A DNA stretch of 64,000 nucleotides from Candidatus Poribacteria bacterium (GTDB taxonomy: Bacteria; Poribacteria; WGA-4E; PCPOR2b). This document shows positions 1 through 64,000 of this stretch, piece after piece. Numbering within the stretch: the first letter of the stretch is position 1; the number at the start of each line of letters is the position of its first letter. The DNA is taken from assembly GCA_003635265.1 (NCBI GenBank), contig PYIZ01000021.1:29491-93490 (forward strand). Reading direction: 5' to 3'. The translations under genes and the position numbers were made by a program. A model generated the notes under the pieces. The model was not told the origin of the DNA. It was given only the letters and a program-made list of their open reading frames with translations, and made no database searches.

Positions 1-362
1 TACGATGTTGTTTGGCTATTGGGGTGTTATCGGTGCAAATCGCTATGATTGCCAATGCCATATGGAAGTTACCAACTCGCAATGTCTCTCATATGACTGC
101 TGTGTTCCAATAAACTTATATGCACACCCCTCACTTATAGTGAATCTTAGAATTAATGAGATACTCCAAATCCCGACATGTCGAGGATGCCGATGAATCG
201 GCACCGGTACGGTTAGGAAACCGCATCTACCGGGGGGCGAAAGTGTCTATTTATTTTTAGAATTTACCATAAATGAACCTCTGAACTAATGAACTGCCCA
301 TTTACGCATTACGTTTCACGCTTCTTCCCTTAACCGTGTCAAGTCTTCTATCCGACCTATCA
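1..362. other. Intergenic, no gene seen
   Basis: No convincing gene. A 63-codon plus-strand frame lies at 5-196, but it is cysteine-rich, matches no family I know and has no good ribosome binding site. The right part holds the runs of ATGAACTA-like words and the TTTACGCATTACG / TTTCACGC words that recur between genes across this window (for example near 3180, 13180, 54600 and 56650), so it is repeat-derived spacer. Confidence 0.5.
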
Positions 363-1556
363 TCAATTCTGCGTATCCAAGTCCTCCTCTGCAAGTTGCA
401 CGAGCTGCTTATAATCGACAACTTTTATCTCTCCATTGTTTTGCTCAACTAGATTAACGAGAAGATCAGCACCGGGCGAATGCTTCAAATCTATCTCAAG
501 CGCTACAAGATAAATGCTTGCATTATTCACATTTTTCGCCTTGACGGTTTCCAAAATTTTTGTCGAATCTATTTCGCCTACTGTGGGTAAACCGTCGGTG
601 ACCAACACGATCATTGATGGATTGACTTCCAATGCTGTTTCAATCGGTTGGAGAAGGTTCGTTTCACGATAATTTGCAATTTCTTCAGGCGTGAACCGAT
701 CCAGATACTTTGACACCGTTTCGATATTTTTTTCCGTTACTGGTGCTAATTTACGCTTCCCCAGCCTGGCATTCGCGTGAAAGGTGATGATATTGAAAGA
801 GTCATCCTCATCAAGCGAAGACAACGCTTCCTTGATCGCTTCAATTGCCAATTCCAGTTTCCTTAGCCCAGCCGCCTGCATACTTGCAGAAATATCAAGG
901 CAGAAGACAACCCGTTGGGGGCCCTCCGCTTCCTCTATGAATTCGATGATACCCAATTTGTCCTTGATGTTCGGCAATTTCTTTAATTTTTTCGCATTGC
1001 CCGGAGATCCGCCCCCACCAATCAACCCATCTCTTGATTTCCCCATCGAATCAACCATATCAAGACCGCTGCGCTGACCACGCACCCGCACCCGTCCCGT
1101 CACTTCGCCCTGACCGTCCGTCCGAAGCGAAACGGGTCGTGAAATATCTGACCTTTCAGATTCCTTCAGCTCCGCATCTGTCATCGTATCTGGCAACTTC
1201 TCAGTGAGTGGTGCTGTCGTCACGTCGAGATTCTCACGTACAACCCGTTGGCTGAGACGAGCAACCTCTGTCAGTTTGTGACGTGAGGATTCAAGGAGTT
1301 TTTCTTTCGATCTGAGAGCCAAATTCTCGTCAGGCTTACGCATCTCCATCTTCAGCGGTGGCTTGGTTTTGATTGTTTTCACCTCAGGTCTCGGTGGCTC
1401 TTTTACCCACTCCACCCAGATAGGGTCCTTATTTCTGACCACTTCATCACGAGGAGTCAAGACGTAAATAATTCCGATAATCAGATGCAAAATTAACGCA
1501 ACCATTATTGCTGATCGCCGCCGAATTTTGTTTAATTCCGTATATTGTTGTAACAT
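363..1556 (-). CDS. Membrane-anchored von Willebrand factor A (VWA) domain protein
   Basis: The 397-residue protein has a short basic N-terminus, one hydrophobic segment at about 16-34, a long proline- and lysine-rich linker with KTKPP-type motifs like those of TonB/TolA proteins, and a C-terminal VWA domain from about 205. The metal-ion-dependent adhesion site reads D-I-S-A-S at 221-225, so it should bind Mg2+ or Mn2+. It is probably anchored in the inner membrane with the VWA domain in the periplasm; partners are unknown. It is a paralogue of the protein at 27433-28401, with the same order of parts and the shared motif E-G-P-Q-R before the first strand. The gene stands alone, with the MATE gene 137 bp upstream. 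Confidence 0.8.
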   Translation of the reverse strand: MLQQYTELNKIRRRSAIMVALILHLIIGIIYVLTPRDEVVRNKDPIWVEWVKEPPRPEVKTIKTKPPLKMEMRKPDENLALRSKEKLLESSRHKLTEVARLSQRVVRENLDVTTAPLTEKLPDTMTDAELKESERSDISRPVSLRTDGQGEVTGRVRVRGQRSGLDMVDSMGKSRDGLIGGGGSPGNAKKLKKLPNIKDKLGIIEFIEEAEGPQRVVFCLDISASMQAAGLRKLELAIEAIKEALSSLDEDDSFNIITFHANARLGKRKLAPVTEKNIETVSKYLDRFTPEEIANYRETNLLQPIETALEVNPSMIVLVTDGLPTVGEIDSTKILETVKAKNVNNASIYLVALEIDLKHSPGADLLVNLVEQNNGEIKVVDYKQLVQLAEEDLDTQN

Positions 1557-1693
1557 TTGTTCCTCCCTCCTACCAATTGCGCCACATGCTGGGTATTCAG
1601 GGAATATAGATTTCCTTCGTTTTTCTATTTTTATCTGCGAAATCTGCGTCCATATCTATTTTTAGATCTGAAGTACACAGGTCCTATCAACGC

Positions 1694-3064
1694 TTAGATC
1701 CGAATCCTTTCCCACCGGTCACTGCGAAAACGGAGGAAATAGGTTATACCCGCCAAAATGATATAGATTGTCGCACCGCACCACGCACCGGGCACCCCAT
1801 ATCCCAACCAAAATCCTAAAGCGTATGCGAGCGGAAGAAAGAGCAGCCACGCATACCCAATGCTAACACACATCGTGAAAAAGGTATCGCCGGCTCCCTT
1901 GAGCGCCCCTGACGCACAGATGCCGAATCCATCGGAGAGTTGAAAAAGCGCTGCAAAAAATAGGAGCCGCGTTCCGAGCCGAATAACCTCCGCATCCGGT
2001 GTAACCAGCGAGATAAGAAACTCCGGTACTAAAAAAAACGCAATGGCAACGAAAAAGGTGTACACAACTCCCAACTTTATCGCCGTGTAACCACTCCTGC
2101 GGGCATAATGGAGTTGACCGGATCCAATGTAATGCCCAACCAGCGTCGTTGCTGCCATCGAAATTCCATACAGGGGCATAAACGATGTCGAAATCAGAGT
2201 GACCCCAGCGTTATTCGCTGCAAGCGCGATGTCGCCCATTCGACCAACAAGGGCAACAAACACCGTAAAGCTTCCCATATCCATCAAATTGTGAACGCCC
2301 ATCGGCAAACCGATCCGAAGAATACGACGGAGGTCACCGAAATCAATCTGGAAATGGGATCGGGTTTGGAACGCTCGATCCGACTTCCGTGAGAGGAAAA
2401 CAGCAAAATAGCAAATTACTGCGACTACACCCGCAACCAGCGTGGCAATCGCAGCACCAACGATTTCAAGCCGGGGACACCCAAATTTTCCAAAGATCAG
2501 CAAATAGTCGAGGAGGAGGTTGACCAAATTTGCGACAATCTCAATCCGCATCGGTGTTTTCGTGTCACCGATGCCCCGCAGAAAACTCGCCATCCCAAAA
2601 GAGATAAAGACGGTGATGCCACCGTATAAGCGAATTTGCGTGTAGATACCCGCCAGACGTTGCACCTCCGGCGACGGTTTCATCAGGGCAAACGCAGGAC
2701 CTGTAAATAGGCTAATCACCAGTATGAAAAGATACGATCCGAGCGCAAGGTAAAGACCTTGCCACGCTGCAACGGTGACGCCCTGTCGATTTCCCGCTCC
2801 ATAGCGTTGTGCGACGAAGGTGTTGACGCTACCCAGAAATCCTTGAAAAAAGGAGAATAGCGTCCATGTCAATATCCCTGCCAGTCCGACAGCCGCTAAT
2901 TCTGTCGCGCCCAAACGTCCGACCATCGCCGTATCCACAAACATCATCGCTGTTCGTGATAGCATCGTGATAACGATCGGATATGCTAGCAGCCAGACCT
3001 CCCGGTAGCCACCGGGTCCCTCCACTCCTCCCTTTACACCCCGACTCTCTTCGTTTTGTTGCAA
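1694..3064 (-). CDS. MATE family multidrug/Na+ antiporter
   Basis: This 456-residue integral membrane protein has about 12 hydrophobic segments in two similar halves, the fold of the MATE (NorM/DinF-type) exporters that use Na+ or H+ gradients to expel organic cations or metabolites. Family features include A-Y-P-I-V-I in helix 1, M-F-V-D-T-A-M-V-G in helix 2, and the repeat of that pattern in the second half (M-D-M-G-S-F). Length is normal for the family. The substrate cannot be told from sequence. About 130 bp of repeat-like spacer separate it from the gene at 3191-3736, so it is probably transcribed separately. Confidence 0.9.
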   Translation of the reverse strand: MQQNEESRGVKGGVEGPGGYREVWLLAYPIVITMLSRTAMMFVDTAMVGRLGATELAAVGLAGILTWTLFSFFQGFLGSVNTFVAQRYGAGNRQGVTVAAWQGLYLALGSYLFILVISLFTGPAFALMKPSPEVQRLAGIYTQIRLYGGITVFISFGMASFLRGIGDTKTPMRIEIVANLVNLLLDYLLIFGKFGCPRLEIVGAAIATLVAGVVAVICYFAVFLSRKSDRAFQTRSHFQIDFGDLRRILRIGLPMGVHNLMDMGSFTVFVALVGRMGDIALAANNAGVTLISTSFMPLYGISMAATTLVGHYIGSGQLHYARRSGYTAIKLGVVYTFFVAIAFFLVPEFLISLVTPDAEVIRLGTRLLFFAALFQLSDGFGICASGALKGAGDTFFTMCVSIGYAWLLFLPLAYALGFWLGYGVPGAWCGATIYIILAGITYFLRFRSDRWERIRI

Positions 3065-3190
3065 TCCACTCTCCTGAGACTATTCTCTTTGGCTCATGTT
3101 AAGAAATCGTGCAATAGAAACCGATTGAGTTCATTAATTCACTCGTTTATTAATGAACCAATGTACTAATGAACAAAGTACTTTTACGTT

Positions 3191-3736
3191 TTACGCATCA
3201 CGTTTCACGCCCTTATTTTGCGATGAAACCGTCTCTGTCTTCGCCTCAAACGAGTGTATCCAGCGGTCCCCTTTAGGTGTCAATTCGTAGTAGGTATGAT
3301 TGCGGTGCTTGATCCATTTCCCCTTGACAATGTTCTTGCGGTACTGAATCATCCGCTTCTCCACCCGCTTCAAGCCACCCAATTCCCGCAACTTCCGATG
3401 ATGGTCGTAAGTCTCCTCAAGGGGTAGACCGAGCATCTCCGAGACAACAATCGAATAGTCTAACCCATATTCCTGATGATGTTTCAGGATAAGATAATCC
3501 ACATCATCCAGTTTATTAAATGTCGAATCTTCCGTCTCTATATCGGTGGTTTTCTCCGCTGCGTGGATTTCACTCCATGTCACTTCAAGCAGCCGTTCCA
3601 GACGCAGTTGCTGCACGGAAGCACAATCGGACCGGTGGACAGTAACCGTGCCATCTTCCTTAAAATACCCAATAATGTCCTCCCCTGCCTTCGGTGAACA
3701 ACATTGGGCGAGCTTGTAGGTGAGTTCTTGGTGCAT
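3191..3736 (-). CDS. RelA/SpoT-type zinc-finger (ZFD/RIS) domain fused to a DUF2250-like winged helix
   Basis: This 181-residue protein joins two parts. Residues 1-45 resemble the zinc-finger/RIS segment found near the C-terminus of RelA/SpoT: A-Q-C-C-S-P, then G-E-D-I-I-G-Y, then V-T-V-H-R-S-D-C, keeping the CC...HxxxC metal-binding pattern. From about 75 on, a winged-helix region like DUF2250 follows (V-D-Y-L-I-L-K, H-H-R-K-L-R-E-L-G-G, K-H-R-N-H-T-Y-Y-E-L-T-P-K-G). There is no synthetase or hydrolase domain, so it cannot make (p)ppGpp; a ribosome- or metal-sensing transcription factor is one guess. It is the last gene after the DegT gene (33 bp gap), probably the same transcript. Its ribosome binding site is weak. 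Confidence 0.65.
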   Translation of the reverse strand: MHQELTYKLAQCCSPKAGEDIIGYFKEDGTVTVHRSDCASVQQLRLERLLEVTWSEIHAAEKTTDIETEDSTFNKLDDVDYLILKHHQEYGLDYSIVVSEMLGLPLEETYDHHRKLRELGGLKRVEKRMIQYRKNIVKGKWIKHRNHTYYELTPKGDRWIHSFEAKTETVSSQNKGVKRDA

Positions 3737-3769
3737 TGCACGTCTCTTGTATCCGCTAATCGCACGGAT

Positions 3770-4972
3770 TCACGCCTTCAATTCTCCTACATAACGACGG
3801 ATCTTTGTCGCCGCCGTGACAATATCCGCCATATCTTCCTCGGTCCCCATCAGAACGCTCTGACCAAGTGCCAAACCGTTTTCACACAGTTTTTCCGCCT
3901 CTGAACAGGAAACGTTTGAATAGTCAGGTTTCGCGCTCAGGAGATCCGATTCCATAAACGGTTCTCGATACATCGGCGTCGTGTACCAATGCCCCATTGG
4001 AACGCCCTCCGCACGCATCGCCTTGATGAACGTTTCGCGGGAGATTCCTTCAAACTCCTCTGAGTCGAAAATCGCCTTATAGCCATGACAACCACCGCGG
4101 GTTGCGCGTGAATCCAGCGGCACCACCTTGATACCGGGTATCTCTCCCAGTCCAGCATCCAGAGATCGCATATTTGTATTGCGGAGGTTGACTTCGCCAT
4201 CCAACCGTTCAAGGCGTGAGAGGAGTAATCCACCCTGCCATTCTGTCATCCGAAAGTTCCCACCGAATGTTTCCGTCTCAAATTCAGATTCAGATGGAGA
4301 CCGTCCACAATTATGAATCGACCACGCCCGTTCATACAGTTTCCGATCGTTGGTCAGCACAATACCCCCCTCACCCGCACAGAGGTTCTTGGAGGATTGA
4401 AAGCTAAAACAACCGAGATGTCCCCAGCCGCCGACCCCTCTGTCCCGCCACTCCGCGCCGTGCGCTTGGGCACAGTCCTCAACCACAACGAGGTTGTTCC
4501 GTTCCGTAACTTCCAAAATCCCGTCCATATCGGCAGGATAGCCCGCAATATGAACCGGCAAGACAACTTTTGTCTTTGGTGTTATCGCCACCTCGATTTT
4601 CGATGGATCAATGTTGAAACCGTCGGGGAGTGTATCCACAAACACCGGCGTTCCATTCGCCATCAGAATCGACACCACCGTCGCTTGGAAGGTGTAAGGC
4701 GTTGTGATAACTTCGTCGCCAAGCCCAACACCCGCAGCCTTGAGTGCGACGAATAGCGCCGCCGTGCCGCTATTCACACAGACACCATATTTTACACCCT
4801 GAAATTGAGCGAAACGCTCCTCAAACTCAGGAACCCTTGACCCGCCGGTGCCCCATACCCCGCTCCGATAGATCTCCTCAAAGGTTTTGAGATCGTTATC
4901 GTCAAAGGTGGGCCACGACGGATACGGTTCCGTCCGAACAGGTGTGCCGCCGTTGATCGCTAAATTCGCCAT
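3770..4972 (-). CDS. DegT/DnrJ/EryC1/StrS family PLP-dependent aminotransferase
   Basis: The protein has 400 residues, the usual size for sugar aminotransferases of the DegT family. The pyridoxal phosphate lysine is K195 in F-Q-S-S-K-N, and D166 in V-V-V-E-D-C-A-Q is the residue that pairs with the cofactor ring nitrogen. The N-terminus N-G-G-T-P-V-R is typical of AHBA-synthase-like or StrS-like members. AGGAG lies 7 bases before the ATG. It follows the Gfo/Idh gene at 5024-6064 by 51 bp, and an oxidoreductase plus a DegT aminotransferase is the usual pair for making an amino-sugar or aminocyclitol. The actual substrate is not known. Confidence 0.88.
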   Translation of the reverse strand: MANLAINGGTPVRTEPYPSWPTFDDNDLKTFEEIYRSGVWGTGGSRVPEFEERFAQFQGVKYGVCVNSGTAALFVALKAAGVGLGDEVITTPYTFQATVVSILMANGTPVFVDTLPDGFNIDPSKIEVAITPKTKVVLPVHIAGYPADMDGILEVTERNNLVVVEDCAQAHGAEWRDRGVGGWGHLGCFSFQSSKNLCAGEGGIVLTNDRKLYERAWSIHNCGRSPSESEFETETFGGNFRMTEWQGGLLLSRLERLDGEVNLRNTNMRSLDAGLGEIPGIKVVPLDSRATRGGCHGYKAIFDSEEFEGISRETFIKAMRAEGVPMGHWYTTPMYREPFMESDLLSAKPDYSNVSCSEAEKLCENGLALGQSVLMGTEEDMADIVTAATKIRRYVGELKA

Positions 4973-5023
4973 TTTCGTACTCCTTGTATTGCTACGCGTT
5001 CGCCCTAAATCTGAGTAGGCAGA

Positions 5024-6064
5024 TTAAAGATCCAATCCGCTCAAATAATCCGCAATCCGTTTCGATTGTCCGTCAACGCTTGTCTCCATCGCCGCAATCA
5101 CTAGCGCGAAACTTTTGATGTTATCCTCAATTCGCGTTGCAGAAGGCGCGCCACCATCAATCCAGTTGATAAACTCGTCGAACAGATGCTCATGACCGAA
5201 GCGGGGTATTTCCGGTGCTTCGTATATCTCTGGATCCTGACCGACCCGATGAATCGTGACCTGAGCTTCACCCTCAATTTCGACACACCCATCCTCAAAT
5301 TCCGCGCGATAATGTTCATTATGCCAACAGTTGACGATGCCCGCAGCAGAACTGTTTCCCTCGTAACAGGTATGCACACCGTTGTCCATCTGCATCAAGT
5401 ACAATCCACTCGAAAAGTGCTTAAAACTAGACCACTCAGGATTCCAACCGAACCCGACCAGCGTCTCGCAGTCGCCGCCGGAGAGGAAACGCAGCATATC
5501 GAGATGGTGGACAGAACCCTCAAAAAGCAGGCTAAAATCCATATCGTGCCGCCACGCCTTACCCCACGATTGATAGCGCCGATAGTCACAGGCATATCGT
5601 CCCACAATATGCTGGAGCCGTCCTAACCGTCCCTCCTCCCGAATGCGAACCAACTCCTGCTTGTTCCTCGCATAACGGTAATTCTGTATAATCGCACACG
5701 GCATCCCAGTTTTCTGGGAAGTAGCCACCATCGCCTTTGCCGCTTCAAGTGTATCCGCGATCGGCTTTTCGCAGATCACCGGCATTCCGTTCTCCATCGC
5801 AGCGATGGCTGCGGGGCTGTGAAATGGTGGGGGTGTCGCAACGCCGCAGAAGTCCGCCTTGACCGTCGCACACGCCTCGTTAAAATCCGAAAACAACTGA
5901 TTTTCGCTGAGACCGAGTGCTGCGCCTTGCTCCTGCAACACGTCCGGCAGCACATCTGCCAATCCAATAATTTTGATCCGATCGCCGAAGTTATCAGCAA
6001 AGTTTCGGATCCAGCCGCCTGCCATGCCGCTGCCACCAATCATCAAACATGTCTTTTCTGCCAT
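5024..6064 (-). CDS. Gfo/Idh/MocA family oxidoreductase
   Basis: This 346-residue protein has an N-terminal Rossmann fold (M-I-G-G-S-G-M-A-G-G, 7-16) and the family motif C-E-K-P-I-A-D near residue 100, whose lysine takes part in catalysis. The C-terminal half is the usual alpha/beta dimerisation domain. Members oxidise or reduce sugars, inositols or similar polyols with NAD(P). GGAGG stands 6 bases before the ATG. With the DegT aminotransferase just downstream it could supply a keto-sugar for transamination; that link is inferred from position only. Confidence 0.87.
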   Translation of the reverse strand: MAEKTCLMIGGSGMAGGWIRNFADNFGDRIKIIGLADVLPDVLQEQGAALGLSENQLFSDFNEACATVKADFCGVATPPPFHSPAAIAAMENGMPVICEKPIADTLEAAKAMVATSQKTGMPCAIIQNYRYARNKQELVRIREEGRLGRLQHIVGRYACDYRRYQSWGKAWRHDMDFSLLFEGSVHHLDMLRFLSGGDCETLVGFGWNPEWSSFKHFSSGLYLMQMDNGVHTCYEGNSSAAGIVNCWHNEHYRAEFEDGCVEIEGEAQVTIHRVGQDPEIYEAPEIPRFGHEHLFDEFINWIDGGAPSATRIEDNIKSFALVIAAMETSVDGQSKRIADYLSGLDL

Positions 6065-6136
6065 CTAATACCTCCGTACCCTAAACATACACAGGTCTAT
6101 TTTTTGAACTTTTGTTGTCAGTGTCTCCTAGAGGAA

Positions 6137-6502
6137 TCACAGTTGAGGTTCGTGTTCGGAAGGGAACACATCCTTTCGTCCCAGTCCTTCGGCGAGTAGT
6201 GAAATAACCAATGCGTTCAGACTGACACCCTCATGTTCCGCTCGTTGAGCCAACCGTGTATGAAGGCTTTTGGGAACACGCTGAACCCATCTTCCACTTG
6301 ATGATCCTGGTGCGGGAATTTCATCTCGATGTACTCTTACTGTCTCTATCCAAGATCGTATTGCATCTCTGCCGTTCTCTATCGCTTCCTGGATTGTTTC
6401 CCCATCGGACATACAACCTGGCAGATCAGGATATTCAATCAAATATCCACCTCCCTCTGCCTCCGGCAATACGCTTGTAATAAACGGATACTCAAGTGCC
6501 AT
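6137..6502 (-). CDS. hicB: HicB family antitoxin-like protein (orphan)
   Basis: The 121-residue protein has a HicB-type N-terminal domain (G-G-Y-L-I-E-Y-P-D-L-P-G-C, then D-G-E-T-I-Q-E-A-I-E-N) and a C-terminal ribbon-helix-helix-like segment (R-V-P-K-S-L-H, V-S-L-N-A-L-V) for DNA binding. HicB normally neutralises the small mRNA interferase HicA encoded next to it. No HicA frame is visible on either side: the next 350 bp upstream are repeat sequence and downstream is a Gfo/Idh gene. It may be a stand-alone regulator or the remains of a toxin-antitoxin pair broken by the repeat element at 6581-6834. Confidence 0.8.
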   Translation of the reverse strand: MALEYPFITSVLPEAEGGGYLIEYPDLPGCMSDGETIQEAIENGRDAIRSWIETVRVHRDEIPAPGSSSGRWVQRVPKSLHTRLAQRAEHEGVSLNALVISLLAEGLGRKDVFPSEHEPQL

Positions 6503-6580
6503 TATGCTTTATCCCTTCAAGGCGAAAGCCTGTGGGGAATAACGATCGTTATTCTCTACGATGAACCTTTTATAAATTTT

Positions 6581-6834
6581 GGTGCTAGTTAGTGAGCAAG
6601 TCGTTTCCACATTGTTCGAGTCGCTTTGGATCCCGATTTATCGGGGAGTTCATCGGTTCGTTAGTTCATTCATTCTTCTTACGCCCCATCCTTCGGATAC
6701 ACATGTCGCCCCGCTGGGGCTTTAGGATATTTGTTTACCCGTGTACTATAGACATGTCGCCCCGCTGGGGCTAAGTGAATCCATGAATCAATAGTTTTCA
6801 CGTCTCACGTTATCAACAGCTGCAAACTAGCACC
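6581..6834 (-). repeat. MITE-like element, copy A (about 254 bp)
   Basis: The ends are 10-bp perfect inverted repeats, GGTGCTAGTT at 6581-6590 and AACTAGCACC at 6825-6834. Inside are two copies of a palindromic repeat (ACATGTCGCCCCGCTGGGGC at 6701 and 6752) and ATGAAC/TTAGTTCATT words. The reverse complement matches the element at 13141-13386 over nearly its whole length. TTTTATAA occurs just outside both ends (6568-6575 and 6839-6846), which may be a target-site duplication. It has no transposase; small frames inside are not genes. Confidence 0.75.
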
Positions 6835-6858
6835 ATCGTTTTATAAGCCTCGCCTGCT

Positions 6859-7899
6859 TCACAGCAGCAACTCTTTGAGGGACTCAATCAACCCATCGGG
6901 CGGGTCAAACGGCAGCTCAACAGGCTCATGCGTCAATGCACTGTGATAGATTCCCAAAATAGCATTAAACTCCGCAAGCGACTGTGCCAAGTGGGTCGGA
7001 TGCACCTTTTCCTCATCGTCAAGCCAATCGAACATCGCCTCAGTGAGACCCGCCTGTCCCAAGACATCCTGCTCACCGTACTCGTGCGCTCCCCGACTAT
7101 AGCCGTCTCCCGGTGTGTTGCGTTCCCATCCGTACATCCACCAATGGACAAACCCACGCTTTCCAAAAACGCGGACCCGTTTGTGCTGGAATACCGATTC
7201 ATGATCGCTAATTTCGGGCGAACCTCTGGTGCCAAACGTGACCAACGCCCGAACCCCGTTGGCATAGGTAATCGACGCTGTCGCATGATCGGGCGATGGC
7301 TGGGCGGTATCCAGATGTTCACCCCCTGCGACCTGACCGAAAACCTTGACCGGACGCGAATTGTCAATGTACGAGGAGACCAGTTGCAGCACATGGGGTC
7401 CCTGATCAATCGGCGTTGAACGCGCACTAGCATCAATAAAGTCGAGGTCTCCAATCGCCCCAGCGGCGACATCAGCTTTTAATTTCAGATTTGGCGGATG
7501 AAAATTGAGCTGCGTGTTCACCGCAAACTTGGTTTTGGTATTCTGGCATAAGTCGCTCAGTTGACGCCAATCCTCCCCCATCACCGCAATCGGCTTTTCG
7601 ACAATCGCGGCAGGCACTTCATGTTCCGATGCAATATTCATCAGCGGATAGCGGATCAACTCGTTCGATCCCCGCAGCACCGGCGCAGTCACGATATGCA
7701 GCAGATCGGGACGCTCCTTATCCAACATCTCATGGATGTCCGTGTACCGCTTCTCAACCTCAAATTCATCGCCGAAACTGTTGAGCAGCTCCTCGTTCAT
7801 ATCGCAAAGTGCGACAATCTCACCGCGCTCAATATGCTGATATGCGTGAGCGTGACCACGCGCCCGTCCGCCACAACCCAGAAATGCACATTTATACAT
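6859..7899 (-). CDS. Gfo/Idh/MocA family oxidoreductase
   Basis: I take the ATG at 7899 (346 residues, starting M-Y-K-C-A-F-L-G) because GGAGG stands 6 bases before it. The frame runs on to 7971, but those 24 extra codons are hydrophobic and lack a ribosome binding site. The Rossmann motif is G-C-G-G-R-A-R-G-H and the catalytic motif is V-E-K-P-I-A-V. Members are NAD(P)-dependent sugar or polyol oxidoreductases. It lies 171 bp after the two PhyH genes; the spacer carries a lone GGTGCTAGTTTGCAA end near 7949, like the MITE ends, so cotranscription is uncertain. Confidence 0.85.
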   Translation of the reverse strand: MYKCAFLGCGGRARGHAHAYQHIERGEIVALCDMNEELLNSFGDEFEVEKRYTDIHEMLDKERPDLLHIVTAPVLRGSNELIRYPLMNIASEHEVPAAIVEKPIAVMGEDWRQLSDLCQNTKTKFAVNTQLNFHPPNLKLKADVAAGAIGDLDFIDASARSTPIDQGPHVLQLVSSYIDNSRPVKVFGQVAGGEHLDTAQPSPDHATASITYANGVRALVTFGTRGSPEISDHESVFQHKRVRVFGKRGFVHWWMYGWERNTPGDGYSRGAHEYGEQDVLGQAGLTEAMFDWLDDEEKVHPTHLAQSLAEFNAILGIYHSALTHEPVELPFDPPDGLIESLKELLL

Positions 7900-8070
7900 T
7901 ATAAGCCTCCATAAATTATAACTGATTTGAAATAGGATAACGAATGGTGCTAGTTTGCAAGTGAAACGCAAAAAATAATCGACTCATGGGTTTAGCAATG
8001 AACCAATGAACTCACACAATCTTTGCCTTTACACCCCTTCTCACTTTCCCACTTTCTCACCTGCTTATCT

Positions 8071-8892
8071 TCATTCCTCCCACGAATCCAGCCCCAAAAG
8101 TTTTCGCCCTAACGGCGTCAATTCCGCGGTCTTGCCTTGAAAATGTTCCTTCTCTTTCTCTTCCTTGCCCAACCCTGTCAACCGTTCCTGCCACCCGGTG
8201 ATCCGTTTCTGACGCCCTTCCTCATTATCCTTCGGTGCCGGCGACATGGTGATATACTGCACAATTCGAGGACGATCCCCGCTGTTCGGGCTGCTCCCGT
8301 GTGGCAGCGCACTGTGCCAGATAACCAGATCCCCCGCTTTCCCCGCAACCGGCACGGCATCGGCATCACTCTCCTTAATAGCCTGCCGCGGCTCCGCATC
8401 TTCGGGTAGATCGTTGAGCCAATCCTCTAGTTTATGGTGAAATCCCGGTATACAGGTGAATGCCCCTTGATTGCCAGGTGTATCGGTCAGGTATAATACC
8501 CCCTGCACCTTGAGCCGAACCGGCATATCCAACGACATATCCCAATGCAGGTGGGGGCCCGGAAACTTATAGTCAGCCCGTTCCGGTGGGTTCAGGCTGC
8601 CGCGATCAAAGCTGACCCACAGTTTCTCATCCCCCCAAATCTCGGAAAAGGCTTGGTGGATCCGGGGATATTGCCGATTGTTCCATAACGCTTGATGCTG
8701 ATAAATCTCGACCATAATTCCGCGACGCGGCGGGTCTGGATACCACGTCTCTGGATCATCTGTATCCATTTCAAGAAAGTCCCAAATGGCACGCTCGGCT
8801 GCCCTACAATTCTCCGGCGGCACTGCGTCATGAACTACAACGTAGCCGTTCTCTTCCCAAAAATCTACATCTGCTGCACTTAAAACTGGCAT
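8071..8892 (-). CDS. Phytanoyl-CoA dioxygenase (PhyH) family protein
   Basis: This 273-residue Fe(II)/2-oxoglutarate oxygenase has the facial triad H116-x-D118 (L-H-W-D) and distal H198 (L-P-H-G-S-S-P-N), with the 2-oxoglutarate-binding arginine near R209. Such enzymes hydroxylate or halogenate small molecules, and related genes are expanded in Poribacteria-like genomes; the substrate is unknown. AGGAG lies 6 bases before the ATG. It follows the second PhyH gene by 62 bp in the same direction, and the two are only distantly alike, so they are probably not a recent tandem duplication. Confidence 0.88.
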   Translation of the reverse strand: MPVLSAADVDFWEENGYVVVHDAVPPENCRAAERAIWDFLEMDTDDPETWYPDPPRRGIMVEIYQHQALWNNRQYPRIHQAFSEIWGDEKLWVSFDRGSLNPPERADYKFPGPHLHWDMSLDMPVRLKVQGVLYLTDTPGNQGAFTCIPGFHHKLEDWLNDLPEDAEPRQAIKESDADAVPVAGKAGDLVIWHSALPHGSSPNSGDRPRIVQYITMSPAPKDNEEGRQKRITGWQERLTGLGKEEKEKEHFQGKTAELTPLGRKLLGLDSWEE

Positions 8893-8954
8893 ATCTTTCT
8901 CCTTGTTAATCTGGAATGGGTGAACGCTCTAATTCCTAAAAAACTCTGTGCACT

Positions 8955-9782
8955 CTACGTCCTCCGGATCTGGTCGCCTTCAGGTCTGGGAATGTGCTGC
9001 CAATAGCCCTCGCTGTCATCTCCACGACAGACGATACCTGAACCTTGCTTCGGATCTCTCCCACGCACATCCGGCGGAAAATAGCGCAGGGTGAGTCCGC
9101 AACGCCGCCGATTCGAGGTATTCGGCTCCGAGCCATGTAGCAACAGATCAGTATGTAGCGAAACCTGACCCGCCTTCATCTCAAAAGCAACGGGTGCTTC
9201 CCCATAATCCTCTGCCTGATGCACCGACTGACCCAGGACGTTATTTTCCTCCGCTGTGCTATGCTCGAAGGGAATCTGTCCGCCTAAATGTGATCCGGGG
9301 ATAACCTTCATTGCGCTATTTTCTTCATCTGCATCATCAATTGCCAACCAAACTGTAACAACCTTGCTGGGGGTCAGGGGCCAATAGGAGGCGTCTTGAT
9401 GCCACGTAACTCGTTTCGCATCGCCCGGCTCCTTACAGAAATAGTGGGTCATCGTGCAGATTAGATCCTCACCGAGTAGATCCTGCACATAATCGAGGAT
9501 ACGGCTGTCTAATGCCAGATCGTAAATCCCCCGGCAGGTAGGATGCCAACCGTTAATCGAATAACTGTTCAAACCGGCTGCTTTTGCCATCCCCATAATC
9601 CGATCGAAATACGCTCTGTTTGCCGTTACCTCCTCCTCTGTAAATACATCTAACGGAAAAATGTAACCCTTTTCGTTAAACTGATGAATCTGTTCCGCTG
9701 TCAGTTTTTGGGGATTGTTATTCTCGACCGGAAAGAATTTAAGTTCTCGCTTCATATCCGGCAACGCATCCATAATCGGCAT
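8955..9782 (-). CDS. Phytanoyl-CoA dioxygenase (PhyH) family protein
   Basis: This 275-residue protein is a second Fe(II)/2-oxoglutarate-dependent oxygenase. The metal triad is H128-Q-D130 (T-W-H-Q-D) and H216 (L-L-L-H-G-S-E-P-N), with an arginine-rich stretch after it that should hold the 2-oxoglutarate carboxylate. M-K-V-I-P-G-S-H at about 158-165 is typical of the family. The gene follows the MutL-type ATPase by 27 bp and precedes the other PhyH gene, forming a probable transcript of four genes (11922 to 8071). What joins a B12-mutase chaperone to PhyH enzymes is not clear. Confidence 0.88.
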   Translation of the reverse strand: MPIMDALPDMKRELKFFPVENNNPQKLTAEQIHQFNEKGYIFPLDVFTEEEVTANRAYFDRIMGMAKAAGLNSYSINGWHPTCRGIYDLALDSRILDYVQDLLGEDLICTMTHYFCKEPGDAKRVTWHQDASYWPLTPSKVVTVWLAIDDADEENSAMKVIPGSHLGGQIPFEHSTAEENNVLGQSVHQAEDYGEAPVAFEMKAGQVSLHTDLLLHGSEPNTSNRRRCGLTLRYFPPDVRGRDPKQGSGIVCRGDDSEGYWQHIPRPEGDQIRRT

Positions 9783-9809
9783 CGTCGATTTCTCCTATTC
9801 TGATCATTC

Positions 9810-11618
9810 CTATCTGACTATCTCTGGATATACTTCCAACGCTTCAAACCACTTCTTGAGGGAGGCAACTCGCTCGGTGGATGCATTAGAAACTTCGAGG
9901 GGACGACCGCGTGTATCCACCACCAGACCGACCACGCCACCTTCGACCTCCGCTTCAATCGGCTGACCGCGCCCCGCGCCCATATCAAGACGACGTTCCG
10001 GTTGGATTGTCACCCGCGCTTTCTTCCCGACACCCAGCGGATAGAGACGCAACTCGCCAAACGGCACAGTTTCTGTCAAATCGCCGCTGATTGTGAGACC
10101 CAAATCGCCGGGGGTAGTAATTCCAACCGGCGCGATGCAAGTCCCCAAATGGATGAGACAATCGCGCTCAAAGACCTGCGTCGCCGCCGCTTCATTGACC
10201 TGAGCCAGCACACCGAGTTGGGGCATCATAAAAATGCTATCGACAGCGAGGTGAGTAACCCCTTCCGGCTGGAATGCGTCGATCATCATCAACATCGCCT
10301 GATTCCGGCGCGGCGCATGGGAAAGCACACCCCCACTTCCGACAATCAGATCCAACGAGAGCATATCCACAAGTGTCGCACCGGTCTCAGATTGGGAGAA
10401 CGCTTCGGAGATGGTGCGCTGCTGCTGCACTCCACGCAGTTCGACCGCAAGCTGCTTGTGCTGATCAAACGCCAACCGCAACGCTTCACGCGCAATTGCG
10501 CCCTCAATAATCAGTTCCTCCAACGCCTGCGGAATCGTCGTAGGACGTATCATTTTATTCTTGATCCGATTCCCAAGATCACTGACATCAATATCAAAGG
10601 GCACCCACCGCAAAACGTTCTCCATCCCCGCCTCCGCAAGAACGTTGGAGATACTATAGCTCATCCCTAGATTTGCGCTCACCGTGCGGTTAAAAATCGC
10701 TTCACCCTCCTGATTTTTGAAGACAGAGAACACATCCGTTGTTGCCCCCCCGATATCCACACCAACCACTTGCATGTTCTGCTGCGCGGCGATTGTTTGC
10801 ATAATTGCGCCGACAGCGCCGGGCGTCGGCATAATTGGCGCATCGGTCCAAGAGATCAATTTTCTGTAGCCGGGGGCGTGTGCCATCACATGCTCTAGAA
10901 ACTGATCTTGAATCTTTAGACGGGTCGGCATCAGATTCTCGCGCTCTAACACGGGACGCAGGTTATCGACCACCTCCAACGCCATTTTATCGCCAAGTCG
11001 CTCACCGACGATTTCGCTCGCGTCCTTGTTGCCGGCATAGATCACCGGCAATTCATAAGTCACCCCCAAGCGGGGTTTGGGATTTGCTGCCTCAATGATC
11101 TCTGCCAACTCCGCAACGTGAGAGGTTGTTCCGCCGTCAACACCGCCGGACAGAAGCACCATATCTGGACGAAGATGTCGGATACGTTCAATCTTCTCGT
11201 GAGGGAGTCGCTTGTCGTTGGAAGCAATCACATCCATCACAATCGCACCCGCACCTAACGCGGCACGTTCTGCGCTCTCGGCAGTGAGGTTTCGCACAAC
11301 ACCCGCAACCATCATCTGTAAACCACCACCAGCACTACTCGTCGAGATATACAGATCCGTACCTTCATCTCCCTGTTGCGGCTTGATGATCTGCCCGTCC
11401 TTCAACAACCTGCGTCCAGCGAGTTCCTCGACCTCCGTTATCGCGTTGATCACCCCGGCGGTGACATCCTCCACCGGTGCTTCAACTGTCGTCGGAGCCT
11501 CTCCACGAACCACAAGATGGTATTCGTCCCCCCGTTTCTCAATCAGGATGGCTTTCGTGGTGGTGCTGCCACAATCTGTTGCAAGGATCGAGCGTATCTC
11601 CTGTGCTTGGTCCGACAT
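9810..11618 (-). CDS. Glutamate mutase L (MutL/GlmL)-type ASKHA ATPase
   Basis: The 602-residue protein belongs to the MutL/GlmL family, actin-fold ATPases encoded with adenosylcobalamin-dependent mutases and thought to reactivate or guard them. Phosphate-binding motifs are seen at 15-22 (D-C-G-S-T-T-T-K) and 286-296 (G-V-D-I-G-G-A-T-T-D-V), with L-L-S-G-G-V-D-G-G at 155-163. Length is close to the family norm. No glutamate mutase (GlmS/GlmE) subunit is in the window. The gene starts 1 bp after the stop of the 100-residue upstream gene, with its ribosome binding site (GAGGAGAAG) inside that gene, so translation is probably coupled. Confidence 0.88.
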   Translation of the reverse strand: MSDQAQEIRSILATDCGSTTTKAILIEKRGDEYHLVVRGEAPTTVEAPVEDVTAGVINAITEVEELAGRRLLKDGQIIKPQQGDEGTDLYISTSSAGGGLQMMVAGVVRNLTAESAERAALGAGAIVMDVIASNDKRLPHEKIERIRHLRPDMVLLSGGVDGGTTSHVAELAEIIEAANPKPRLGVTYELPVIYAGNKDASEIVGERLGDKMALEVVDNLRPVLERENLMPTRLKIQDQFLEHVMAHAPGYRKLISWTDAPIMPTPGAVGAIMQTIAAQQNMQVVGVDIGGATTDVFSVFKNQEGEAIFNRTVSANLGMSYSISNVLAEAGMENVLRWVPFDIDVSDLGNRIKNKMIRPTTIPQALEELIIEGAIAREALRLAFDQHKQLAVELRGVQQQRTISEAFSQSETGATLVDMLSLDLIVGSGGVLSHAPRRNQAMLMMIDAFQPEGVTHLAVDSIFMMPQLGVLAQVNEAAATQVFERDCLIHLGTCIAPVGITTPGDLGLTISGDLTETVPFGELRLYPLGVGKKARVTIQPERRLDMGAGRGQPIEAEVEGGVVGLVVDTRGRPLEVSNASTERVASLKKWFEALEVYPEIVR

Positions 11619-11619
11619 A

Positions 11620-11922
11620 CTACTTCTTCTCCTCTCCGTCTAATTTCTCAATGAGTTGAGTCAGCAATTCAACATTTGCGTCCTTTTCGATTATCAGGGC
11701 AAATTTCTGATAGTCGGTGGTGTTAAAAATTGAAGTCACAAAAGGGTTAAGTGCAATAAGCATTTGACTACCGATAAAGTTAAGCGGTTTACAAGTTTCA
11801 AGAAATAAAATCGCAGGCACGGTTAGGCGCCGCCTCACGATCTCCGTGGCAACCTTTGTCAGCAGCGCTTCCTGCTCATCTTCGGGAATTTCATCAAGGG
11901 TCAATGGTTGAGGTATTTGCAT
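11620..11922 (-). CDS. Small conserved-looking protein upstream of MutL-type ATPase
   Basis: I do not recognise this 100-residue protein. It is soluble and acidic at both ends, with a central hydrophobic stretch (A-I-L-F-L-E-T, G-S-Q-M-L-I-A-L-N-P) and a C-terminal helix rich in leucine and lysine. Its stop lies 1 bp before the start of the MutL-type ATPase and holds that gene's ribosome binding site, so the two are surely cotranscribed and probably work together. It is too short to be a mutase subunit. The ribosome binding site is weak. Confidence 0.7.
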   Translation of the reverse strand: MQIPQPLTLDEIPEDEQEALLTKVATEIVRRRLTVPAILFLETCKPLNFIGSQMLIALNPFVTSIFNTTDYQKFALIIEKDANVELLTQLIEKLDGEEKK

Positions 11923-11992
11923 CTTTTTATCTATAGTATTGGTAAAGTCCCAGCTAAGTACAAGTGTAGCAACTCAGCCGGCGTTTTCATCC

Positions 11993-12964
11993 TCAATTCT
12001 GAACAAGCGCGAAGATAACCTGATCGCTATCTACTTCACCTCGTACAATTCGGTCAACGATCCCACAGATCCGCAGCCGAATGCCCAACTGGGCTGCCAA
12101 TCCCGCCACAGCGTTCGACGATGCAACACCTTCGGCAACGCTCACTCGCTCGTTCAAAATCTCCTCCAGCGTCTTTCCCTGTCCCAAAGCGTAGCCCAAA
12201 GACATATTGCGTGAGGTGTGACTGTTACAGGTCAGAATCAGGTCACCAAGACCGCATAACCCCATCGCGGTTTCAGGTTTGCCACCTTTGGCAACGCACA
12301 GTTGATTTATCTCCGCCAATCCTTCGGTAATCAACGCCGCTTTTGCGCTTTCTCCAAGCCCTTTGCCTTCAACAATGCCACAAGCGATGGCAATGACGTT
12401 TTTCATAGCGCCACAGATCTGGGGGCCAATCAGGTCGTCGGAATGATGCACACTGAATTTTGGGTGTACTACCAACCGTGCTAGTTTTTGCCCGAGTGCT
12501 GCGTCACCACATGCAAGCGTTACTGAAGCAGGCAGACCCTTTGCCACCTCGATTGCAAAGGTGGGTCCACTCAGTATTGCCAGCGGATTGGAGAAATGCT
12601 CCGCCACAACTTCGCTCATTAGCCTCAAGCTGTCCTGCTCTATACCCTTGCTGCAGAGAACTATAGGGAGAGAGGCATCTAAACCGGCTGAAGCCAGATC
12701 CTCACAGGTACTCCCTACATATTGAGCGGGTGCCACCATCAATAGCGCATCCCGTGTCAGTATCGACTCCAAATCGTTGACCGCATGGATAGTGTCGGGC
12801 AGCTTGACACCGGGAAGGAACATCTCGTTTTCCTGCCGTCCGTTGATAGATGCCACAACCTCTGGCTCTCGCGCCCATAGGGCGACATCGCTGCCAGCCC
12901 GCGCCGCCGTAATCGCGAGCGCTGTTCCCCACGCACCGGCACCCACAACTCCAACCTTTTTCAT
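11993..12964 (-). CDS. gpsA: NAD(P)H-dependent glycerol-3-phosphate dehydrogenase
   Basis: The enzyme reduces dihydroxyacetone phosphate to sn-glycerol 3-phosphate for phospholipid synthesis. I start it at 12964 (323 residues, M-K-K-V-G-V-V-G-A-G-A-W-G-T) because GGAGG is 5 bases upstream; the frame could run 12 codons further. Other family marks are L-C-S-K-G-I-E, L-S-G-P-T-F-A-I-E-V, catalytic lysine in G-A-M-K-N-V-I-A-I-A and G-L-G-D-L-I-L-T-C. It stands alone, with 70 bp to the next gene downstream. Confidence 0.95.
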   Translation of the reverse strand: MKKVGVVGAGAWGTALAITAARAGSDVALWAREPEVVASINGRQENEMFLPGVKLPDTIHAVNDLESILTRDALLMVAPAQYVGSTCEDLASAGLDASLPIVLCSKGIEQDSLRLMSEVVAEHFSNPLAILSGPTFAIEVAKGLPASVTLACGDAALGQKLARLVVHPKFSVHHSDDLIGPQICGAMKNVIAIACGIVEGKGLGESAKAALITEGLAEINQLCVAKGGKPETAMGLCGLGDLILTCNSHTSRNMSLGYALGQGKTLEEILNERVSVAEGVASSNAVAGLAAQLGIRLRICGIVDRIVRGEVDSDQVIFALVQN

Positions 12965-13079
12965 AGCTGCCTCCGCCTTCTTCCTGTCAATCCTAATCAA
13001 TAAATCTATAGGACTATCTAGTTTTCCGCCTTTTGATCAATTTTGGTGGGTAGACAGCAGATTACCCTTTACATCGTAG

Positions 13080-13098
13080 GCGGGGCATCTTGCCCCGC
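13080..13098. repeat. GC-rich palindrome (GCGGGGCA-TCT-TGCCCCGC)
   Basis: An 8-bp perfect stem with a TCT loop, preceded by CGTAG. Similar CGTAGG(GG)CGGGG...CCCCGCC palindromes occur at 29552-29570 and 44247-44265, so this is a dispersed intergenic repeat family and not a gene-specific terminator. Confidence 0.6.
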
Positions 13099-13140
13099 TC
13101 GAAGAATTAAATAATCCTAATAGATTGAATACTAACTAAT

Positions 13141-13386
13141 AGTGCTAGTTTGCAACTGTTGATAACGTGAAACGAGATGCGTGAAACGTAAAAATTATTG
13201 GTTCAGCAGTTCATTTAGCCCCAGAGGGGCGACATGTGTATCCGAAGGATGGAATATAAGAAGAATGAATCAACCAACCGACTAATGAACCAATAAACTC
13301 CCCGATAATTAGTTTACCCCGATTTATCGGGGGGATCCAAAGCGACTTGAACAATGTGGAAAAGACTTTCTCACTAAACTAGCACC
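13141..13386 (+). repeat. MITE-like element, copy B (about 246 bp)
   Basis: Ends AGTGCTAGTT (13141-13150) and AACTAGCACC (13377-13386). It matches the reverse complement of 6581-6834: the same GATAACGTGA, one copy of the GCCCCAGAGGGGCGACATGT palindrome at 13218-13237 (copy A has two), TATCCGAAGGATGG, and CAAAGCGACT(T/C)GAACAATG near the end. The two copies face each other around a 6.3-kb block with six genes. No target-site duplication was obvious here. Confidence 0.72.
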
Positions 13387-13414
13387 AAAGGTTACTATTA
13401 TCCCTATAGATTTA

Positions 13415-14362
13415 CTACAAATCTTGCAGCAAACATTTCCAACTCTGACGTTCACGGTTTGGATCAACAATCGGCTTTAATCCTTCACACCACGTTTTGA
13501 GTGTGTCATAAAATGCGGTATCCGTTTCAACGCGTATGAGCAGATCTCTTAACGCCTGTGTATCCTCTGTTGGAAAATACCCCGGATAATCCTCCCCTAA
13601 GAGACCGATCGAGCCAGATATCCGTGACGAAATGACGGGGACAGAACACGCAATCGCCTCGCAAACCACATTCGCCCCGCCCTCCATCTGCGAGGTAAGC
13701 ACAAGAACTCGACTCCGCGCGAGAACACGGAGTGCCCGCCAGCGCGGGAGTTCTCCCAACCAACGGTAGCGTGGATTGGCGGCGGCTTCGGTATCTGCCT
13801 GCACTCTCATGTCGTCGGTGAGCGCACCACCAACATGTACCACCTGAATCCGGGAAGACAGGGGCAGTCGTCGGGCTGCCATCGCGGTACGAAATGGGTC
13901 CTTCACAGGACGCAGATGCCCTAACACGCACAACTCGAAAATACCCTTTTTTGGGGAAAATTTCCCCGGTGGTGCCGTTATCGATTGGTAGATTACCCAC
14001 GCTTTGTGGCGCAGATGGTCTGAAAGTTCTTCAATGCCCGCGGGCTGCAACAAAATGAAACGATCCGCCATCTCCAGAGATTCTTGGGCTGACGCGTCCG
14101 TATGGATATCGCCGTAGAGATCTGTTCCAGTCAGAGCAAGTATCAGGGGCAGCTCCGGGTGTTTGTGGCGGAAACGCACAATGGAAGGATGGCTGCGACG
14201 TGCATGAAGTGCAACTAGCACATCGCATCGTTCCCCCTGATACTCCTCCGCAATAACGACACGGTGCCCCAGTTCTCGTAAGATACGAGCCCACCGAAGA
14301 GCAGTCACACGGTTACCCTTTCGGGAATATGTTGGGGCAGGGGTAACTAGGCAGATTTTCAT
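13415..14362 (-). CDS. senB: SenB-type selenosugar synthase (TIGR04348-like GT4 glycosyltransferase)
   Basis: The 315-residue protein has the features I associate with the TIGR04348/SenB family: N-terminus M-K-I-C-L-V-T-P-A-P, then G-N-R-V-T-A-L-R-W-A-R-I-L, L-V-A-L-H-A-R-R-S, A-L-T-G-T-D-L-Y and L-L-Q-P-A-G. A GT4 C-terminal domain follows with S-Q-M-E-G-G-A-N-V-V-C-E-A as nucleotide-sugar site. SenB joins selenophosphate to a UDP-sugar, giving a selenosugar, the first step of selenoneine synthesis in known systems. It starts 3 bp after the selD stop, which supports this role strongly because SelD makes the selenophosphate. No SenA (EgtB-like) gene is in the window, so the final product is open. 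Confidence 0.8.
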   Translation of the reverse strand: MKICLVTPAPTYSRKGNRVTALRWARILRELGHRVVIAEEYQGERCDVLVALHARRSHPSIVRFRHKHPELPLILALTGTDLYGDIHTDASAQESLEMADRFILLQPAGIEELSDHLRHKAWVIYQSITAPPGKFSPKKGIFELCVLGHLRPVKDPFRTAMAARRLPLSSRIQVVHVGGALTDDMRVQADTEAAANPRYRWLGELPRWRALRVLARSRVLVLTSQMEGGANVVCEAIACSVPVISSRISGSIGLLGEDYPGYFPTEDTQALRDLLIRVETDTAFYDTLKTWCEGLKPIVDPNRERQSWKCLLQDL

Positions 14363-14365
14363 AAT

Positions 14366-15427
14366 TCAGACAAACACAAGATGACTCGGTTCAACAAAGG
14401 ACTTCACATGCCCGATGACCTGCGCCTCTGTCACACCGCCATTGCGCAAAGCTGTCAGCAGCGATTCACTCTGACCGGCAGGCACAGACATCAGCAATCC
14501 ACCACTAGTCTGCGGATCCACAAAGATTTCCTCGTGCCAATCAGGAAGTGATTTTTCAAAGTGTACAAAATCTTCAATCAATGCTCGATTGGCGGCGTTG
14601 ACACCTGTTCGCATCCCTTTCTCATACATCTCCAACGCCTCACGCATAATCGGCACATCATCAACCCGAATCTCCAAAGTCACTTCGGATCCCTCTGCCA
14701 TTTCCAAGGCATGACCTCCCAATCCGAATCCAGTGATGTCTGTTACCGCATGGATGTCAAACTTAGCCATAACCGCCGCCGCACCCTTGTTGAGCGTCGT
14801 GATAGCCCCTATACATTCGTCTAACGCTTGATCTGACACCCAATTTTTCAGGTTGGCGTTAAAAATCACGCCGCTACCGATCGGTTTGGTCAAAATCAGG
14901 ACATCCCCCGGCTCTGCACCAACGTTTCGCCAATACTTTTCCGGATGCACAATTCCAGTGACCGACAACCCAAACTTCGGTTCCTCATCATCGGTCGTAT
15001 GCCCACCCGCCAAAACTGCGCCAGATTCGGTGATTTTACTCAACGCACCTTCGACAATCCCGTGCAGGATCTCTGGATCCAATTTATCCGCAGGAAACCC
15101 CACCAAATTCAGGCAGGTCACAGGTTTTCCGCCCATCGCATAAATATCACTGATTGAATTAGCAGCAGCAATCTGACCGAACAGATACGGGTCATCTACC
15201 GGCGGCGTAATAAAGTCAGCGGTCGTAACTAGTGCCATCTCGTCGTTGAGGCGGTAAATACCAGCGTCGTCGCTAGTTTCAAATCCAACCAGCAGATTCG
15301 GATCGTTTTTCTTCGGCAATTTGGCGAGCAGTTCTCCCAGCCCAACTGGACTGACCTTCGCCGCTCACCCGCACGTCTTTGCCAAACTTGTTAGGGTATG
15401 TTTTCGGGACAATCTATTTAGGTTCAT
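14366..15427 (-). CDS. selD: Selenide, water dikinase SelD, itself a UGA-encoded selenoprotein
   Basis: SelD makes selenophosphate from selenide and ATP. A plain reading starts at 15319 and lacks the catalytic end. Reading on through a TGA at 15365-15367 restores it: from ATG at 15427 (GGAG 7 bases upstream) residues 19-27 read C-G-U-A-A-K-V-S-P, matching the family's G-(C/U)-A-A-K catalytic motif, with U21 in the active position and K24 the essential lysine. Total 353 residues, normal length. After the UGA the mRNA can fold into nested stems (GGCGA/TCGCC, CAGT/ACTG, CCAG/CTGG) with a T-T-G-G-G loop 20-24 bases on, a fair bacterial SECIS. The gene ends in another TGA at 14366-14368, which must act as a stop. 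senB follows after 3 bp. Confidence 0.92.
15323..15367 (-). promoter_or_regulatory. Candidate bacterial SECIS element and Sec codon of selD
   Basis: On the coding strand the UGA (15367-15365) is followed by GCGGCGAAGG..., which can form three nested helices: GGCGA with TCGCC (5 bp), CAGT with ACTG (4 bp) and CCAG with CTGG (4 bp, stacked on the previous one), closing a 5-base T-T-G-G-G loop. Known bacterial SECIS hairpins also sit just after the UGA and carry a G in the apical loop. Pairing was judged by eye; no folding energy was computed. Confidence 0.6.
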
Positions 15428-15779
15428 CCTATCGCTCCAAACTCTTCAAACAATAAATTGGTGTAATGTATTGAAATAACGCAAGTTGTTAGGCACTTCA
15501 ATCGATCAAGTTTCTGATTTCGCCCGGATCGCTAGTAAATCGAACTTCCTAGCCCAAACCCCAAAGCCCCAGAGGGGCGATAGGTGTATAGAAAATAAGC
15601 AACTCAAACCCTTAAAGCCCCAGAGAGGCGACAGGTGTTAAAGCAGAAAGAGAAAACGGGAGAAATCAACTCCTTTGTTTGTGCTCACTTTCTCCCCTTC
15701 TCACTTTCTCACTTTCATTCCCCACCATAGCAGGACGGTAAGTAGCAACCCGTGTTAAAACCGCACTTTCGTAATGCAA
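15428..15779. repeat. Intergenic spacer with two palindromic repeats
   Basis: No gene is seen. Two GCCCC-AGAG-GGGC-type repeats occur at 15566-15587 and 15617-15638 (GCCCCAGAGGGGCGATAGGT and a slightly decayed copy), and pyrimidine-rich words follow (TCACTTTCTCACTTTC). Any selD promoter should lie here, since selD is 352 bp from the next upstream gene, but I see no clear -35/-10 pair. Confidence 0.6.
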
Positions 15780-15986
15780 TTATGCAATCACGGCTTTCGC
15801 TTGCGCCAACGCCTCGGATTCTGCATCAGCGCGGGTCGCAGCCGTAGACCGAGCAATGACAGCACCAGGACTCACGTTATCTACAGTGCAGATATACGCA
15901 TCACCGAGTTGATAAGATCTGATCCGAACCGTCCATTTCCCAATAGATTCGGTTCGAGTTTGATGGTTTTTAGGAGTTTGCGCCAT
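15780..15986 (-). CDS. Small basic protein downstream of the Sec-containing methyltransferase
   Basis: This 68-residue protein is not one I can name. It has a strong ribosome binding site (AAAGGAGG 7 bases before ATG) and a protein-like composition: a central W-T-V-R-I-R-S-Y and Y-I-C-T-V-D-N-V-S-P-G-A, then an alanine-rich helix (A-D-A-E-S-E-A-L-A-Q-A). The strand-strand-strand-helix order suggests a small alpha/beta fold such as a dsRBD- or HicB-like fold. It starts 29 bp after the methyltransferase stop, so it is probably the last gene of the operon that begins at 20129. Confidence 0.72.
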   Translation of the reverse strand: MAQTPKNHQTRTESIGKWTVRIRSYQLGDAYICTVDNVSPGAVIARSTAATRADAESEALAQAKAVIA

Positions 15987-16015
15987 GTCCTTCCTCCTTT
16001 AAAGTTTTTCCCAGT

Positions 16016-17125
16016 TTAGCCCCATACCCTTCTAGCAGTCTCAACAACCACCGATAACTTACGCCTCTGGTCTTCTTCCGTAATGCGATTGCCGAGGACC
16101 GAAGTTGAAAAGCCACACTGCGGGCTTAACGCAAGTCGCTCTAGCGGCACAAATTGACTGGCTTGTCTGATGCGCCCTGCGAGTGCTTCCGGCGTCTCTC
16201 TACGCGGTGTTTTCGTCGTGACCAACCCTAAAACGGCAATCTTGTCATCGGGGATCACCTGCAACGGTTCAAATGAACCGGAGCGTTCATCATCGTATTC
16301 GAGTAGCAGACGCTGGGCACGGATGCCTCGGAAAATCGGTTTGGCAATCAGATCATATCCCCCTTCGACCAACCACCGGCTGCCCTGATTGCCGCGTCAG
16401 AGGTGAAAGCCAAAAGTCACCTTTGGAAAATCACCAATTACAGCGTTATCCATCTCAATACCCCGGTCTAACCACTGATCAAGACGCCAACCTTGCCCTT
16501 CGTAGAAGGTTCTCGTCTTGGGATCGAGCAGCAACGGATAATGGGGGGCATCGAGTTGAATATAGGTTGCACCCAATCGGACCAACTCAGCGACCTCGTC
16601 CCGCATAATGTCAACGACATCCGCAAGAAAACTGTCAAGCGTGGGATAGGCAGGCGGGGAGTGTTCTGACGACCAGAAGTTTGTCCACAAGCTGGGACTA
16701 GGCAACGTAATCTTCGGTATACGCGTCGTCCGCGCTCGTAGGTAGATAAATTCCTCCGCTGAGAGGTGCCGTTTGCGACTGAGTTTACCAATAACACCCA
16801 AGTTTTTGGGGCGTTCTAGACTTAAGTCCCCCGTATCTTCATCACCATGCCAATCACCCCAAAGGAACGCATCAAGATCGTATTCGCCGAAACCGGTGAT
16901 TGCTTCCGTCATCTGGCACTGGAAGGACAATCGACGCATCTCGCCATCCGTCACAACCTCCAAGCCTACCGCCTCCTGAAGCATAACCGCTTCATCAACC
17001 GCTTGATCTTCGATGGCTTTGAACGCCGTTTGCGTGATTTTGCCCACAGCAACATCGCTTCTTGCTTTGAGAAGTTCTGGCGGACGGAGCAAACTTCCAA
17101 CGACGTCGGTATGCGCAGCGATCAT
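16016..17125 (-). CDS. MetE-like cobalamin-independent methyltransferase with probable selenocysteine (UGA) as zinc ligand
   Basis: Standard calling gives two fragments, 16397-17131 and 16016-16372, in the same frame and separated only by TGA at 16397-16399. Joined, they give a full ~369-residue COG0620 protein (MetE C-terminal-like TIM barrel), starting A-H-T-D-V-V-G-S-L-L-R-P. The family's zinc motif is H-x-C-R-G-N; here it reads H-L-U-R-G-N, so UGA replaces exactly the zinc-ligand cysteine. The other ligands are intact: H241, probably E276 in L-L-L-E-Y-D-D, and C337 in S-P-Q-C-G-F. Nothing else is frameshifted. The organism's SelD gene is 0.6 kb downstream and also needs UGA read as Sec. 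I prefer the second ATG (17125), 6 bases after GAGGG. Methyl donor and acceptor are unknown; related enzymes methylate homocysteine or transfer alkyl groups to coenzyme M. Confidence 0.85.
16371..16399 (-). promoter_or_regulatory. Possible SECIS hairpin after the UGA of the MetE-like gene
   Basis: After the UGA (16399-16397) and five bases, CAATCA can pair with TGGTTG (six pairs, one G-T), with an inner GG/CC pair closing a G-C-A-G loop. The loop begins with G, as in bacterial SECIS elements, but lies only about 14 bases from the UGA, a little near. Judged by eye, weaker than the selD hairpin. Confidence 0.4.
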
Positions 17126-17185
17126 GGGCATCCCTCACAATGATGATCGGGTTGATGTCGCACGGTTCCCAGTGCTAGCACCGTT

Positions 17186-18214
17186 TTACGCGCTCCCGGC
17201 AAATTTGACACCAATCTCATCCTGACTCAGTTTTTCCGAATGGGCAGAGATATCAATCCCATACAGACCGGCGGCGTTTTCACCCAAGACCTTGCGCTTG
17301 GCTTCTGGCGTAAGGTCAACCCCATATTCCTCTTTGATATCGTCCGGCAACTCAAGCGCCATAAATTTCTCAATCAACCACTTGGGTGTCCAGATTGCAT
17401 AGTCGCTGCCAAAAATCATCCTATCCTCACCTAACCAAAACAGCAGATTCGCTACTATCTCGGCGAAATATTTCGGGCGTGAGTGGATGAACGCCATCGC
17501 CACCGACATGCCGGCATAGACGTTCTTCTCCTGCGTGGCAATCCAACAGAAATCGTCTAACCGTGGCAGTCCAATATGCTCAATGATGAAGTTAAGATTG
17601 GGGAAGTCAGTTGCGGCATAATCCACATCGGCGACATCAAAAGCATCGCGGTTGAGGGGATAAACCGTCGGTCCCTTGTGGACATGGATATTTTTAACTC
17701 CAAGTTCTTCGGCAAGCTCGAAATACTTGTAAGCCCACGGGTCATTCAGTCGCCAACCTTTCGAGCCGTTTCGCCATTCGGCGGTGTAGAGTTTGAGTCC
17801 CTGAATCGGGTAATCTTCCACCATTTGCCGGAACGCATCCAGTCCTGCCTCCTCCGCTCTAGGGTCGAAGGAACCGCACAGAATAAAACGGTCGGGGTAT
17901 TTCGCTTTGATCGCATTGTTCTGTTGGTGAGTGTTAAATCCATTTTTGTAAAACTCGTAAAGATACGTTGAATTGAGGATGGCAACGTCAACATACCCCT
18001 CCGAGAAGAGATCGTCGATCAGCGTCTCTTCACCGTATTTGCAATACTTTTCAAAGGACCAGACATATTCTTCCGGACTGAGGGCGGTATGAAAATCATA
18101 GAAACAGCGGATCCAACCTTCGCCATACTCATTGCGCCAGTTTTCCGGGTTGGCGTCCCAAAAGTGCATATGCCCGTCAACAACAAAAATTTCCTGCCCA
18201 TTTTCTCTATACAT
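17186..18214 (-). CDS. Amidohydrolase family 2 (TIM-barrel) protein
   Basis: This 342-residue protein starts at the ATG at 18214, where AAGGAG stands 7 bases upstream (the frame continues to 18244). The metal motif H15-x-H17 is in V-D-G-H-M-H-F-W; further metal or catalytic residues are suggested by N-I-H-V-H-K-G, I-I-E-H-I-G and F-G-S-D-Y-A. These enzymes hydrolyse or decarboxylate carboxylated rings and similar substrates. As I recall, the set amidohydrolase, MIP18/DUF59 protein and Zn-alcohol dehydrogenase also accompanies propane monooxygenase (prm) genes in Rhodococcus; no monooxygenase is present here. 54-60 bp separate it from the Sec methyltransferase. Confidence 0.87.
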   Translation of the reverse strand: MYRENGQEIFVVDGHMHFWDANPENWRNEYGEGWIRCFYDFHTALSPEEYVWSFEKYCKYGEETLIDDLFSEGYVDVAILNSTYLYEFYKNGFNTHQQNNAIKAKYPDRFILCGSFDPRAEEAGLDAFRQMVEDYPIQGLKLYTAEWRNGSKGWRLNDPWAYKYFELAEELGVKNIHVHKGPTVYPLNRDAFDVADVDYAATDFPNLNFIIEHIGLPRLDDFCWIATQEKNVYAGMSVAMAFIHSRPKYFAEIVANLLFWLGEDRMIFGSDYAIWTPKWLIEKFMALELPDDIKEEYGVDLTPEAKRKVLGENAAGLYGIDISAHSEKLSQDEIGVKFAGSA

Positions 18215-18258
18215 TGTAAGGCTCCTTGTACATTTTATCGGCATTTATGACGCATAGC

Positions 18259-19020
18259 TTAGTTTTTACCTTTCCGTGCTGCCAACACAGCGGCACAGAA
18301 CGACCCGTTCGCTTGCAGGGCAACGCGCACAGTGCGTGCACGTATCAGATACTTCTCTAACTGCTCGGCAGTGACCTCCCTACCGCGGAGATCGATTATC
18401 AAAGGCGCAGCGGGCGAGCAATCAAGGTTCATTTCCGCTCGACGCTGGAAGTATTGACGAGCGACTTCAGCCTCCCCAACATCACAAATCCGACCATCGT
18501 TACGCCGGATCCGATAAGATTCGCCCTCAAAATAGAGGTCGCCAATGCGTCGGACAGCAATCTCCTCAAGTGATAAACCCACACTTTTCAAATTCTGCAA
18601 CAGGCGCTCCTGACGCCTGATATACCCCTTGCGGAGAAAAAGATCGCTGAGTTGACACAGATCTTCAGATGCCTCATCCGGAAAAGCCTGTGAGAAGGAT
18701 TTGCCAGTATTTACACCCGCCTCAATTGTCTTCGCAGCAAAATGATCTTTCAACCGAACCGTGACATCGTGGATCCCCCCAACCGTCAAAAGTTCACGGC
18801 GGGTATCCTCAGCCATCATATAGGAGAAGTTGGGCGCACACCAGTAGGTTGGAAGGTGTAGTTCAATTGTTAGATGATCGCTTTCAACTTCAATCGACTT
18901 GACGAAACCAAGTTTGAGGATGGGCTCATCAAGTTCGGGATCAAGCACCCTCTCCAGCTGTCTGAAGATGACCTCTTGATCCAAAGTATCAGGAAGCGAT
19001 AACCGCACATCATCGTACAT
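18259..19020 (-). CDS. MIP18/DUF59 family iron-sulfur assembly-like protein with extra C-terminal domain
   Basis: Residues 20-110 match the MIP18 (DUF59, SufT/PaaD-like) fold: L-D-P-E-L-D-E-P-I-L, L-G-F-V-K-S-I and the conserved cysteine in T-Y-W-C-A-P. The rest, about 140 residues, is an alpha/beta region I cannot assign. The start at 19020 (M-Y-D-D-V-R, 253 residues) is chosen because GGAGGG lies just before it; an upstream ATG at 19032 overlaps that site. DUF59 proteins help mature Fe-S or other metal enzymes. Its place between an alcohol dehydrogenase and an amidohydrolase suggests it serves one of the operon's metalloproteins. Confidence 0.82.
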   Translation of the reverse strand: MYDDVRLSLPDTLDQEVIFRQLERVLDPELDEPILKLGFVKSIEVESDHLTIELHLPTYWCAPNFSYMMAEDTRRELLTVGGIHDVTVRLKDHFAAKTIEAGVNTGKSFSQAFPDEASEDLCQLSDLFLRKGYIRRQERLLQNLKSVGLSLEEIAVRRIGDLYFEGESYRIRRNDGRICDVGEAEVARQYFQRRAEMNLDCSPAAPLIIDLRGREVTAEQLEKYLIRARTVRVALQANGSFCAAVLAARKGKN

Positions 19021-19085
19021 TTTTCCCTCCATTTACACCGCGGTATGTTTGTCACAATAGACCCATCAATTTGTGTGACAGGGAA

Positions 19086-20129
19086 TTAGGGAACAATAAC
19101 TCCCCGACCCACAATCTGACGATTTTTGAAGTCCGTGATAGCAGTGTTAATGTCGTCCAGCGAGTACTCTTGTGCACGCATGTTGACGCGCCCTTCAGCG
19201 TTAAGCTCCATCAATTCGACCAATTCCGTGTAATTGCCAACAAGGCTGCCGACAATTGCGATTTCATTGATGATCATGTGAACGGTGGGAACTTCAATTT
19301 TACCGCCGTAACCGACAACGAAGTGCGTTCCACCTTGACGCAACATCTGCCAGCAGAGCTGTTCCGCACCGAGTTCTCCGACAAAATCAATGACGGCGTG
19401 GGCACCGCCTCCGGTGAGTTCTTTCAATTCCTCAACGACATCGGGACCGCCGTCAAGCACATGGTGAGCCCCTAGGTCTTTAGCCAGCTTTCGGGCAGCC
19501 TCACTCCGGTCAATGGCAATGGTACGGGTGCCGCACAGCTCATGCAAACACTGGAGGGCAATATGTCCTAACCCACCTACACCGAGGATCGCACAATAAC
19601 TGCCCGGATTCAATATCTTCGCCGCCCGCTTGGCAACCCGGTAGGCGGTGATGCCAGCATCCGCCATGGGAGCCACATTTACCGGCAACACATTCTCATT
19701 AAGCTTAATCAACGCCCGCTCGTTGGTCAGGAAATACTCGGCAAAACCACCATTGTCGCTCAACCCCGGAAATGCGTTGTTCTCGCAGTACATATCCTCG
19801 CCCCGGCGGCAGCCGGCACAGATTCCGCACGACCGCAAGGGATGGCAAATAACGGCATCACCCGGCTTCACCGATTTCACGCCACTGCCGACCTCCTCAA
19901 CCCAACCCGCGTTTTCATGCCCCATGATATAGGGCAACAACGCGCTGTCCGCATCCATCACGTCCCGCCATACCCCTTCAATGATGTGCAGATCTGTTCG
20001 GCACAAGCCAGCAGCACCAACGCGAACAATCACATCCTCAGGATCACTGATGGTTGGCTCAGGTACGCTTTCAATTTTAAGATCGACGTTCATCTCTTTA
20101 TCATACGCATATAGTTGAGCAGCTTTCAT
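19086..20129 (-). CDS. Zinc-dependent alcohol dehydrogenase (MDR family)
   Basis: This 347-residue medium-chain dehydrogenase has the catalytic zinc residues (G-L-C-R-T-D-L-H; G-H-E-N-A-G), the structural zinc cysteines in C-G-I-C-A-G-C...Y-C-E and the NAD-binding motif G-V-G-G-L-G-H. It is like bacterial secondary/primary alcohol dehydrogenases, including the Adh1-type enzyme encoded near propane monooxygenase. It is the first gene of a tight minus-strand run (65, 44 and 60 bp gaps) with the DUF59 protein, amidohydrolase and Sec-containing methyltransferase, which suggests one catabolic pathway for a small alcohol or alkylated compound. Confidence 0.92.
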   Translation of the reverse strand: MKAAQLYAYDKEMNVDLKIESVPEPTISDPEDVIVRVGAAGLCRTDLHIIEGVWRDVMDADSALLPYIMGHENAGWVEEVGSGVKSVKPGDAVICHPLRSCGICAGCRRGEDMYCENNAFPGLSDNGGFAEYFLTNERALIKLNENVLPVNVAPMADAGITAYRVAKRAAKILNPGSYCAILGVGGLGHIALQCLHELCGTRTIAIDRSEAARKLAKDLGAHHVLDGGPDVVEELKELTGGGAHAVIDFVGELGAEQLCWQMLRQGGTHFVVGYGGKIEVPTVHMIINEIAIVGSLVGNYTELVELMELNAEGRVNMRAQEYSLDDINTAITDFKNRQIVGRGVIVP

Positions 20130-20300
20130 GTTGATGCCCTCCTTTCCGTACTCCGAATTAGAGCCTGTTGATATTTGACGACACGTCCCGCGTAGTCCCG
20201 ATTATCGGGAGAACGGCATAGGTTGGGTTGAACGGTAAAAGCAAATCCCCATCTCTTGAAGTTTCGCCACATTTCCTTGCTGTGCTAAAAACGGTGTCTT

Positions 20301-20591
20301 TCACTCTGTATCATCAAACTCATCATCGTTTCCTGCTATCCATTGACTGAGCTTGCCTGCTAGGGGTAGCAATAACATGAGCAATACAATCAGTCCAATA
20401 AGTGCCAGCCACATAAAGGCACTCATTATTATCCCCCAACCAGCATGTGTCATTGTGAAGTGTTCAAACAGGACAGCAATCGATACAAATGCTATCGCAG
20501 CCAAAGGCACCACCAGAACCGTCACTCGAATATAAGTTGCTATAAATCCCTTTGCTAATTTAGATAAAGGTAAGCGGTTTACTATTTTCAT
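20301..20591 (-). CDS. Small two-helix membrane protein
   Basis: This 96-residue protein has two hydrophobic segments (about 23-43 and 52-75) and an acidic C-terminus (D-D-E-F-D-D-T-E). I use the ATG at 20591, with GGAG 8 bases upstream; the frame runs on to 20669, but the extra 26 codons lack support. I do not recognise a family. Between it and the alcohol dehydrogenase (20130-20300) lies spacer with a GTAGGTTGGGTTGAAC-type repeat near 20217 and a CCCGATTATCGGGA palindrome. Confidence 0.6.
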   Translation of the reverse strand: MKIVNRLPLSKLAKGFIATYIRVTVLVVPLAAIAFVSIAVLFEHFTMTHAGWGIIMSAFMWLALIGLIVLLMLLLPLAGKLSQWIAGNDDEFDDTE

Positions 20592-20675
20592 TGGATCATC
20601 TCCAACATGAAGATCTCCGATAAGAGAATTTATCGGAGATGTTTTTAGATTCACTCCCCGTCGCCCCACCTTTTA

Positions 20676-21428
20676 TCACGGATGTAACCCAACGCACTCT
20701 CTAACATATCTCATAATTTCTGTCGGGAAGATAATATATTGGCTGGGCAAAGTCACATATCCATCGTCTTCCTTCCATATAAGACCGGATATTACGCTGC
20801 TTTTTCCATGAAAGTCTCTTTCGTACTTAAAGCTTGTTACCGCATCGTAATTGGCTTCCAAAGCCTCCTCTAACGATTGGAGTTCTGCGAAATCATCAAC
20901 CCCTTTTTCCCTTCTTACCAAATCCAATTGATTTTCGTACAGTTGCCGAATGTGCGACTGTCTTTCGGGGGACAGTTCTTTGTAGTACTCTAATATGCGG
21001 TGGTGGGGATTACACTTCTCTTTTTGGTTTTCAATTTCCCAAATTATCTTGATTGCAAGTTCAAACAGAATTGCACACAAAAAATGGCACACCTCCCTTT
21101 TTTCAGCCAATTGTTCATCGGAATCGCCTCTTTCCACGCGCTTTAGAGGCGCCGACAGAACAGTTGCTGATTCCAGAAACGCTTCTGCCATTCTCAACTT
21201 CTCGGTCCATATGTTGTCAAAATTATCTTCTTTCACATTGTTTTCTGGCATAACCACTGTTGCCTCCTTCCAGAAAGATGCATCCGTTGGCGGAGCGTCC
21301 GGATCGGAGGAGGCTGCCGCGTCAATGTCTTCATCTGTCAGCGCATCCACGCGCTCCCAATCAGTTTCATCAGGGAGGGTTTCTATTTCAGAACGGGTGT
21401 ATTTGACGAATGTATTCTGCTCTTTCAT
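20676..21428 (-). CDS. BrnA-like N-terminus fused to an unknown helical (possibly HEPN-like) domain
   Basis: Residues 1-60 are BrnA-like (K-Y-T-R-S-E-I-E-T-L-P-D-E-T-D-W, D-A-L-T-D-E-D-I-D, A-S-F-W-K-E-A-T-V-V-M-P-E). A normal BrnA then has a short ribbon-helix-helix domain and stops near residue 85. This 250-residue protein instead carries about 190 further residues, mostly helical (K-I-I-W-E-I-E-N, H-H-R-I-L-E-Y-Y-K-E-L-S-P-E-R-Q), which may be HEPN-like, and ends with aromatic strands. The start at 21428 overlaps the brnT end by 41 bp, typical of coupled toxin-antitoxin genes. It may neutralise BrnT in a new way or be a second effector. Confidence 0.65.
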   Translation of the reverse strand: MKEQNTFVKYTRSEIETLPDETDWERVDALTDEDIDAAASSDPDAPPTDASFWKEATVVMPENNVKEDNFDNIWTEKLRMAEAFLESATVLSAPLKRVERGDSDEQLAEKREVCHFLCAILFELAIKIIWEIENQKEKCNPHHRILEYYKELSPERQSHIRQLYENQLDLVRREKGVDDFAELQSLEEALEANYDAVTSFKYERDFHGKSSVISGLIWKEDDGYVTLPSQYIIFPTEIMRYVRECVGLHP

Positions 21429-21681
21429 CTCTGTTTGCCTTTCTTGCTGAAATGATTCGGCTGACTGAATTGCGCCGTGTATAAACAACGTAAAGGATTC
21501 TCCCTTCACTTCGACCTAAAGCAATGATTCGGGTTTCACCGTAGTCTTGACGAGTATCTTCTTCTTCTAATAAGGGGCCATCAAAGATTTTTGCTGCCTT
21601 AAAAAAACTGATACCATGTTTTGTGATATTCATTCGATTTTTTATGGGATCCCATTCAAATTGCTGTTGGTTACTAACCAT
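21388..21681 (-). CDS. brnT: BrnT family ribonuclease toxin
   Basis: This 97-residue protein fits BrnT, a RelE-fold RNase toxin: F-E-W-D-P-I-K-N near the start, N-I-T-K-H-G-I-S-F, E-T-R-I-I-A-L-G, and the end R-I-I-S-A-R-K-A-N-R-D-E-R, which holds basic catalytic residues. It lies directly upstream of and overlaps the BrnA-like gene. BrnT-BrnA pairs normally repress their own promoter; whether that applies here depends on the altered partner, which lacks the usual DNA-binding end. The ribosome binding site is weak. Confidence 0.88.
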   Translation of the reverse strand: MVSNQQQFEWDPIKNRMNITKHGISFFKAAKIFDGPLLEEEDTRQDYGETRIIALGRSEGRILYVVYTRRNSVSRIISARKANRDERAEYIRQIHPF

Positions 21682-22377
21682 CTATGGTGCAGTCCTTTAT
21701 AATTCTGTCAAGCTCAACTTTTTTGATTATAGTTTACTTGTTAGGACTTACGCAGTTGAACGTTCAAAACCCTGTAGTTCGGCGATTCATCGCCGCTGGA
21801 CACCATTACCAACGCCCGATGAATCGGGCAACTACAATCTGGGGTGCGTAAGTCCTGCTTGTTATAAAAAATGTCCCATAAGGATAATTATCAACGTTAA
21901 AGATCCCCTATTTCACCATAAATTCTGATAGTTTTGAGCCCAGCGAATCCTTGTCAGGGAACGCATCTCAATGAGATATGCGCGACTATATCTGTATGAA
22001 TTCTTCGCCGGGAATAGTGCGTTCATGTTAGCATACCCATTATCCAAATGCAAGCAAAAAGGCAGAGCACGACAACCCCACACTTCTATCGGGCAGAATG
22101 TTCAGATGGATCTTCTAGCGCAGCAAATTTTGGCTTAGGGTTTCGGAGGCGATTATGTTATACTTTAACGGCGGGATTGCATAGAAACGGATTAATCACT
22201 TCAACATTTAGGCTGCTGCTACGTCCAAAGAATCGAGAATTTCGGGAGGCATTTTCGCTACTGTGCCCCACTCGCGCATCGAGTTGAGATAGTTCCGAGG
22301 ACGGTTTGTCGCGCCACCGGGCTTCAGGCTTTCCGATTTTCTAGAAGCGTTACGACACCTTAAGGAGAAAAAATCAG
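21682..22377. other. Intergenic spacer of about 700 bp
   Basis: No gene is seen on either strand. It contains the 115-bp inverted-repeat element at 21743-21857 and, nearer to 22377, unassigned sequence that must hold the promoter of the lipoprotein operon. No clear promoter motif was picked out. Confidence 0.5.
21743..21857. repeat. Short inverted-repeat element (115 bp) with target-site duplication
   Basis: Ends are AGGACTTACGCA (21743-21754) and TGCGTAAGTCCT (21845-21856), a 12-bp perfect inverted repeat. The 6-bp word CTTGTT flanks both sides (21737-21742 and 21858-21863), as expected for a transposed element. The interior holds two GATTCATCG/CGATGAATC palindromes. There is no coding sequence. 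A partial end (TGCGTAAGTCCTGTTAAATG) also occurs near 58727. Confidence 0.7.
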
Positions 22378-25300
22378 ATGAAACAGGCATACCAACATAT
22401 ATTCCGAGCAGCAACATTTGCGCTTGCACTCATAATATTACTCATCGGTTGTAGGCAAGACGTGACCCGCAAGGCAGATTGGGAAGTCAATTTTACAGAC
22501 CTACACTTCGCAGATGCTGAACGCGGATGGATCGTCGGCGAAAAGGGAATGATCGTCCATACAAAGGATGGTGGAAAAACGTGGGAACGCCAAGAAGTTG
22601 GAACAGAAGGTGATTTTAAGGCGGTCTATTTCACCAACCACCGCTACGGTTGGGCGGTTGGCGATAGAGGTTTAATCGCTACCACCGATGACGGCCGCCG
22701 CTGGCATCTCCAAGACAGTGGCACCTTAGCAACGCTCCGGGATGTCCACTTCGCAAACTCCGATGAGGGGTGGATCGTCGGAGAGGATGCCGATATTCTG
22801 TACACGAAGAACGGCGGCAAGACGTGGGAACGCTATGAATATATCAGCGAGTTCCCGCTCAGTGGCGTCTGGTTTGCTACCAAGCGTCGGGGTTGGACTG
22901 TTGGCGCAAACGATCGAATTTTCTTCACAGAGGACGGTGGCAAAACGTGGCGGCAGCAGACTAATCGCTACGAGGGCGAACGCGACCGGATGATCAACGA
23001 CAACAAGCGAGTCTTCTTCATCAGTCAAAACGAGGGCTGGCTTGTCGGGACCGATGGCTCAATCTTCCACACGACAAATGGCGGTGCCGAATGGACGCGT
23101 CAGGACAGCCGCATCCCACTGATCAACGGACATGTTCGGGATACCGTCAACAGTATTCATTTCATAGATAATGAACGTGGCGTGGCGGTCGCTGACATCG
23201 GTTTCATCACGTTCACAGAGGACGGCGGAGACAATTGGCGATTGTTGGAGAGTGGCACCGAAAATAATCTGACCGGGGTTCAGTTCACCAGTCCAAACGA
23301 GGCGTGGGCGGTCGGCTGGCAGGGCACAATCATGCACTCAAAGGACGGTGGGGAGACGTGGACAATAGCCAGCGGCACTACCGCCAACAACCTTGAGGAG
23401 ATACAGTTTGCTGATGGGAACCGGGCAATCGCTGTCGGCGAAAAAGGGACCATCGCCATGAGTCAGGACGGCGGACAAACGTGGACTGAGGTTCAAACGG
23501 ACATCTGGGACCATATCCGAAGCCTTTATTTTGTCTCCGATCTAGAGGGTTGGGCGGTCGGCGATCGTGGTATGATTGTCCACACATCCGATGGCGGACA
23601 GAGTTGGGAAACCCAAAGAAGCGGGTGGTGGTACTCGCTCCGGGGCACCTACTTCGTCAGCCCCAAAAAAGGCTGGGTCGTTGGCGATATGGGGACAGTC
23701 TTGCATACCGCTGACAGCGGCGAATCATGGATACAGCAGACCCCGGGCGAATTTCATATGCTCAAAGAGGTGTTTTTCCTCAACGAAAAGGAAGGCTGGT
23801 CGGTCGGTTGGCCCGGCATCGTTATCCACACAGCCAATGGCGGACTGACATGGACGCAACAAAAGACACCCACCTATAATGAACTGTACGCAATCTACTT
23901 TATCGACAACAAAAACGGCTGGGTGACTGGGCAGTTCGGAGAAATCCTACACACCAAAGATGGTGGAAAAACGTGGAGATTCCAACCCAGCGGCGTGGAG
24001 GTAAACCTGAATAAGGTCTACTTCGCCGATAAAAAGCACGGTCTCATTGTGGGAGATGGCGGCGTTATCCTCACCACCACCAACGGTGGGAAGAAATGGG
24101 AGAAACAGGAGAGCGACACAGAGAACGACCTTTACGGATTCGCGCTTTCACCGGAAGGGATGGTCGCTGTCGGTAAAGGCGGAATTGCGATGCGCTGCTC
24201 TGTTGATGCGGAAGAACTGCCCGCCGAACTCCCTCCTCTGGCAGACCGAACGGAAGCCACCGATGTTATCGAAGAACCGGAGGTTGTTGAGGAGGTCACC
24301 TATCATTGGGACATCGTCCGTCAGGCAACTTGGCAGACCGATTTCACCGACACCTATTTTCATCGCACGGCGGATGAACCAGCTGCTTTACGCGGGTGGG
24401 CGGTCGGATCCGGTGGTGTGATTGCACACACGACAGATGGCGGCAAAACATGGCTGCCCCAACACAGCGGTGTGAAGGATGATTTGCGTCGCATCACTTT
24501 TGTCGACGAAGATCATGGGTGGATCGCCGGACGCGGTGTGCTGCTCCGGACAGAAAACGGTGGCCAAACGTGGCAAGTCATCAAAAAGGTAGTGCAAAAC
24601 TTCCGGCGGATCAGTGCCATGCAGTTTATCAATAAACAGGAGGGTTGGCTCGGCGCTGATCAGGGACAAACGCTCCATACGACGGACGGCGGCGTAACGT
24701 GGAAACTCCAGAAAACCGGGACAACGAACCAACCAATCACGGCACTTCATTTCGTCAATAGCACCGAAGGCTGGGCAATTACCGCCCAACGGGTCGAAGG
24801 CGGCTTGGTTCTGCATACGGTCAACGGCGGGGACTACTGGGAGATTCAGGACAAGACCCATCAGCCTGCTGCTGCAGTGCATTTCGCCGATGCGAAGTCC
24901 GGCTGGATTGTGGGCAGGGACGGTAGATCTTTCATCACGCAGGACGGCGGCGTGACGTGGAAACAAATCCTCCCGGAAGACATGGTAGAAGGGCTTCGTC
25001 GAATCAAATTTCATGACCATCAACGTGCGTGGGGAATCGATCGTAGTGGGGCTATCCTTGTGACAAACGATCAAGGCGAGAGTTGGCTGCCAAACTATGT
25101 AGGGCTCGAGACAGCAGCAGAACTAATTGCTCAACGTAAACAGGTGGAAATGGAGGCAGCAGCGGATAACGCGCAAGAGCCACAGTCAGCGGTTACCAAC
25201 CCGTTGGACGATAATTTTACTGACATCTTTCAGAGAGATATGACTGAGCAGCGATCGCGTGCCGGGCGTATCACGCCTGTCCAAGAGGATCCCGTGAACG

Positions 25301-26445
25301 GGGAAGGTGAGATTGAAACCGATACCGAAGATACAACTGTCACACAAACCAACACGGAAACCGAAAACCGGGAAAGACCAACCCGCCGTCGTCGAGGTCT
25401 CCGTCAATCTGGGCTGCCAATCACTAATGTGCATTTCATCGGCGATCAACACGCGTGGGCAGTTGGCGACGCAGGACAGATTTATCATACCGCGAATGGT
25501 GGACAAACGTGGGAACGGCAACTTGGCGAACAACTCGACGACTTCCGGGATATCCTTTTCCTAGACAGCAAACACGGTTGGATTACCGGAGATAACGGGA
25601 TACTGCTGGAAACTCGGGACGGTGGGCGAACCTGGACCCACCTGCAAAGCGAAACCGCACAGAGGCTTGTCGGCATTCACTTTGCCAATGTGTCAGGGTT
25701 AAACTCCGAAGACACGACCCGATGGGGCTGGTCCATGCGGCGTGACGGCACTGTGCTGTACACAACTAACGGTGTGAAATGGTCGGCAGGACAAACCCCG
25801 ACACGTCCGGGATTATTTGAGGAAGATCCCCCGCTACCCTTTGAGATAAACGATGTTGCGTTTGGGGCTTTCTCCGAAGGTTGGGCTGTCGGCAGAGATG
25901 GACAGATTATCCATAACCAAGACGGAGGTCCGATCTGGACACCCCAACGCACCTCCACAGGGAAAGACCTCGAAAGGGTCGAGATGAAATTTGCGCCGCT
26001 CGGTTGGGCGGTTGGGCATAGCGGCATCATCCAACGAACAATCAATGGGGGCGGATATTGGAAACATCATGAGACCGACACCGGTTATGATCTGTACGGG
26101 GTGTCATTCATCACAAAACGGAAGGGATGGGCGGCTGGCGATTACGGCATCATCCTCCGTACAACAGGGGGCGGATTTAAGTGGGAAGCCTTGTCGAGCG
26201 GTGTCACCGAAACGCTCTACGGCATCCTCGCTTTGTCGGAGCAGGAAATCTACGCCGTTGGTGCGTCCGGCACAATACTCCGCTCAATGGATGGCGGCAC
26301 GACATGGGAGCGAGAACATACGGACATCTCCAACAACCTGTATACTATCGTCCGCGCCCCAGACGACGATGTACTATGGGTGGTCGGTCAGTGGGGCGTT
26401 GTCCTTCGGCGGGAGCTTAATGCCAAAAAAATGTCAATGCGGTAG
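22378..26445 (+). CDS. Giant YCF48/BNR-repeat lipoprotein
   Basis: The 1355-residue protein starts with a lipoprotein signal (hydrophobic helix, L-L-I-G-C with C25 as lipidation site) and then about 28 repeats of the YCF48/photosynthesis-assembly type (G-W-x-V-G-x-x-G-x-I-x-x-T-x-D-G-G-x-T-W). They come in three blocks of about 14, 6 and 8 blades, divided by acidic or low-complexity linkers at about 615-640 and 910-1015, the latter containing R-R-R-R-G. Each block should fold as one or two beta-propellers. Length far exceeds the 300-400 residues of usual members. AGGAG lies 10 bases upstream. It is the first gene of an operon with Uma2 and VWA genes; function is unknown, perhaps a surface scaffold. 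Confidence 0.9.
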   Translation: MKQAYQHIFRAATFALALIILLIGCRQDVTRKADWEVNFTDLHFADAERGWIVGEKGMIVHTKDGGKTWERQEVGTEGDFKAVYFTNHRYGWAVGDRGLIATTDDGRRWHLQDSGTLATLRDVHFANSDEGWIVGEDADILYTKNGGKTWERYEYISEFPLSGVWFATKRRGWTVGANDRIFFTEDGGKTWRQQTNRYEGERDRMINDNKRVFFISQNEGWLVGTDGSIFHTTNGGAEWTRQDSRIPLINGHVRDTVNSIHFIDNERGVAVADIGFITFTEDGGDNWRLLESGTENNLTGVQFTSPNEAWAVGWQGTIMHSKDGGETWTIASGTTANNLEEIQFADGNRAIAVGEKGTIAMSQDGGQTWTEVQTDIWDHIRSLYFVSDLEGWAVGDRGMIVHTSDGGQSWETQRSGWWYSLRGTYFVSPKKGWVVGDMGTVLHTADSGESWIQQTPGEFHMLKEVFFLNEKEGWSVGWPGIVIHTANGGLTWTQQKTPTYNELYAIYFIDNKNGWVTGQFGEILHTKDGGKTWRFQPSGVEVNLNKVYFADKKHGLIVGDGGVILTTTNGGKKWEKQESDTENDLYGFALSPEGMVAVGKGGIAMRCSVDAEELPAELPPLADRTEATDVIEEPEVVEEVTYHWDIVRQATWQTDFTDTYFHRTADEPAALRGWAVGSGGVIAHTTDGGKTWLPQHSGVKDDLRRITFVDEDHGWIAGRGVLLRTENGGQTWQVIKKVVQNFRRISAMQFINKQEGWLGADQGQTLHTTDGGVTWKLQKTGTTNQPITALHFVNSTEGWAITAQRVEGGLVLHTVNGGDYWEIQDKTHQPAAAVHFADAKSGWIVGRDGRSFITQDGGVTWKQILPEDMVEGLRRIKFHDHQRAWGIDRSGAILVTNDQGESWLPNYVGLETAAELIAQRKQVEMEAAADNAQEPQSAVTNPLDDNFTDIFQRDMTEQRSRAGRITPVQEDPVNGEGEIETDTEDTTVTQTNTETENRERPTRRRRGLRQSGLPITNVHFIGDQHAWAVGDAGQIYHTANGGQTWERQLGEQLDDFRDILFLDSKHGWITGDNGILLETRDGGRTWTHLQSETAQRLVGIHFANVSGLNSEDTTRWGWSMRRDGTVLYTTNGVKWSAGQTPTRPGLFEEDPPLPFEINDVAFGAFSEGWAVGRDGQIIHNQDGGPIWTPQRTSTGKDLERVEMKFAPLGWAVGHSGIIQRTINGGGYWKHHETDTGYDLYGVSFITKRKGWAAGDYGIILRTTGGGFKWEALSSGVTETLYGILALSEQEIYAVGASGTILRSMDGGTTWEREHTDISNNLYTIVRAPDDDVLWVVGQWGVVLRRELNAKKMSMR

Positions 26446-26481
26446 CGGAATGCGTCGTGATTTATTAAGGAGGGATGTATA

Positions 26482-27414
26482 ATGGATCTAACAACCTTTG
26501 AAGAGAAACGCCGCAAATTTTTGCCAAAAATGCCAAGGGCTTTTGGTCAACCGACTGTTTACCTAAAGGGCTATCCTACAGAAGATGGTGAACCGATGTC
26601 AGCTACCGAATTTCATGGACGCCAAATTAGCATCCTCAGCGAGCAACTAAACGACTATTTCAGTCGGGGCGACACGCTGGCGTATGTTGGCACAGATAGC
26701 TTTGTCTACTATCAAGAGGGAGATGTACGGAAATTCGTTGCTCCCGATGTGTTCGTGGTGTTGGGTGTGCCTTCCGAACCGCTGCGCCGAAGTTTTTATA
26801 CATGGGCAGAAGGAGCGGCTCCAACTGTTGTTTTTGAATTTCTATCCGATTCGACAGCGAAAGAAGATCGGGGGGAAAAAATGAGGCGGTACTTCTCGGA
26901 AATAGGTATCCACGAATACTTCATTCATCAACCGGAAGGGGAGCGGCCTCCCGAATTTCGCGGATGGCGGCGAAGCGGAGACGGATATGAAGCTATTCCG
27001 CCCGATGAGCGAGGAGCATTGTACAGCGAAGCCCTAAATCTATTGTTTTCAACCGAGGATCTCCCTAACAAACTCCGTTTCATGCGCCCCTATCTACCCG
27101 ATGGAACACCCTTAGTGACACTCACCGAATCGAAAGCCGAAACCGCAGCGGCAAGGGCTGAAGCGGCTGAAGCAAAAATGCGAGTCGAAGTTGCTGAATC
27201 CAGAGCCGCACAAGCGCAGGCAGAGGCCGACGCAGCAATGGAAGTGGCTGAATCCAGAACCGCACAAGTGCAGGCAGAGGCCGACGCAGCAAGGGCTGAA
27301 GCGGCTGAAGCAAAAATGCTTGCAGCGACTCATGCTCGGATTATCAGCGAATTGCAGGCGGATATGGTGCGTTTGCGAGAAGCCGTTGAACGCCAACATC
27401 CTTCAGAAAACTAA
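26482..27414 (+). CDS. Uma2 family (PD-(D/E)XK-like) protein with C-terminal coiled coil
   Basis: Residues 30-190 match Uma2 (DUF820), a putative restriction-endonuclease fold: F-V-A-P-D-V-F-V-V, P-T-V-V-F-E-F-L-S and E-Y-F-I-H-Q. A long alanine/glutamate-rich coiled coil follows (about 213-300), built of a repeated unit (V-A-E-S-R, A-Q-A-E-A-D-A-A) whose DNA is also directly repeated (27190-27300). GGAGG lies 8 bases before the ATG. It sits 36 bp after the YCF48 lipoprotein and 18 bp before the VWA gene. Uma2 proteins are common in large environmental genomes, but a role is not established. Confidence 0.87.
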   Translation: MDLTTFEEKRRKFLPKMPRAFGQPTVYLKGYPTEDGEPMSATEFHGRQISILSEQLNDYFSRGDTLAYVGTDSFVYYQEGDVRKFVAPDVFVVLGVPSEPLRRSFYTWAEGAAPTVVFEFLSDSTAKEDRGEKMRRYFSEIGIHEYFIHQPEGERPPEFRGWRRSGDGYEAIPPDERGALYSEALNLLFSTEDLPNKLRFMRPYLPDGTPLVTLTESKAETAAARAEAAEAKMRVEVAESRAAQAQAEADAAMEVAESRTAQVQAEADAARAEAAEAKMLAATHARIISELQADMVRLREAVERQHPSEN

Positions 27415-27432
27415 AGGAACAATCACCTTAAA

Positions 27433-28401
27433 ATGCTATCAAAGTATAGATCAAGCAAAGCCTTCGTTGTTTCTTTCGCCCTACACGCTATCGCTGGCAT
27501 CATAGGTTTTTTCTTCTGGACCAGCGAGCAATTTATCGGGAATCAAGACGCTATCAACGCAGTGCTCATGAAGGTCGAAGAACCCAAAACAAAACGGATG
27601 AATCGCCCAAAACGTCCGCAGGTACGGCGCCAGAAGGCCAACGTACAGACCAACCGACCGGCACTGAAGATTTTGACAAGCAACGCACCCGCCACGGAGC
27701 GAGGGGTCGTTTCAGCAGCCGAGCCGACACAGTTTAGCCTCGGTCCAATGAATCTGAGCGACAATGTAGGCTTATCTACGGAAAGCGTTGCGCCGCAGGC
27801 GATGCCACAGATGGAACGGGTCATAACGAACCCCATCAAAAAAGTCGATTCGGAGGAGCGTCCCAAAAGCCGATTGGTCAAATTTATCGAAAGGCAAGAG
27901 GGACCGCAGCGGATCATCTACTGTGTGGATCTTTCGTCAAGCATGGTTGGTTTGAAGCCGCGAAAACTTCGCCGAATCCTCGGTATCATGACGAATTCGC
28001 TGGAATTTCTCGAACCGCACGATCAATTCAACGTCTGCACCTTCAGCGAAGAGGTCCAATTCTATCAGCCCAACTTCCTCTCCGTCAGCGATGCTAACAT
28101 CGCCGATACCGTTGCCCACCTTGAAGCTGCAAAGCCTGTGAAAAGCGAGCGCTATCCAGACAAAGACATGCTTGAAGCATTACAAGAAACGCACAACAGA
28201 GGACCGACAATCGTAGTGTTATTTAGCGATGGTATTCTGACTTCAGGCATTCCTGATCTAAAGGCTATTGAGCAACGTGCGACAACCGATATCCGAATCT
28301 TCACAATGGCGATTGAGATGGCGGAAGATTTTCCCGGCGCTGTATTGCTAGGCGCACTAGCAACCCATAGCGAAGGTGAGTTCTGGCTGGTTAGGCGTTA
28401 G
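27433..28401 (+). CDS. Membrane-anchored VWA domain protein
   Basis: This 322-residue protein has one N-terminal hydrophobic segment (about 10-29), a basic proline-rich linker and a VWA domain from about 155. The metal site D166-x-S-x-S170 is intact (D-L-S-S-S-M). It is a shorter paralogue of the protein at 363-1556: both have E-G-P-Q-R just before the domain. Third gene of the YCF48-Uma2-VWA run. Its ribosome binding site is weak, so translation may depend on the Uma2 gene 18 bp upstream. Confidence 0.8.
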   Translation: MLSKYRSSKAFVVSFALHAIAGIIGFFFWTSEQFIGNQDAINAVLMKVEEPKTKRMNRPKRPQVRRQKANVQTNRPALKILTSNAPATERGVVSAAEPTQFSLGPMNLSDNVGLSTESVAPQAMPQMERVITNPIKKVDSEERPKSRLVKFIERQEGPQRIIYCVDLSSSMVGLKPRKLRRILGIMTNSLEFLEPHDQFNVCTFSEEVQFYQPNFLSVSDANIADTVAHLEAAKPVKSERYPDKDMLEALQETHNRGPTIVVLFSDGILTSGIPDLKAIEQRATTDIRIFTMAIEMAEDFPGAVLLGALATHSEGEFWLVRR

Positions 28402-28435
28402 TGTTGGACATTTTTCCTAGAATGGAGAAAACATT

Positions 28436-29509
28436 ATGAGTGCACAGAATAAAGCGCGCTTGGGATTTATCGGCGCAGGGTGGTGGGCAACTAGCAATCA
28501 CATGCCCGTTTTTGCAGGGCGCGAGGATGTCGAATTGGTAGGCGTCTGTCGTCTAGGAAAAGAAGAATTACAGCAGGTGCAAGAAGCGTTCGGATTTGCG
28601 TATGCGACCGAAGATTATCATGACCTGCTTGACACGTGCGAATTAGATGGTGTGGTTGTGGCTTCACCCCATACCCTCCACTACGATCACGCCTCCGCCG
28701 CGCTTGAAAAGGGTTTGCACGTCATGTGTGAGAAACCCCTAACCACTCGCGCCGACCATGCACGAGAGTTAGTGCAGTTGGCAGAGGAGAAGGGTGTCCA
28801 ACTGCTGGTGCCTTACGGCTGGCACCACAAACCGTTCATCCAACACGCCAAGAAGCTCATGGACGATGGCGGAATCGGCACAATCGAGTATGTGCTGTGT
28901 CACATGGCTTCCCCGATCCGTGGGCTGCTCAGCGGCGAAGGTATGGACGTTGCGGAGGTGAGCGGACAGTCTGAAGGAACGATGTTCAATCCGGACCCAG
29001 CAACATGGGCGGATCCCCAAGTCGCGGGAGGCGGTTACGGACATGGGCAAATTTCACATTCTGCGGGGCTAATGTTTTGGCTGTCAGGTTTACGATCTGA
29101 GACCGTCTTCAGCATGATGACCGCACCGGGGGCACAAGTAGACCTTTATGACGCAATTACAACCCGCTTCACAAGCAGTGCGGTTGGCACGGTCAGCGGC
29201 TCAGGCACGGTCCCAACCCATCGACCATTTCAGGTAGATATCCGCTTCTTTGGCACTGAAGGGATGCTGCTCCTAGATGCCGAACGCGCGCGCATGGAGT
29301 TGCGTCGATACAATGAAGTTGACGAGGTTGCCAATGTCGCGCCAGATGGCGGTGCTTATGAGTGCGACGGTCCTCCCAATAACTTCGTGGATCTGATTCT
29401 CGGCATAACCGATGTAAATTGGTCGCCGGGCGAAGCCGCTATGCGAGGGGTAGAGCTACTCGACGCAGCCTACCGCTCTGCAGCATCCGGCGTAGCAGAA
29501 ACAGTGTAG
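28436..29509 (+). CDS. Gfo/Idh/MocA family oxidoreductase
   Basis: The 357-residue protein has the Rossmann motif G-F-I-G-A-G-W-W-A and the catalytic motif C-E-K-P-L-T-T. A glycine-rich loop (G-G-G-Y-G-H-G-Q-I-S-H-S) lies in the C-terminal domain where substrates bind. GGAG lies 8 bases before the ATG. It follows the VWA gene by 34 bp, so it may share the operon transcript although its metabolic role looks unrelated. Confidence 0.87.
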   Translation: MSAQNKARLGFIGAGWWATSNHMPVFAGREDVELVGVCRLGKEELQQVQEAFGFAYATEDYHDLLDTCELDGVVVASPHTLHYDHASAALEKGLHVMCEKPLTTRADHARELVQLAEEKGVQLLVPYGWHHKPFIQHAKKLMDDGGIGTIEYVLCHMASPIRGLLSGEGMDVAEVSGQSEGTMFNPDPATWADPQVAGGGYGHGQISHSAGLMFWLSGLRSETVFSMMTAPGAQVDLYDAITTRFTSSAVGTVSGSGTVPTHRPFQVDIRFFGTEGMLLLDAERARMELRRYNEVDEVANVAPDGGAYECDGPPNNFVDLILGITDVNWSPGEAAMRGVELLDAAYRSAASGVAETV

Positions 29510-29551
29510 CCCAAATCGCTCCTATTGAAAATCCATCGGCTTTCCCGTAGG

Positions 29552-29570
29552 GGCGGGGTTTCCCCGCCCG
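29552..29570. terminator. GC-rich palindrome between convergent genes
   Basis: GGGCGGGG-TTT-CCCCGCCC, an 8-bp perfect stem with a 3-base loop and a run of T's a few bases later (CGTTTT). It lies between the ends of a plus-strand and a minus-strand gene and could end both transcripts. The same CGTAGGGGCG.GG palindrome occurs at 44247-44265, so it is also a dispersed repeat. Confidence 0.5.
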
Positions 29571-29607
29571 TCTCGTTTTCTGGTTCTCTCGTTTTCTCGT
29601 CTTCCCA

Positions 29608-30606
29608 TCAGCCCGCGAGTGCTTTGGCACGAAGCGTGGAACTGTCTAGCACCTTCGGGTTCACCACCGATTCAGGCATCTGCCCCGTCAACACCCTTGC
29701 AACCTCTGACGCCGCGGTCTTCTGGGCATCGTATGTTGACTCTTCTGAGAGGAACGCAACGTGCGGTGTTAAGATAACGTTTTCTAGTGTGAGTAGCGGT
29801 TCATCAGGGGGCGCGGGCTCCTGCGGCAAAACATCCTGACCCGCTCCAGCAATCCAACCCTCACTCAACGCCTTGTAGAGCGCGACTGTATCAATAATAC
29901 CCCCTCGCGCGGTATTGATGAGGTAGGCGTTGGGCTTCATCTGACGGAGTTCGGCTTCACCAATTAAGTTCTGCGTTTCGGGCGTCAGCGGGGTATGAAT
30001 AGATATAAAATCAGATTCTGCAAGGAGTTCGGGGAGTTCGACCTTTGTTGCACCGTGCGCTTGAATGGCTTCCGACGTGAGATACTGATCAAAGACGATA
30101 ACCTCCAACCCAAAGGCTTGTGCCTTCGGCGCGATCGCCTGCCCAATCCTACCAAACCCGATAACGCCTAACGTCTGCCCACGGATACGGCGCATCGGGG
30201 GTCCCACATCTCGATTCCAACTATTGATGTGCTTATGGAATAACGGAATCTTTCGAGCGCACGCTAGCAGCAATGCCATGGCGTGGTCGGTGACCTCATC
30301 AATGCAGTAAGCCGGGACATTAGTAACAACGATTCCTGCAGCCGTTGCCGCATCCAGCGCAACGTTATCAAATCCAACGCCATATCGACCGATGGCTTTG
30401 CACCGTTGTGCCACCGCTATGATATCGTCGGTTATCGACTGCCTGTCAGTCAGTATCCCATCAACTTGAGGGGCTAAAGAGACCAGCTCCTCTTCCGTTT
30501 TTGTCCCCGCGACGATAATCTCTGCGCCTATCTCTCCGAAGACCTCCCGTTCCGGCTCTACAGACCACGGGGCATCGGCTATCAAAACTTTGTATTCGGC
30601 AGCCAT
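29608..30606 (-). CDS. D-isomer 2-hydroxyacid dehydrogenase (CtBP/SerA-like)
   Basis: This 332-residue NAD-dependent dehydrogenase has the cofactor motif G-F-G-R-I-G-Q-A-I-A, the catalytic arginine in N-T-A-R-G-G and catalytic histidine in P-H-V-A-F. It resembles the CtBP-like and phosphoglycerate dehydrogenase-like group without the C-terminal ACT domain of SerA, so the substrate may be another 2-hydroxyacid. AAGGAAG lies 7 bases before the ATG. Confidence 0.9.
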   Translation of the reverse strand: MAAEYKVLIADAPWSVEPEREVFGEIGAEIIVAGTKTEEELVSLAPQVDGILTDRQSITDDIIAVAQRCKAIGRYGVGFDNVALDAATAAGIVVTNVPAYCIDEVTDHAMALLLACARKIPLFHKHINSWNRDVGPPMRRIRGQTLGVIGFGRIGQAIAPKAQAFGLEVIVFDQYLTSEAIQAHGATKVELPELLAESDFISIHTPLTPETQNLIGEAELRQMKPNAYLINTARGGIIDTVALYKALSEGWIAGAGQDVLPQEPAPPDEPLLTLENVILTPHVAFLSEESTYDAQKTAASEVARVLTGQMPESVVNPKVLDSSTLRAKALAG

Positions 30607-30677
30607 CGTGGACTTCCTTTCCGTATAATTCCTAACCTAAATTACAAGTCTAAATTCTCAATCAAGACAATAATAAA

Positions 30678-31610
30678 TCACAACTGCGCCTGTTCCCGCG
30701 CATGATACGAGCTCCGGACGAGCGGTCCCGATTCCACATGCCGAAACCCCATCTCCATACCGGCTATTTTCAGATTTTCAAACTCCTCTGGGGTGTAATA
30801 TCGCTGAATCGGCAGGTGCCTCGATGTCGGTGAAAGATACTGCCCGATTGTCAAAAGATCGCAGTTCGTATCGCGGATATCCTGCATCGTATCCAGCAAT
30901 TCTTCGGTGCTCTCCCCTAATCCCACCATCAAGCCCGACTTGGTCAGTATCGTCCCATCCATCTCCTTGCCGATACGCAACAGGTCTAGAGTGCGCTGAT
31001 ATTTGGCTTGTGGGCGCGTTCTACGATAGAGGCGTGGCACCGTCTCCGTATTATGATTGAGAACGTCAGGTTTCGCTTCGACAATCACGGCAAGCGCGTC
31101 CCAATTTCCTTCGAGGTCTGGGATCAGCACCTCAACGGTGCAGCCGGGGCTATGCCGACGCGACTCATGGATACATTCTGCGAAGATGCTAGCACCACCA
31201 TCGGAAAGTTCATCGCGGTTGACAGAAGTGATTACCACATGCTCCAACTTCAGATGACCCACAGCCTCGCCGAGACGACGGGGTTCATCAAAATCAACAC
31301 TCTCCGGATTCCCTTTCGTGACCGCACAAAACATACACCGGCGGGTACAGACATCGCCCAAGATCATGAAGGTAGCGGATCGGCTTTCCCAACATTCACC
31401 GATATTTGGGCACTGTGCTTCCTCACAAACGGTATGCAGCTCAAGGTCACGCATCAATCGTTTGAGTTCAGTATAATTAGGTCCCGACGGAACCCGTGCC
31501 CGAATCCATGGCGGATGGCGGCGAGTAGGGGAGTATTGAACAGATTTTTTACCGGTCACGCATGAACTACCACCACCATTTTCTTCGTATAACCGGAGTG
31601 ATTTAATCAT
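30678..31610 (-). CDS. lipA: Lipoyl synthase
   Basis: LipA inserts two sulfurs into the octanoyl chain of lipoate-dependent enzymes such as pyruvate dehydrogenase E2. This 310-residue protein has both cluster motifs: C-E-E-A-Q-C-P-N-I-G-E-C for the auxiliary cluster and C-T-R-R-C-M-F-C for the radical SAM cluster, and the family's R-S-S-Y-H-A near the end. The ATG at 31610 is taken; a TTG directly before it is also possible. LipB and LipM are not in the window. It serves 2-oxoacid dehydrogenases such as the E1 genes at 52 kb. Confidence 0.95.
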   Translation of the reverse strand: MIKSLRLYEENGGGSSCVTGKKSVQYSPTRRHPPWIRARVPSGPNYTELKRLMRDLELHTVCEEAQCPNIGECWESRSATFMILGDVCTRRCMFCAVTKGNPESVDFDEPRRLGEAVGHLKLEHVVITSVNRDELSDGGASIFAECIHESRRHSPGCTVEVLIPDLEGNWDALAVIVEAKPDVLNHNTETVPRLYRRTRPQAKYQRTLDLLRIGKEMDGTILTKSGLMVGLGESTEELLDTMQDIRDTNCDLLTIGQYLSPTSRHLPIQRYYTPEEFENLKIAGMEMGFRHVESGPLVRSSYHAREQAQL

Positions 31611-31620
31611 CAAATCTTCG

Positions 31621-32030
31621 CAGTGGAGACCCCGTTCTTTAGAGCGGGGAGGAAACTGCGCCTCTTTTTTGTTGTTTTTGTTATCTGCCCTACCCTTTTG
31701 AGGTAAATGTATGATAGAATATATGCCGTAACTCGACGACTTCGGAAAAACGCTCGTTTTTCACTGCCCTCTCGCTTCGATGCGGAAGGTAAAATTGCTA
31801 GCGTGTTAAAGCCATAGGGCTAAAAATCACATAGCAAGCAGTTTGTCTGAGGTTTCACCCGGAAGGTGAAACCCTGGTAGCACCACTACATGGTTAATCC
31901 TTCCAGACGGTTGCTGCGACCGTGCGGTGGCGGGTGTGTAAAGTTACGAGCCAGAGCCGCGAATCCCAATAAGTCCCAAGTGACGGACGCTTCAAACAAG
32001 CCCCGTCCCTTTAGGGCGGGGTAGCTGACT
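31621..32030. mobile_element. Possible IS200/IS605-type remnant with structured RNA-like ends
   Basis: This 410-bp region codes for nothing. A 9-bp stem (CCCCGTTCT/AGAGCGGGG) stands at 31630-31649, a perfect 9-bp stem GGTTTCACC/GGTGAAACC at 31851-31872, and CCCCGTCCC...GGGCGGGG at 32001-32021. Hairpins of the last form, following a sequence of the kind seen here, mark the right ends of IS605/TnpB elements, where the omegaRNA is made. No TnpA or TnpB gene remains. Assignment is by resemblance only. Confidence 0.4.
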
Positions 32031-32051
32031 TGCATCTATCCCTTTCCGATG

Positions 32052-33026
32052 CTACCGCCTTCCTGTCAACCCAGCATCTTTGAGATAGTTATAGAGATCG
32101 CTATCCGTTGATAAAATCAATTTCGTATTGGCGTTGATCGTCTTACGATAGGTTTCTAGCGTCTGAAGGAATGCGAAGAACTCCGGATCTCTGCCGTGTG
32201 ATTGGGCATAAATCTGAATCGCTTGCGCGTCAGCGTCACCTCTAAGTTGTTCCGCTTTCTGGTATGCTTCAGACTGAATGCGCTCTAACTCCTTCTGTTT
32301 CTGTCCCATGATATCTGCGGCTTCACCTTGACCCTCTGACCGGTACTTGGCAGCGATCCGATCTCGTTCGGAAATCATTTGGGCAAAAACCTCCCGACGG
32401 ACAGATTCTACATAGTTAATTCGTTTAATCCGCACGTCAACTAGCTCAATACCCCAGTCTTGGGGGATGCTCTGTTGCGCCTTTTCAAGGATCATTTTCA
32501 CAATTGTATCCCTGCCCACTGAAATACTTTCCAACTGTTCAGCGCTACCGCCTCCTTCATCTTGGTCCAACTCTTCCAGATTGAGATCCAGAATGCGGTC
32601 TGAGTTACGTGCGACTTCAACTAGCAGTTGACCCGTCACCAAATCACGGGCAGCCGAATCAATGATGTCATCTAACCGAGATTGAGCAAGTGCTTCTGGA
32701 TTCCCACCACGGAATCTCTCGTAGAACGTAAGGGCATTTGTAATGCGCCAGCGTGCAGTCGTATCTAACCAGATAAATCGCTTATCCTTCGTCGTAATCT
32801 CGTTGGGGGAACCGTCCCACTCAAGAATCCGTTTCTCCAAACGTTGGACCTTCTGGATGAACGGTGTTTTTATCTTTAGACCCGCTTCACTCGTTGTTTT
32901 GATCGCTTCGCCAAATTGAGTAATCACCACCTGTTCATCTTCACGAACTGTGTAGAACACATTTGAGGCTAAGGGAATAGCGATGATGAGAATAACGATT
33001 ATTGATACTAGTATTTTGGGGTTCAT
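32052..33026 (-). CDS. hflC: HflC, membrane protease regulator (SPFH protein)
   Basis: The 324-residue protein has one N-terminal membrane helix (4-26) and an SPFH/band 7 domain (R-E-D-E-Q-V-V-I-T-Q-F-G-E) with a coiled C-terminal part ending in the HflC-like A-Q-S-H-G-R-D-P-E-F. With HflK it forms a large periplasmic cage around the FtsH protease. HflK starts 31 bp upstream of it on the same strand. Length and order (hflK then hflC) are as in known bacteria. Confidence 0.93.
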   Translation of the reverse strand: MNPKILVSIIVILIIAIPLASNVFYTVREDEQVVITQFGEAIKTTSEAGLKIKTPFIQKVQRLEKRILEWDGSPNEITTKDKRFIWLDTTARWRITNALTFYERFRGGNPEALAQSRLDDIIDSAARDLVTGQLLVEVARNSDRILDLNLEELDQDEGGGSAEQLESISVGRDTIVKMILEKAQQSIPQDWGIELVDVRIKRINYVESVRREVFAQMISERDRIAAKYRSEGQGEAADIMGQKQKELERIQSEAYQKAEQLRGDADAQAIQIYAQSHGRDPEFFAFLQTLETYRKTINANTKLILSTDSDLYNYLKDAGLTGRR

Positions 33027-33056
33027 CGTGGATATCCTTTCGTGAGATGAGTATTG

Positions 33057-34022
33057 CTATTTATCAAGCTGTAGAATTGGAAGCGGAGCACTCGACTTAC
33101 CGTCAATGATATAGATTTCTTTGACTGTGGGCAGAACCTCATTCATAGCCTCCAAATAGAGCCTGCGACGGGTCACTGCCTTGGCATTTTGATACTCCTG
33201 TCGAATTGCGTTGAATCGATCGGCATCGCCTCTCGCTTCGTTGACGCGCTTGAGCGCGTATCCTTCCGCCTCTAAGATCTTTTGCCGCGCAACACCTTTG
33301 GCTTTCGGGACAGATTCGTTATAATCCTTCCGTGCCTCATTAATTAGTTTCTCTTTTTCCTGCTTCGCCTCATTGACGGCATTGAAAGAGGGTTTCACTG
33401 TCTCCGGGGGATTCACATCTTGCAAGGTAACGTTTACAAGGATCAAACCGGTATCGTACCGATCCAGTAATTCTTGAAGGCTTTGTTTCACTTCGGCGGC
33501 GATTTCAATACGTCCAACGGTCAACACTTCCGTGACAGTGCGGTCTCCGACGACAGTCCGCATGACCGCTTCAGAGAGATCGCGCAGAGAACGTGTTGCA
33601 TCGCGGATAGCAAACAGGAACTTTCGCGGATCACCAATCTGATATTGAACCACCCACTCAACATCAGCAATGCTGAGGTCTCCAGTCAACAGCAGTGATT
33701 CATCGGAATAGTCTCTGGGATCATATTGTGTGCGAACCCCTGCACGCAGGGTGCGGAACCCAAATTCCTCCTTGAACACCCTTTTGACAGGGACACCGAT
33801 AACTTGGTCAATCCCAAAGGGGAGTTTGAAGCGCAAGCCGGGTTGAGTTGTGTCAATGTATTTCCCAAATCGTAGCACCAAAGCCACCTCATCCGCTTCG
33901 ACAGTGTACATACTAGTCAAGGATATAGCAATAAGAAGCAAAATAACAATCGCCAAAATAATGCGTTTAGGGGTGATCAGCCGAAAGTACGGCTGCATTT
34001 CATCCCACGGTTGCCCTTGCAT
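33057..34022 (-). CDS. hflK: HflK, membrane protease regulator (SPFH protein)
   Basis: This 321-residue protein has a hydrophobic segment at about 19-39, then the SPFH domain (T-V-E-A-D-E-V-A-L-V-L-R-F-G-K) and the family's V-N-V-T-L-Q-D-V-N-P-P-E. The glycine-rich N-terminal tail of proteobacterial HflK is absent. AGGAG lies 8 bases before the ATG. It is the first gene of the hflKC pair; ftsH is not in the window. Confidence 0.92.
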   Translation of the reverse strand: MQGQPWDEMQPYFRLITPKRIILAIVILLLIAISLTSMYTVEADEVALVLRFGKYIDTTQPGLRFKLPFGIDQVIGVPVKRVFKEEFGFRTLRAGVRTQYDPRDYSDESLLLTGDLSIADVEWVVQYQIGDPRKFLFAIRDATRSLRDLSEAVMRTVVGDRTVTEVLTVGRIEIAAEVKQSLQELLDRYDTGLILVNVTLQDVNPPETVKPSFNAVNEAKQEKEKLINEARKDYNESVPKAKGVARQKILEAEGYALKRVNEARGDADRFNAIRQEYQNAKAVTRRRLYLEAMNEVLPTVKEIYIIDGKSSAPLPILQLDK

Positions 34023-34229
34023 GGTTGTTACTCCTTTCTATTTCTTTATTTATAACCCAAGTTTCTATGTTAGGAATTACGTCCTTCAGTTTGTAGTAGC
34101 GCACCTGTCCCGATTCATCGGGGATTCATTGCGCCTCAGATACCAACATCATCGCGCTAAAGTAGTTGGCTCAATCAACTAATGAACCAATGAACTACAT
34201 AGCCCAACGGGGTGATATGTGGTAGCGTG

Positions 34230-36590
34230 CTACAACAAAAACAGCGAAATCCCAATGTTCGTGTACCTTTCTCCGCCCCCAATCGGTTCGAGGAAATTCT
34301 GGATAATATAATCACCGGTTATCAGCAATCCCATCCGCTGCCCGAAGGCGTCGCCCTGCAGCACAAGTTCCAAAAAGCTAACAGTTCGGTTGAGACTCCG
34401 TTGTGAATCCTTGCGGTCCCGCCACGTCAAAAACTGTGCGCCGGCACTCAACTGTAATTGCGCTGCGACCTGATGGGTCAAAGTCAAGATATAGGCGTTT
34501 CGGATGGTATCAAAGGCAGTCCGTTTATCAAAAGGAAAAGTATAGCCAATATTTCGATCACTCCGAAACGCTGGAGAGATGGTCAGGTCTTCACGAACTT
34601 TATAGTCGTAGCGGATCTGGTTAATCAAGGCAGTATCAATAACCCGCTGACGAGTGTGGAACAACGTATCCCGCTGGTATTTGAATTTGCTGCGAATGGT
34701 AAGGTTCTTGATATCTTGGTAATCGACAATCATCGTGAAAATATTGCCGAGATACCTTTGACGCACCAAATCATCTTCAATCAACTCACCTGTACTCCGA
34801 ATCACAACGTCATCAGGGATAATATCGCGAGATCGGCGAAAGGTGTAACGAAAAAGAACCGTCCCAAAATGAGGAATCGACTTCGGTGCGTAAGATAGGA
34901 CATTATACCATCCTCTCGCGCTCTTGTGTTGAAGAATGAGATGTTTTTCATAATATCCGGGCAATACCGAAAGCCCTTCCACGAACGGCAATTCAACCTT
35001 GAGGTAGGTGTGGTGCCCAGAAGAGCCCTCGTCGTAATCGTAACGGTAGTTCGGTTTATCGTCGTCCTCAAGGTTGTCGGGTTGACCGTTGTTGTTGAAG
35101 TCGATTGATTCGCGGTTGAGACCTAATCGAAAACTCGGTGGATCCGCAAAAAACAGCAGAAAATCGTCGTCCCAATCCTTGACCCGATCGCCATCTAGGT
35201 CATCTTTTGTATTCCCCGAAATCAAAATCTCCGGCTCGCGGGAATCCGCATAGGGATCATCATCGTCGTTATCGTCAATGAAATTTCTTGCCGTGTAAAA
35301 GGGGGCAATCCGTGTAACCTCGCTGCGCCAAGTCACCGGACCAAAATTCCGATTCACATCGATGAACCATGCGCCGGTTGTGCGATGCGCCCGCTTACCA
35401 CTGAGGAGCGGATACTGTTTCGTCTGCACATACCACGCCCATTCTGCCTCAATCGAAAACCCCAGCAGCGTCGTTTGGAGGTCAAATCCCATCGTCGCTT
35501 CATCGGTTAATTCGCCATATTCAAACCGATGCACCTTCCGATTCGTTTCGTCCTTAATATTGCCCGGCGCACTTAACTCCACCTGAAAATTTTGATTGTC
35601 CGTTGAAAGCTCAACTAGGTAGTCATTGGCAACGTCAACCTCAAACTGGACACTGTTAATCTCCTGCGGGCTGAACAGGAAGAATCGGTAGGTAAACGTC
35701 CCTTCGCCGTCCACCCAACGTGAATTCCCGTCCCGCATACTGTCATTCGGGAACATCAACACACCGGGCAACTCCCTGCCACCGATGATGTCGTACTCCA
35801 AAATGTCATCGACAAAAACTCGGACGCGAAAAACCTTTGCGCCGCCGGGATTCTCCGGCGAGGCATCACTGAAACGCAGGTACAACTCCGGCGGTGGATT
35901 GGCAATCGTAACGCCGCGAAATGGATTGCTTGTGCGGGTGAGATCGTAGTTGGTAAAAAAACGATTCACATAGTTAAACCCAACCCTAGGCAACGGCACG
36001 GTAAACTCTGGTAACGCGCCCAATCGAACACCGTGGGCACCGAGATTTGCTTCCGCCCTTAAACCCGCCATGAACCAGTCCGAACGACTCACAATATCTC
36101 GGTTTTCAATAGGCCTGACCCTGTCCCCGGATAGGGCAAAGGTATTGTTCGTTACCCGTCCTACAAACGCGGATACCCGACCTCCCGCTTTTGGAACTGT
36201 TATGTTCCAACGCGCTGCATCAAAGAGTTCCTTGTTGAGTGTGAAACTCGAAAACTTAGTCGGAAAGTTTCCCACAGTCAACTGATGCAGCACATTTTCG
36301 CCCGGAATATTGAAGGTAAAGAAGTTCCGATTGCTCGTCTTCTTCCGAAACTCTGAGTCACGGCGCAGGAGTGAGTCGCCACCCAACACACCAAAACTCG
36401 CTTGAAGTGTATACAACTCTTTCCCGCTCTTGTCGAAGACAGGGTTCCCCAACGGATCCGTATGTTGAGCAAGTACAGGCCGCAACAGACACGCCCACGC
36501 TATCAAGAAACTTGCTGCAACGCGAAGGGATTTAATGTGAGTCCGAGGCGTCTCGGTAAATGGCACTTTTGGCGTTGTCTGTCGCACCAC
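34230..36590 (-). CDS. Large secreted/outer-membrane beta-barrel-like protein with calcium-binding-type repeats
   Basis: The 786-residue protein starts with GTG at 36590 (AGGAGG 7 bases upstream), has a signal-type segment at about 24-41 ending A-Q, and no close family I can name. Alternating hydrophobic strands rich in aromatic residues run to the end (G-I-S-L-F-L-L), as in outer-membrane barrels. About residues 455-520 hold aspartate-rich loops (D-L-D-G-D-R-V-K-D-W-D-D-D; D-F-N-N-N-G-Q-P-D-N) like thrombospondin-3/dockerin calcium sites. It could be an envelope barrel with a calcium-stiffened insert. It is transcribed away from the R-M system. Confidence 0.7.
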   Translation of the reverse strand: MVRQTTPKVPFTETPRTHIKSLRVAASFLIAWACLLRPVLAQHTDPLGNPVFDKSGKELYTLQASFGVLGGDSLLRRDSEFRKKTSNRNFFTFNIPGENVLHQLTVGNFPTKFSSFTLNKELFDAARWNITVPKAGGRVSAFVGRVTNNTFALSGDRVRPIENRDIVSRSDWFMAGLRAEANLGAHGVRLGALPEFTVPLPRVGFNYVNRFFTNYDLTRTSNPFRGVTIANPPPELYLRFSDASPENPGGAKVFRVRVFVDDILEYDIIGGRELPGVLMFPNDSMRDGNSRWVDGEGTFTYRFFLFSPQEINSVQFEVDVANDYLVELSTDNQNFQVELSAPGNIKDETNRKVHRFEYGELTDEATMGFDLQTTLLGFSIEAEWAWYVQTKQYPLLSGKRAHRTTGAWFIDVNRNFGPVTWRSEVTRIAPFYTARNFIDDNDDDDPYADSREPEILISGNTKDDLDGDRVKDWDDDFLLFFADPPSFRLGLNRESIDFNNNGQPDNLEDDDKPNYRYDYDEGSSGHHTYLKVELPFVEGLSVLPGYYEKHLILQHKSARGWYNVLSYAPKSIPHFGTVLFRYTFRRSRDIIPDDVVIRSTGELIEDDLVRQRYLGNIFTMIVDYQDIKNLTIRSKFKYQRDTLFHTRQRVIDTALINQIRYDYKVREDLTISPAFRSDRNIGYTFPFDKRTAFDTIRNAYILTLTHQVAAQLQLSAGAQFLTWRDRKDSQRSLNRTVSFLELVLQGDAFGQRMGLLITGDYIIQNFLEPIGGGERYTNIGISLFLL

Positions 36591-36750
36591 GTTACAGCCT
36601 CCTTTTCGGTCAGACAGTATAGAACATTACAAGGAGACGTGTCAAGGATTAAGCGGGGACTATTGGCTTAGAGATATGTCAATATTATATAATAGAAAAA
36701 ATATAATTCAGAAATATAGCTTTATAACTTCTATATTACGGAAAATCAGA

Positions 36751-36782
36751 TATAATTCATGGGACAAATGTGACTTATAGTC
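36751..36782 (+). promoter_or_regulatory. Promoter region with C-box (GACTTATAGTC) of the R-M system
   Basis: TATAAT at 36751-36756 may be a -10 box. GACTTATAGTC at 36772-36782, 38 bp before the start codon, is a perfect inverted GACT-N3-AGTC, the consensus binding site of controller (C) proteins such as C.PvuII. The only nearby candidate to bind it is the HTH domain of the gene it precedes. This implies self-regulation. Confidence 0.6.
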
Positions 36783-36820
36783 GATAGAATTTTGCTGCCA
36801 GATTTGATAAACTTGTTAGT

Positions 36821-37759
36821 ATGAACAAGTTTGACGAAATTCTGGATTTCCTTGGAAAAAAAATACGAGAGCTCCGGAGAGGAAAGAAACTTTCTCAGGA
36901 AGAGTTTGCTTTCCAATGCAACCTTGACCGAACCTATATTAGCGACGTTGAACGAGGAAAGCGGAACATTAGTATCATCAATCTGCGTAATATTGCCGAT
37001 GTGCTTGATGTTCCATTATCTAAACTCTTTGAGGATTTTTCTTCGACTGAATTATCGAGTATTGACCAAGATTTATCGCGTTATAAAATTAGAGCAAATT
37101 TCTCTACTTTCTGCGGTTTTACTGTTACCTCCAATGATATTGCCTATGCAGCGGTAATGACTTCAAATCAACTACAGGCACTACCTTTCACACTTTTTCA
37201 GAGTATTGATCTGAAAGCACTAAGTGGCATAGTTGGTGCATTTTTCGGTAGCCACCTTTCAAAAAAGGTTGGAGCCATACTCAATCCAATAGAAAAAGGG
37301 CACCCTGATATAATTCCACGTTCAGGACAGAATGCGAGCGAAGCGCAACTACGGAATTATCCTGATGGGCTTGAAATCAAATCCACAGTTGGAAACGTTG
37401 CAAAAGGGAGCAACTTGCAAGCAGGGGAAGAAAGGTTATCGGTGCTCACTGGTTTAACATGGCAGGCACATCATCAAGAAGTAAAGCGGCTTTTAGGACT
37501 AGTAATTGATTTTGGCGGGCAGGTTTACGCTGGTAGGCATTTCCCAATTATAACTGCAGCATTTTATGCTGGCAATCTAGAAACAGAGAATTGGGGGCAA
37601 ATAAGTGGGACTACAGGGAGAAACACAAAAGTTACAGGTCTACGAGCTTCTGGAAAAAGAAAGATGGGAGCAGGATGGACGGTAATTCTTGATAAAAAAG
37701 AATATCAGCAGAAATATGAAAACTTATTGTCATTTCAGGTAGAAGATGGCAATAATTGA
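36821..37759 (+). CDS. Fused XRE-type HTH controller and type II restriction endonuclease (ScaI-like)
   Basis: This 312-residue protein joins a helix-turn-helix of the C-protein type (1-70: K-L-S-Q-E-E-F-A, D-R-T-Y-I-S-D-V-E-R-G-K-R-N) to a nuclease domain. Its PD-(D/E)XK centre is suggested by G-H-P-D-I-I-P-R and G-L-E-I-K-S-T. The second part is reminiscent of ScaI-family enzymes. C proteins delay nuclease expression until the host is methylated; here the controller and the nuclease are one chain. The methylase gene overlaps its end by 14 bp. Base composition is clearly AT-richer than in the genes around it, a sign of transfer. Recognition sequence is unknown. Confidence 0.8.
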   Translation: MNKFDEILDFLGKKIRELRRGKKLSQEEFAFQCNLDRTYISDVERGKRNISIINLRNIADVLDVPLSKLFEDFSSTELSSIDQDLSRYKIRANFSTFCGFTVTSNDIAYAAVMTSNQLQALPFTLFQSIDLKALSGIVGAFFGSHLSKKVGAILNPIEKGHPDIIPRSGQNASEAQLRNYPDGLEIKSTVGNVAKGSNLQAGEERLSVLTGLTWQAHHQEVKRLLGLVIDFGGQVYAGRHFPIITAAFYAGNLETENWGQISGTTGRNTKVTGLRASGKRKMGAGWTVILDKKEYQQKYENLLSFQVEDGNN

Positions 37760-38510
37760 ACAGATCGAGTCGGTGTCCTATAAAATTCTGGCAGATCAAA
37801 GCCTACTGATAAAGACAATGTTTTACTACTACGGTCGAAAAAAACAAATAGTCAAGTACTACCCCGATCCAAATTTTGATAGTATCATCGAGCCCTTTGC
37901 GGGTTCAGCAGCATACTCATTGCATGAAGATAATTGGAAAAAGAACGTCATTTTAATAGAGAAGGATGAAAGAGTAGCAAGCCTGTGGGAATGGTTAATT
38001 GCGAAAGCTACACCCGAAGAAATATTAAGAATGCCAGATTTGGAGATCGGAGAAAAGAGTTCTGAGTTTCTACATATTATACATGCTGCAACCAAAATGG
38101 CTTTTCAGTATCGGACGATTAAAATCACTCCAGTTCTGGCAAGGAATTGGAGCATAAGTAAGCGGTATATAGCGAATAATTTATTTAAGGTAAAGCACTG
38201 GCAAATCATTTGTGGAGACTATACTGAAGCCCCGGATATTGAAGCAACATGGTTTATTGATCCACCTTATAGAAAAGAGTCTGGAAAAGGTTATAGATAC
38301 GGAAGCGATCGGCTTGATTATAAGAGCCTAGCCGAATGGGCACTAAAGAGAAAAGGAGAAATCATCTGTTGTGAAGGTGAATACGGAGATTATTTGCCTT
38401 TTCAACCCTTGAGAAACTCAAAAGGTGTCGCTGGAAAAATGAGCAAAGAAGTGATTTTTTACAAGTCTCCTATAAAGGAAAATCAACTTACTCTTTTTAG
38501 ATTCGGTTGA
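37746..38510 (+). CDS. DNA N6-adenine methyltransferase (D12/Dam class)
   Basis: This 254-residue protein has the AdoMet-binding P-F-A-G-S motif and catalytic D-P-P-Y motif of class D12 methylases. It protects the genome from the nuclease encoded just upstream, whose end it overlaps by 14 bp. I keep the first ATG (37746) because translation is coupled; a second ATG at 37818 (M-F-Y-Y-Y-G) is closer to the usual domain start. Composition is AT-rich like its partner. Confidence 0.9.
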   Translation: MAIIEQIESVSYKILADQSLLIKTMFYYYGRKKQIVKYYPDPNFDSIIEPFAGSAAYSLHEDNWKKNVILIEKDERVASLWEWLIAKATPEEILRMPDLEIGEKSSEFLHIIHAATKMAFQYRTIKITPVLARNWSISKRYIANNLFKVKHWQIICGDYTEAPDIEATWFIDPPYRKESGKGYRYGSDRLDYKSLAEWALKRKGEIICCEGEYGDYLPFQPLRNSKGVAGKMSKEVIFYKSPIKENQLTLFRFG

Positions 38511-38527
38511 CATAACATCGCTTGTGA

Positions 38528-38905
38528 CTAAATGTCTATCGCTGTTAGGCGACGCAACCGAGGTGGTTTGCCGGATTCACAGACAACAATCAACGGGGGT
38601 GTCCAATCAATCTCTGTGTTGAGGAGAACTTGCAAATTAGCAATGACCTCTGAGGACGGACGATTTCCCGGACGTAAATGGATGATTCCGGTAATGGTTT
38701 GTCCCTCATGAACTGCCAGCGTTCCGAAATCGGAATCGTGCGTCAACACAAATCGGTTCATCGCATACGCTTCACGCAGGATGTCTCGGTCTTCATATCT
38801 ATTCCAACTTTCTTCGCGTCCAGCCACCACATCAACCCCTTGCGCCCGCAAAAACTGAATGACGGAAACTGCAATATCTATGTCAGCGACAAGCGGGGGT
38901 AGCAT
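38528..38905 (-). CDS. DUF5615 PIN-like toxin
   Basis: This 125-residue protein resembles DUF5615, a short PIN-like RNase domain: acidic N-terminus (L-V-A-D-I-D-I), F-L-R-A-Q-G-V-D-V, D-R-D-I-L-R-E-A, and F-V-L-T-H-D-S-D-F with aspartates in the expected active place. It is the second gene of a pair, starting 2 bp after the DUF433 gene. DUF433-DUF5615 pairs are predicted toxin-antitoxin systems. Confidence 0.82.
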   Translation of the reverse strand: MLPPLVADIDIAVSVIQFLRAQGVDVVAGREESWNRYEDRDILREAYAMNRFVLTHDSDFGTLAVHEGQTITGIIHLRPGNRPSSEVIANLQVLLNTEIDWTPPLIVVCESGKPPRLRRLTAIDI

Positions 38906-38907
38906 TA

Positions 38908-39165
38908 TTAAGCTCTATCACGGGTAGTTGGAAGATCGATTATCACTCCATTGCGGAGTGCCCACGAAGGATAAGTGCGCCCCGCAGCATACGCTTGTAC
39001 CGCTTGGATGTTTTCTTCGTTCAACTCCGGGTAGTCTGCGATAATCTCTGCCTTAGACATACCGCTAGCGAGCAGCCCCAACACATGCTCTACGCTAAGG
39101 CGAGTTCCTTCGATAATCGGTTTGCCATCAAGAATTTCTGGATTGACGACAATTTTAGCCATCAT
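38908..39165 (-). CDS. DUF433 family antitoxin
   Basis: The 85-residue protein matches DUF433: P-E-I-L-D-G-K-P-I-I-E-G-T-R, V-E-H-V-L-G-L-L-A-S-G and I-I-A-D-Y-P-E-L-N, with an HTH-like core. GGAGG lies 4 to 7 bases before two adjoining ATG codons. It is the probable antitoxin and repressor for the DUF5615 gene directly downstream. Confidence 0.85.
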   Translation of the reverse strand: MMAKIVVNPEILDGKPIIEGTRLSVEHVLGLLASGMSKAEIIADYPELNEENIQAVQAYAAGRTYPSWALRNGVIIDLPTTRDRA

Positions 39166-39226
39166 TGCACCTCCCTTGAGAAGTTTTTAGTTTCGATTCC
39201 CACCACTTTTGTCAGTTTATCAATAT

Positions 39227-41281
39227 TCATGTCTGCGGTAGTGTTAGCATAGCAGCGATATCTTTTGGCAGCTGAACGCCATTTCTCTCCTCAAAGTCCT
39301 CAACACTTTCGTAGTCATTACGAAACGCAGTAATGATATTTATTCCCTTGTTTCTGGCAACAGTCAGGTCTGACTCGGCTCTCTCCCATTCTCTCAGACG
39401 TAACCACGCCACGCCGCGATTGTAATAGGCCGGGGCAAGCTCAGGATTCAATCCTATCGCCGGGTTGTAGTCTTTGATGGCACGGATTACGGCACGCTTA
39501 GAAGTTGGCGAGTCCGGTCGGAGCGTCAAACCGTCAACTTCGTCTTTGACCCCGTAAGCCCTGCCACGATTGTTATAGGCTATGGCATAGTCAGGATTCA
39601 GCTCTATCGCTCTGGTGAAGTCTGCGACGGCAGAATCATACTCCTCTTTTAAGCAGTACGTAACACCTCGATTGTTATAGGCTTCGGCATAATCGGGATT
39701 CAGCTCTATCGCTCTGGTGAAGTCTGCGACGGCAGAATCATATTCCTCTATTAAGTAGTATGCCCCACCACGACTGTTATGGGCCTCGGCATCATTGGAT
39801 TTTAAGTCTATCATTTTGGTAAAGTCTACGATGGCACGGTCATAATCGCCCTTTACTCCGTAAGCCAATCCACGATTGTAATAAGCATCAACATAACCGG
39901 GTGTCAAGTTTATAGCTTTGGTATGGTCTCCGATCGCGCGGTCATATTCTCCTTTGTCTTTATAAGTATTGCCACGATTATTGTAGGCATCGGCATAATC
40001 GCGTTTTAATTCTATTGCTCTATTAAAATCCTTAATAGCCCGGTCAAAATCCCCTTTATTTTTGTAAGCAATGCCGCGATTGTTATAGTACCCGGCATCA
40101 TCTCGTTTTAATCTTATTACCTTATTATAATCTATGATGGCACGGTCATAATCCCCTTTTTTGCCATAAGCAATACCGCGATGATTATATACCTCAATGC
40201 TGGGTTTTAGTTTTATCGCCGTGCTATAGTCTTCGATGGCACGGTCATAATATCCTTTATGTATATAAACACTAGCGCGATTGTTATAGGCATCAGCATA
40301 ATCGGATTTCAAGTCTATCGCCGTGTCCAAGGCACCGATGGCACGGTCATAATCCCCTTTTTTAATGGAAGCGCTACCGTAATTGTAATAGGCCCCGGCA
40401 TAATCAGGCTTCAGGTTTATAACTTTAGCAAAATCTTTAATGGCCCGGTCATAATCCCCTTTTTTGTCATAAGCAACACCACGATGGGTATAAGTGTCCG
40501 CATAATTCGGATTCAGGCCTATCGCTTTGGTGTAGTCTTTAATGGCATGGTTAAAATCGCCTTTTTTGTCGTAAGCCCTACCGCGATTGTTATAGGCAGC
40601 ATAATTGGGTTTCAAATCTATGGCAGTGTTAAAGTCTTCAATAGCACGGTCAAGATTACCTTTTTCGACATAGGTCACACCGCGATTATTATAAACATCA
40701 GCATTATTCAAGTTGAGTTCAATTGCATGTGAGTAACGTTCTATCGCCATGTCAATTTGCCCGAGCATCATGAAAACATTACCCTGTTGGAATGCTAATT
40801 CAGCACGTAGTTCTTTTTCAGATGTTTCAGACGACGAATCCACCTGAGCTTGCATTTCCTCAACGACTTTTCGGATACCGTTCACCACATCTTGCCAACC
40901 CTCATCCTCAGACGACCACGCATTAATAGGCTTGCCCTTGTCGGGAAAGGCTTGAAACTCGCTGAGTTGATGATGTTTCCAATCACAATGCTCAAGGATT
41001 ATCGGGATGATCCTTATGTCGGAACTTACCGCTTCTGCCAATTCTTTATTACAGTTTTTAGACGCAAGACTCGCAGCAGAGACCAGATAGAGAAGTATAT
41101 CCGAATCAGCAAGGTGTTTGAAAATATCTTCATGCCACTTGGTGCCTCCGGTCATTTCAGCATCATGCCAAGTCACTAGCTCGTTCCGTTGCTGCATCAC
41201 AGCAAGGCGCATTATCAATTCGTCCTTAGCCGTCGTATTTTTATGTGCGTAAGTAATGAATCCTTTTAGTGGTCTGCTCAT
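39227..41281 (-). CDS. TIR domain protein with about 14 TPR repeats
   Basis: The 684-residue protein has an N-terminal TIR domain (F-I-T-Y-A-H-K-N; L-A-D-S-D-I-L-L-Y-L-V-S; N-C-N-K-E with E80 as possible NAD-cleaving glutamate), a linker at 130-157 and about 14 tetratricopeptide repeats to residue ~645. Repeat 13 has a 14-residue insert and repeats 11 and 12 are nearly identical, so the array is still changing. TIR-TPR proteins occur as immune NADases and as signalling scaffolds. The neighbouring R-M and toxin-antitoxin genes favour defence, though this cannot be shown from sequence. Confidence 0.82.
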   Translation of the reverse strand: MSRPLKGFITYAHKNTTAKDELIMRLAVMQQRNELVTWHDAEMTGGTKWHEDIFKHLADSDILLYLVSAASLASKNCNKELAEAVSSDIRIIPIILEHCDWKHHQLSEFQAFPDKGKPINAWSSEDEGWQDVVNGIRKVVEEMQAQVDSSSETSEKELRAELAFQQGNVFMMLGQIDMAIERYSHAIELNLNNADVYNNRGVTYVEKGNLDRAIEDFNTAIDLKPNYAAYNNRGRAYDKKGDFNHAIKDYTKAIGLNPNYADTYTHRGVAYDKKGDYDRAIKDFAKVINLKPDYAGAYYNYGSASIKKGDYDRAIGALDTAIDLKSDYADAYNNRASVYIHKGYYDRAIEDYSTAIKLKPSIEVYNHRGIAYGKKGDYDRAIIDYNKVIRLKRDDAGYYNNRGIAYKNKGDFDRAIKDFNRAIELKRDYADAYNNRGNTYKDKGEYDRAIGDHTKAINLTPGYVDAYYNRGLAYGVKGDYDRAIVDFTKMIDLKSNDAEAHNSRGGAYYLIEEYDSAVADFTRAIELNPDYAEAYNNRGVTYCLKEEYDSAVADFTRAIELNPDYAIAYNNRGRAYGVKDEVDGLTLRPDSPTSKRAVIRAIKDYNPAIGLNPELAPAYYNRGVAWLRLREWERAESDLTVARNKGINIITAFRNDYESVEDFEERNGVQLPKDIAAMLTLPQT

Positions 41282-41425
41282 CCTGTTTCCTCTGTTTGCA
41301 TCTATATCTACTAGATTTTAGAACTCTCCATATTTTTAGACGTATCCGTTCCTGTCCTGTTTATCCTTCAATTCCCGATGAAGCATCGGGACTAAGAAGC
41401 CTGAAAATCCTGATTCAGACAATCT

Positions 41426-42589
41426 CTAATCCAACCCAAAATCAAAAACTGCCTCTTCCTCCGTTTCCTTCTGAGCCTCACCTTGCCCCGACTCCGCCTG
41501 TTCAACCGCGGTGGGTTCTTCAGGAACAGGCTCCAGCCTAGGCGCAATTGCCCCAAGAATGGTAAGCAACACAATCAGCACAACCGACAGACAGGTGACT
41601 GTAAGCGCAACCGGGCGTTTCAGCAAAGATGTCCGTTCTTCTTTCCTGTCCAAAAAGGGAAGGAACAGGAGCAGAATAAACCCAACGGTGGGTATGACAA
41701 AAGTGCCAAGCACCTCAAGAGGTCCCTCAAAATACTTGAGCAACTGAAACAAAAACAGGAAATACCACTCCGGGCGCGGGTCATAACTGGCATCGGTAGG
41801 ATCGGCGAGTTCTTCAAGCGGCACAGGGATAAAGATCGCCATCGCAGCGAGAATGACAAATAGGATAAGGATCGCGACCGCATCCTCAAAAAGCTGATCC
41901 GGATAAAACGGTTTGCCCGACCGCATATCTTCGGGAGCATTCTTGGGGGTTCCCGCCGAACCGTAATAACGCACAAAAAACAGATGCACGGCGACCAACC
42001 CAAAAGCGAGCCACGGCAGCCAGATCGTGTGCAGCGCATAAAACCGAGTGAGCGTAACAGCACCGACCTCCTCCCCGCCGCGGAGCACCTTCGCGACAAA
42101 CTCCCCGATGACAGGAGCCGTGCCAGCAATTTTAACGCCGACCACAGTTGCCCAGTACGCCTTCTGATCCCACGGCAGCAGGTAACCTGTGAAACCGAAT
42201 CCCAACACAACCAAGAACATCAAGACTCCGGTCACCCACGTCATTTCTCTCGGCGGTTTATAGGAGGCGTAAGCGACAACGCGCAGTAGGTGCAGGAACA
42301 CAACAATCACCATCGCACTCGCACCCCAATGGTGCAACCCCCGCACAAATCCGCCGAAAAGCACTTCCCTACTGATGTATTTCACGGCGTTATAAGCGTG
42401 ATCGGGCGAGGGCGAATAGTAAAACGCTAAAAACGCTCCGGTAACTGCCTGAAGAATCAGCAGAAACGCTGCCATGCTCCCCAGAGAGAAAAGCCAGTTG
42501 ATGTGCTTCGGCAGCGGCTTTCTGAAGTGATTTTCCACATCCCTGAGAGGCAACCGATCCGCCAAAAATGCACCCACTCGATTTTTCAT
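41426..42589 (-). CDS. Cytochrome b (fused b6-subunit IV type) of a bc-type complex
   Basis: The 387-residue protein starts at 42589 (GGAGG 10 bases upstream); the frame runs on to 42751. It has eight probable membrane helices, the heme-ligand histidines in H-H-W-G-A and V-F-L-H-L-L-R-V of one helix pair and H-T-I-W / V-A-V-H-L-F-F in another, and the Qo-site motif P-E-W-Y-F. The tail is acidic. It oxidises quinol and passes electrons to a Rieske protein, but no Rieske or cytochrome c gene is next to it, so the rest of the complex must be elsewhere. Confidence 0.9.
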   Translation of the reverse strand: MKNRVGAFLADRLPLRDVENHFRKPLPKHINWLFSLGSMAAFLLILQAVTGAFLAFYYSPSPDHAYNAVKYISREVLFGGFVRGLHHWGASAMVIVVFLHLLRVVAYASYKPPREMTWVTGVLMFLVVLGFGFTGYLLPWDQKAYWATVVGVKIAGTAPVIGEFVAKVLRGGEEVGAVTLTRFYALHTIWLPWLAFGLVAVHLFFVRYYGSAGTPKNAPEDMRSGKPFYPDQLFEDAVAILILFVILAAMAIFIPVPLEELADPTDASYDPRPEWYFLFLFQLLKYFEGPLEVLGTFVIPTVGFILLLFLPFLDRKEERTSLLKRPVALTVTCLSVVLIVLLTILGAIAPRLEPVPEEPTAVEQAESGQGEAQKETEEEAVFDFGLD

Positions 42590-42845
42590 CGGTCTGATTC
42601 CTCCTTGAAAACGGGCTCGGTTAAAATAGCGTTGACCTTTGCGTAAATTATACAACCGGAGCCGCCAAAACTCAATATCAAAACCGAATCGTTCGTATTG
42701 ACAACCTCTGAAAACTGTCATAAAATGCGTACAAATTTCGGGCTGGTTCAAAATTCCGCTGACAATTTTCTGACCGATCAGACCAAACTCACGCCAAAAG
42801 AACCATCCCTAGATCCTAATTCATCACCACCACGGAGGTATCGTT

Positions 42846-44210
42846 GTGCCAGCTAAAAAGATCGTATGTCTCGGCGGTGGAAGCCTCTATTTCCGCCGCG
42901 CAATACCAGATCTGCTTTTGAGTCAAGATCTGGAGGAGTCAGAACTCGTCCTCTACGACATCGACAGCGAAAAGGTTGAAAGAATGGCGGGGATGGGCAG
43001 ACGTTTAGCCGAAGTCGCAGGAACAAGATTCAAAATTCGTTCGACGATTGACCTTGCTGATGCCGTTGACGGCGCAGATTTCGCTATCTCTTCGATTGGT
43101 GGGAGTGGTGCCGAAATCACGCGGAATGTTTACAACTCGTATTTCCACAACGCCGACATCCGCATTCCAGAAAAATACGGCATTTCTCAAGTCATCGGTG
43201 ACACCTGCGGTCCGGCAGGGATGATGATGGCACTACGGTCAATTCCCGCTTACATCAACATCTGTCAAGAGATGGAGAAACGTTGTCCCAAGGCTATCAT
43301 GTTTAACCATTCAAACCCCATGGCAACGCTACTACGCGCGATGCACAAGTATGCCGATGTAAACGTCATCGGTATCTGCCACGGGGTGCAAGCAGGGATT
43401 GTGTATGCGGCAGAGATTCTGGGTGTCCCGCCGACGGAGTTGGATTGCATGTGGGTCGGAACAAATCACTACTTCTGGTTCACCCGCGTCCTGCACAAGG
43501 GAGAAGACCTATATCCAGAGTTGATGCGGCGTGTCGCCGAACGCCAAGCACCGAAAGGGCGAGTCCTCAGTGCGAGATTATCCCAAATTTACGGGTATCA
43601 CATCGTTTACCCCTCCGACGATCACATCATAGAATTTTACCCATTTCTGGCACAGGTACAGGGCGGACCGCAGAATTTACCTTACGACATGTACGAGAGT
43701 CTTCTAGGACACGGATACGAAACAGGGAAACCGACCGCAGCGCCTGCTGAACCGGAAGTCCGCGCCGAATTCTTTCAGGAGTATCAGGCACTTCTGGACG
43801 AAATCCAACTCCCCGACATGCAAGACGACTCAATCACCGGCGAAGGCATCGCAAGCCTTATCAGCGCCATTACAAATGGTCGTCGTGAGGTTTATATTGT
43901 CAACGTCGCCAACCAAGGCGCAATCGCCAACCTTCCCGCAACGGCAGAAGTCGAGTTGGAGGGCGTAACGGATTCTGGGGGCGTACGCGCAATACAGATG
44001 GGTGAAGTGCCACCGGTGCTCAAGGGTATTCTGGAGAAACGGTTCGTGTGGCACGAATTGGTCGCCGATGCCGCGGTCAAGGGAGACCGAAACCTCGCAC
44101 TTCAGGCGTTGCTAATCGATGAAATGGCAACTCTGCCCGATAAAGCGGAAGCGATGCTCGATGAGTTACTCCTCGCGTCAAAAGAACTGCTACCCCAGTT
44201 TTTCTCCTAA
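42846..44210 (+). CDS. Glycoside hydrolase family 4 (NAD-dependent) protein
   Basis: This 454-residue enzyme begins with GTG (GGAGG 7 bases upstream). GH4 enzymes use NAD and a metal ion in an oxidation-elimination route on alpha- or beta-glycosides, often sugar phosphates. Marks seen are G-G-G-S-L-Y near the N-terminus, G-D-T-C-G-P-A-G-M, N-H-S-N-P-M (metal-binding asparagine) and G-I-C-H-G. Substrate cannot be told. A GGGCGAGG-TCT-CCTCGCCC palindrome follows at 44247. Confidence 0.88.
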   Translation: MPAKKIVCLGGGSLYFRRAIPDLLLSQDLEESELVLYDIDSEKVERMAGMGRRLAEVAGTRFKIRSTIDLADAVDGADFAISSIGGSGAEITRNVYNSYFHNADIRIPEKYGISQVIGDTCGPAGMMMALRSIPAYINICQEMEKRCPKAIMFNHSNPMATLLRAMHKYADVNVIGICHGVQAGIVYAAEILGVPPTELDCMWVGTNHYFWFTRVLHKGEDLYPELMRRVAERQAPKGRVLSARLSQIYGYHIVYPSDDHIIEFYPFLAQVQGGPQNLPYDMYESLLGHGYETGKPTAAPAEPEVRAEFFQEYQALLDEIQLPDMQDDSITGEGIASLISAITNGRREVYIVNVANQGAIANLPATAEVELEGVTDSGGVRAIQMGEVPPVLKGILEKRFVWHELVADAAVKGDRNLALQALLIDEMATLPDKAEAMLDELLLASKELLPQFFS

Positions 44211-44246
44211 GCTAACGATCGAGGACAGGTTATGTATCTATCGTAG

Positions 44247-44265
44247 GGGCGAGGTCTCCTCGCCC
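44247..44265. repeat. GC-rich palindrome after the GH4 gene
   Basis: GGGCGAGG-TCT-CCTCGCCC, an 8-bp stem preceded by CGTAG. It is the third copy of the family seen at 13080 and 29552 and could also act as a terminator, but it has no following T run. Confidence 0.55.
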
Positions 44266-44398
44266 GCAAATGATTCAATTCTCATCGTCTCATGGAGAAC
44301 TTCCAGCCAAGCGAAATCCGCTTGATTCGACTTCAAAAAACGTGCTATAATCCGCCATCGAAAGGCATTCCTAGCAAGAGATAAGAGGCTAAATTAAA

Positions 44399-45535
44399 AT
44401 GAAAATCACAGAAATAGAAACCATTGCGTTGACAGATCCGGGCAAAGCGGATGAAACCCTAGTGCGCGTACATACCGATGAGGGCATCACCGGGATTGGA
44501 CAGGCAGAATCCCCGTCACTTGTGATTGATGCCATCATCCGCACCGACGGCGGTTTACAGGGGCTTCTGCGCGGCGAAGATCCGCTGCAGGTTGAACGCT
44601 TGTGGCAGAAGATGTACTCCGCCACAGGTCTATTCGGGCGGCGCGGCGTTACTATTGCAGCCATCGGAGCGGTGGAAACCGCACTCTGGGATATCGCGGG
44701 CAAAGCACTCGGTAAGCCGGTCTGCGAACTGATCTGGCACGCCTGCTGCACCGTGCGAGAAGCCGGCGAAATAAAAAAGAAGGTAATGCCCTATGCGACC
44801 GTCTACCCACCGGGCGAGGATGTAGAGGAGATTGTCGAACGTTTTACCTTGGCAAAAGATCGGAACTTCCATGCAATGAAACTGGAGGAGTGGCCCGGCG
44901 GTTTCGGGCATGTCAGCACACAGCGCGACGCTGAAATTGTAGGAGCCGTTCGCGAAACCATCGGTGAGGATAGGGAGATCCTTATCGATGTACAGAACTG
45001 CTGGTACGAAGTCGGACAAGCCATCGCCTCGATCCGTGCGATTGAGGAGTATCGCCCGTTTTTTATCGAAGCGCCCTTACCGGCGGACAATCTCGCCGGT
45101 TATGCCCGACTGGCAGATGCAGTGGATACCCGCATTGCCGTCGGTGACTGGGGCTTCACCACACGGTTTGAGTTTGAGGATATTATGGAGAAGGGACGGG
45201 TGGATGTCGTTCAACCTAGCTCAGTCCGTTCAGGCGGTATTCGAGAGATAGCGCGGATTGCGGAAGCAGCCTATCGCAAGGGACTAATCTGTGTGCCCCA
45301 CGCGTGGTGTCACGTCATCGGAGTAGCGGCAGAAATCCATCTTGCTGCGGTGCTCCCGAATATGCCGTATTTTGAGACGCCCATTGCATTCCCCGATTCG
45401 CCAATCATCTCCGAACTCCTGACGCCGACAGTAGAGGTTGATGCTGACGGATTTATCCAAGTGCCTGACCGCCCGGGACTAGGATTTGAGTTGAATGAGG
45501 ACGTGGTAAAACACTTCAGGGTCGATCCCCATTAA
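44399..45535 (+). CDS. Mandelate racemase/muconate lactonizing enzyme family protein
   Basis: The 378-residue protein is an enolase-superfamily member: N-terminal capping domain, then a TIM barrel with metal ligands D in I-L-I-D-V-Q-N, E in F-I-E-A-P-L and probably D in V-G-D-W-G, and a candidate catalytic histidine in V-P-H-A-W-C-H. Such enzymes dehydrate or racemise acid sugars. AGAGG lies about 10 bases before the ATG. It follows GH4 with a palindromic spacer between. Confidence 0.88.
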   Translation: MKITEIETIALTDPGKADETLVRVHTDEGITGIGQAESPSLVIDAIIRTDGGLQGLLRGEDPLQVERLWQKMYSATGLFGRRGVTIAAIGAVETALWDIAGKALGKPVCELIWHACCTVREAGEIKKKVMPYATVYPPGEDVEEIVERFTLAKDRNFHAMKLEEWPGGFGHVSTQRDAEIVGAVRETIGEDREILIDVQNCWYEVGQAIASIRAIEEYRPFFIEAPLPADNLAGYARLADAVDTRIAVGDWGFTTRFEFEDIMEKGRVDVVQPSSVRSGGIREIARIAEAAYRKGLICVPHAWCHVIGVAAEIHLAAVLPNMPYFETPIAFPDSPIISELLTPTVEVDADGFIQVPDRPGLGFELNEDVVKHFRVDPH

Positions 45536-45957
45536 AGTAGTAGGCATATTGCTTTGAATCCCGCCTGTGCCGATTTCATCGAGCATCCCGAGTATCGGGA
45601 CCTGCTCTCGGCTTGTCGGCGTCTCGATTTATCGGGGATCCTATCGGGATGCCGTATGTTGTAACCCCTGTTCCATCAATTGATTAAGTTCAAAAGTTCA
45701 ATAATCTACCAGTGAACTAATGAACTAATGAACAAACAAAGCCCCAGAGGGGCGACATGTTTATAGCCGAGCGACGCACCTAGTGACCAAAGCCCCAGAG
45801 GGGCGACATGTGCAGTTTGGATTGCAATACGGAAATATAGACTTCGCTCAAATAACGCATAAACATCAACAAGTTATGCACTTACGCATCACACAACATT
45901 ACATTTGCTTAATAATCCCAAAATTAATAACACCTTATCTCCAAAAGAAAAACGACA
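45536..45957. repeat. Repeat-rich intergenic spacer
   Basis: No gene is seen. It holds palindromes of the form CGATTTATCGGGG and CCCGAGTATCGGGA near 45580-45640, ATGAACTA words, and two perfect copies of GCCCCAGAGGGGCGACATGT at 45741-45760 and 45792-45811. Confidence 0.7.
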
Positions 45958-46995
45958 ATGCTAGAAAGAACAGTAGATCTGAGAAGCGACACCGTTACTT
46001 TACCCACGCAAGAGATGAAGGAAGCCATGATGGAGGCAGCCCTCGGAGATGACGGTTACAGAGAGGATGCCACCGTCAATAGGCTCCAAGAACTGGCTGC
46101 AGAAAAACTCGGAATGGAAGCGGGGCTTTATGTCCCTAGCGGAACCATGGGCAACGCCTGTGCGTTATTCGCGTATACCCGTTCAGGGGACGACGTCTTT
46201 TTTGAGGAACGCGCCCATCTGTTTGCTGGAGCACGAGGCGAATTTGCCGTCCTCAATGGGGTGAAACCACACCCAATGCAGGCGGAGTTCGGGGTGATTC
46301 AACCCCAACAGTTGGACGAAGCCATCAATTCAAAGGACGTTGCCCAGCCGAGCCTGCTGTGCATTGAGAACACCCACAACGGCAGCGGCGGATCGGCGTG
46401 GACGCCCGCAGAGGTAGAAGCAATTTCCAACGCAGCGAGGACGCACGGATTGAAAATCCACATGGATGGCGCTCGGATCTTTAATGCAGTTGTAGCACAC
46501 GGAGTAGACGTGAAGGATTACACCCGCTATATTGATTCGGTGATGTTCTGCGTATCAAAAGGACTGAGTGCGCCGGTAGGATCGTTACTGTGTGGCAGTC
46601 GTGCATTCATCGACGAGGCCGATGCCGTGCGTAAACGCATGGGCGGCGGTATGCGTCAAGCGGGTATTATAGCGGCAGCGGGGATTGTTGCGCTGGAAAA
46701 GATGGTGGATCGACTCGCAGAAGATCATCAAATTGCTCGCCTACTCTGTTCAGGATTGGAGGCAATTGAAGGGATAAAAATTCAACGACCTCCCACACCT
46801 ACCAACTTCGCCATGGTGAACGTCGAGGAACTGGGGTGGCGTTCTGAATCGCTCATCGAAAAGTGGAAGACCTGCGGTATCCTCGCGAACCCTCGTCCTC
46901 CTGCCGGTGCACGGCTAGTTGCCCATCGTCACATCACACACGATGATGTAACCTATGTGGTGGATGTCACACGTCGGTTGGTCCAGAGGGGATAG
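45958..46995 (+). CDS. Low-specificity L-threonine aldolase / beta-eliminating lyase
   Basis: The 345-residue PLP enzyme begins with D-L-R-S-D-T-V-T-L-P-T, characteristic of threonine aldolases, and has H-M-D-G-A-R-I-F-N with the cofactor-binding aspartate and C-V-S-K-G-L-S with the Schiff-base lysine. It splits threonine or allo-threonine into glycine and acetaldehyde. The MFS gene follows 15 bp later and is probably cotranscribed. Confidence 0.92.
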   Translation: MLERTVDLRSDTVTLPTQEMKEAMMEAALGDDGYREDATVNRLQELAAEKLGMEAGLYVPSGTMGNACALFAYTRSGDDVFFEERAHLFAGARGEFAVLNGVKPHPMQAEFGVIQPQQLDEAINSKDVAQPSLLCIENTHNGSGGSAWTPAEVEAISNAARTHGLKIHMDGARIFNAVVAHGVDVKDYTRYIDSVMFCVSKGLSAPVGSLLCGSRAFIDEADAVRKRMGGGMRQAGIIAAAGIVALEKMVDRLAEDHQIARLLCSGLEAIEGIKIQRPPTPTNFAMVNVEELGWRSESLIEKWKTCGILANPRPPAGARLVAHRHITHDDVTYVVDVTRRLVQRG

Positions 46996-47010
46996 GTCAC
47001 GTCCAACAGC

Positions 47011-48264
47011 ATGAACAGAGCCACTCCCACCTATCTCCATATCCTGCGCGATTTCAACCGCGATGTGCGCCTGTATCTCATTACTACGATGTTAATTGGG
47101 CTAACCGTCGATGGCGGAGTCTATACCGTTCTATTCAATCTGTACCTACTGCGCTTAGGATATGGGCCCGAATTTATTGGCTTGGTCAATGGATCTGGGA
47201 TGCTGATCTTTGCCCTCTTTTGCCTACCCGCCGGAGCACTCAGCGGACGCTTGGGCAATCGTCGCATGATGATCGCCGGGTTGACCCTGCTACTGATAGG
47301 TTGTGGGCTGCTATCCTTCACTGAAATACACACCGGAAACTGGCGGGCGGGCTGGTTATTTATCACTTGGTGCTTCGCTTTCATCGGTTTCGCCATCTAC
47401 TTCGTCAACACCGCCCCATTTGCGATGAAGGTCGCCCATCAGAGTGAACGCAGCCACGTCTTTTCTGTGCAAGCAGCACTCTGGTCGCTCGCTGGATTTG
47501 CCGGAAGTTTGATTGGTGGGTTCCTGCCGGGTATCTTTGCCATATATCTTGGTGTTTCGCTCGACCAAGCCGCGCCATATCGTTACTCGTTGTTGGCTGC
47601 GAGTCTGTTATTGATTCCCTCGGTTCTGGCAATCGCAGCGACCCGCGAGGGTCCTACCCAAGCAACAAAAGAGAGGCCAACTAAAGGACAGGCATCGCCC
47701 CTCCGGCTGATCGCACTCTTGACGTTGATTCGACTCCTTGTGGTGACAGGTGTGGGCACGCTCTTCACCTTTTTTAACGTCTACATGGATGCCGGTTTGC
47801 ACATCTCTACGGTTCACATCGGCGTACTATCTGCCATCGGCAGACTGCTCTCCATACCGACAGCGTTAATCGTACCCCTGCTAACGAGGCGCTGGGGCAA
47901 CGGTCACACCGCTGCGTGGGCATCATTCGGGACCGCAATCAGTATGTTACCGCTGATCCTTATCTCCCACTGGAGTGCCGCTGGACTCGGTTTCATTGGG
48001 GTCCTTGCCCTGACCTCGATTCGGTATCCGACCTTCTTGGTTTATACAATGGAAGTGGTATCGCCAGCCCGGCGGGGTACGATGTCCGGTGCCGGTGAAA
48101 TGGCATCGGGCTTGAGTTTCTCAGCTATGGCACTAGGCGGTGGTTACATCATTGAGTCGCTCGGCTACCGCAGCTTTTTCCTGACAGGCGCGAGCCTGAC
48201 TGTCATCGGCACACTCAGTTTTTTGATACATCTCCACCTACAACGGCGACAATCCGTCGGATAA
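47011..48264 (+). CDS. Major facilitator superfamily (MFS) transporter
   Basis: The 417-residue protein has about 12 hydrophobic helices in two halves. An MFS-type loop between helices 2 and 3 appears as G-A-L-S-G-R-L-G-N-R-R, and the second half repeats it near P-L-L-T-R-R-W-G-N. Substrate unknown. It follows the threonine aldolase by 15 bp. The ribosome binding site is weak. Confidence 0.88.
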   Translation: MNRATPTYLHILRDFNRDVRLYLITTMLIGLTVDGGVYTVLFNLYLLRLGYGPEFIGLVNGSGMLIFALFCLPAGALSGRLGNRRMMIAGLTLLLIGCGLLSFTEIHTGNWRAGWLFITWCFAFIGFAIYFVNTAPFAMKVAHQSERSHVFSVQAALWSLAGFAGSLIGGFLPGIFAIYLGVSLDQAAPYRYSLLAASLLLIPSVLAIAATREGPTQATKERPTKGQASPLRLIALLTLIRLLVVTGVGTLFTFFNVYMDAGLHISTVHIGVLSAIGRLLSIPTALIVPLLTRRWGNGHTAAWASFGTAISMLPLILISHWSAAGLGFIGVLALTSIRYPTFLVYTMEVVSPARRGTMSGAGEMASGLSFSAMALGGGYIIESLGYRSFFLTGASLTVIGTLSFLIHLHLQRRQSVG

Positions 48265-48803
48265 ATATGTTGAAAATTTCCATCAATATGCTATACTAAC
48301 CCAAGTTGCTAGTTATGGAAAATGTCGCAAAACGGGAGAATGGAAACTGAATAAAACCCATTACCACTCGCAGTGGATTGACAAATCCACTGCACACGTA
48401 CAAGCATGGCTTGGATATGTCTATCCAAGCCGAGCGAGTTGGACGACTAGCAACTTAGGTTATACTAACCCAAGTTGCCACTAAAGCACCAGAGGTGCGA
48501 CATGTGTATAGCAATGTCGAATCATCATATCTCAGAGCCCCAGCGGGGCGACATGTGTGTCGTGTTGTAGGTTGGGTTGAAAGGGAACCGTGAAACCCAA
48601 CATGATACCAAATTAAACAACCCCAAAGTCCCGACGGTGCTGTTACGGCAAACGAGTTGTAGAGAACAATTCTCGGACTCTCGGTTGTAGACCGCAGGAT
48701 CGCTGTTCGGTAATCCGTGTATTCCGCGTTATCCGCTTAATCTGCGATTCAGACAAGTGTTCATCAGTTTAGTCAACTAGTGAACTAATGAACTAATGAA
48801 CTA
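48265..48803. repeat. Repeat-rich intergenic spacer of 540 bp
   Basis: No gene is seen. It holds palindromic repeats at 48486-48505 (GCACCAGAGGTGCGACATGT) and 48537-48556 (GCCCCAGCGGGGCGACATGT), a GTAGGTTGGGTT...AAACCCAAC hairpin around 48567-48601, and four tandem copies of the 8-mer ATGAACTA (about 48774-48806). The ATGAACTA run supplies the start codon of the next gene. Confidence 0.7.
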
Positions 48804-49634
48804 ATGAACCAACATAGCCCAGTCGCTTCAAATTCCAATGAAATCAGGACCGTCCAAGTTGTCGACAGTATTACCAAACTCGGACCCCAGTTCCGGGGAA
48901 CCGTGCTCGTCGCCGGCTCTCACGGCGGCAGCTACTGCGGATATCTGGCAGCACTTGCAGGCTTGCGAGGCGTGATCTTCAATGACGCAGGAGTTGGATT
49001 GGATAACGCGGGCATTGGAGCCCTTGATTACCTAGAACAGCTAGGGATGGCAGCGGCAACGGTTGCCCATACATCGGCGCGCATCGGAGACGGTGCTGAC
49101 ATGCTCGCCCGTGGACGGATCAGCCACTGCAACGCAACTGCCAGAACTCTCGGCTGTGTAGAGGATCAACCTTGTTGTGAAGCGGCAGAAATTATACAAC
49201 GCGGTCACCCATTTGAAGGCGATGCACCGACCTATGAGGAAACTCGCAAGCTGCTGTGCGATGCCCCAGTCAAGGTGATTGCTTGCGACTCAGCATCCCT
49301 CGTCAAACCCGACGATGCCAACACTGTCATCATTACAGGTTCACACGGCGGAAGACTTGCTGGACGCCCCGGTTATGGACTTGCTGTGCAAGCACGAGGC
49401 GCGGTGTTCAACGATGCCGGCGTTGGGATAGATATGGCTGGAATCCAACGTCTCGAAATCCTTGATCGCAACTCTACGCCAGCAGTCACAGTCGACGCCA
49501 TGACCGCCCGTATCGGTGACGCGCGCTCCACGTGGGAGAACGGGATCATCTCACACTTCAACAAACAAGCTGCCAAACGCGGCATCACCGTTGGCATGAC
49601 AGTGCCAACCTTTGTAGAATTGCTCACTCCGTGA
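48804..49634 (+). CDS. Protein of two tandem S-H-G-G domains, function unknown
   Basis: I do not recognise a family. The 276-residue protein is an internal duplication: each half has V-x-x-x-S/G-S-H-G-G, then a stretch ending G-(A/V)-(I/V)-F-N-D-A-G-V-G-(L/I)-D, A-G-I, then L and A-x-T-A-R-I-G-D. The halves run at about 20-125 and 150-260, with a cysteine-rich bridge (E-D-Q-P-C-C-E). No signal peptide. It starts at an ATG inside an ATGAACTA repeat without a ribosome binding site, so the start is uncertain. It sits 19 bp before a thiamine-diphosphate enzyme gene and may act with it. Confidence 0.7.
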   Translation: MNQHSPVASNSNEIRTVQVVDSITKLGPQFRGTVLVAGSHGGSYCGYLAALAGLRGVIFNDAGVGLDNAGIGALDYLEQLGMAAATVAHTSARIGDGADMLARGRISHCNATARTLGCVEDQPCCEAAEIIQRGHPFEGDAPTYEETRKLLCDAPVKVIACDSASLVKPDDANTVIITGSHGGRLAGRPGYGLAVQARGAVFNDAGVGIDMAGIQRLEILDRNSTPAVTVDAMTARIGDARSTWENGIISHFNKQAAKRGITVGMTVPTFVELLTP

Positions 49635-49653
49635 CTGAGGGTTAGGAGGATCT

Positions 49654-51384
49654 ATGGCTTCATTTCGACAGATGAACGGCGGACAAGCACTCGCCGAAAT
49701 GCTCAAACTCCACAACCCCGCCCCGATGTTCGGCATGGCTGGGTTCCAATTATTGCCCTTCTACGATGCAGTCCGCGAACTAGGGCTTAGTCATACGCTA
49801 ATCAACGACGAGCGGTCCGGCGTATTCGCCGCCGACGCATGGGCACGGGTGACTGGTCGCCCCGGCATCTGTGATGCCACACTCGGTCCCGGAGCCACAA
49901 ATTTAGTGACTGGACTTGTCGAGTCGTTAAACGCAGGGGTGCCCCTCGTCGTTATCGTTGGCAACAGCAACCGTGCACATTCCTGGAAAAACATGACACA
50001 GGAGGCACGCCAGTCGGAGATCCTCGCTCCATCAGTCAAGGCGTTAATCCGGATCGAAGATGGACTTCGCATCCCCGAACTGGTGCGACGCGCTTACGCC
50101 ATCGCCACCTCCGGCCGACCAGGACCCGTCGTTCTGGATGTCCCTGAAGATGTGGCACACGGAGAATTTGACTATCCAAGCGACGATTTCTACGTCAATC
50201 CAGAAACCATCCGTATCCCAGCCCAGCGTCCCCGTCCGGAGCGCGAAGCTGTTGCACGCGCCGCAGCGCAGTTCCGCCGCTCCAAGCGACCAATCATACT
50301 TGCGGGCGGTGGTATCCATCTATCAGGTGCCTATGAAGCACTGCTCAAGTTCGCCGAAGATTTTAGTGTTCCAGTTGCTCAGACATTGAGTGGGAAGGGT
50401 GCCATTCCTTGCACACATCCGTTGAGTGTGGGCTTATTCGGTCGATGGTCACGAATTGCTAACGATCTGATTGAATCCTCAGATTGCATCCTCGTAGTCG
50501 GCTGTAAGATGGGCGAGATCGCCACCAAACGCTACGCCCTGATGCCGAAAGGGGTTCCGGTCATCCATCTCGATATCGTGGCAGAGGAGATTGGACGCAC
50601 GACCCCGACAGAAGTCGCACTCTGGGGCGATGCCGCTGAGGGACTGCTCGACCTCCACGCCAGTCTCGCTGACGATGCTGAAGCACTGCAAGCGCAACAC
50701 GCAGCCTACCTAGCAGAAGTCGCAGAACGGATGGCCGCTTGGCGGGCAGAGGCAGAACCCCGCTACGCCTCCGAAGAACGTCCAGTCCACATGGCACGAT
50801 TGGTCCGTGAGCTACAAGGAGTCATGCCTGATGACGGAATTCTTGTCGTCGATGGCGGATTTGCTGCTCATTGGACCGGCCTGCTCTACGATTCAACCCG
50901 CTCAGGACGCTCCTATATTGCAAATCGGGGGTTTGCATCTATTGGCTACGGTCTGCCGGGGGCTATCGGTGCACAGCTTGCCGCACCAGACTCACCGGTG
51001 GTCGGGCTTACCGGCGATGCCGGATTCAACATGATGCTTGGAGAACTTGAAACAGCTCGACGCTTGCAACTCGGTTTTACCCTTGCCATCGTGAACAACG
51101 CCGCCTCCGGCTACGTCAAAGCCCTTCAACACAGTCTGTACGGTGGACGCTATCAATCGAGCGATTTAAGCGAGACCCATTATGCCAACGTGGCTCGTGA
51201 GCTTGGGTGTCAGGGGATTCGCGTATCAGAACCTTCCAAACTGGGGGCAGCGCTCGCCGAAGGCATCGCTGCACGCGATATACCCACTATCATTGACGTG
51301 ATTGTGACCCGTGATCCAGCAAAAATGTTGCCCGGCGTCGATAGCCGAACCGCACCGGCACAGAAGGGCGATAGACCCGCATAG
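49654..51384 (+). CDS. Thiamine diphosphate-dependent enzyme (acetolactate synthase/benzoylformate decarboxylase-like)
   Basis: The 576-residue protein has the three-domain layout of this family: N-terminal pyrimidine domain with catalytic glutamate in N-D-E-R-S-G-V-F-A-A-D, a central domain, and the C-terminal diphosphate domain with G-D-A-G-F-N...V-N-N, which binds the cofactor and Mg2+. The usual G-D-G is G-D-A here. AGGAGG lies 4 bases before the ATG. It is not paired with a regulatory subunit gene, so a decarboxylase or carboligase is more likely than acetohydroxyacid synthase proper. Confidence 0.87.
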   Translation: MASFRQMNGGQALAEMLKLHNPAPMFGMAGFQLLPFYDAVRELGLSHTLINDERSGVFAADAWARVTGRPGICDATLGPGATNLVTGLVESLNAGVPLVVIVGNSNRAHSWKNMTQEARQSEILAPSVKALIRIEDGLRIPELVRRAYAIATSGRPGPVVLDVPEDVAHGEFDYPSDDFYVNPETIRIPAQRPRPEREAVARAAAQFRRSKRPIILAGGGIHLSGAYEALLKFAEDFSVPVAQTLSGKGAIPCTHPLSVGLFGRWSRIANDLIESSDCILVVGCKMGEIATKRYALMPKGVPVIHLDIVAEEIGRTTPTEVALWGDAAEGLLDLHASLADDAEALQAQHAAYLAEVAERMAAWRAEAEPRYASEERPVHMARLVRELQGVMPDDGILVVDGGFAAHWTGLLYDSTRSGRSYIANRGFASIGYGLPGAIGAQLAAPDSPVVGLTGDAGFNMMLGELETARRLQLGFTLAIVNNAASGYVKALQHSLYGGRYQSSDLSETHYANVARELGCQGIRVSEPSKLGAALAEGIAARDIPTIIDVIVTRDPAKMLPGVDSRTAPAQKGDRPA

Positions 51385-51397
51385 TAGGAGGGCTAAC

Positions 51398-51940
51398 ATG
51401 CAAGGGATGGGCAGATTCTTAGTTACTCTGGTAGCACCGGTATTCGTCGTCGTGGGACTGCACTGCGGAATCGTCATGCCAGATATCGACCAACGGACCA
51501 ACCTGCTACTCCATCGCTCCATCATCACACACAGCCCGCTCATTCCGGTCATAGTGGTGTTGCTCGCATTAAGGATTGGCTTGGGATTGTACACATTTGC
51601 GATGGGTGTTAGCATCGGCTACGCCGTCCACCACGCCTTTGACCTATTTCCAAAGGGCTGGACGGGAGCTGCCCTGATAAGCGTTCCCTTCTATGGCTGG
51701 ACACCATGGCTATTCTCATGGATCTGGATCGCGTTTACCACGTTTGCTTGTGCGTACCTCGCCGCTCGATTAGTGCAAGGAAGGCTGGATAGGCTGTGGT
51801 ATCTGCTCGGATTTATCTATATTTTCATATTGACCGTGCCAAAAGAAGGTGCTTGGCTCGGTCCTGTCGTTACTCTCGTAATTGCTGTGCTTGTGCTAGG
51901 TCGCACGGTGCTATTTCGACAAGCAAAAGCTGAGACTTGA
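51398..51940 (+). CDS. DUF457-like membrane protein (YdjM-type, putative metal-dependent hydrolase)
   Basis: The 180-residue protein starts at 51398 (GGAGG 6 bases upstream) and has about five hydrophobic helices. M-P-D-I-D-Q-R, L-L-H-R-S-I-I-T-H-S and Y-A-V-H-H-A-F-D are the acid/histidine motifs of DUF457/YdjM-type membrane proteins, predicted metal-dependent hydrolases. It lies between two thiamine-diphosphate enzyme genes and is probably cotranscribed, though a link in function is not evident. Confidence 0.78.
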   Translation: MQGMGRFLVTLVAPVFVVVGLHCGIVMPDIDQRTNLLLHRSIITHSPLIPVIVVLLALRIGLGLYTFAMGVSIGYAVHHAFDLFPKGWTGAALISVPFYGWTPWLFSWIWIAFTTFACAYLAARLVQGRLDRLWYLLGFIYIFILTVPKEGAWLGPVVTLVIAVLVLGRTVLFRQAKAET

Positions 51941-51974
51941 AACGATAGATGAGGTTTTTCGGGAGGAAGAAAAC

Positions 51975-52943
51975 ATGACGCTCACAACAGAGAAACAACT
52001 TGAGATGCTCCGCTCGATGCAGACCATCCGTCGCTTCGAGGAACGGGCATCAGATGACTATCAAGCAGGTGCCATCTACGGTGTCGTGCACTGCTATATC
52101 GGTGAGGAAGCGGTCGCCGTAGGGATATGTGCAGCATTGAATGCGGATGACCAAATTATCAGTACCCACCGCGGTCACGGGCATTGTCTCGCCAAGGGTG
52201 CCGATCTAAATCGGATGATGGCTGAACTGTACGGCAGACAAACCGGCTACTGCAAAGGCAAAGGCGGCTCCATGCACATCGCTGATTTCAGTATCGGTAT
52301 GTTGGGAGCCAACGGTATCGTCGCCGGCGGCATTCCCATCGTAACCGGTGCAGGTCTGGCTGCCCAACTCGAAGGCAAGGGACGAGTCGCCGTATCCTTC
52401 TTTGGGGACGGTGCCTCAAATGCAGGTCCCTTCCACGAATCCATCAACATCGCTGCAACGTGGAAGCTACCGATGCTCTACGTCTGTGAGAACAATCTCT
52501 ATTCCGCCGGCACCATCGCAGCAGATACCTTAGCTCTCAGCGACGTGGCAGCCCGTGCCGCCGGCTACGGAATTCCGGGAGTCGTCGTCGATGGCAACGA
52601 TGTGATGGCTGTCTATGAAGCCGCCGAAGCCGCGGTTAATCGTGCACGTGCGGGTCAAGGTCCCAGCCTCATCGAATGCAAGACTTATCGTTGGCGCGGA
52701 CACACCGAAAGACCGGGGCAAGAGGACCCACGTCCGAAGGAAGAAATCGAAGAGTGGCGGCAGCGGGATCCTATCAATCGTTTTGCCACAAGCCTAATGG
52801 AGCACGGACTTCTAACTGAAGAAGCGTGGCAAAAAATGGACGCTGAAATCCTTGCAGCAATCGAGGATGCAGTCAAATTTTCTGAGGAGAGCCCATTTCC
52901 AGAGCCGGAAGCGGCGCTCGAAGATATCTTTGCTGAATCCTAA
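51975..52943 (+). CDS. Thiamine diphosphate-dependent dehydrogenase E1 alpha subunit (PdhA/AcoA-like)
   Basis: The 322-residue protein has the thiamine motif G-D-G-A-S-N...E-N-N and the E1-alpha marks H-R-G-H-G-H, G-K-G-G-S-M-H and Y-R-W-R-G-H-T-E. Its length and order fit the acetoin or pyruvate dehydrogenase E1 alpha. GGAGG lies 8 bases before the ATG. The beta subunit is encoded at 53541, with a DCC-family gene between. No E2 or E3 is present here. Confidence 0.9.
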   Translation: MTLTTEKQLEMLRSMQTIRRFEERASDDYQAGAIYGVVHCYIGEEAVAVGICAALNADDQIISTHRGHGHCLAKGADLNRMMAELYGRQTGYCKGKGGSMHIADFSIGMLGANGIVAGGIPIVTGAGLAAQLEGKGRVAVSFFGDGASNAGPFHESINIAATWKLPMLYVCENNLYSAGTIAADTLALSDVAARAAGYGIPGVVVDGNDVMAVYEAAEAAVNRARAGQGPSLIECKTYRWRGHTERPGQEDPRPKEEIEEWRQRDPINRFATSLMEHGLLTEEAWQKMDAEILAAIEDAVKFSEESPFPEPEAALEDIFAES

Positions 52944-52955
52944 ACCACTTCTATC

Positions 52956-53390
52956 ATGAATTCAGAGACGGATAAAACAAGGGGCTATGTCGCGCAGAAC
53001 CCACCCATCGTCTTCTTTGACGGTGTGTGTGGGATGTGCAACCGATTTGTCGATCTGATCCTCAAGATTGATACCAAAGGGGTCTTCAGGTTCGCGCCAA
53101 TTCAAGGAGAAACCGCCAAGCAGATGTTACCACCACTCTCCGAGGCACCTCAAGAGTGGTCTATGTTCTATCTGGACAAGCGGGGAATTTACAAAGAGTC
53201 TGATGCTTTTCTGGAGGTATATCGACATTTGGGAGGGGCATGGTGGCTTTTGAGTCTGCTGCGCCTGATTCCACGAGGTATTCGCGATTTTGTTTATCGA
53301 ACTGTCGCTCGAAACCGATACCGATGGTTTGGGAAGAGAGATGCGTGTCGGATTCCGAGTCCCGAAGAGAGATGTCGTTTCCTTCCGTGA
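52956..53390 (+). CDS. DCC family (DUF393) thiol-disulfide oxidoreductase-like protein
   Basis: This 144-residue protein has the DUF393 start I-V-F-F-D-G-V-C-G-M-C-N with a redox C-x-x-C, then F-A-P-I-Q-G-E-T-A and W-W-L-L-S-L-L-R-L-I-P. The family has a thioredoxin-like fold of unsure role. It lies 12 bp after E1 alpha, without an evident ribosome binding site. A hairpin repeat follows at 53451. Confidence 0.85.
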   Translation: MNSETDKTRGYVAQNPPIVFFDGVCGMCNRFVDLILKIDTKGVFRFAPIQGETAKQMLPPLSEAPQEWSMFYLDKRGIYKESDAFLEVYRHLGGAWWLLSLLRLIPRGIRDFVYRTVARNRYRWFGKRDACRIPSPEERCRFLP

Positions 53391-53450
53391 AACCCTTTCA
53401 TCCCTAAGAGCCTGTTTGAAAAGTCATTTTGGGTAAACTGATTTGCCCCG

Positions 53451-53480
53451 AAACCGAGTTTTTTCGGCAAAACTCGGTTT
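53451..53480. repeat. Hairpin repeat AAACCGAG...CTCGGTTT (copy 1)
   Basis: A 12-bp perfect stem (AAACCGAGTTTT / AAAACTCGGTTT) with a short loop, followed by TTTGCACTTTCTTT. A nearly identical unit lies at 55564-55593 in the same orientation. The stem lies between DCC and E1 beta genes, so it may partly end or process the transcript. Confidence 0.65.
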
Positions 53481-53540
53481 CTCTTCACGCTTTGCACTTT
53501 CTTTCTATATAAGCCTCGAAAATTATGGGAGCAACCTACC

Positions 53541-54500
53541 ATGCAAAAAATCTCTTATGCACAAGCTGGATCGGACGCACTCATCGAGGAGATGAAGCGA
53601 GATCCAACCACATTTCACCTAGCAACTAGCGCTGCAGACGAACTGGTTAATGAATTCGGCTCCGAACGAGTGCGCGCCACACCCATCGCCGAGGGTGCTT
53701 TTACAGGTATTGCTATCGGCGCAGCAGGGTCAGGCTATCGACCGATCATCAACTGGGGCATGATAACGTTTTCCTTTGTTGCCATGGACCAGATCGTGAA
53801 TCAAGCGGCGAAAATCCACTATATGTTTGGGGGGCAAGCGAAGTTTCCCATCACATTTCGCGCCTCTGTCGGAGGCGGTAGGCGGGTCGCTGCACAGCAC
53901 TCTCAGAGTCCTTATTCCATGTTTATGAACCTTGCGGGATTGAAGATGATATTGCCATCAACCCCCTACGATATGAAGGGGCTGCTCAAATCTGCCATCC
54001 GCGACGACAACCCCGTTATCTCGTTTGAATCCAACCGACTCATGGGCGTTGAAGGTGAGGTGCCGGAGGAAGATTACACCGTACCATTGGGGGTCGCTGA
54101 CACCAAACGGGAAGGTAGCGATGTCACATTGGTAGCACTCGCTTGGCTCGTGCACGAAGGGCTTGCTGCAGCCGAAACGCTTGAGAAAGAGGGCGTTTCC
54201 GTCGAAGTTATCGATCCACGTTCCCTCGTACCTTTGGACGAGGCAGCGATTCGCGCTTCCGTGCAGAAAACTGGCAGGCTAGTCATCGCTGACGAAGCGG
54301 GACCTACCGCAGGAGCATCGGCAGAGATCATAACCGTGGTCACTGAGGATAGCGAAACCTTTGCAAAGCTGAAAGCACCTCCCAAGCGCGTCTGTGCGTT
54401 GCATGTACCGATACCGTATAGCCCCGGACTCGAAGATCATGTCTTCCCGGATCGGGATAACATCATTGCAGGTATAAGGGAAGTTCTTGACGCCGGGTAA
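53541..54500 (+). CDS. Thiamine diphosphate-dependent dehydrogenase E1 beta subunit (PdhB/AcoB-like)
   Basis: The 319-residue protein is the transketolase-like beta subunit: P-I-A-E-G-A-F-T-G-I-A-I-G-A (active-site glutamate), H-S-Q-S-P-Y near the channel, and V-I-D-P-R-S-L-V-P-L-D near the end. It should pair with E1 alpha at 51975. GGAG lies 9 bases before the ATG. The E2 component is missing nearby. Confidence 0.9.
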   Translation: MQKISYAQAGSDALIEEMKRDPTTFHLATSAADELVNEFGSERVRATPIAEGAFTGIAIGAAGSGYRPIINWGMITFSFVAMDQIVNQAAKIHYMFGGQAKFPITFRASVGGGRRVAAQHSQSPYSMFMNLAGLKMILPSTPYDMKGLLKSAIRDDNPVISFESNRLMGVEGEVPEEDYTVPLGVADTKREGSDVTLVALAWLVHEGLAAAETLEKEGVSVEVIDPRSLVPLDEAAIRASVQKTGRLVIADEAGPTAGASAEIITVVTEDSETFAKLKAPPKRVCALHVPIPYSPGLEDHVFPDRDNIIAGIREVLDAG

Positions 54501-54681
54501 ATGTCTTGACCCATGTCAATAAATCGTGCCACAGAATCCGTAGGGAACAACGATCGTTGTTCCTTACTGACTGCATCAGTGAATTAGTGCCCCCTTTACG
54601 CATTAGGTTTTGCGCTTCACGTTTTCTTTTGACATCAGCCAAGGTCTTACCAATAGCGCAGCATCACAATGCCGCGTCAGG

Positions 54682-55524
54682 TTATCCCCGATCCATCCAC
54701 TTGTATGCCGCCGTGGCATTCCGCCAGAAATACTTCTCGGCGGCAACGACTCCTTTCGCGTTGAAGTATTGGGACACGATCCGCTGCACCGTCGCATAGT
54801 CGGCAAATCGTTCCGATACGGGCCAATTGCTTCCGTAGACCAACCGATCCGCCCCAAACGCATCCCACAACACATCCACCGTCGGCGCATAATACGCCAC
54901 ATCAGTAGGTGCGGGTTTATCCTTCGTACTTTCCACCAATCCTGACACTTTACAGTAGACATGCGGGTTTGCCGCCGCCATCTGCATTCCTTCGACCCAC
55001 GCTGCATCGGGTGCCTTCCCATCAATAGGCACACCGGCGACGTGATTGATGACAATACGCAGTTCGGGGATTTTCGCTGCCAGCGCAGCAACGCTTGGCA
55101 AAGCATCTGGTGATGACAAAAGATCTACCGATAAATCCTTCGCAGCAAACATCTCAATGTTCGCTAGATTTCCACCCCTCACAACCTCGCCGATATCCAC
55201 CCCTCGAAGCCGTACACCTCGGAAAAGTGGATTCGCAGCATAGCGTTCAAGATTACTCTCAAAATCCGGCGACCCTATGTCTAAATTCCCAACGAACCCA
55301 ACAATAAATGGTTCATTTTCCGCAAGGTCAAGTATCCATTGGTTATCCTCAACCCATGTGCTCGCTTCAACAACGACAGTCCCCGTCACACCTTCAGGGA
55401 GGGCGAGTGCCTTGTGGTGCTCCGGGTACACAGGACGATAAAGCACGTCATCATCAGGATCGGGCCAAGGTACGCCTTCAGGTCGTGTTGGATCATAGAA
55501 ATGCGTATGTGTATCAATAATCAT
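54682..55524 (-). CDS. Amidohydrolase family 2 protein
   Basis: This 280-residue protein has the N-terminal I-D-T-H-T-H-F-Y metal motif, V-I-N-H-V-A-G in the middle and Y-G-S-N-W-P-V with the acid residue nearby, as in the lactone or fluorinated-compound hydrolase branch of family 2. GGAGG lies 6 bases before the ATG. Its upstream spacer holds the second hairpin repeat (55564). Substrate unknown, but the neighbouring Gfo/Idh protein suggests a sugar-lactone route. Confidence 0.87.
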   Translation of the reverse strand: MIIDTHTHFYDPTRPEGVPWPDPDDDVLYRPVYPEHHKALALPEGVTGTVVVEASTWVEDNQWILDLAENEPFIVGFVGNLDIGSPDFESNLERYAANPLFRGVRLRGVDIGEVVRGGNLANIEMFAAKDLSVDLLSSPDALPSVAALAAKIPELRIVINHVAGVPIDGKAPDAAWVEGMQMAAANPHVYCKVSGLVESTKDKPAPTDVAYYAPTVDVLWDAFGADRLVYGSNWPVSERFADYATVQRIVSQYFNAKGVVAAEKYFWRNATAAYKWMDRG

Positions 55525-55563
55525 CTGTTGCCTCCATCGCTCATGTTAAAAAATAGGGCAAAG

Positions 55564-55593
55564 AAACCGAGTTTTTTCTTCAAAACTCGGTTT
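55564..55593. repeat. Hairpin repeat AAACCGAG...CTCGGTTT (copy 2)
   Basis: Same 12-bp stem and flanking TTTGCACTTTCTTT as at 53451. Copies share about 60 bp, so they are a dispersed repeat and not an isolated terminator. Confidence 0.65.
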
Positions 55594-55675
55594 CTCGAAG
55601 GGCTTTGCACTTTCTTTTGATATTCTCTTTTCTGTTGTAAATTCTTTCCTACGAGATCGCTGGCACACGCACCGG

Positions 55676-56638
55676 TCAGTGTTCACGCGACGATTGATTT
55701 GCAGCAATTGATATCGCTGCCGACTTAAGTCCATCGGTATAGGAAGACCGGATCAGCGATTTGTCCCCCGTCTGAATCGCTTGGATAAATGCCTCATCGA
55801 TCGAAAGGGGTTCTTCATCAGACACCGTAATCGTTGCTGCGTCTTCGGGAACAATTCGCACCTCTCCCCAGCCGAGCTGAACGGTGTAGTGCCCCTCGAC
55901 GATAAAATCGGTGCGTGACCCCCCGCCACCATTAATCAGAGCAGAACTGGTTGAGATGTAGCCAACTGCTCCACTCTCAAATTGAAGCGTGACCACCTCC
56001 GCATCAGGAATTGTATGGTTTTCCTGATCAATATTAATCTGCATGGCATCAATCTTATAGACCTCGACAATTTCGCCGGCGATATACCGAATCATATCGA
56101 GCTGGTGAGTCGCTTGCTCATGAAGCATCCCACCCGATTTTTCCATCACGCACCACCAGTGGCTCGGTCCCCCAGGGACCCCACCCCAGCGATGACAAGC
56201 GACCATACCAACGGTTTTATCCTTAAGGAAATCACGCGCAGCGGTTGCAACATTGTTGTACCGTCCTTGATAACCAACACAGGAAATCACACCCGATTTA
56301 TCAATCGCTTCCATAATGCGGATCCCGGTCTCAAGTTCTAGCACAACCGGCTTCTGCACAAGTAGGTGAAATCCTCTCTCTGCTGCCATGATCTCTCCGT
56401 CGGAGTGAGCGAAGGGTGGCAGACAGAAATAGACAGCATCCAGATCTACTTCATCAAACATCCTTCGGTAATCTGTATATGGCTGTCCACCATAGGTTTC
56501 GACTGCTGTGTTCGCACGCGATTCGTCAATATCACAAAGGGCTGCGATACGCACATTTTCCATCTCTGCAAGGTTACGGAGATGGCTATTTGCAATGCCG
56601 CCCGTTCCAACAAAACCAACTTTTACCGGCTGACTCAT
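55676..56638 (-). CDS. Gfo/Idh/MocA family oxidoreductase
   Basis: I take the ATG at 56638 (320 residues, M-S-Q-P-V-K-V-G-F-V-G-T-G-G-I-A) since GGAGG lies just before it; the frame runs on to 56854 through repeat sequence. The catalytic motif is V-Q-K-P-V-V rather than the usual E-K-P. The rest is of normal family length. It is transcribed toward the amidohydrolase, 151 bp away. Confidence 0.85.
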   Translation of the reverse strand: MSQPVKVGFVGTGGIANSHLRNLAEMENVRIAALCDIDESRANTAVETYGGQPYTDYRRMFDEVDLDAVYFCLPPFAHSDGEIMAAERGFHLLVQKPVVLELETGIRIMEAIDKSGVISCVGYQGRYNNVATAARDFLKDKTVGMVACHRWGGVPGGPSHWWCVMEKSGGMLHEQATHQLDMIRYIAGEIVEVYKIDAMQINIDQENHTIPDAEVVTLQFESGAVGYISTSSALINGGGGSRTDFIVEGHYTVQLGWGEVRIVPEDAATITVSDEEPLSIDEAFIQAIQTGDKSLIRSSYTDGLKSAAISIAANQSSREH

Positions 56639-57314
56639 GATCCCTCCTAGAGTAAAACGTGATGCGTGAAACGTGAAAATCGGAAAACAGAATCGTCTCG
56701 TTTTTTCATCATGGCGCGATGAACGAATGAACCCATGAACGATGTAGTATCGTAGGTTGGGTTGAACGGTTGAAAGCACCGCGCTATCATGGGCAGCAGA
56801 ATTCCTGCCTTTCAACACTACATTCCTACGGATAGCGAGAGTGAAACCCAACACTCACAACCAATGAATCAATGAACTAATGAGCCAATAAACTAACTGT
56901 GTTATTAAATTATACCGAAAGCCTTTGTAAAATGTAAAGCCAAGATAAAGTAAACACGCATCAAGATCCAGTGTATCTCCCTTGCCTGAAATTTAGGTGA
57001 TTCGCTGCCCAAATTTTCAGCAAATTGCTAAAAAATGTATCAGCGCTTTGGGATGAGCATTACACAACCAATCATTTCAAAAAATCCTGTAATAACACCG
57101 TTGTCTCTGTCTTTCAACTGTTTTCGCCGCTACAAAAAATATCCTCATTAACCGCTGGCATCTTTTTTGCCTACGGTCATTAGCATAAAGATTTGGTCTT
57201 TGGCATCGGAAAGATAAACGATCTAAGCAGCTACAATCTTTTGTTCATCTTTCCTCCGCTTTACGGATAATTTACAATACGCCGACGAAGGTGCCACCTA
57301 ATAAGGAGACAAAA
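56639..57314. other. Spacer upstream of the ammonium transporter
   Basis: No gene is seen. It has words of the ACGTGATGCGTGAAACGTGAAAA repeat near 56653, a GTAGGTTGGGTTGAAC...AAACCCAAC inverted repeat at about 56752-56853, ATGAACTA words and then AT-rich sequence holding the candidate sigma-54 promoter at 57156. Confidence 0.6.
57156..57170 (+). promoter_or_regulatory. Candidate sigma-54 promoter of the first amtB
   Basis: TGGCATCTTTTTTGC has GG and GC exactly 10 bases apart, the sigma-54 -24/-12 spacing, within T-G-G-C-A...T-T-T-G-C. It lies about 145 bp before the transporter's start. Nitrogen-control promoters of this type commonly drive amtB. No NtrC site was identified. Confidence 0.55.
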
Positions 57315-58682
57315 ATGAAAAGATTCCTTCAGAGCGATTACAGGATTGCAGGAATTGTTCTGATTTTGACACTATGTCTAGGTACGAGCGCTTTCGCCTT
57401 AGACGGCTTCGTCGAAGGTGAAAAGATCGAAACCTCAAAATATATTGCTGACACCATCTGGGTATTGGTTGCTGCCTTTCTGGTTTTCTTTATGCAGGCG
57501 GGATTCTCCATGGTCGAAGCGGGATTTACCCGCGCGAAAAACGCCGTCAATATCCTGATGAAAAACCTAATGGATTTCTCGATGGGAGCTATCGCTTACT
57601 GGGCGATCGGATTCGCAATTATGTTCGGCGATGGCAATGGCTTCCTCGGATTGAGCGGATGGTTCGTCTCCGGAGAAACAAAAGGCTTCAGCGCCCTAGA
57701 GTGGAGTTCCGTTCCAACACTCGCTGCATGGCTGTTCCAACTGGTTTTCGCTGCCACCGCAGCGACAATCGTCTCTGGTGCGATGGCTGAACGAACAAAG
57801 TTCAGAAGCTATCTAATTTACAGCGTTTTCATCACCGGTTTAATCTATCCGATCGTCGGACACTGGATCTGGGGAGGCGGTTGGCTGTCGAGTATGGGAA
57901 TGTTGGATTTCGCAGGCTCAACGGTCGTCCACTCAACGGGCGGCTGGCTCGCTTTAGCGGGTGCAATCGTACTCGGTGCTCGCACCGGTAAGTACGATGC
58001 AAATGGAAGACCTCGCCCAATTCCCGGACATAACCTGCCGTTAGCAGCACTCGGTGTGTTTATCCTATGGCTCGGCTGGTTCGGATTTAATCCGGGGAGC
58101 CAGATGGCGGCAGATGCAAAGCCCATTGCATTAATTGCGGTAACGACAAACCTCGCTGCCGCGGCGGGCGCAATTCTCGCTATGATAACTGCTTGGTTCA
58201 AACTCAAGAAACCCGATGCTGGCATGGCACTCAACGGTGCACTGGCTGGGCTTGTTGCTATTACTGCACCATGCGCGTTTGTTACACCAGTGGCAGCAGT
58301 AATTATTGGCGCAATCGCAGGTGTTGTGGTCGTCTTTTCAGTCTTAATAATTGAAAACCTGAGAATCGATGATCCCGTTGGCGCGATTTCTGTACACGGT
58401 GTTTGCGGCGCTTTGGGAACCCTCTTGCTTGGATTGTTCCACACCGAACAAGGAATTCTTTATGCAGCGGATAAAGGTGCAGCATTCAAATTCTTTGGCG
58501 CCCAATTCATTGGTGTCGTTGCTGTTTTTGCGTGGTGTATGGTAGCAGGCTTTATCCTGTTTTACGGCATCAAAACGATTGTCGGGTTGCGTACTAGCGA
58601 AGAAGAAGAGTTGGAAGGGTTGGACTATGGCGAACACGGTGCCAGCGCGTATCCAGACTTTACAATTTCTTCTATTAATTAG
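57315..58682 (+). CDS. amtB: Ammonium transporter (Amt family)
   Basis: Amt trimers carry ammonium across the inner membrane. The 455-residue protein starts at 57315 (AAGGAG 6 bases upstream), has a signal-type N-terminus ending near A-F-A-L-D and then 11 helices. The pore histidines are present in T-V-V-H-S-T-G and V-H-G-V-C-G; F-T-R-A-K-N-A-V-N follows the first helix. A second Amt gene lies 460 bp downstream, but no GlnB/GlnK gene is near. The two Amt proteins are clearly different, so this is not a recent duplication. Confidence 0.94.
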   Translation: MKRFLQSDYRIAGIVLILTLCLGTSAFALDGFVEGEKIETSKYIADTIWVLVAAFLVFFMQAGFSMVEAGFTRAKNAVNILMKNLMDFSMGAIAYWAIGFAIMFGDGNGFLGLSGWFVSGETKGFSALEWSSVPTLAAWLFQLVFAATAATIVSGAMAERTKFRSYLIYSVFITGLIYPIVGHWIWGGGWLSSMGMLDFAGSTVVHSTGGWLALAGAIVLGARTGKYDANGRPRPIPGHNLPLAALGVFILWLGWFGFNPGSQMAADAKPIALIAVTTNLAAAAGAILAMITAWFKLKKPDAGMALNGALAGLVAITAPCAFVTPVAAVIIGAIAGVVVVFSVLIIENLRIDDPVGAISVHGVCGALGTLLLGLFHTEQGILYAADKGAAFKFFGAQFIGVVAVFAWCMVAGFILFYGIKTIVGLRTSEEEELEGLDYGEHGASAYPDFTISSIN

Positions 58683-59142
58683 AAGATAGGTAAGCGTTCA
58701 GGTAAAGGCTACATCTGAAATGCGTAAGTCCTGTTAAATGAAAAATCGAGATTCCAAGCTGAAGATGGCAGGATAACGAACAGAGGCGTCCATTTTGGGG
58801 CAAGTGGGGATAAAGGGATCGGGCTACTTTTCGTTGAGAGGATAGATTGCTGCGTTTCAGCGGGTGCCCTGCCCGTTCTTCAAAAAAAAGAACCCACCCC
58901 TAAATCACATAAAATCGAAAAATTCTGTTTACTTTTGAAGCCGATGGTGTTATACTGCCTGACGAGAAGTTTGTGATAACTTTGGAGTTGAGCATAGCGA
59001 AATCTCGTTCCGTTTCACGAGAATCCCGACGAGCTGGGTGTCCCCCTAGTCTCGCCTGTCCCGATTTATCGCGGGCACGGACGATCGATCGGAGTTCTTA
59101 TCGGGGTAGGTAGTGATCGTCTAAACCTAAATGGAGGTAAAA
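58683..59142. other. Spacer between the two ammonium transporter genes
   Basis: No gene. A fragment ending TGCGTAAGTCCTG at about 58727 matches the end of the element at 21743-21857. Palindromes of the CCCGATTTATCG type occur near 59060. No sigma-54 site like that of the first amtB was seen. Confidence 0.55.
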
Positions 59143-60534
59143 ATGCACCAACAACCACAGAGTGTGTTTAGGTTTCAGAAACATACAGTAAAACCTATAA
59201 GACTTTTAAGATATGGTAAACCCAGAACTGTTCTGGGAATGCTGTTCGTACTGATGTTCTTAGCACTCCCGAAACTTGCTCTCGCTGAAGACGCGCTTGA
59301 TTCGGGTGACACCGCTTGGCTGCTCACAGCAACAGCGCTGGTTCTGTTTATGACCATCCCCGGTCTTGCCCTATTCTATGGCGGACTGGTGCGTGCCAAA
59401 AATGTTCTATCGCTATTGATGCAGTGTTTTACATTGACCGGGCTGATTACCGTTATTTGGATCGTGATTGGCTATAGCATCGCCTTTGATACAACCGGCA
59501 TGTCTATGAAAGTAACCAATGGCCACTCATTTGTCGGCGGGCTCGGTAAGGCGTTCCTTCGGGGTGTGAATGCGGATAGTTTATCAGGCACTATCCCGGA
59601 AACAGTGTTTATCTGCTTCCAGATGACCTTTGCCATCATCACACCCGCCCTGATCGCGGGAGCCTTCGCCGAGCGAATGAAATTCTCCGCCATGCTCTGG
59701 TTCATGGGGATCTGGTCTATAATTGTGTACGCGCCAATTTGCCACATGGCTTGGGCAGGTGATGGCTCATACTTTGGAGATATTTTGGGCGCACTCGATT
59801 TTGCCGGTGGGACTGTGGTGCACGTCAACGCAGGTGTTGCGGCGCTTGTCGCTGCCCTAATGATTGGCAAACGCTACGGCTATCCTGAGACTCCCATGCC
59901 ACCCCACAACTTGACCCTGACAGTCATCGGTGCCTCTATGCTCTGGGTGGGTTGGTTCGGTTTCAATGCCGGTAGCGCTTTGGCGGCTGACGGTGCAGCA
60001 GGAATGGCGATGCTAGTCACACAAATCTCTACAGGCACCGCCGCATTGGCTTGGATGTTTATTGAGTGGATAAAGTACAAAAAGCCAAGCGTGCTAGGTA
60101 TCGTCACCGGTGCCGTCGCAGGGCTTGTGGCAATCACACCAGCCTCCGGCAGCGTTGGACCGATGGGCGCATTGGTTATCGGACTCGCTTCAGGCGTGAT
60201 CTGCTTCTGGGGCGCGACCAGTCTCAAGCATAAGCTCGGATACGACGATTCGCTCGATGCCTTTGGCGTACACGGTATCGGTGGTATCGTTGGATGCTTG
60301 TTGACCGGCGTATTCGCCGCAGAAGGATTGGGTGGAATGGGAATGGACAAGAGTATCGGTTTACAACTTTGGAGTCAGTTTGTCAGTCTCATCGTGACCA
60401 TACTTTGGAGCGGGATTCTTTCCTTTATTATTCTAAAGGCTGTTGATAGGGCGGTTGGTTTACGCGTCAGATACAACGATGAACAAGAAGGATTAGACCT
60501 CGCGCTACACAACGAACGAGGCTACAATCTGTAG
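59143..60534 (+). CDS. amtB: Ammonium transporter (Amt family)
   Basis: This 463-residue protein starts at 59143 (GGAGG 5 bases upstream), has an N-terminal signal-type helix ending near A-L-A-E-D and 11 membrane helices. Pore histidines lie in G-T-V-V-H-V-N-A-G and F-G-V-H-G-I-G-G. It belongs to the same family as the upstream gene but a different branch (F-Y-G-G-L-V-R-A-K-N is the marker of the AmtB-type group). A terminator hairpin follows. Confidence 0.94.
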   Translation: MHQQPQSVFRFQKHTVKPIRLLRYGKPRTVLGMLFVLMFLALPKLALAEDALDSGDTAWLLTATALVLFMTIPGLALFYGGLVRAKNVLSLLMQCFTLTGLITVIWIVIGYSIAFDTTGMSMKVTNGHSFVGGLGKAFLRGVNADSLSGTIPETVFICFQMTFAIITPALIAGAFAERMKFSAMLWFMGIWSIIVYAPICHMAWAGDGSYFGDILGALDFAGGTVVHVNAGVAALVAALMIGKRYGYPETPMPPHNLTLTVIGASMLWVGWFGFNAGSALAADGAAGMAMLVTQISTGTAALAWMFIEWIKYKKPSVLGIVTGAVAGLVAITPASGSVGPMGALVIGLASGVICFWGATSLKHKLGYDDSLDAFGVHGIGGIVGCLLTGVFAAEGLGGMGMDKSIGLQLWSQFVSLIVTILWSGILSFIILKAVDRAVGLRVRYNDEQEGLDLALHNERGYNL

Positions 60535-60547
60535 AGCTACTACAAAG

Positions 60548-60615
60548 AACCGCAGATTTCATAGAACTATGTCAATAGGACATTACTCACGAGATTCTAT
60601 GGGATCTGCGGTTTT
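60548..60615. terminator. Bidirectional stem-loop between amtB and MBL genes
   Basis: AACCGCAGAT (60548-60557) pairs with ATCTGCGGTT (60604-60613), 10 bp, followed by TT. Inside, TTCATAGAA and TTCTATGGG pair partly to lengthen the stem. It lies between two convergent genes and could stop both. Confidence 0.7.
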
Positions 60616-60618
60616 GTA

Positions 60619-61491
60619 TTAAATGTCACCTGTTTTCGCCAGACTCCGGTGGACAATTTCAATCCATCGTCCCGTCGAAATGAAACCGGCTCCCCAAGAA
60701 CGCCATTTTTTGGGAAGTCCCGCCGCTTTAATTTCTTCCAAACTTTTTCCTACCTCTATCTGATCTTGAATTATGTCTATTGTCGCCACAAGCGTCTGGT
60801 GATAAGTCTTAAGATCGTCAATATCCGAAAGGGGCCCGTGTCCCGGAATCAGTTTCACGTCAGGCGGCAGTTCGGTTAAGAGTTTTTCAATATGCTTTAT
60901 TAATCCCTCCACATCCCCGCCGCTGCTCAAATCAACGTAGGGAAATCGACCGGAGAAGAAGAGATCCCCCATATGCACAACGTTCGATCCGGTAAAAAAA
61001 ATGACGCTGTCCCCATCCGTATGGCTATTCGGGAAGTGGATGACACGGATCTCCTCACCGTTGAAGTGGATAGACAACGAATCGTCGAATGTAACAACCG
61101 GCAGGGCTTCTTGGGGAGAAGATTCCATCTGTAATCGCTTTCGCACATTGGCGTGAGAGATGATAGGCACCTCATTACCGAAAACGGTATTGCCGCCGGT
61201 GTGATCGCCGTGAAAGTGTGTATTAATCAAAAATTTTAACGGCACATCACTCAATTCTTTGAGTGCGTTCCGAATCTTCTCCGCCAACGGCGCAAACTGA
61301 TCGTCAACAAGCAGAATCCCGTCCGGTCCCACCGACGCACCGATATTCCCACCAGCCCCTTCTAACATATAGATGTTGCCGGCAACGTGAGTAGTTTTAA
61401 TTTTAATCCTTGCGAAATCCATCTGCGCCCAAGCAGCGATGGCCAAGAAAACGGCAATCGCCGCGGCGATTGTATAAGTCAGCCGTTTCAT
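60619..61491 (-). CDS. Periplasmic MBL-fold metallo-hydrolase
   Basis: The 290-residue protein starts at 61491 with a signal peptide (basic, then A-A-A-I-A-V-F-L-A-I-A-A-W-A-Q), so it acts outside the inner membrane. The zinc motif H-F-H-G-D-H is intact, with further ligands in H-F-P-N-S-H-T and P-G-H-G. It resembles glyoxalase-like or class B beta-lactamase-like enzymes; the substrate is unknown. It overlaps or nearly abuts the kinase-like gene upstream (17 bp). Confidence 0.88.
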   Translation of the reverse strand: MKRLTYTIAAAIAVFLAIAAWAQMDFARIKIKTTHVAGNIYMLEGAGGNIGASVGPDGILLVDDQFAPLAEKIRNALKELSDVPLKFLINTHFHGDHTGGNTVFGNEVPIISHANVRKRLQMESSPQEALPVVTFDDSLSIHFNGEEIRVIHFPNSHTDGDSVIFFTGSNVVHMGDLFFSGRFPYVDLSSGGDVEGLIKHIEKLLTELPPDVKLIPGHGPLSDIDDLKTYHQTLVATIDIIQDQIEVGKSLEEIKAAGLPKKWRSWGAGFISTGRWIEIVHRSLAKTGDI

Positions 61492-61508
61492 AGCTTTTCC
61501 TCTCAAAC

Positions 61509-62174
61509 TCATTTAGCCTGTAAAGCCTGATGCGCCAACATCCGCAGGCGATCCGCATCCGACAGGTACAACTCGATCTGCTCGACAAATTCGGCAAGCG
61601 TTTCCGCCACCGTCGCTGTTGTGGTGTCAAGCGTAAATTTTCTGCGAATCAGCGAGGCTTGGTACTCCTCCTCAAACCGTTGCAGGACATATTCGATATC
61701 CTTTTCCTGTAGAACACCACGCGGTTGTGGATTGTCTCGCATCCGTTGCGCAATAACCTCGGCTGATGCTGTCAGTAGAATGAGCACCGTGTCAGGTGCT
61801 TCCTCCATAATTGTTTTCTCCGCCGCTCGTGCTAACGTCGTGCGCTCCGCATACTCACCTTTTCCACCGTAGCCGTAATACAACGGCGCATAGACCGCCT
61901 CCTCAATATGAAAACCGGTCATATTGTGGTCCGGATCAGCATAAAACGCAGGTTGCAGGTGATACTCAATAATATAACGCTGGAACATCTCCTTGAGTCG
62001 TGGACTCAATGCCGCAAATTGATCCTGATCTTCCACTGTTAATTCATTGGAAGGGATGGTAAAATGGTCATGGAAGCCGCGAGCACCACCTAGGGTGTCA
62101 TCAATCCATTTTACAATTTCATTGGCTAACGTTGTCTTACCGGCGTATTCGCAGCCGACGAGGATGAGTCTCAT
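61509..62174 (-). CDS. P-loop nucleotide kinase-like protein
   Basis: The 221-residue protein begins M-R-L-I-L-V-G-C-E-Y-A-G-K-T-T, a Walker A motif (7-15). A region with R-M-R-D-N-P-Q-P-R may be the lid. It resembles small-molecule or nucleoside kinases, but no specific family is recognised. AGGAG lies 9 bases upstream. It is followed by the MBL gene. Confidence 0.75.
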   Translation of the reverse strand: MRLILVGCEYAGKTTLANEIVKWIDDTLGGARGFHDHFTIPSNELTVEDQDQFAALSPRLKEMFQRYIIEYHLQPAFYADPDHNMTGFHIEEAVYAPLYYGYGGKGEYAERTTLARAAEKTIMEEAPDTVLILLTASAEVIAQRMRDNPQPRGVLQEKDIEYVLQRFEEEYQASLIRRKFTLDTTTATVAETLAEFVEQIELYLSDADRLRMLAHQALQAK

Positions 62175-62390
62175 AATATCTTTCTCCTAAAGGGTGTAGC
62201 GTGCTAAAATTGATGCCGGGGCCATCCGCCCAAAAATACCAACGGAATGATGGTCGGCGCTGGTATTCAACCGTTAATCTCGCTCAGTATAGCAGAGATC
62301 CGAAGTCCCGTCAACAGTGCAAACAGCCAGTCATATAACCTAAGTTAGTACTCATATGAACACCATTAATTGTATACAGGAGATACCAAA

Positions 62391-64000
62391 TGCCCACAAC
62401 AAAACGTTTTGAACATCCGAAGACCCCATTTCCTGTCGGGGTAGAGTACTACCGCGCACCCACGCCCAAACTCGACTGCTGGGATGCAGACTTTGCTCGA
62501 TTGAGCGCGTCAGGCTTCCGGGTTGTCCGCAGCTTTACCTATTGGAACTGGATGGAGCCGCGTCCCGGTATCTACGAACTGGACGACTTCGACTACATGT
62601 TCGACTTGGCAGAAAAACACGGATTGTCCGTCTGGCTCGACATCGTGCTAGGAACGCACGGCGCCTGTCCGGAGTGGCTGACCCGTGAGCATCCCGATAT
62701 GCGGGTCGTCAATCACCGCGGTCAGCGTGCAGAGACCGACGCGGGACCCGCTTATCCCCAAGGTGCGATGATCCACTGCTACGACCATCCCGCTTGGCGC
62801 GAGTACGGCGGTGGACTGTTGCGCCATGTGGTCCATCGCTATAAAGATCGCCCCAGCCTGTTAATCTGGGGACTTTGGGATGGAGTAAATCTGGCATCGG
62901 TCTGGCACCGGGATGGCGATGGCTACCCGTGTTACTGTGAAAACACGATTTTGAAGTACAAAGAGTGGCTGCGCAAGCGATTCACGTTAGATACCCTCAA
63001 TACCCGTTTCTCACGCCGCTACCGCCGCTGGGAAGATGTGGAGCCACCCCGATCTGATCAAAATGTCGTCGAGATGCTGCTCTACCGCGAATTTCACTAC
63101 GAGAACCTAGCAAATCATTTGCAATGGATGGTGGACGAAGTCGAGGAGATAGATCCCCATCATGAGGTGCGATCACACGGTGGCTGGTCTCCACGTCCGT
63201 GGGATGAGCGGTGTGCACGGATTGTAGACAGCTGGGGGATGTCGATGTCATCTAACAATCTGCTCACATCGGATGACCCTTATCAAATTGCGGATCGAGC
63301 GTTCAGTTTCGATTGGTCGCGGAGTGCCGGACATAACGGACGTTGGTGGAATGAAGAAATCTACGCAGGTATGTCGAGAGGTGGCGTAACATGGAAAAAG
63401 CAGTCCGATCCACGAGAGCTAACTACACTGCTCTGGATGACCTTAGCATGCGGTGCTGCAGGAACGATGTTCTGGCAATATCGACCAGAGTACCTTAGTT
63501 TCGAGTCCCCCGGCTATAACTTAGTCGCATTGGACGGTGAGCCAACACCGAGGTTCGATGCAGCAGCGCGTGCGATAGCACAGATTGAGGGACTCGCTGA
63601 ACACCTGCCTCTGGAATGTCCACGCGCCGACGTAGGCATTGTATACCACCCTGAATCGCAGGAACTTTTCAGCTACAACGATGAATCTGACCGTTTCTTG
63701 GCGGATCTGCGTGGTGTGTACCGGACGCTTTGGACCCACGGCATTCCTGCAGAGGTTATCACACCGCGGATGGACTGGTCGGGATACCGACTCCTCTTTC
63801 TGCCCAACATCGCACTGATGAACGCGGAAACACAGGAACGGATCGAACGAACATTGCAGGAAAGTCCAGAAACACATTTCGTGGCAGAGGGAAGTTTCGG
63901 TATGTATTCCGCCGATGGACAGTCCAGCTATCGTCCGCCAGAAGGGTTCGCCGACCGGTTCGGCGTGCGTGTAGCTGACTTTTCAGCGGTAACACCTTAT
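62391..64000 (+). CDS. GH42 beta-galactosidase-like protein (cut at window end)
   Basis: The frame starts at 62391 (AGGAG 7 bases upstream) and runs off the window with no stop after 536 codons. The N-terminus P-V-G-V-E-Y-Y-R and R-S-F-T-Y-W-N-W-M-E-P, and C-Y-C...Y-K-E-W-L-R-K, are GH42-like. The probable nucleophile is in W-W-N-E-E-I. The acid/base motif, normally W-x-x-x-N-E, reads W-G-L-W-D-G, so a catalytic glutamate appears to be missing. The end domain begins at about 405 (V-G-I-V-Y-H-P), the trimerisation-type region. Confidence 0.85.

Follow-up and report, generated by a model that had tools for sequence, protein, structure and literature searches.

We identify a MetE-like methyltransferase gene (PF01717) that has an in-frame UGA codon where its homologues encode the conserved zinc cysteine; judged by comparative sequence analysis, this codon is probably read as selenocysteine (Sec). 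The gene lies in the window, a 64,000-nucleotide stretch of Candidatus Poribacteria DNA belonging to a 5.3-Mb draft genome (G000). With good confidence, we read its product as a methyltransferase in which Sec would bind the catalytic zinc that activates homocysteine. A sequence-only reading of the same DNA had put the gene forward as a candidate new selenoprotein, a proposal supported by the conservation of the UGA codon, by the selection acting on the sequence around it and by the Sec machinery of the genome.

Reading frame, family and active-site residues

The gene and its predicted zinc-site codons are located as follows:

16016..17131, minus strand: MetE-like gene (PF01717) of 371 codons and a stop codon, interrupted by an in-frame UGA
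16397..16399, minus strand: TGA, codon 245, in place of the conserved zinc cysteine (H-L-UGA-R-G-N); predicted Sec codon
16403..16405, minus strand: H243 codon, predicted zinc ligand, invariant in the alignment
16298..16300, minus strand: E278 codon, probable zinc ligand, invariant in the alignment and in 19 of 19 UGA forms
16115..16117, minus strand: C339 codon, predicted zinc ligand, invariant in the alignment and in 19 of 19 UGA forms

The open frame of 244 aa at 17131..16400 and the sequence beyond it down to 16016 constitute a single minus-strand frame whose sole break is the TGA at 16399..16397, confirming the earlier description of two fragments parted by this codon alone. A second ATG two codons after the first would yield a product of 369 instead of 371 aa; the residues numbered H241, 243, E276 and C337 from that second ATG in the sequence-only reading are H243, 245, E278 and C339 here. 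When the TGA is read through, the 371-aa product matches PF01717 over residues 8-344 in a profile search, scoring 52 bits against a cut-off of 21. It falls below the cut-offs of the more specific profiles, with 36.4 bits in a single domain for TIGR01371, which describes true MetE (cut-off 929.95), 234.8 bits for PRK06520 (cut-off 313) and 230.7 bits for PRK06233 (cut-off 576).

Among the matches listed, residue 245 is Cys in 120 of 120 full-length database homologues, as expected if the UGA stands at the conserved zinc cysteine. Seven residues (H243, C/U245, E278, C339, S13, E64 and D194) are conserved in all 121 alignment rows, the row of the window carrying U at 245, and the claim that the remaining ligands are intact thus holds throughout the alignment. 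In sequence, the first four match the zinc residues of E. coli MetE (His641, Cys643, Glu665 and Cys726) and the last three its homocysteine residues (Ser433, Glu484 and Asp599), as given in the available text of PMC7857596. A structure model of the protein has a pLDDT of 90.7, and its nearest folds are B12-independent methionine synthases; second in the fold search is 3rpd, a MesD, at 23% identity.

Conservation and proposed decoding of the UGA codon

An orthologue (79-100% identity) is present in 7 of 58 relatives, counting the window's own genome, and each copy contains exactly one TGA. These seven comprise all six same-genus genomes, among which no copy with a normal Cys codon was found, and one orthologue from another genus of the family. 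Three Candidatus Poribacteria loci (L009-L011, 86-87% identity) belong to genomes G004, G002 and G003 and did not enter the counts a second time. When close orthologues (>=61% identity) were examined as DNA, with each genome entered once, 19 of 36 carried UGA and 17 carried Cys, with no third state; both of the variants anticipated at the zinc-cysteine position were therefore found. The UGA forms span five phyla, although they are not independent (6 of the 19 belong to one genus) and metagenome-assembled genomes may be incomplete or mixed. Retention of the same UGA in five phyla excludes a sequencing error. Among the loci sampled, UGA was seen in Poribacteria (3), Acidobacteria, Methylomirabilota, Planctomycetota and one further bacterium; two Rubrobacteraceae, one Nitrospira and one Chloroflexota record had Cys. 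Across genomes, matches were obtained in 21 of 95 from the phylum of the Methylomirabilota record (E 1e-110; TGA in 4), in 5 of 347 from that of the Acidobacteria record (TGA in 3) and in 14 of 400 from that of the Chloroflexota record (E 1e-130; TGA in 3). Sixteen far relatives (53-57% identity), kept out of the 36, contain no stop, and all 11 that were seen as DNA encode Cys.

With the N-terminal piece as query, the best 120 matches comprised 6 full-length Cys forms and 114 others. Of the latter, 112 have ...HL as their last residues, precisely the point at which the UGA would follow (these are protein records, not DNA). This suggests that gene callers truncate the MetE-like protein in 112 of 114 further clusters among the matches listed. 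On a FastTree tree of 233 N-terminal parts, of which 113 were labelled U (the 112 ...HL records and the window) and 120 Cys, the labels require 10 changes between the two states, compared with 77.9 in shuffles, and at least three changes are forced by well-supported branches. From this tree, Sec and Cys seem to have been swapped several times in the history of the family. The Chloroflexota provide a close pair of states: the codon is TGA in loci L142 and L143 and TGT in L144. Ahead of this codon the sequences are 89% identical, and L142 and L143 each have two neighbours in common with L144.

Gene callers terminate the protein at the UGA, as would be expected if the codon ended translation and the gene were degraded or naturally truncated. 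The sequence beyond it argues strongly against this reading. In five same-genus pairs, dN/dS is 0.08-0.11 before the UGA and 0.08-0.14 after it; a sixth pair, the window with locus L069, gives 0.07 after the UGA (its half before the UGA is out of register through an indel and was left out of the count), and three further pairs give 0.06-0.13 before and 0.12-0.16 after. Purifying selection thus persists after the UGA and is as strong as before it. All 19 UGA forms have zero additional stops in the 125 codons after the UGA, and all retain E278 and C339, two predicted zinc ligands that a shortened product would be without. The UGA is, moreover, retained in five phyla and swapped for Cys codons only. 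We consequently regard a genuine stop as very improbable, in agreement with the earlier judgement that an intact C-terminal half makes a pseudogene unlikely.

The genome encodes the components that Sec insertion requires of it. The sequence-only reading had proposed a search for selA, selB and selC in the rest of the genome, and selA (599 bits), selB (372 bits) and tRNA-Sec (76.6 bits) were all found, adjoining one another on contig C10. Within the window, the gene for selenophosphate synthetase follows the MetE-like gene:

14366..15427, minus strand: selD (SenC), selenophosphate synthetase (TIGR00476, 376 bits, cut-off 125)

As had been noted, this selD, some 0.6 kb downstream, has a UGA of its own: an in-frame TGA at 15367..15365, within a C-G-U-A-A-K stretch, which terminates the selD reading frame as well. 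For decoding of UGA as another residue, such as Trp, through a changed code or plain leakage, we found no supporting points. The aligned residue is never Trp in the 120 listed full-length homologues, and selA, selB and tRNA-Sec together with the second UGA-interrupted frame point to Sec, making this the least probable of the readings considered. Across genomes, tRNA-Sec scored above the Rfam cut-off in all 16 UGA genomes tested (3 Chloroflexota UGA genomes lie outside this count), in 5 of 7 genomes tested with near-Cys forms (one marginally, at 48.1 against 47; 10 Chloroflexota Cys genomes lie outside this count) and in 12 of 16 far-Cys genomes. Among the genomes tested, the UGA form was not seen without tRNA-Sec, and the Cys form occurs both with and without it, bearing in mind that drafts may be incomplete. 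SelA and SelB have been reported to co-occur in most sponge symbiont genomes of one set, according to the available text of PMC5649159.

A candidate insertion element lies immediately 3' of the UGA, with nucleotides numbered from its U as 1:

16367..16385, minus strand: predicted SECIS stem-loop; nt 18-22 pair with 26-30, loop GGU at 23-25, outer pairs 15-16/32-33

The stem of 18-22 with 26-30 forms in each of 16 UGA forms, and its loop at 23-25 is GGU (15) or GUU (1); in the three Chloroflexota UGA forms it is GUU. The codons at the apex are biased in the UGA forms (Ser AGC in 16/16, Arg CGG in 15/16), whereas the commonest codon has a mean share of 0.61 at 63 invariant residues, just 4 of which attain 0.93. 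Near-Cys forms use CGC (loop GCU) in 13 of 17 cases and UGA forms in 0 of 19. These counts come from related sequences and are not independent, and all 7 near-Cys forms tested can likewise form four of the five inner pairs. An apparent split in Leu codons (first YTG in 16/16 UGA forms and 0/7 near-Cys forms) was discarded, since the larger set gave 19/19 UGA against 9/17 near-Cys forms. The selD of the window has a similar stem after its own UGA, with the loop AGUU at 21-24, and the E. coli fdhF element has a GGU loop at about the same distance. At the gathering threshold no Rfam family matched in the window, nor were any tRNA genes found in it. The proposed check for a SECIS element thus returned a candidate stem-loop with conserved apex codons, whose stem is partly shared with Cys forms and which corresponds to no Rfam match.

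Genomic neighbourhood and selenoneine genes

The remaining neighbours of the gene are the following:

13415..14362, minus strand: senB, selenosugar synthase of selenoneine biosynthesis (TIGR04348, 397.3 bits, cut-off 300)
17186-18244, minus strand: amidohydrolase, upstream neighbour
18259-19032, minus strand: FeS_assembly_P/DUF59-type protein, upstream neighbour
19086-20129, minus strand: zinc alcohol dehydrogenase, upstream neighbour

The MetE-like gene, selD and senB are consecutive in all six same-genus genomes (G000-G005), and the upstream row (17186..20129, minus strand) recurs in whole or in part in 4 of the 5 others. Between the MetE-like gene and selD lies a 68-aa frame (15780-15986, minus strand) that tblastn aligns to other same-genus loci at 84-95% identity over 44-67 aa and, among the loci examined, to none outside them. 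Further along the window, W-x-V-G and G-G-x-T-W stretches recur many times in a 1355-aa open frame (22378-26445, plus strand).

Selenoneine genes (senA, senB-selD or egtD) stand beside the MetE-like gene in 13 of 19 UGA genomes, an association that is new here. Neither figure consists of independent cases, as a single genus contributes 6 genomes to each. In the phylum of the Methylomirabilota record, G062, G078 and G081 carry egtD, the UGA form, senA and a transporter ATPase, and G077 carries egtD, the UGA form and a partial or broken senA. In G063 senA comes next after the UGA form, in G066 (Planctomycetota) senA, senB, the UGA form and an egtD-like gene stand together, and in G342 senB and senA lie 5.6 kb away from it. 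The other six UGA genomes (G008, G061, G468, G665, G585 and G816) show no selenoneine genes in stretches of 3.8-17 kb. Adjoining sen or egtD genes were seen in 2 of 17 near-Cys forms, one of them with egtD only, and in 0 of 11 stretches around far-Cys forms.

At the level of whole genomes, senA scored above its cut-off in 13 of 16 UGA, 3 of 7 near-Cys, 4 of 16 far-Cys and 14 of 41 non-carrier genomes. The corresponding figures for Chloroflexota are 0 of 3 UGA, 2 of 11 Cys and 1 of 66 non-carriers, one of the 11 Cys genomes (G067) being also within the first survey. Overall, 13 of 19 UGA genomes have senA, the window's genome included and the partial genes of G342 and G077 not counted. The gene is not always part of a selenoneine cluster: the Chloroflexota carriers are without sen genes in 14 of 14 stretches of 4.4-17 kb, and 2 of these 14 genomes, both Cys carriers, have senA. 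The window's genome itself contains a second selenoneine locus with a betaine-type ABC transporter (L117, contig C44, 8685-13429), where senA, egtD, an ABC ATPase and a fused OpuAC/permease gene stand in a row. Taken together, it is possible that the MetE-like gene is a missing partner of selenoneine metabolism.

Two further gene settings were seen outside the window's genus. In locus L135 (G826, 6820-9478) the Cys form comes directly after an MTTB (trimethylamine methyltransferase-type) gene, a single case that offers methylamine or betaine donors as a lead. In L069 (G008, 2876-6636) a group-22 nickel-pincer isomerase, a flavoprotein, a UbiA prenyltransferase and a TIM-barrel protein stand beside the UGA form, a setting unlike that of the window's genus.

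The neighbourhood also bears on the substrate. The same Sec protein might instead move a methyl group from Se-methylselenoneine, methylselenol or another methylated selenium or sulfur compound of this kind to homocysteine, freeing a selenol for SelD and SenB or restoring selenoneine, and Sec would then be used because the substrate is a selenium compound. Such a role is consistent with the intact homocysteine site, with the selD and senB that follow in 6 of 6 same-genus genomes and with the senA and senB that adjoin the gene in other phyla. It agrees poorly with the three Chloroflexota UGA genomes, all of which are without sen genes nearby and without senA above cut-off, and with the near-Cys forms, most of which (all but 2 of 17) have no sen genes beside them. 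We know of no methylated selenium compounds from bacteria carrying this gene, and consider this role rather unlikely.

Proposed reaction and relation to known systems

In the mechanism that we favour, SelB, directed by the predicted stem-loop that follows the UGA, would insert Sec245. A single zinc would be held by H243, Sec245, E278 and C339, and homocysteine by S13, E64 and D194; the zinc would turn homocysteine into a thiolate, and the zinc-bound thiolate would accept the methyl group. In the Sec form, selenium would replace one sulfur ligand of the zinc, which might provide a better nucleophile or a site harder to kill by oxidation. Because the homocysteine residues and the other zinc residues are intact, the protein is predicted to perform zinc-activated methyl transfer to homocysteine with Sec as a zinc ligand, and this transfer would, with moderate confidence, yield methionine. 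Since the first domain of MetE is missing, we infer that the methyl donor is not methyl-folate held by that domain.

The setting of the reaction is more tentative. It may well be methionine regeneration feeding S-adenosylmethionine to EgtD, which makes hercynine, the selenoneine precursor, although we hold this with somewhat less than even confidence. Stripping methyl groups from methylated selenium would fit the neighbourhood as well; we lean to methionine supply. None of the six same-genus genomes has a MetH that is full-length or above cut-off; a partial match was seen in one. The window's genome also encodes four distantly related MetE-like proteins in uninterrupted frames, and methionine could be made by any of these. 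As a general rule, the notion that the protein stands in for MetH was rejected, as MetH scores above cut-off in 6 of 16 UGA genomes; methionine supply is for the same reason not the sole possible role.

The closest known proteins are the single-domain B12-independent methionine synthase-like proteins of PRK06520 and PRK06233 (PDB 1ypx, Listeria), from which the window protein differs in having a Sec codon at the Cys position. MetE (TIGR01371) has two domains, whereas the window protein is without the first and has Sec where MetE has Cys643. The core methionine synthases MesA-MesD resemble it in consisting of the catalytic domain alone, with the same zinc and homocysteine residues; compared by residues and fold, however, it is 23% identical to 3rpd, and the available text of PMC7857596 describes no Sec member. 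Its likeness to the SenA-SenB-SenC pathway is one of position, selD and senB being adjacent in the window's genus and senA or egtD in other phyla. That pathway needs SenA, SenB and SenC, and no MetE-like partner is mentioned in PMC9814287 or in the available text of PMC10891094. Known Sec methyltransferases (arsenite methyltransferase, methylated-DNA-protein-cysteine methyltransferase and MduS) also combine methyl transfer with Sec at a Cys position, but they belong to other domain families, none of them listed as PF01717 in PMC13188914.

Among the 119 prokaryotic selenoprotein families tabulated there in May 2026, there is no PF01717, MetE or COG0620 entry, and the available texts of three other surveys (PMC9312934, PMC12013277 and PMC2398784) make no mention of methionine synthase or COG0620. 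No MetE-like selenoprotein was found in the main texts of the open literature, supplements aside, or in the 119-family table, in keeping with the earlier statement that selenium as a zinc ligand in a methyltransferase is not known to have been described. Metal contact, zinc included, is predicted for about a fifth of known selenoprotein families (PMC13188914), so Sec near zinc is not new as such. What appears to be new, as far as literature searches go, is Sec as a predicted ligand of the catalytic zinc of a methyltransferase.

The same 2026 review anticipates redox roles for most selenoproteins that are still uncharacterised (PMC13188914). Against that expectation, the present gene adds a selenoprotein family spanning five phyla in which selenium is predicted to sit on a catalytic zinc. 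A more speculative extension, which we consider doubtful, is a selenocysteine-zinc methyltransferase shuttling methyl groups between homocysteine and selenoneine-type compounds inside a selenium natural-product pathway; if true, the same cell would put selenium into both an enzyme and its substrate. Such an enzyme would be the first methyltransferase known with selenocysteine as a ligand of its catalytic zinc. Because natural Sec and Cys versions exist, as in L142 and L143 versus L144 (about 89% identity), the effect of selenium at a zinc-thiolate methyltransferase is directly testable.
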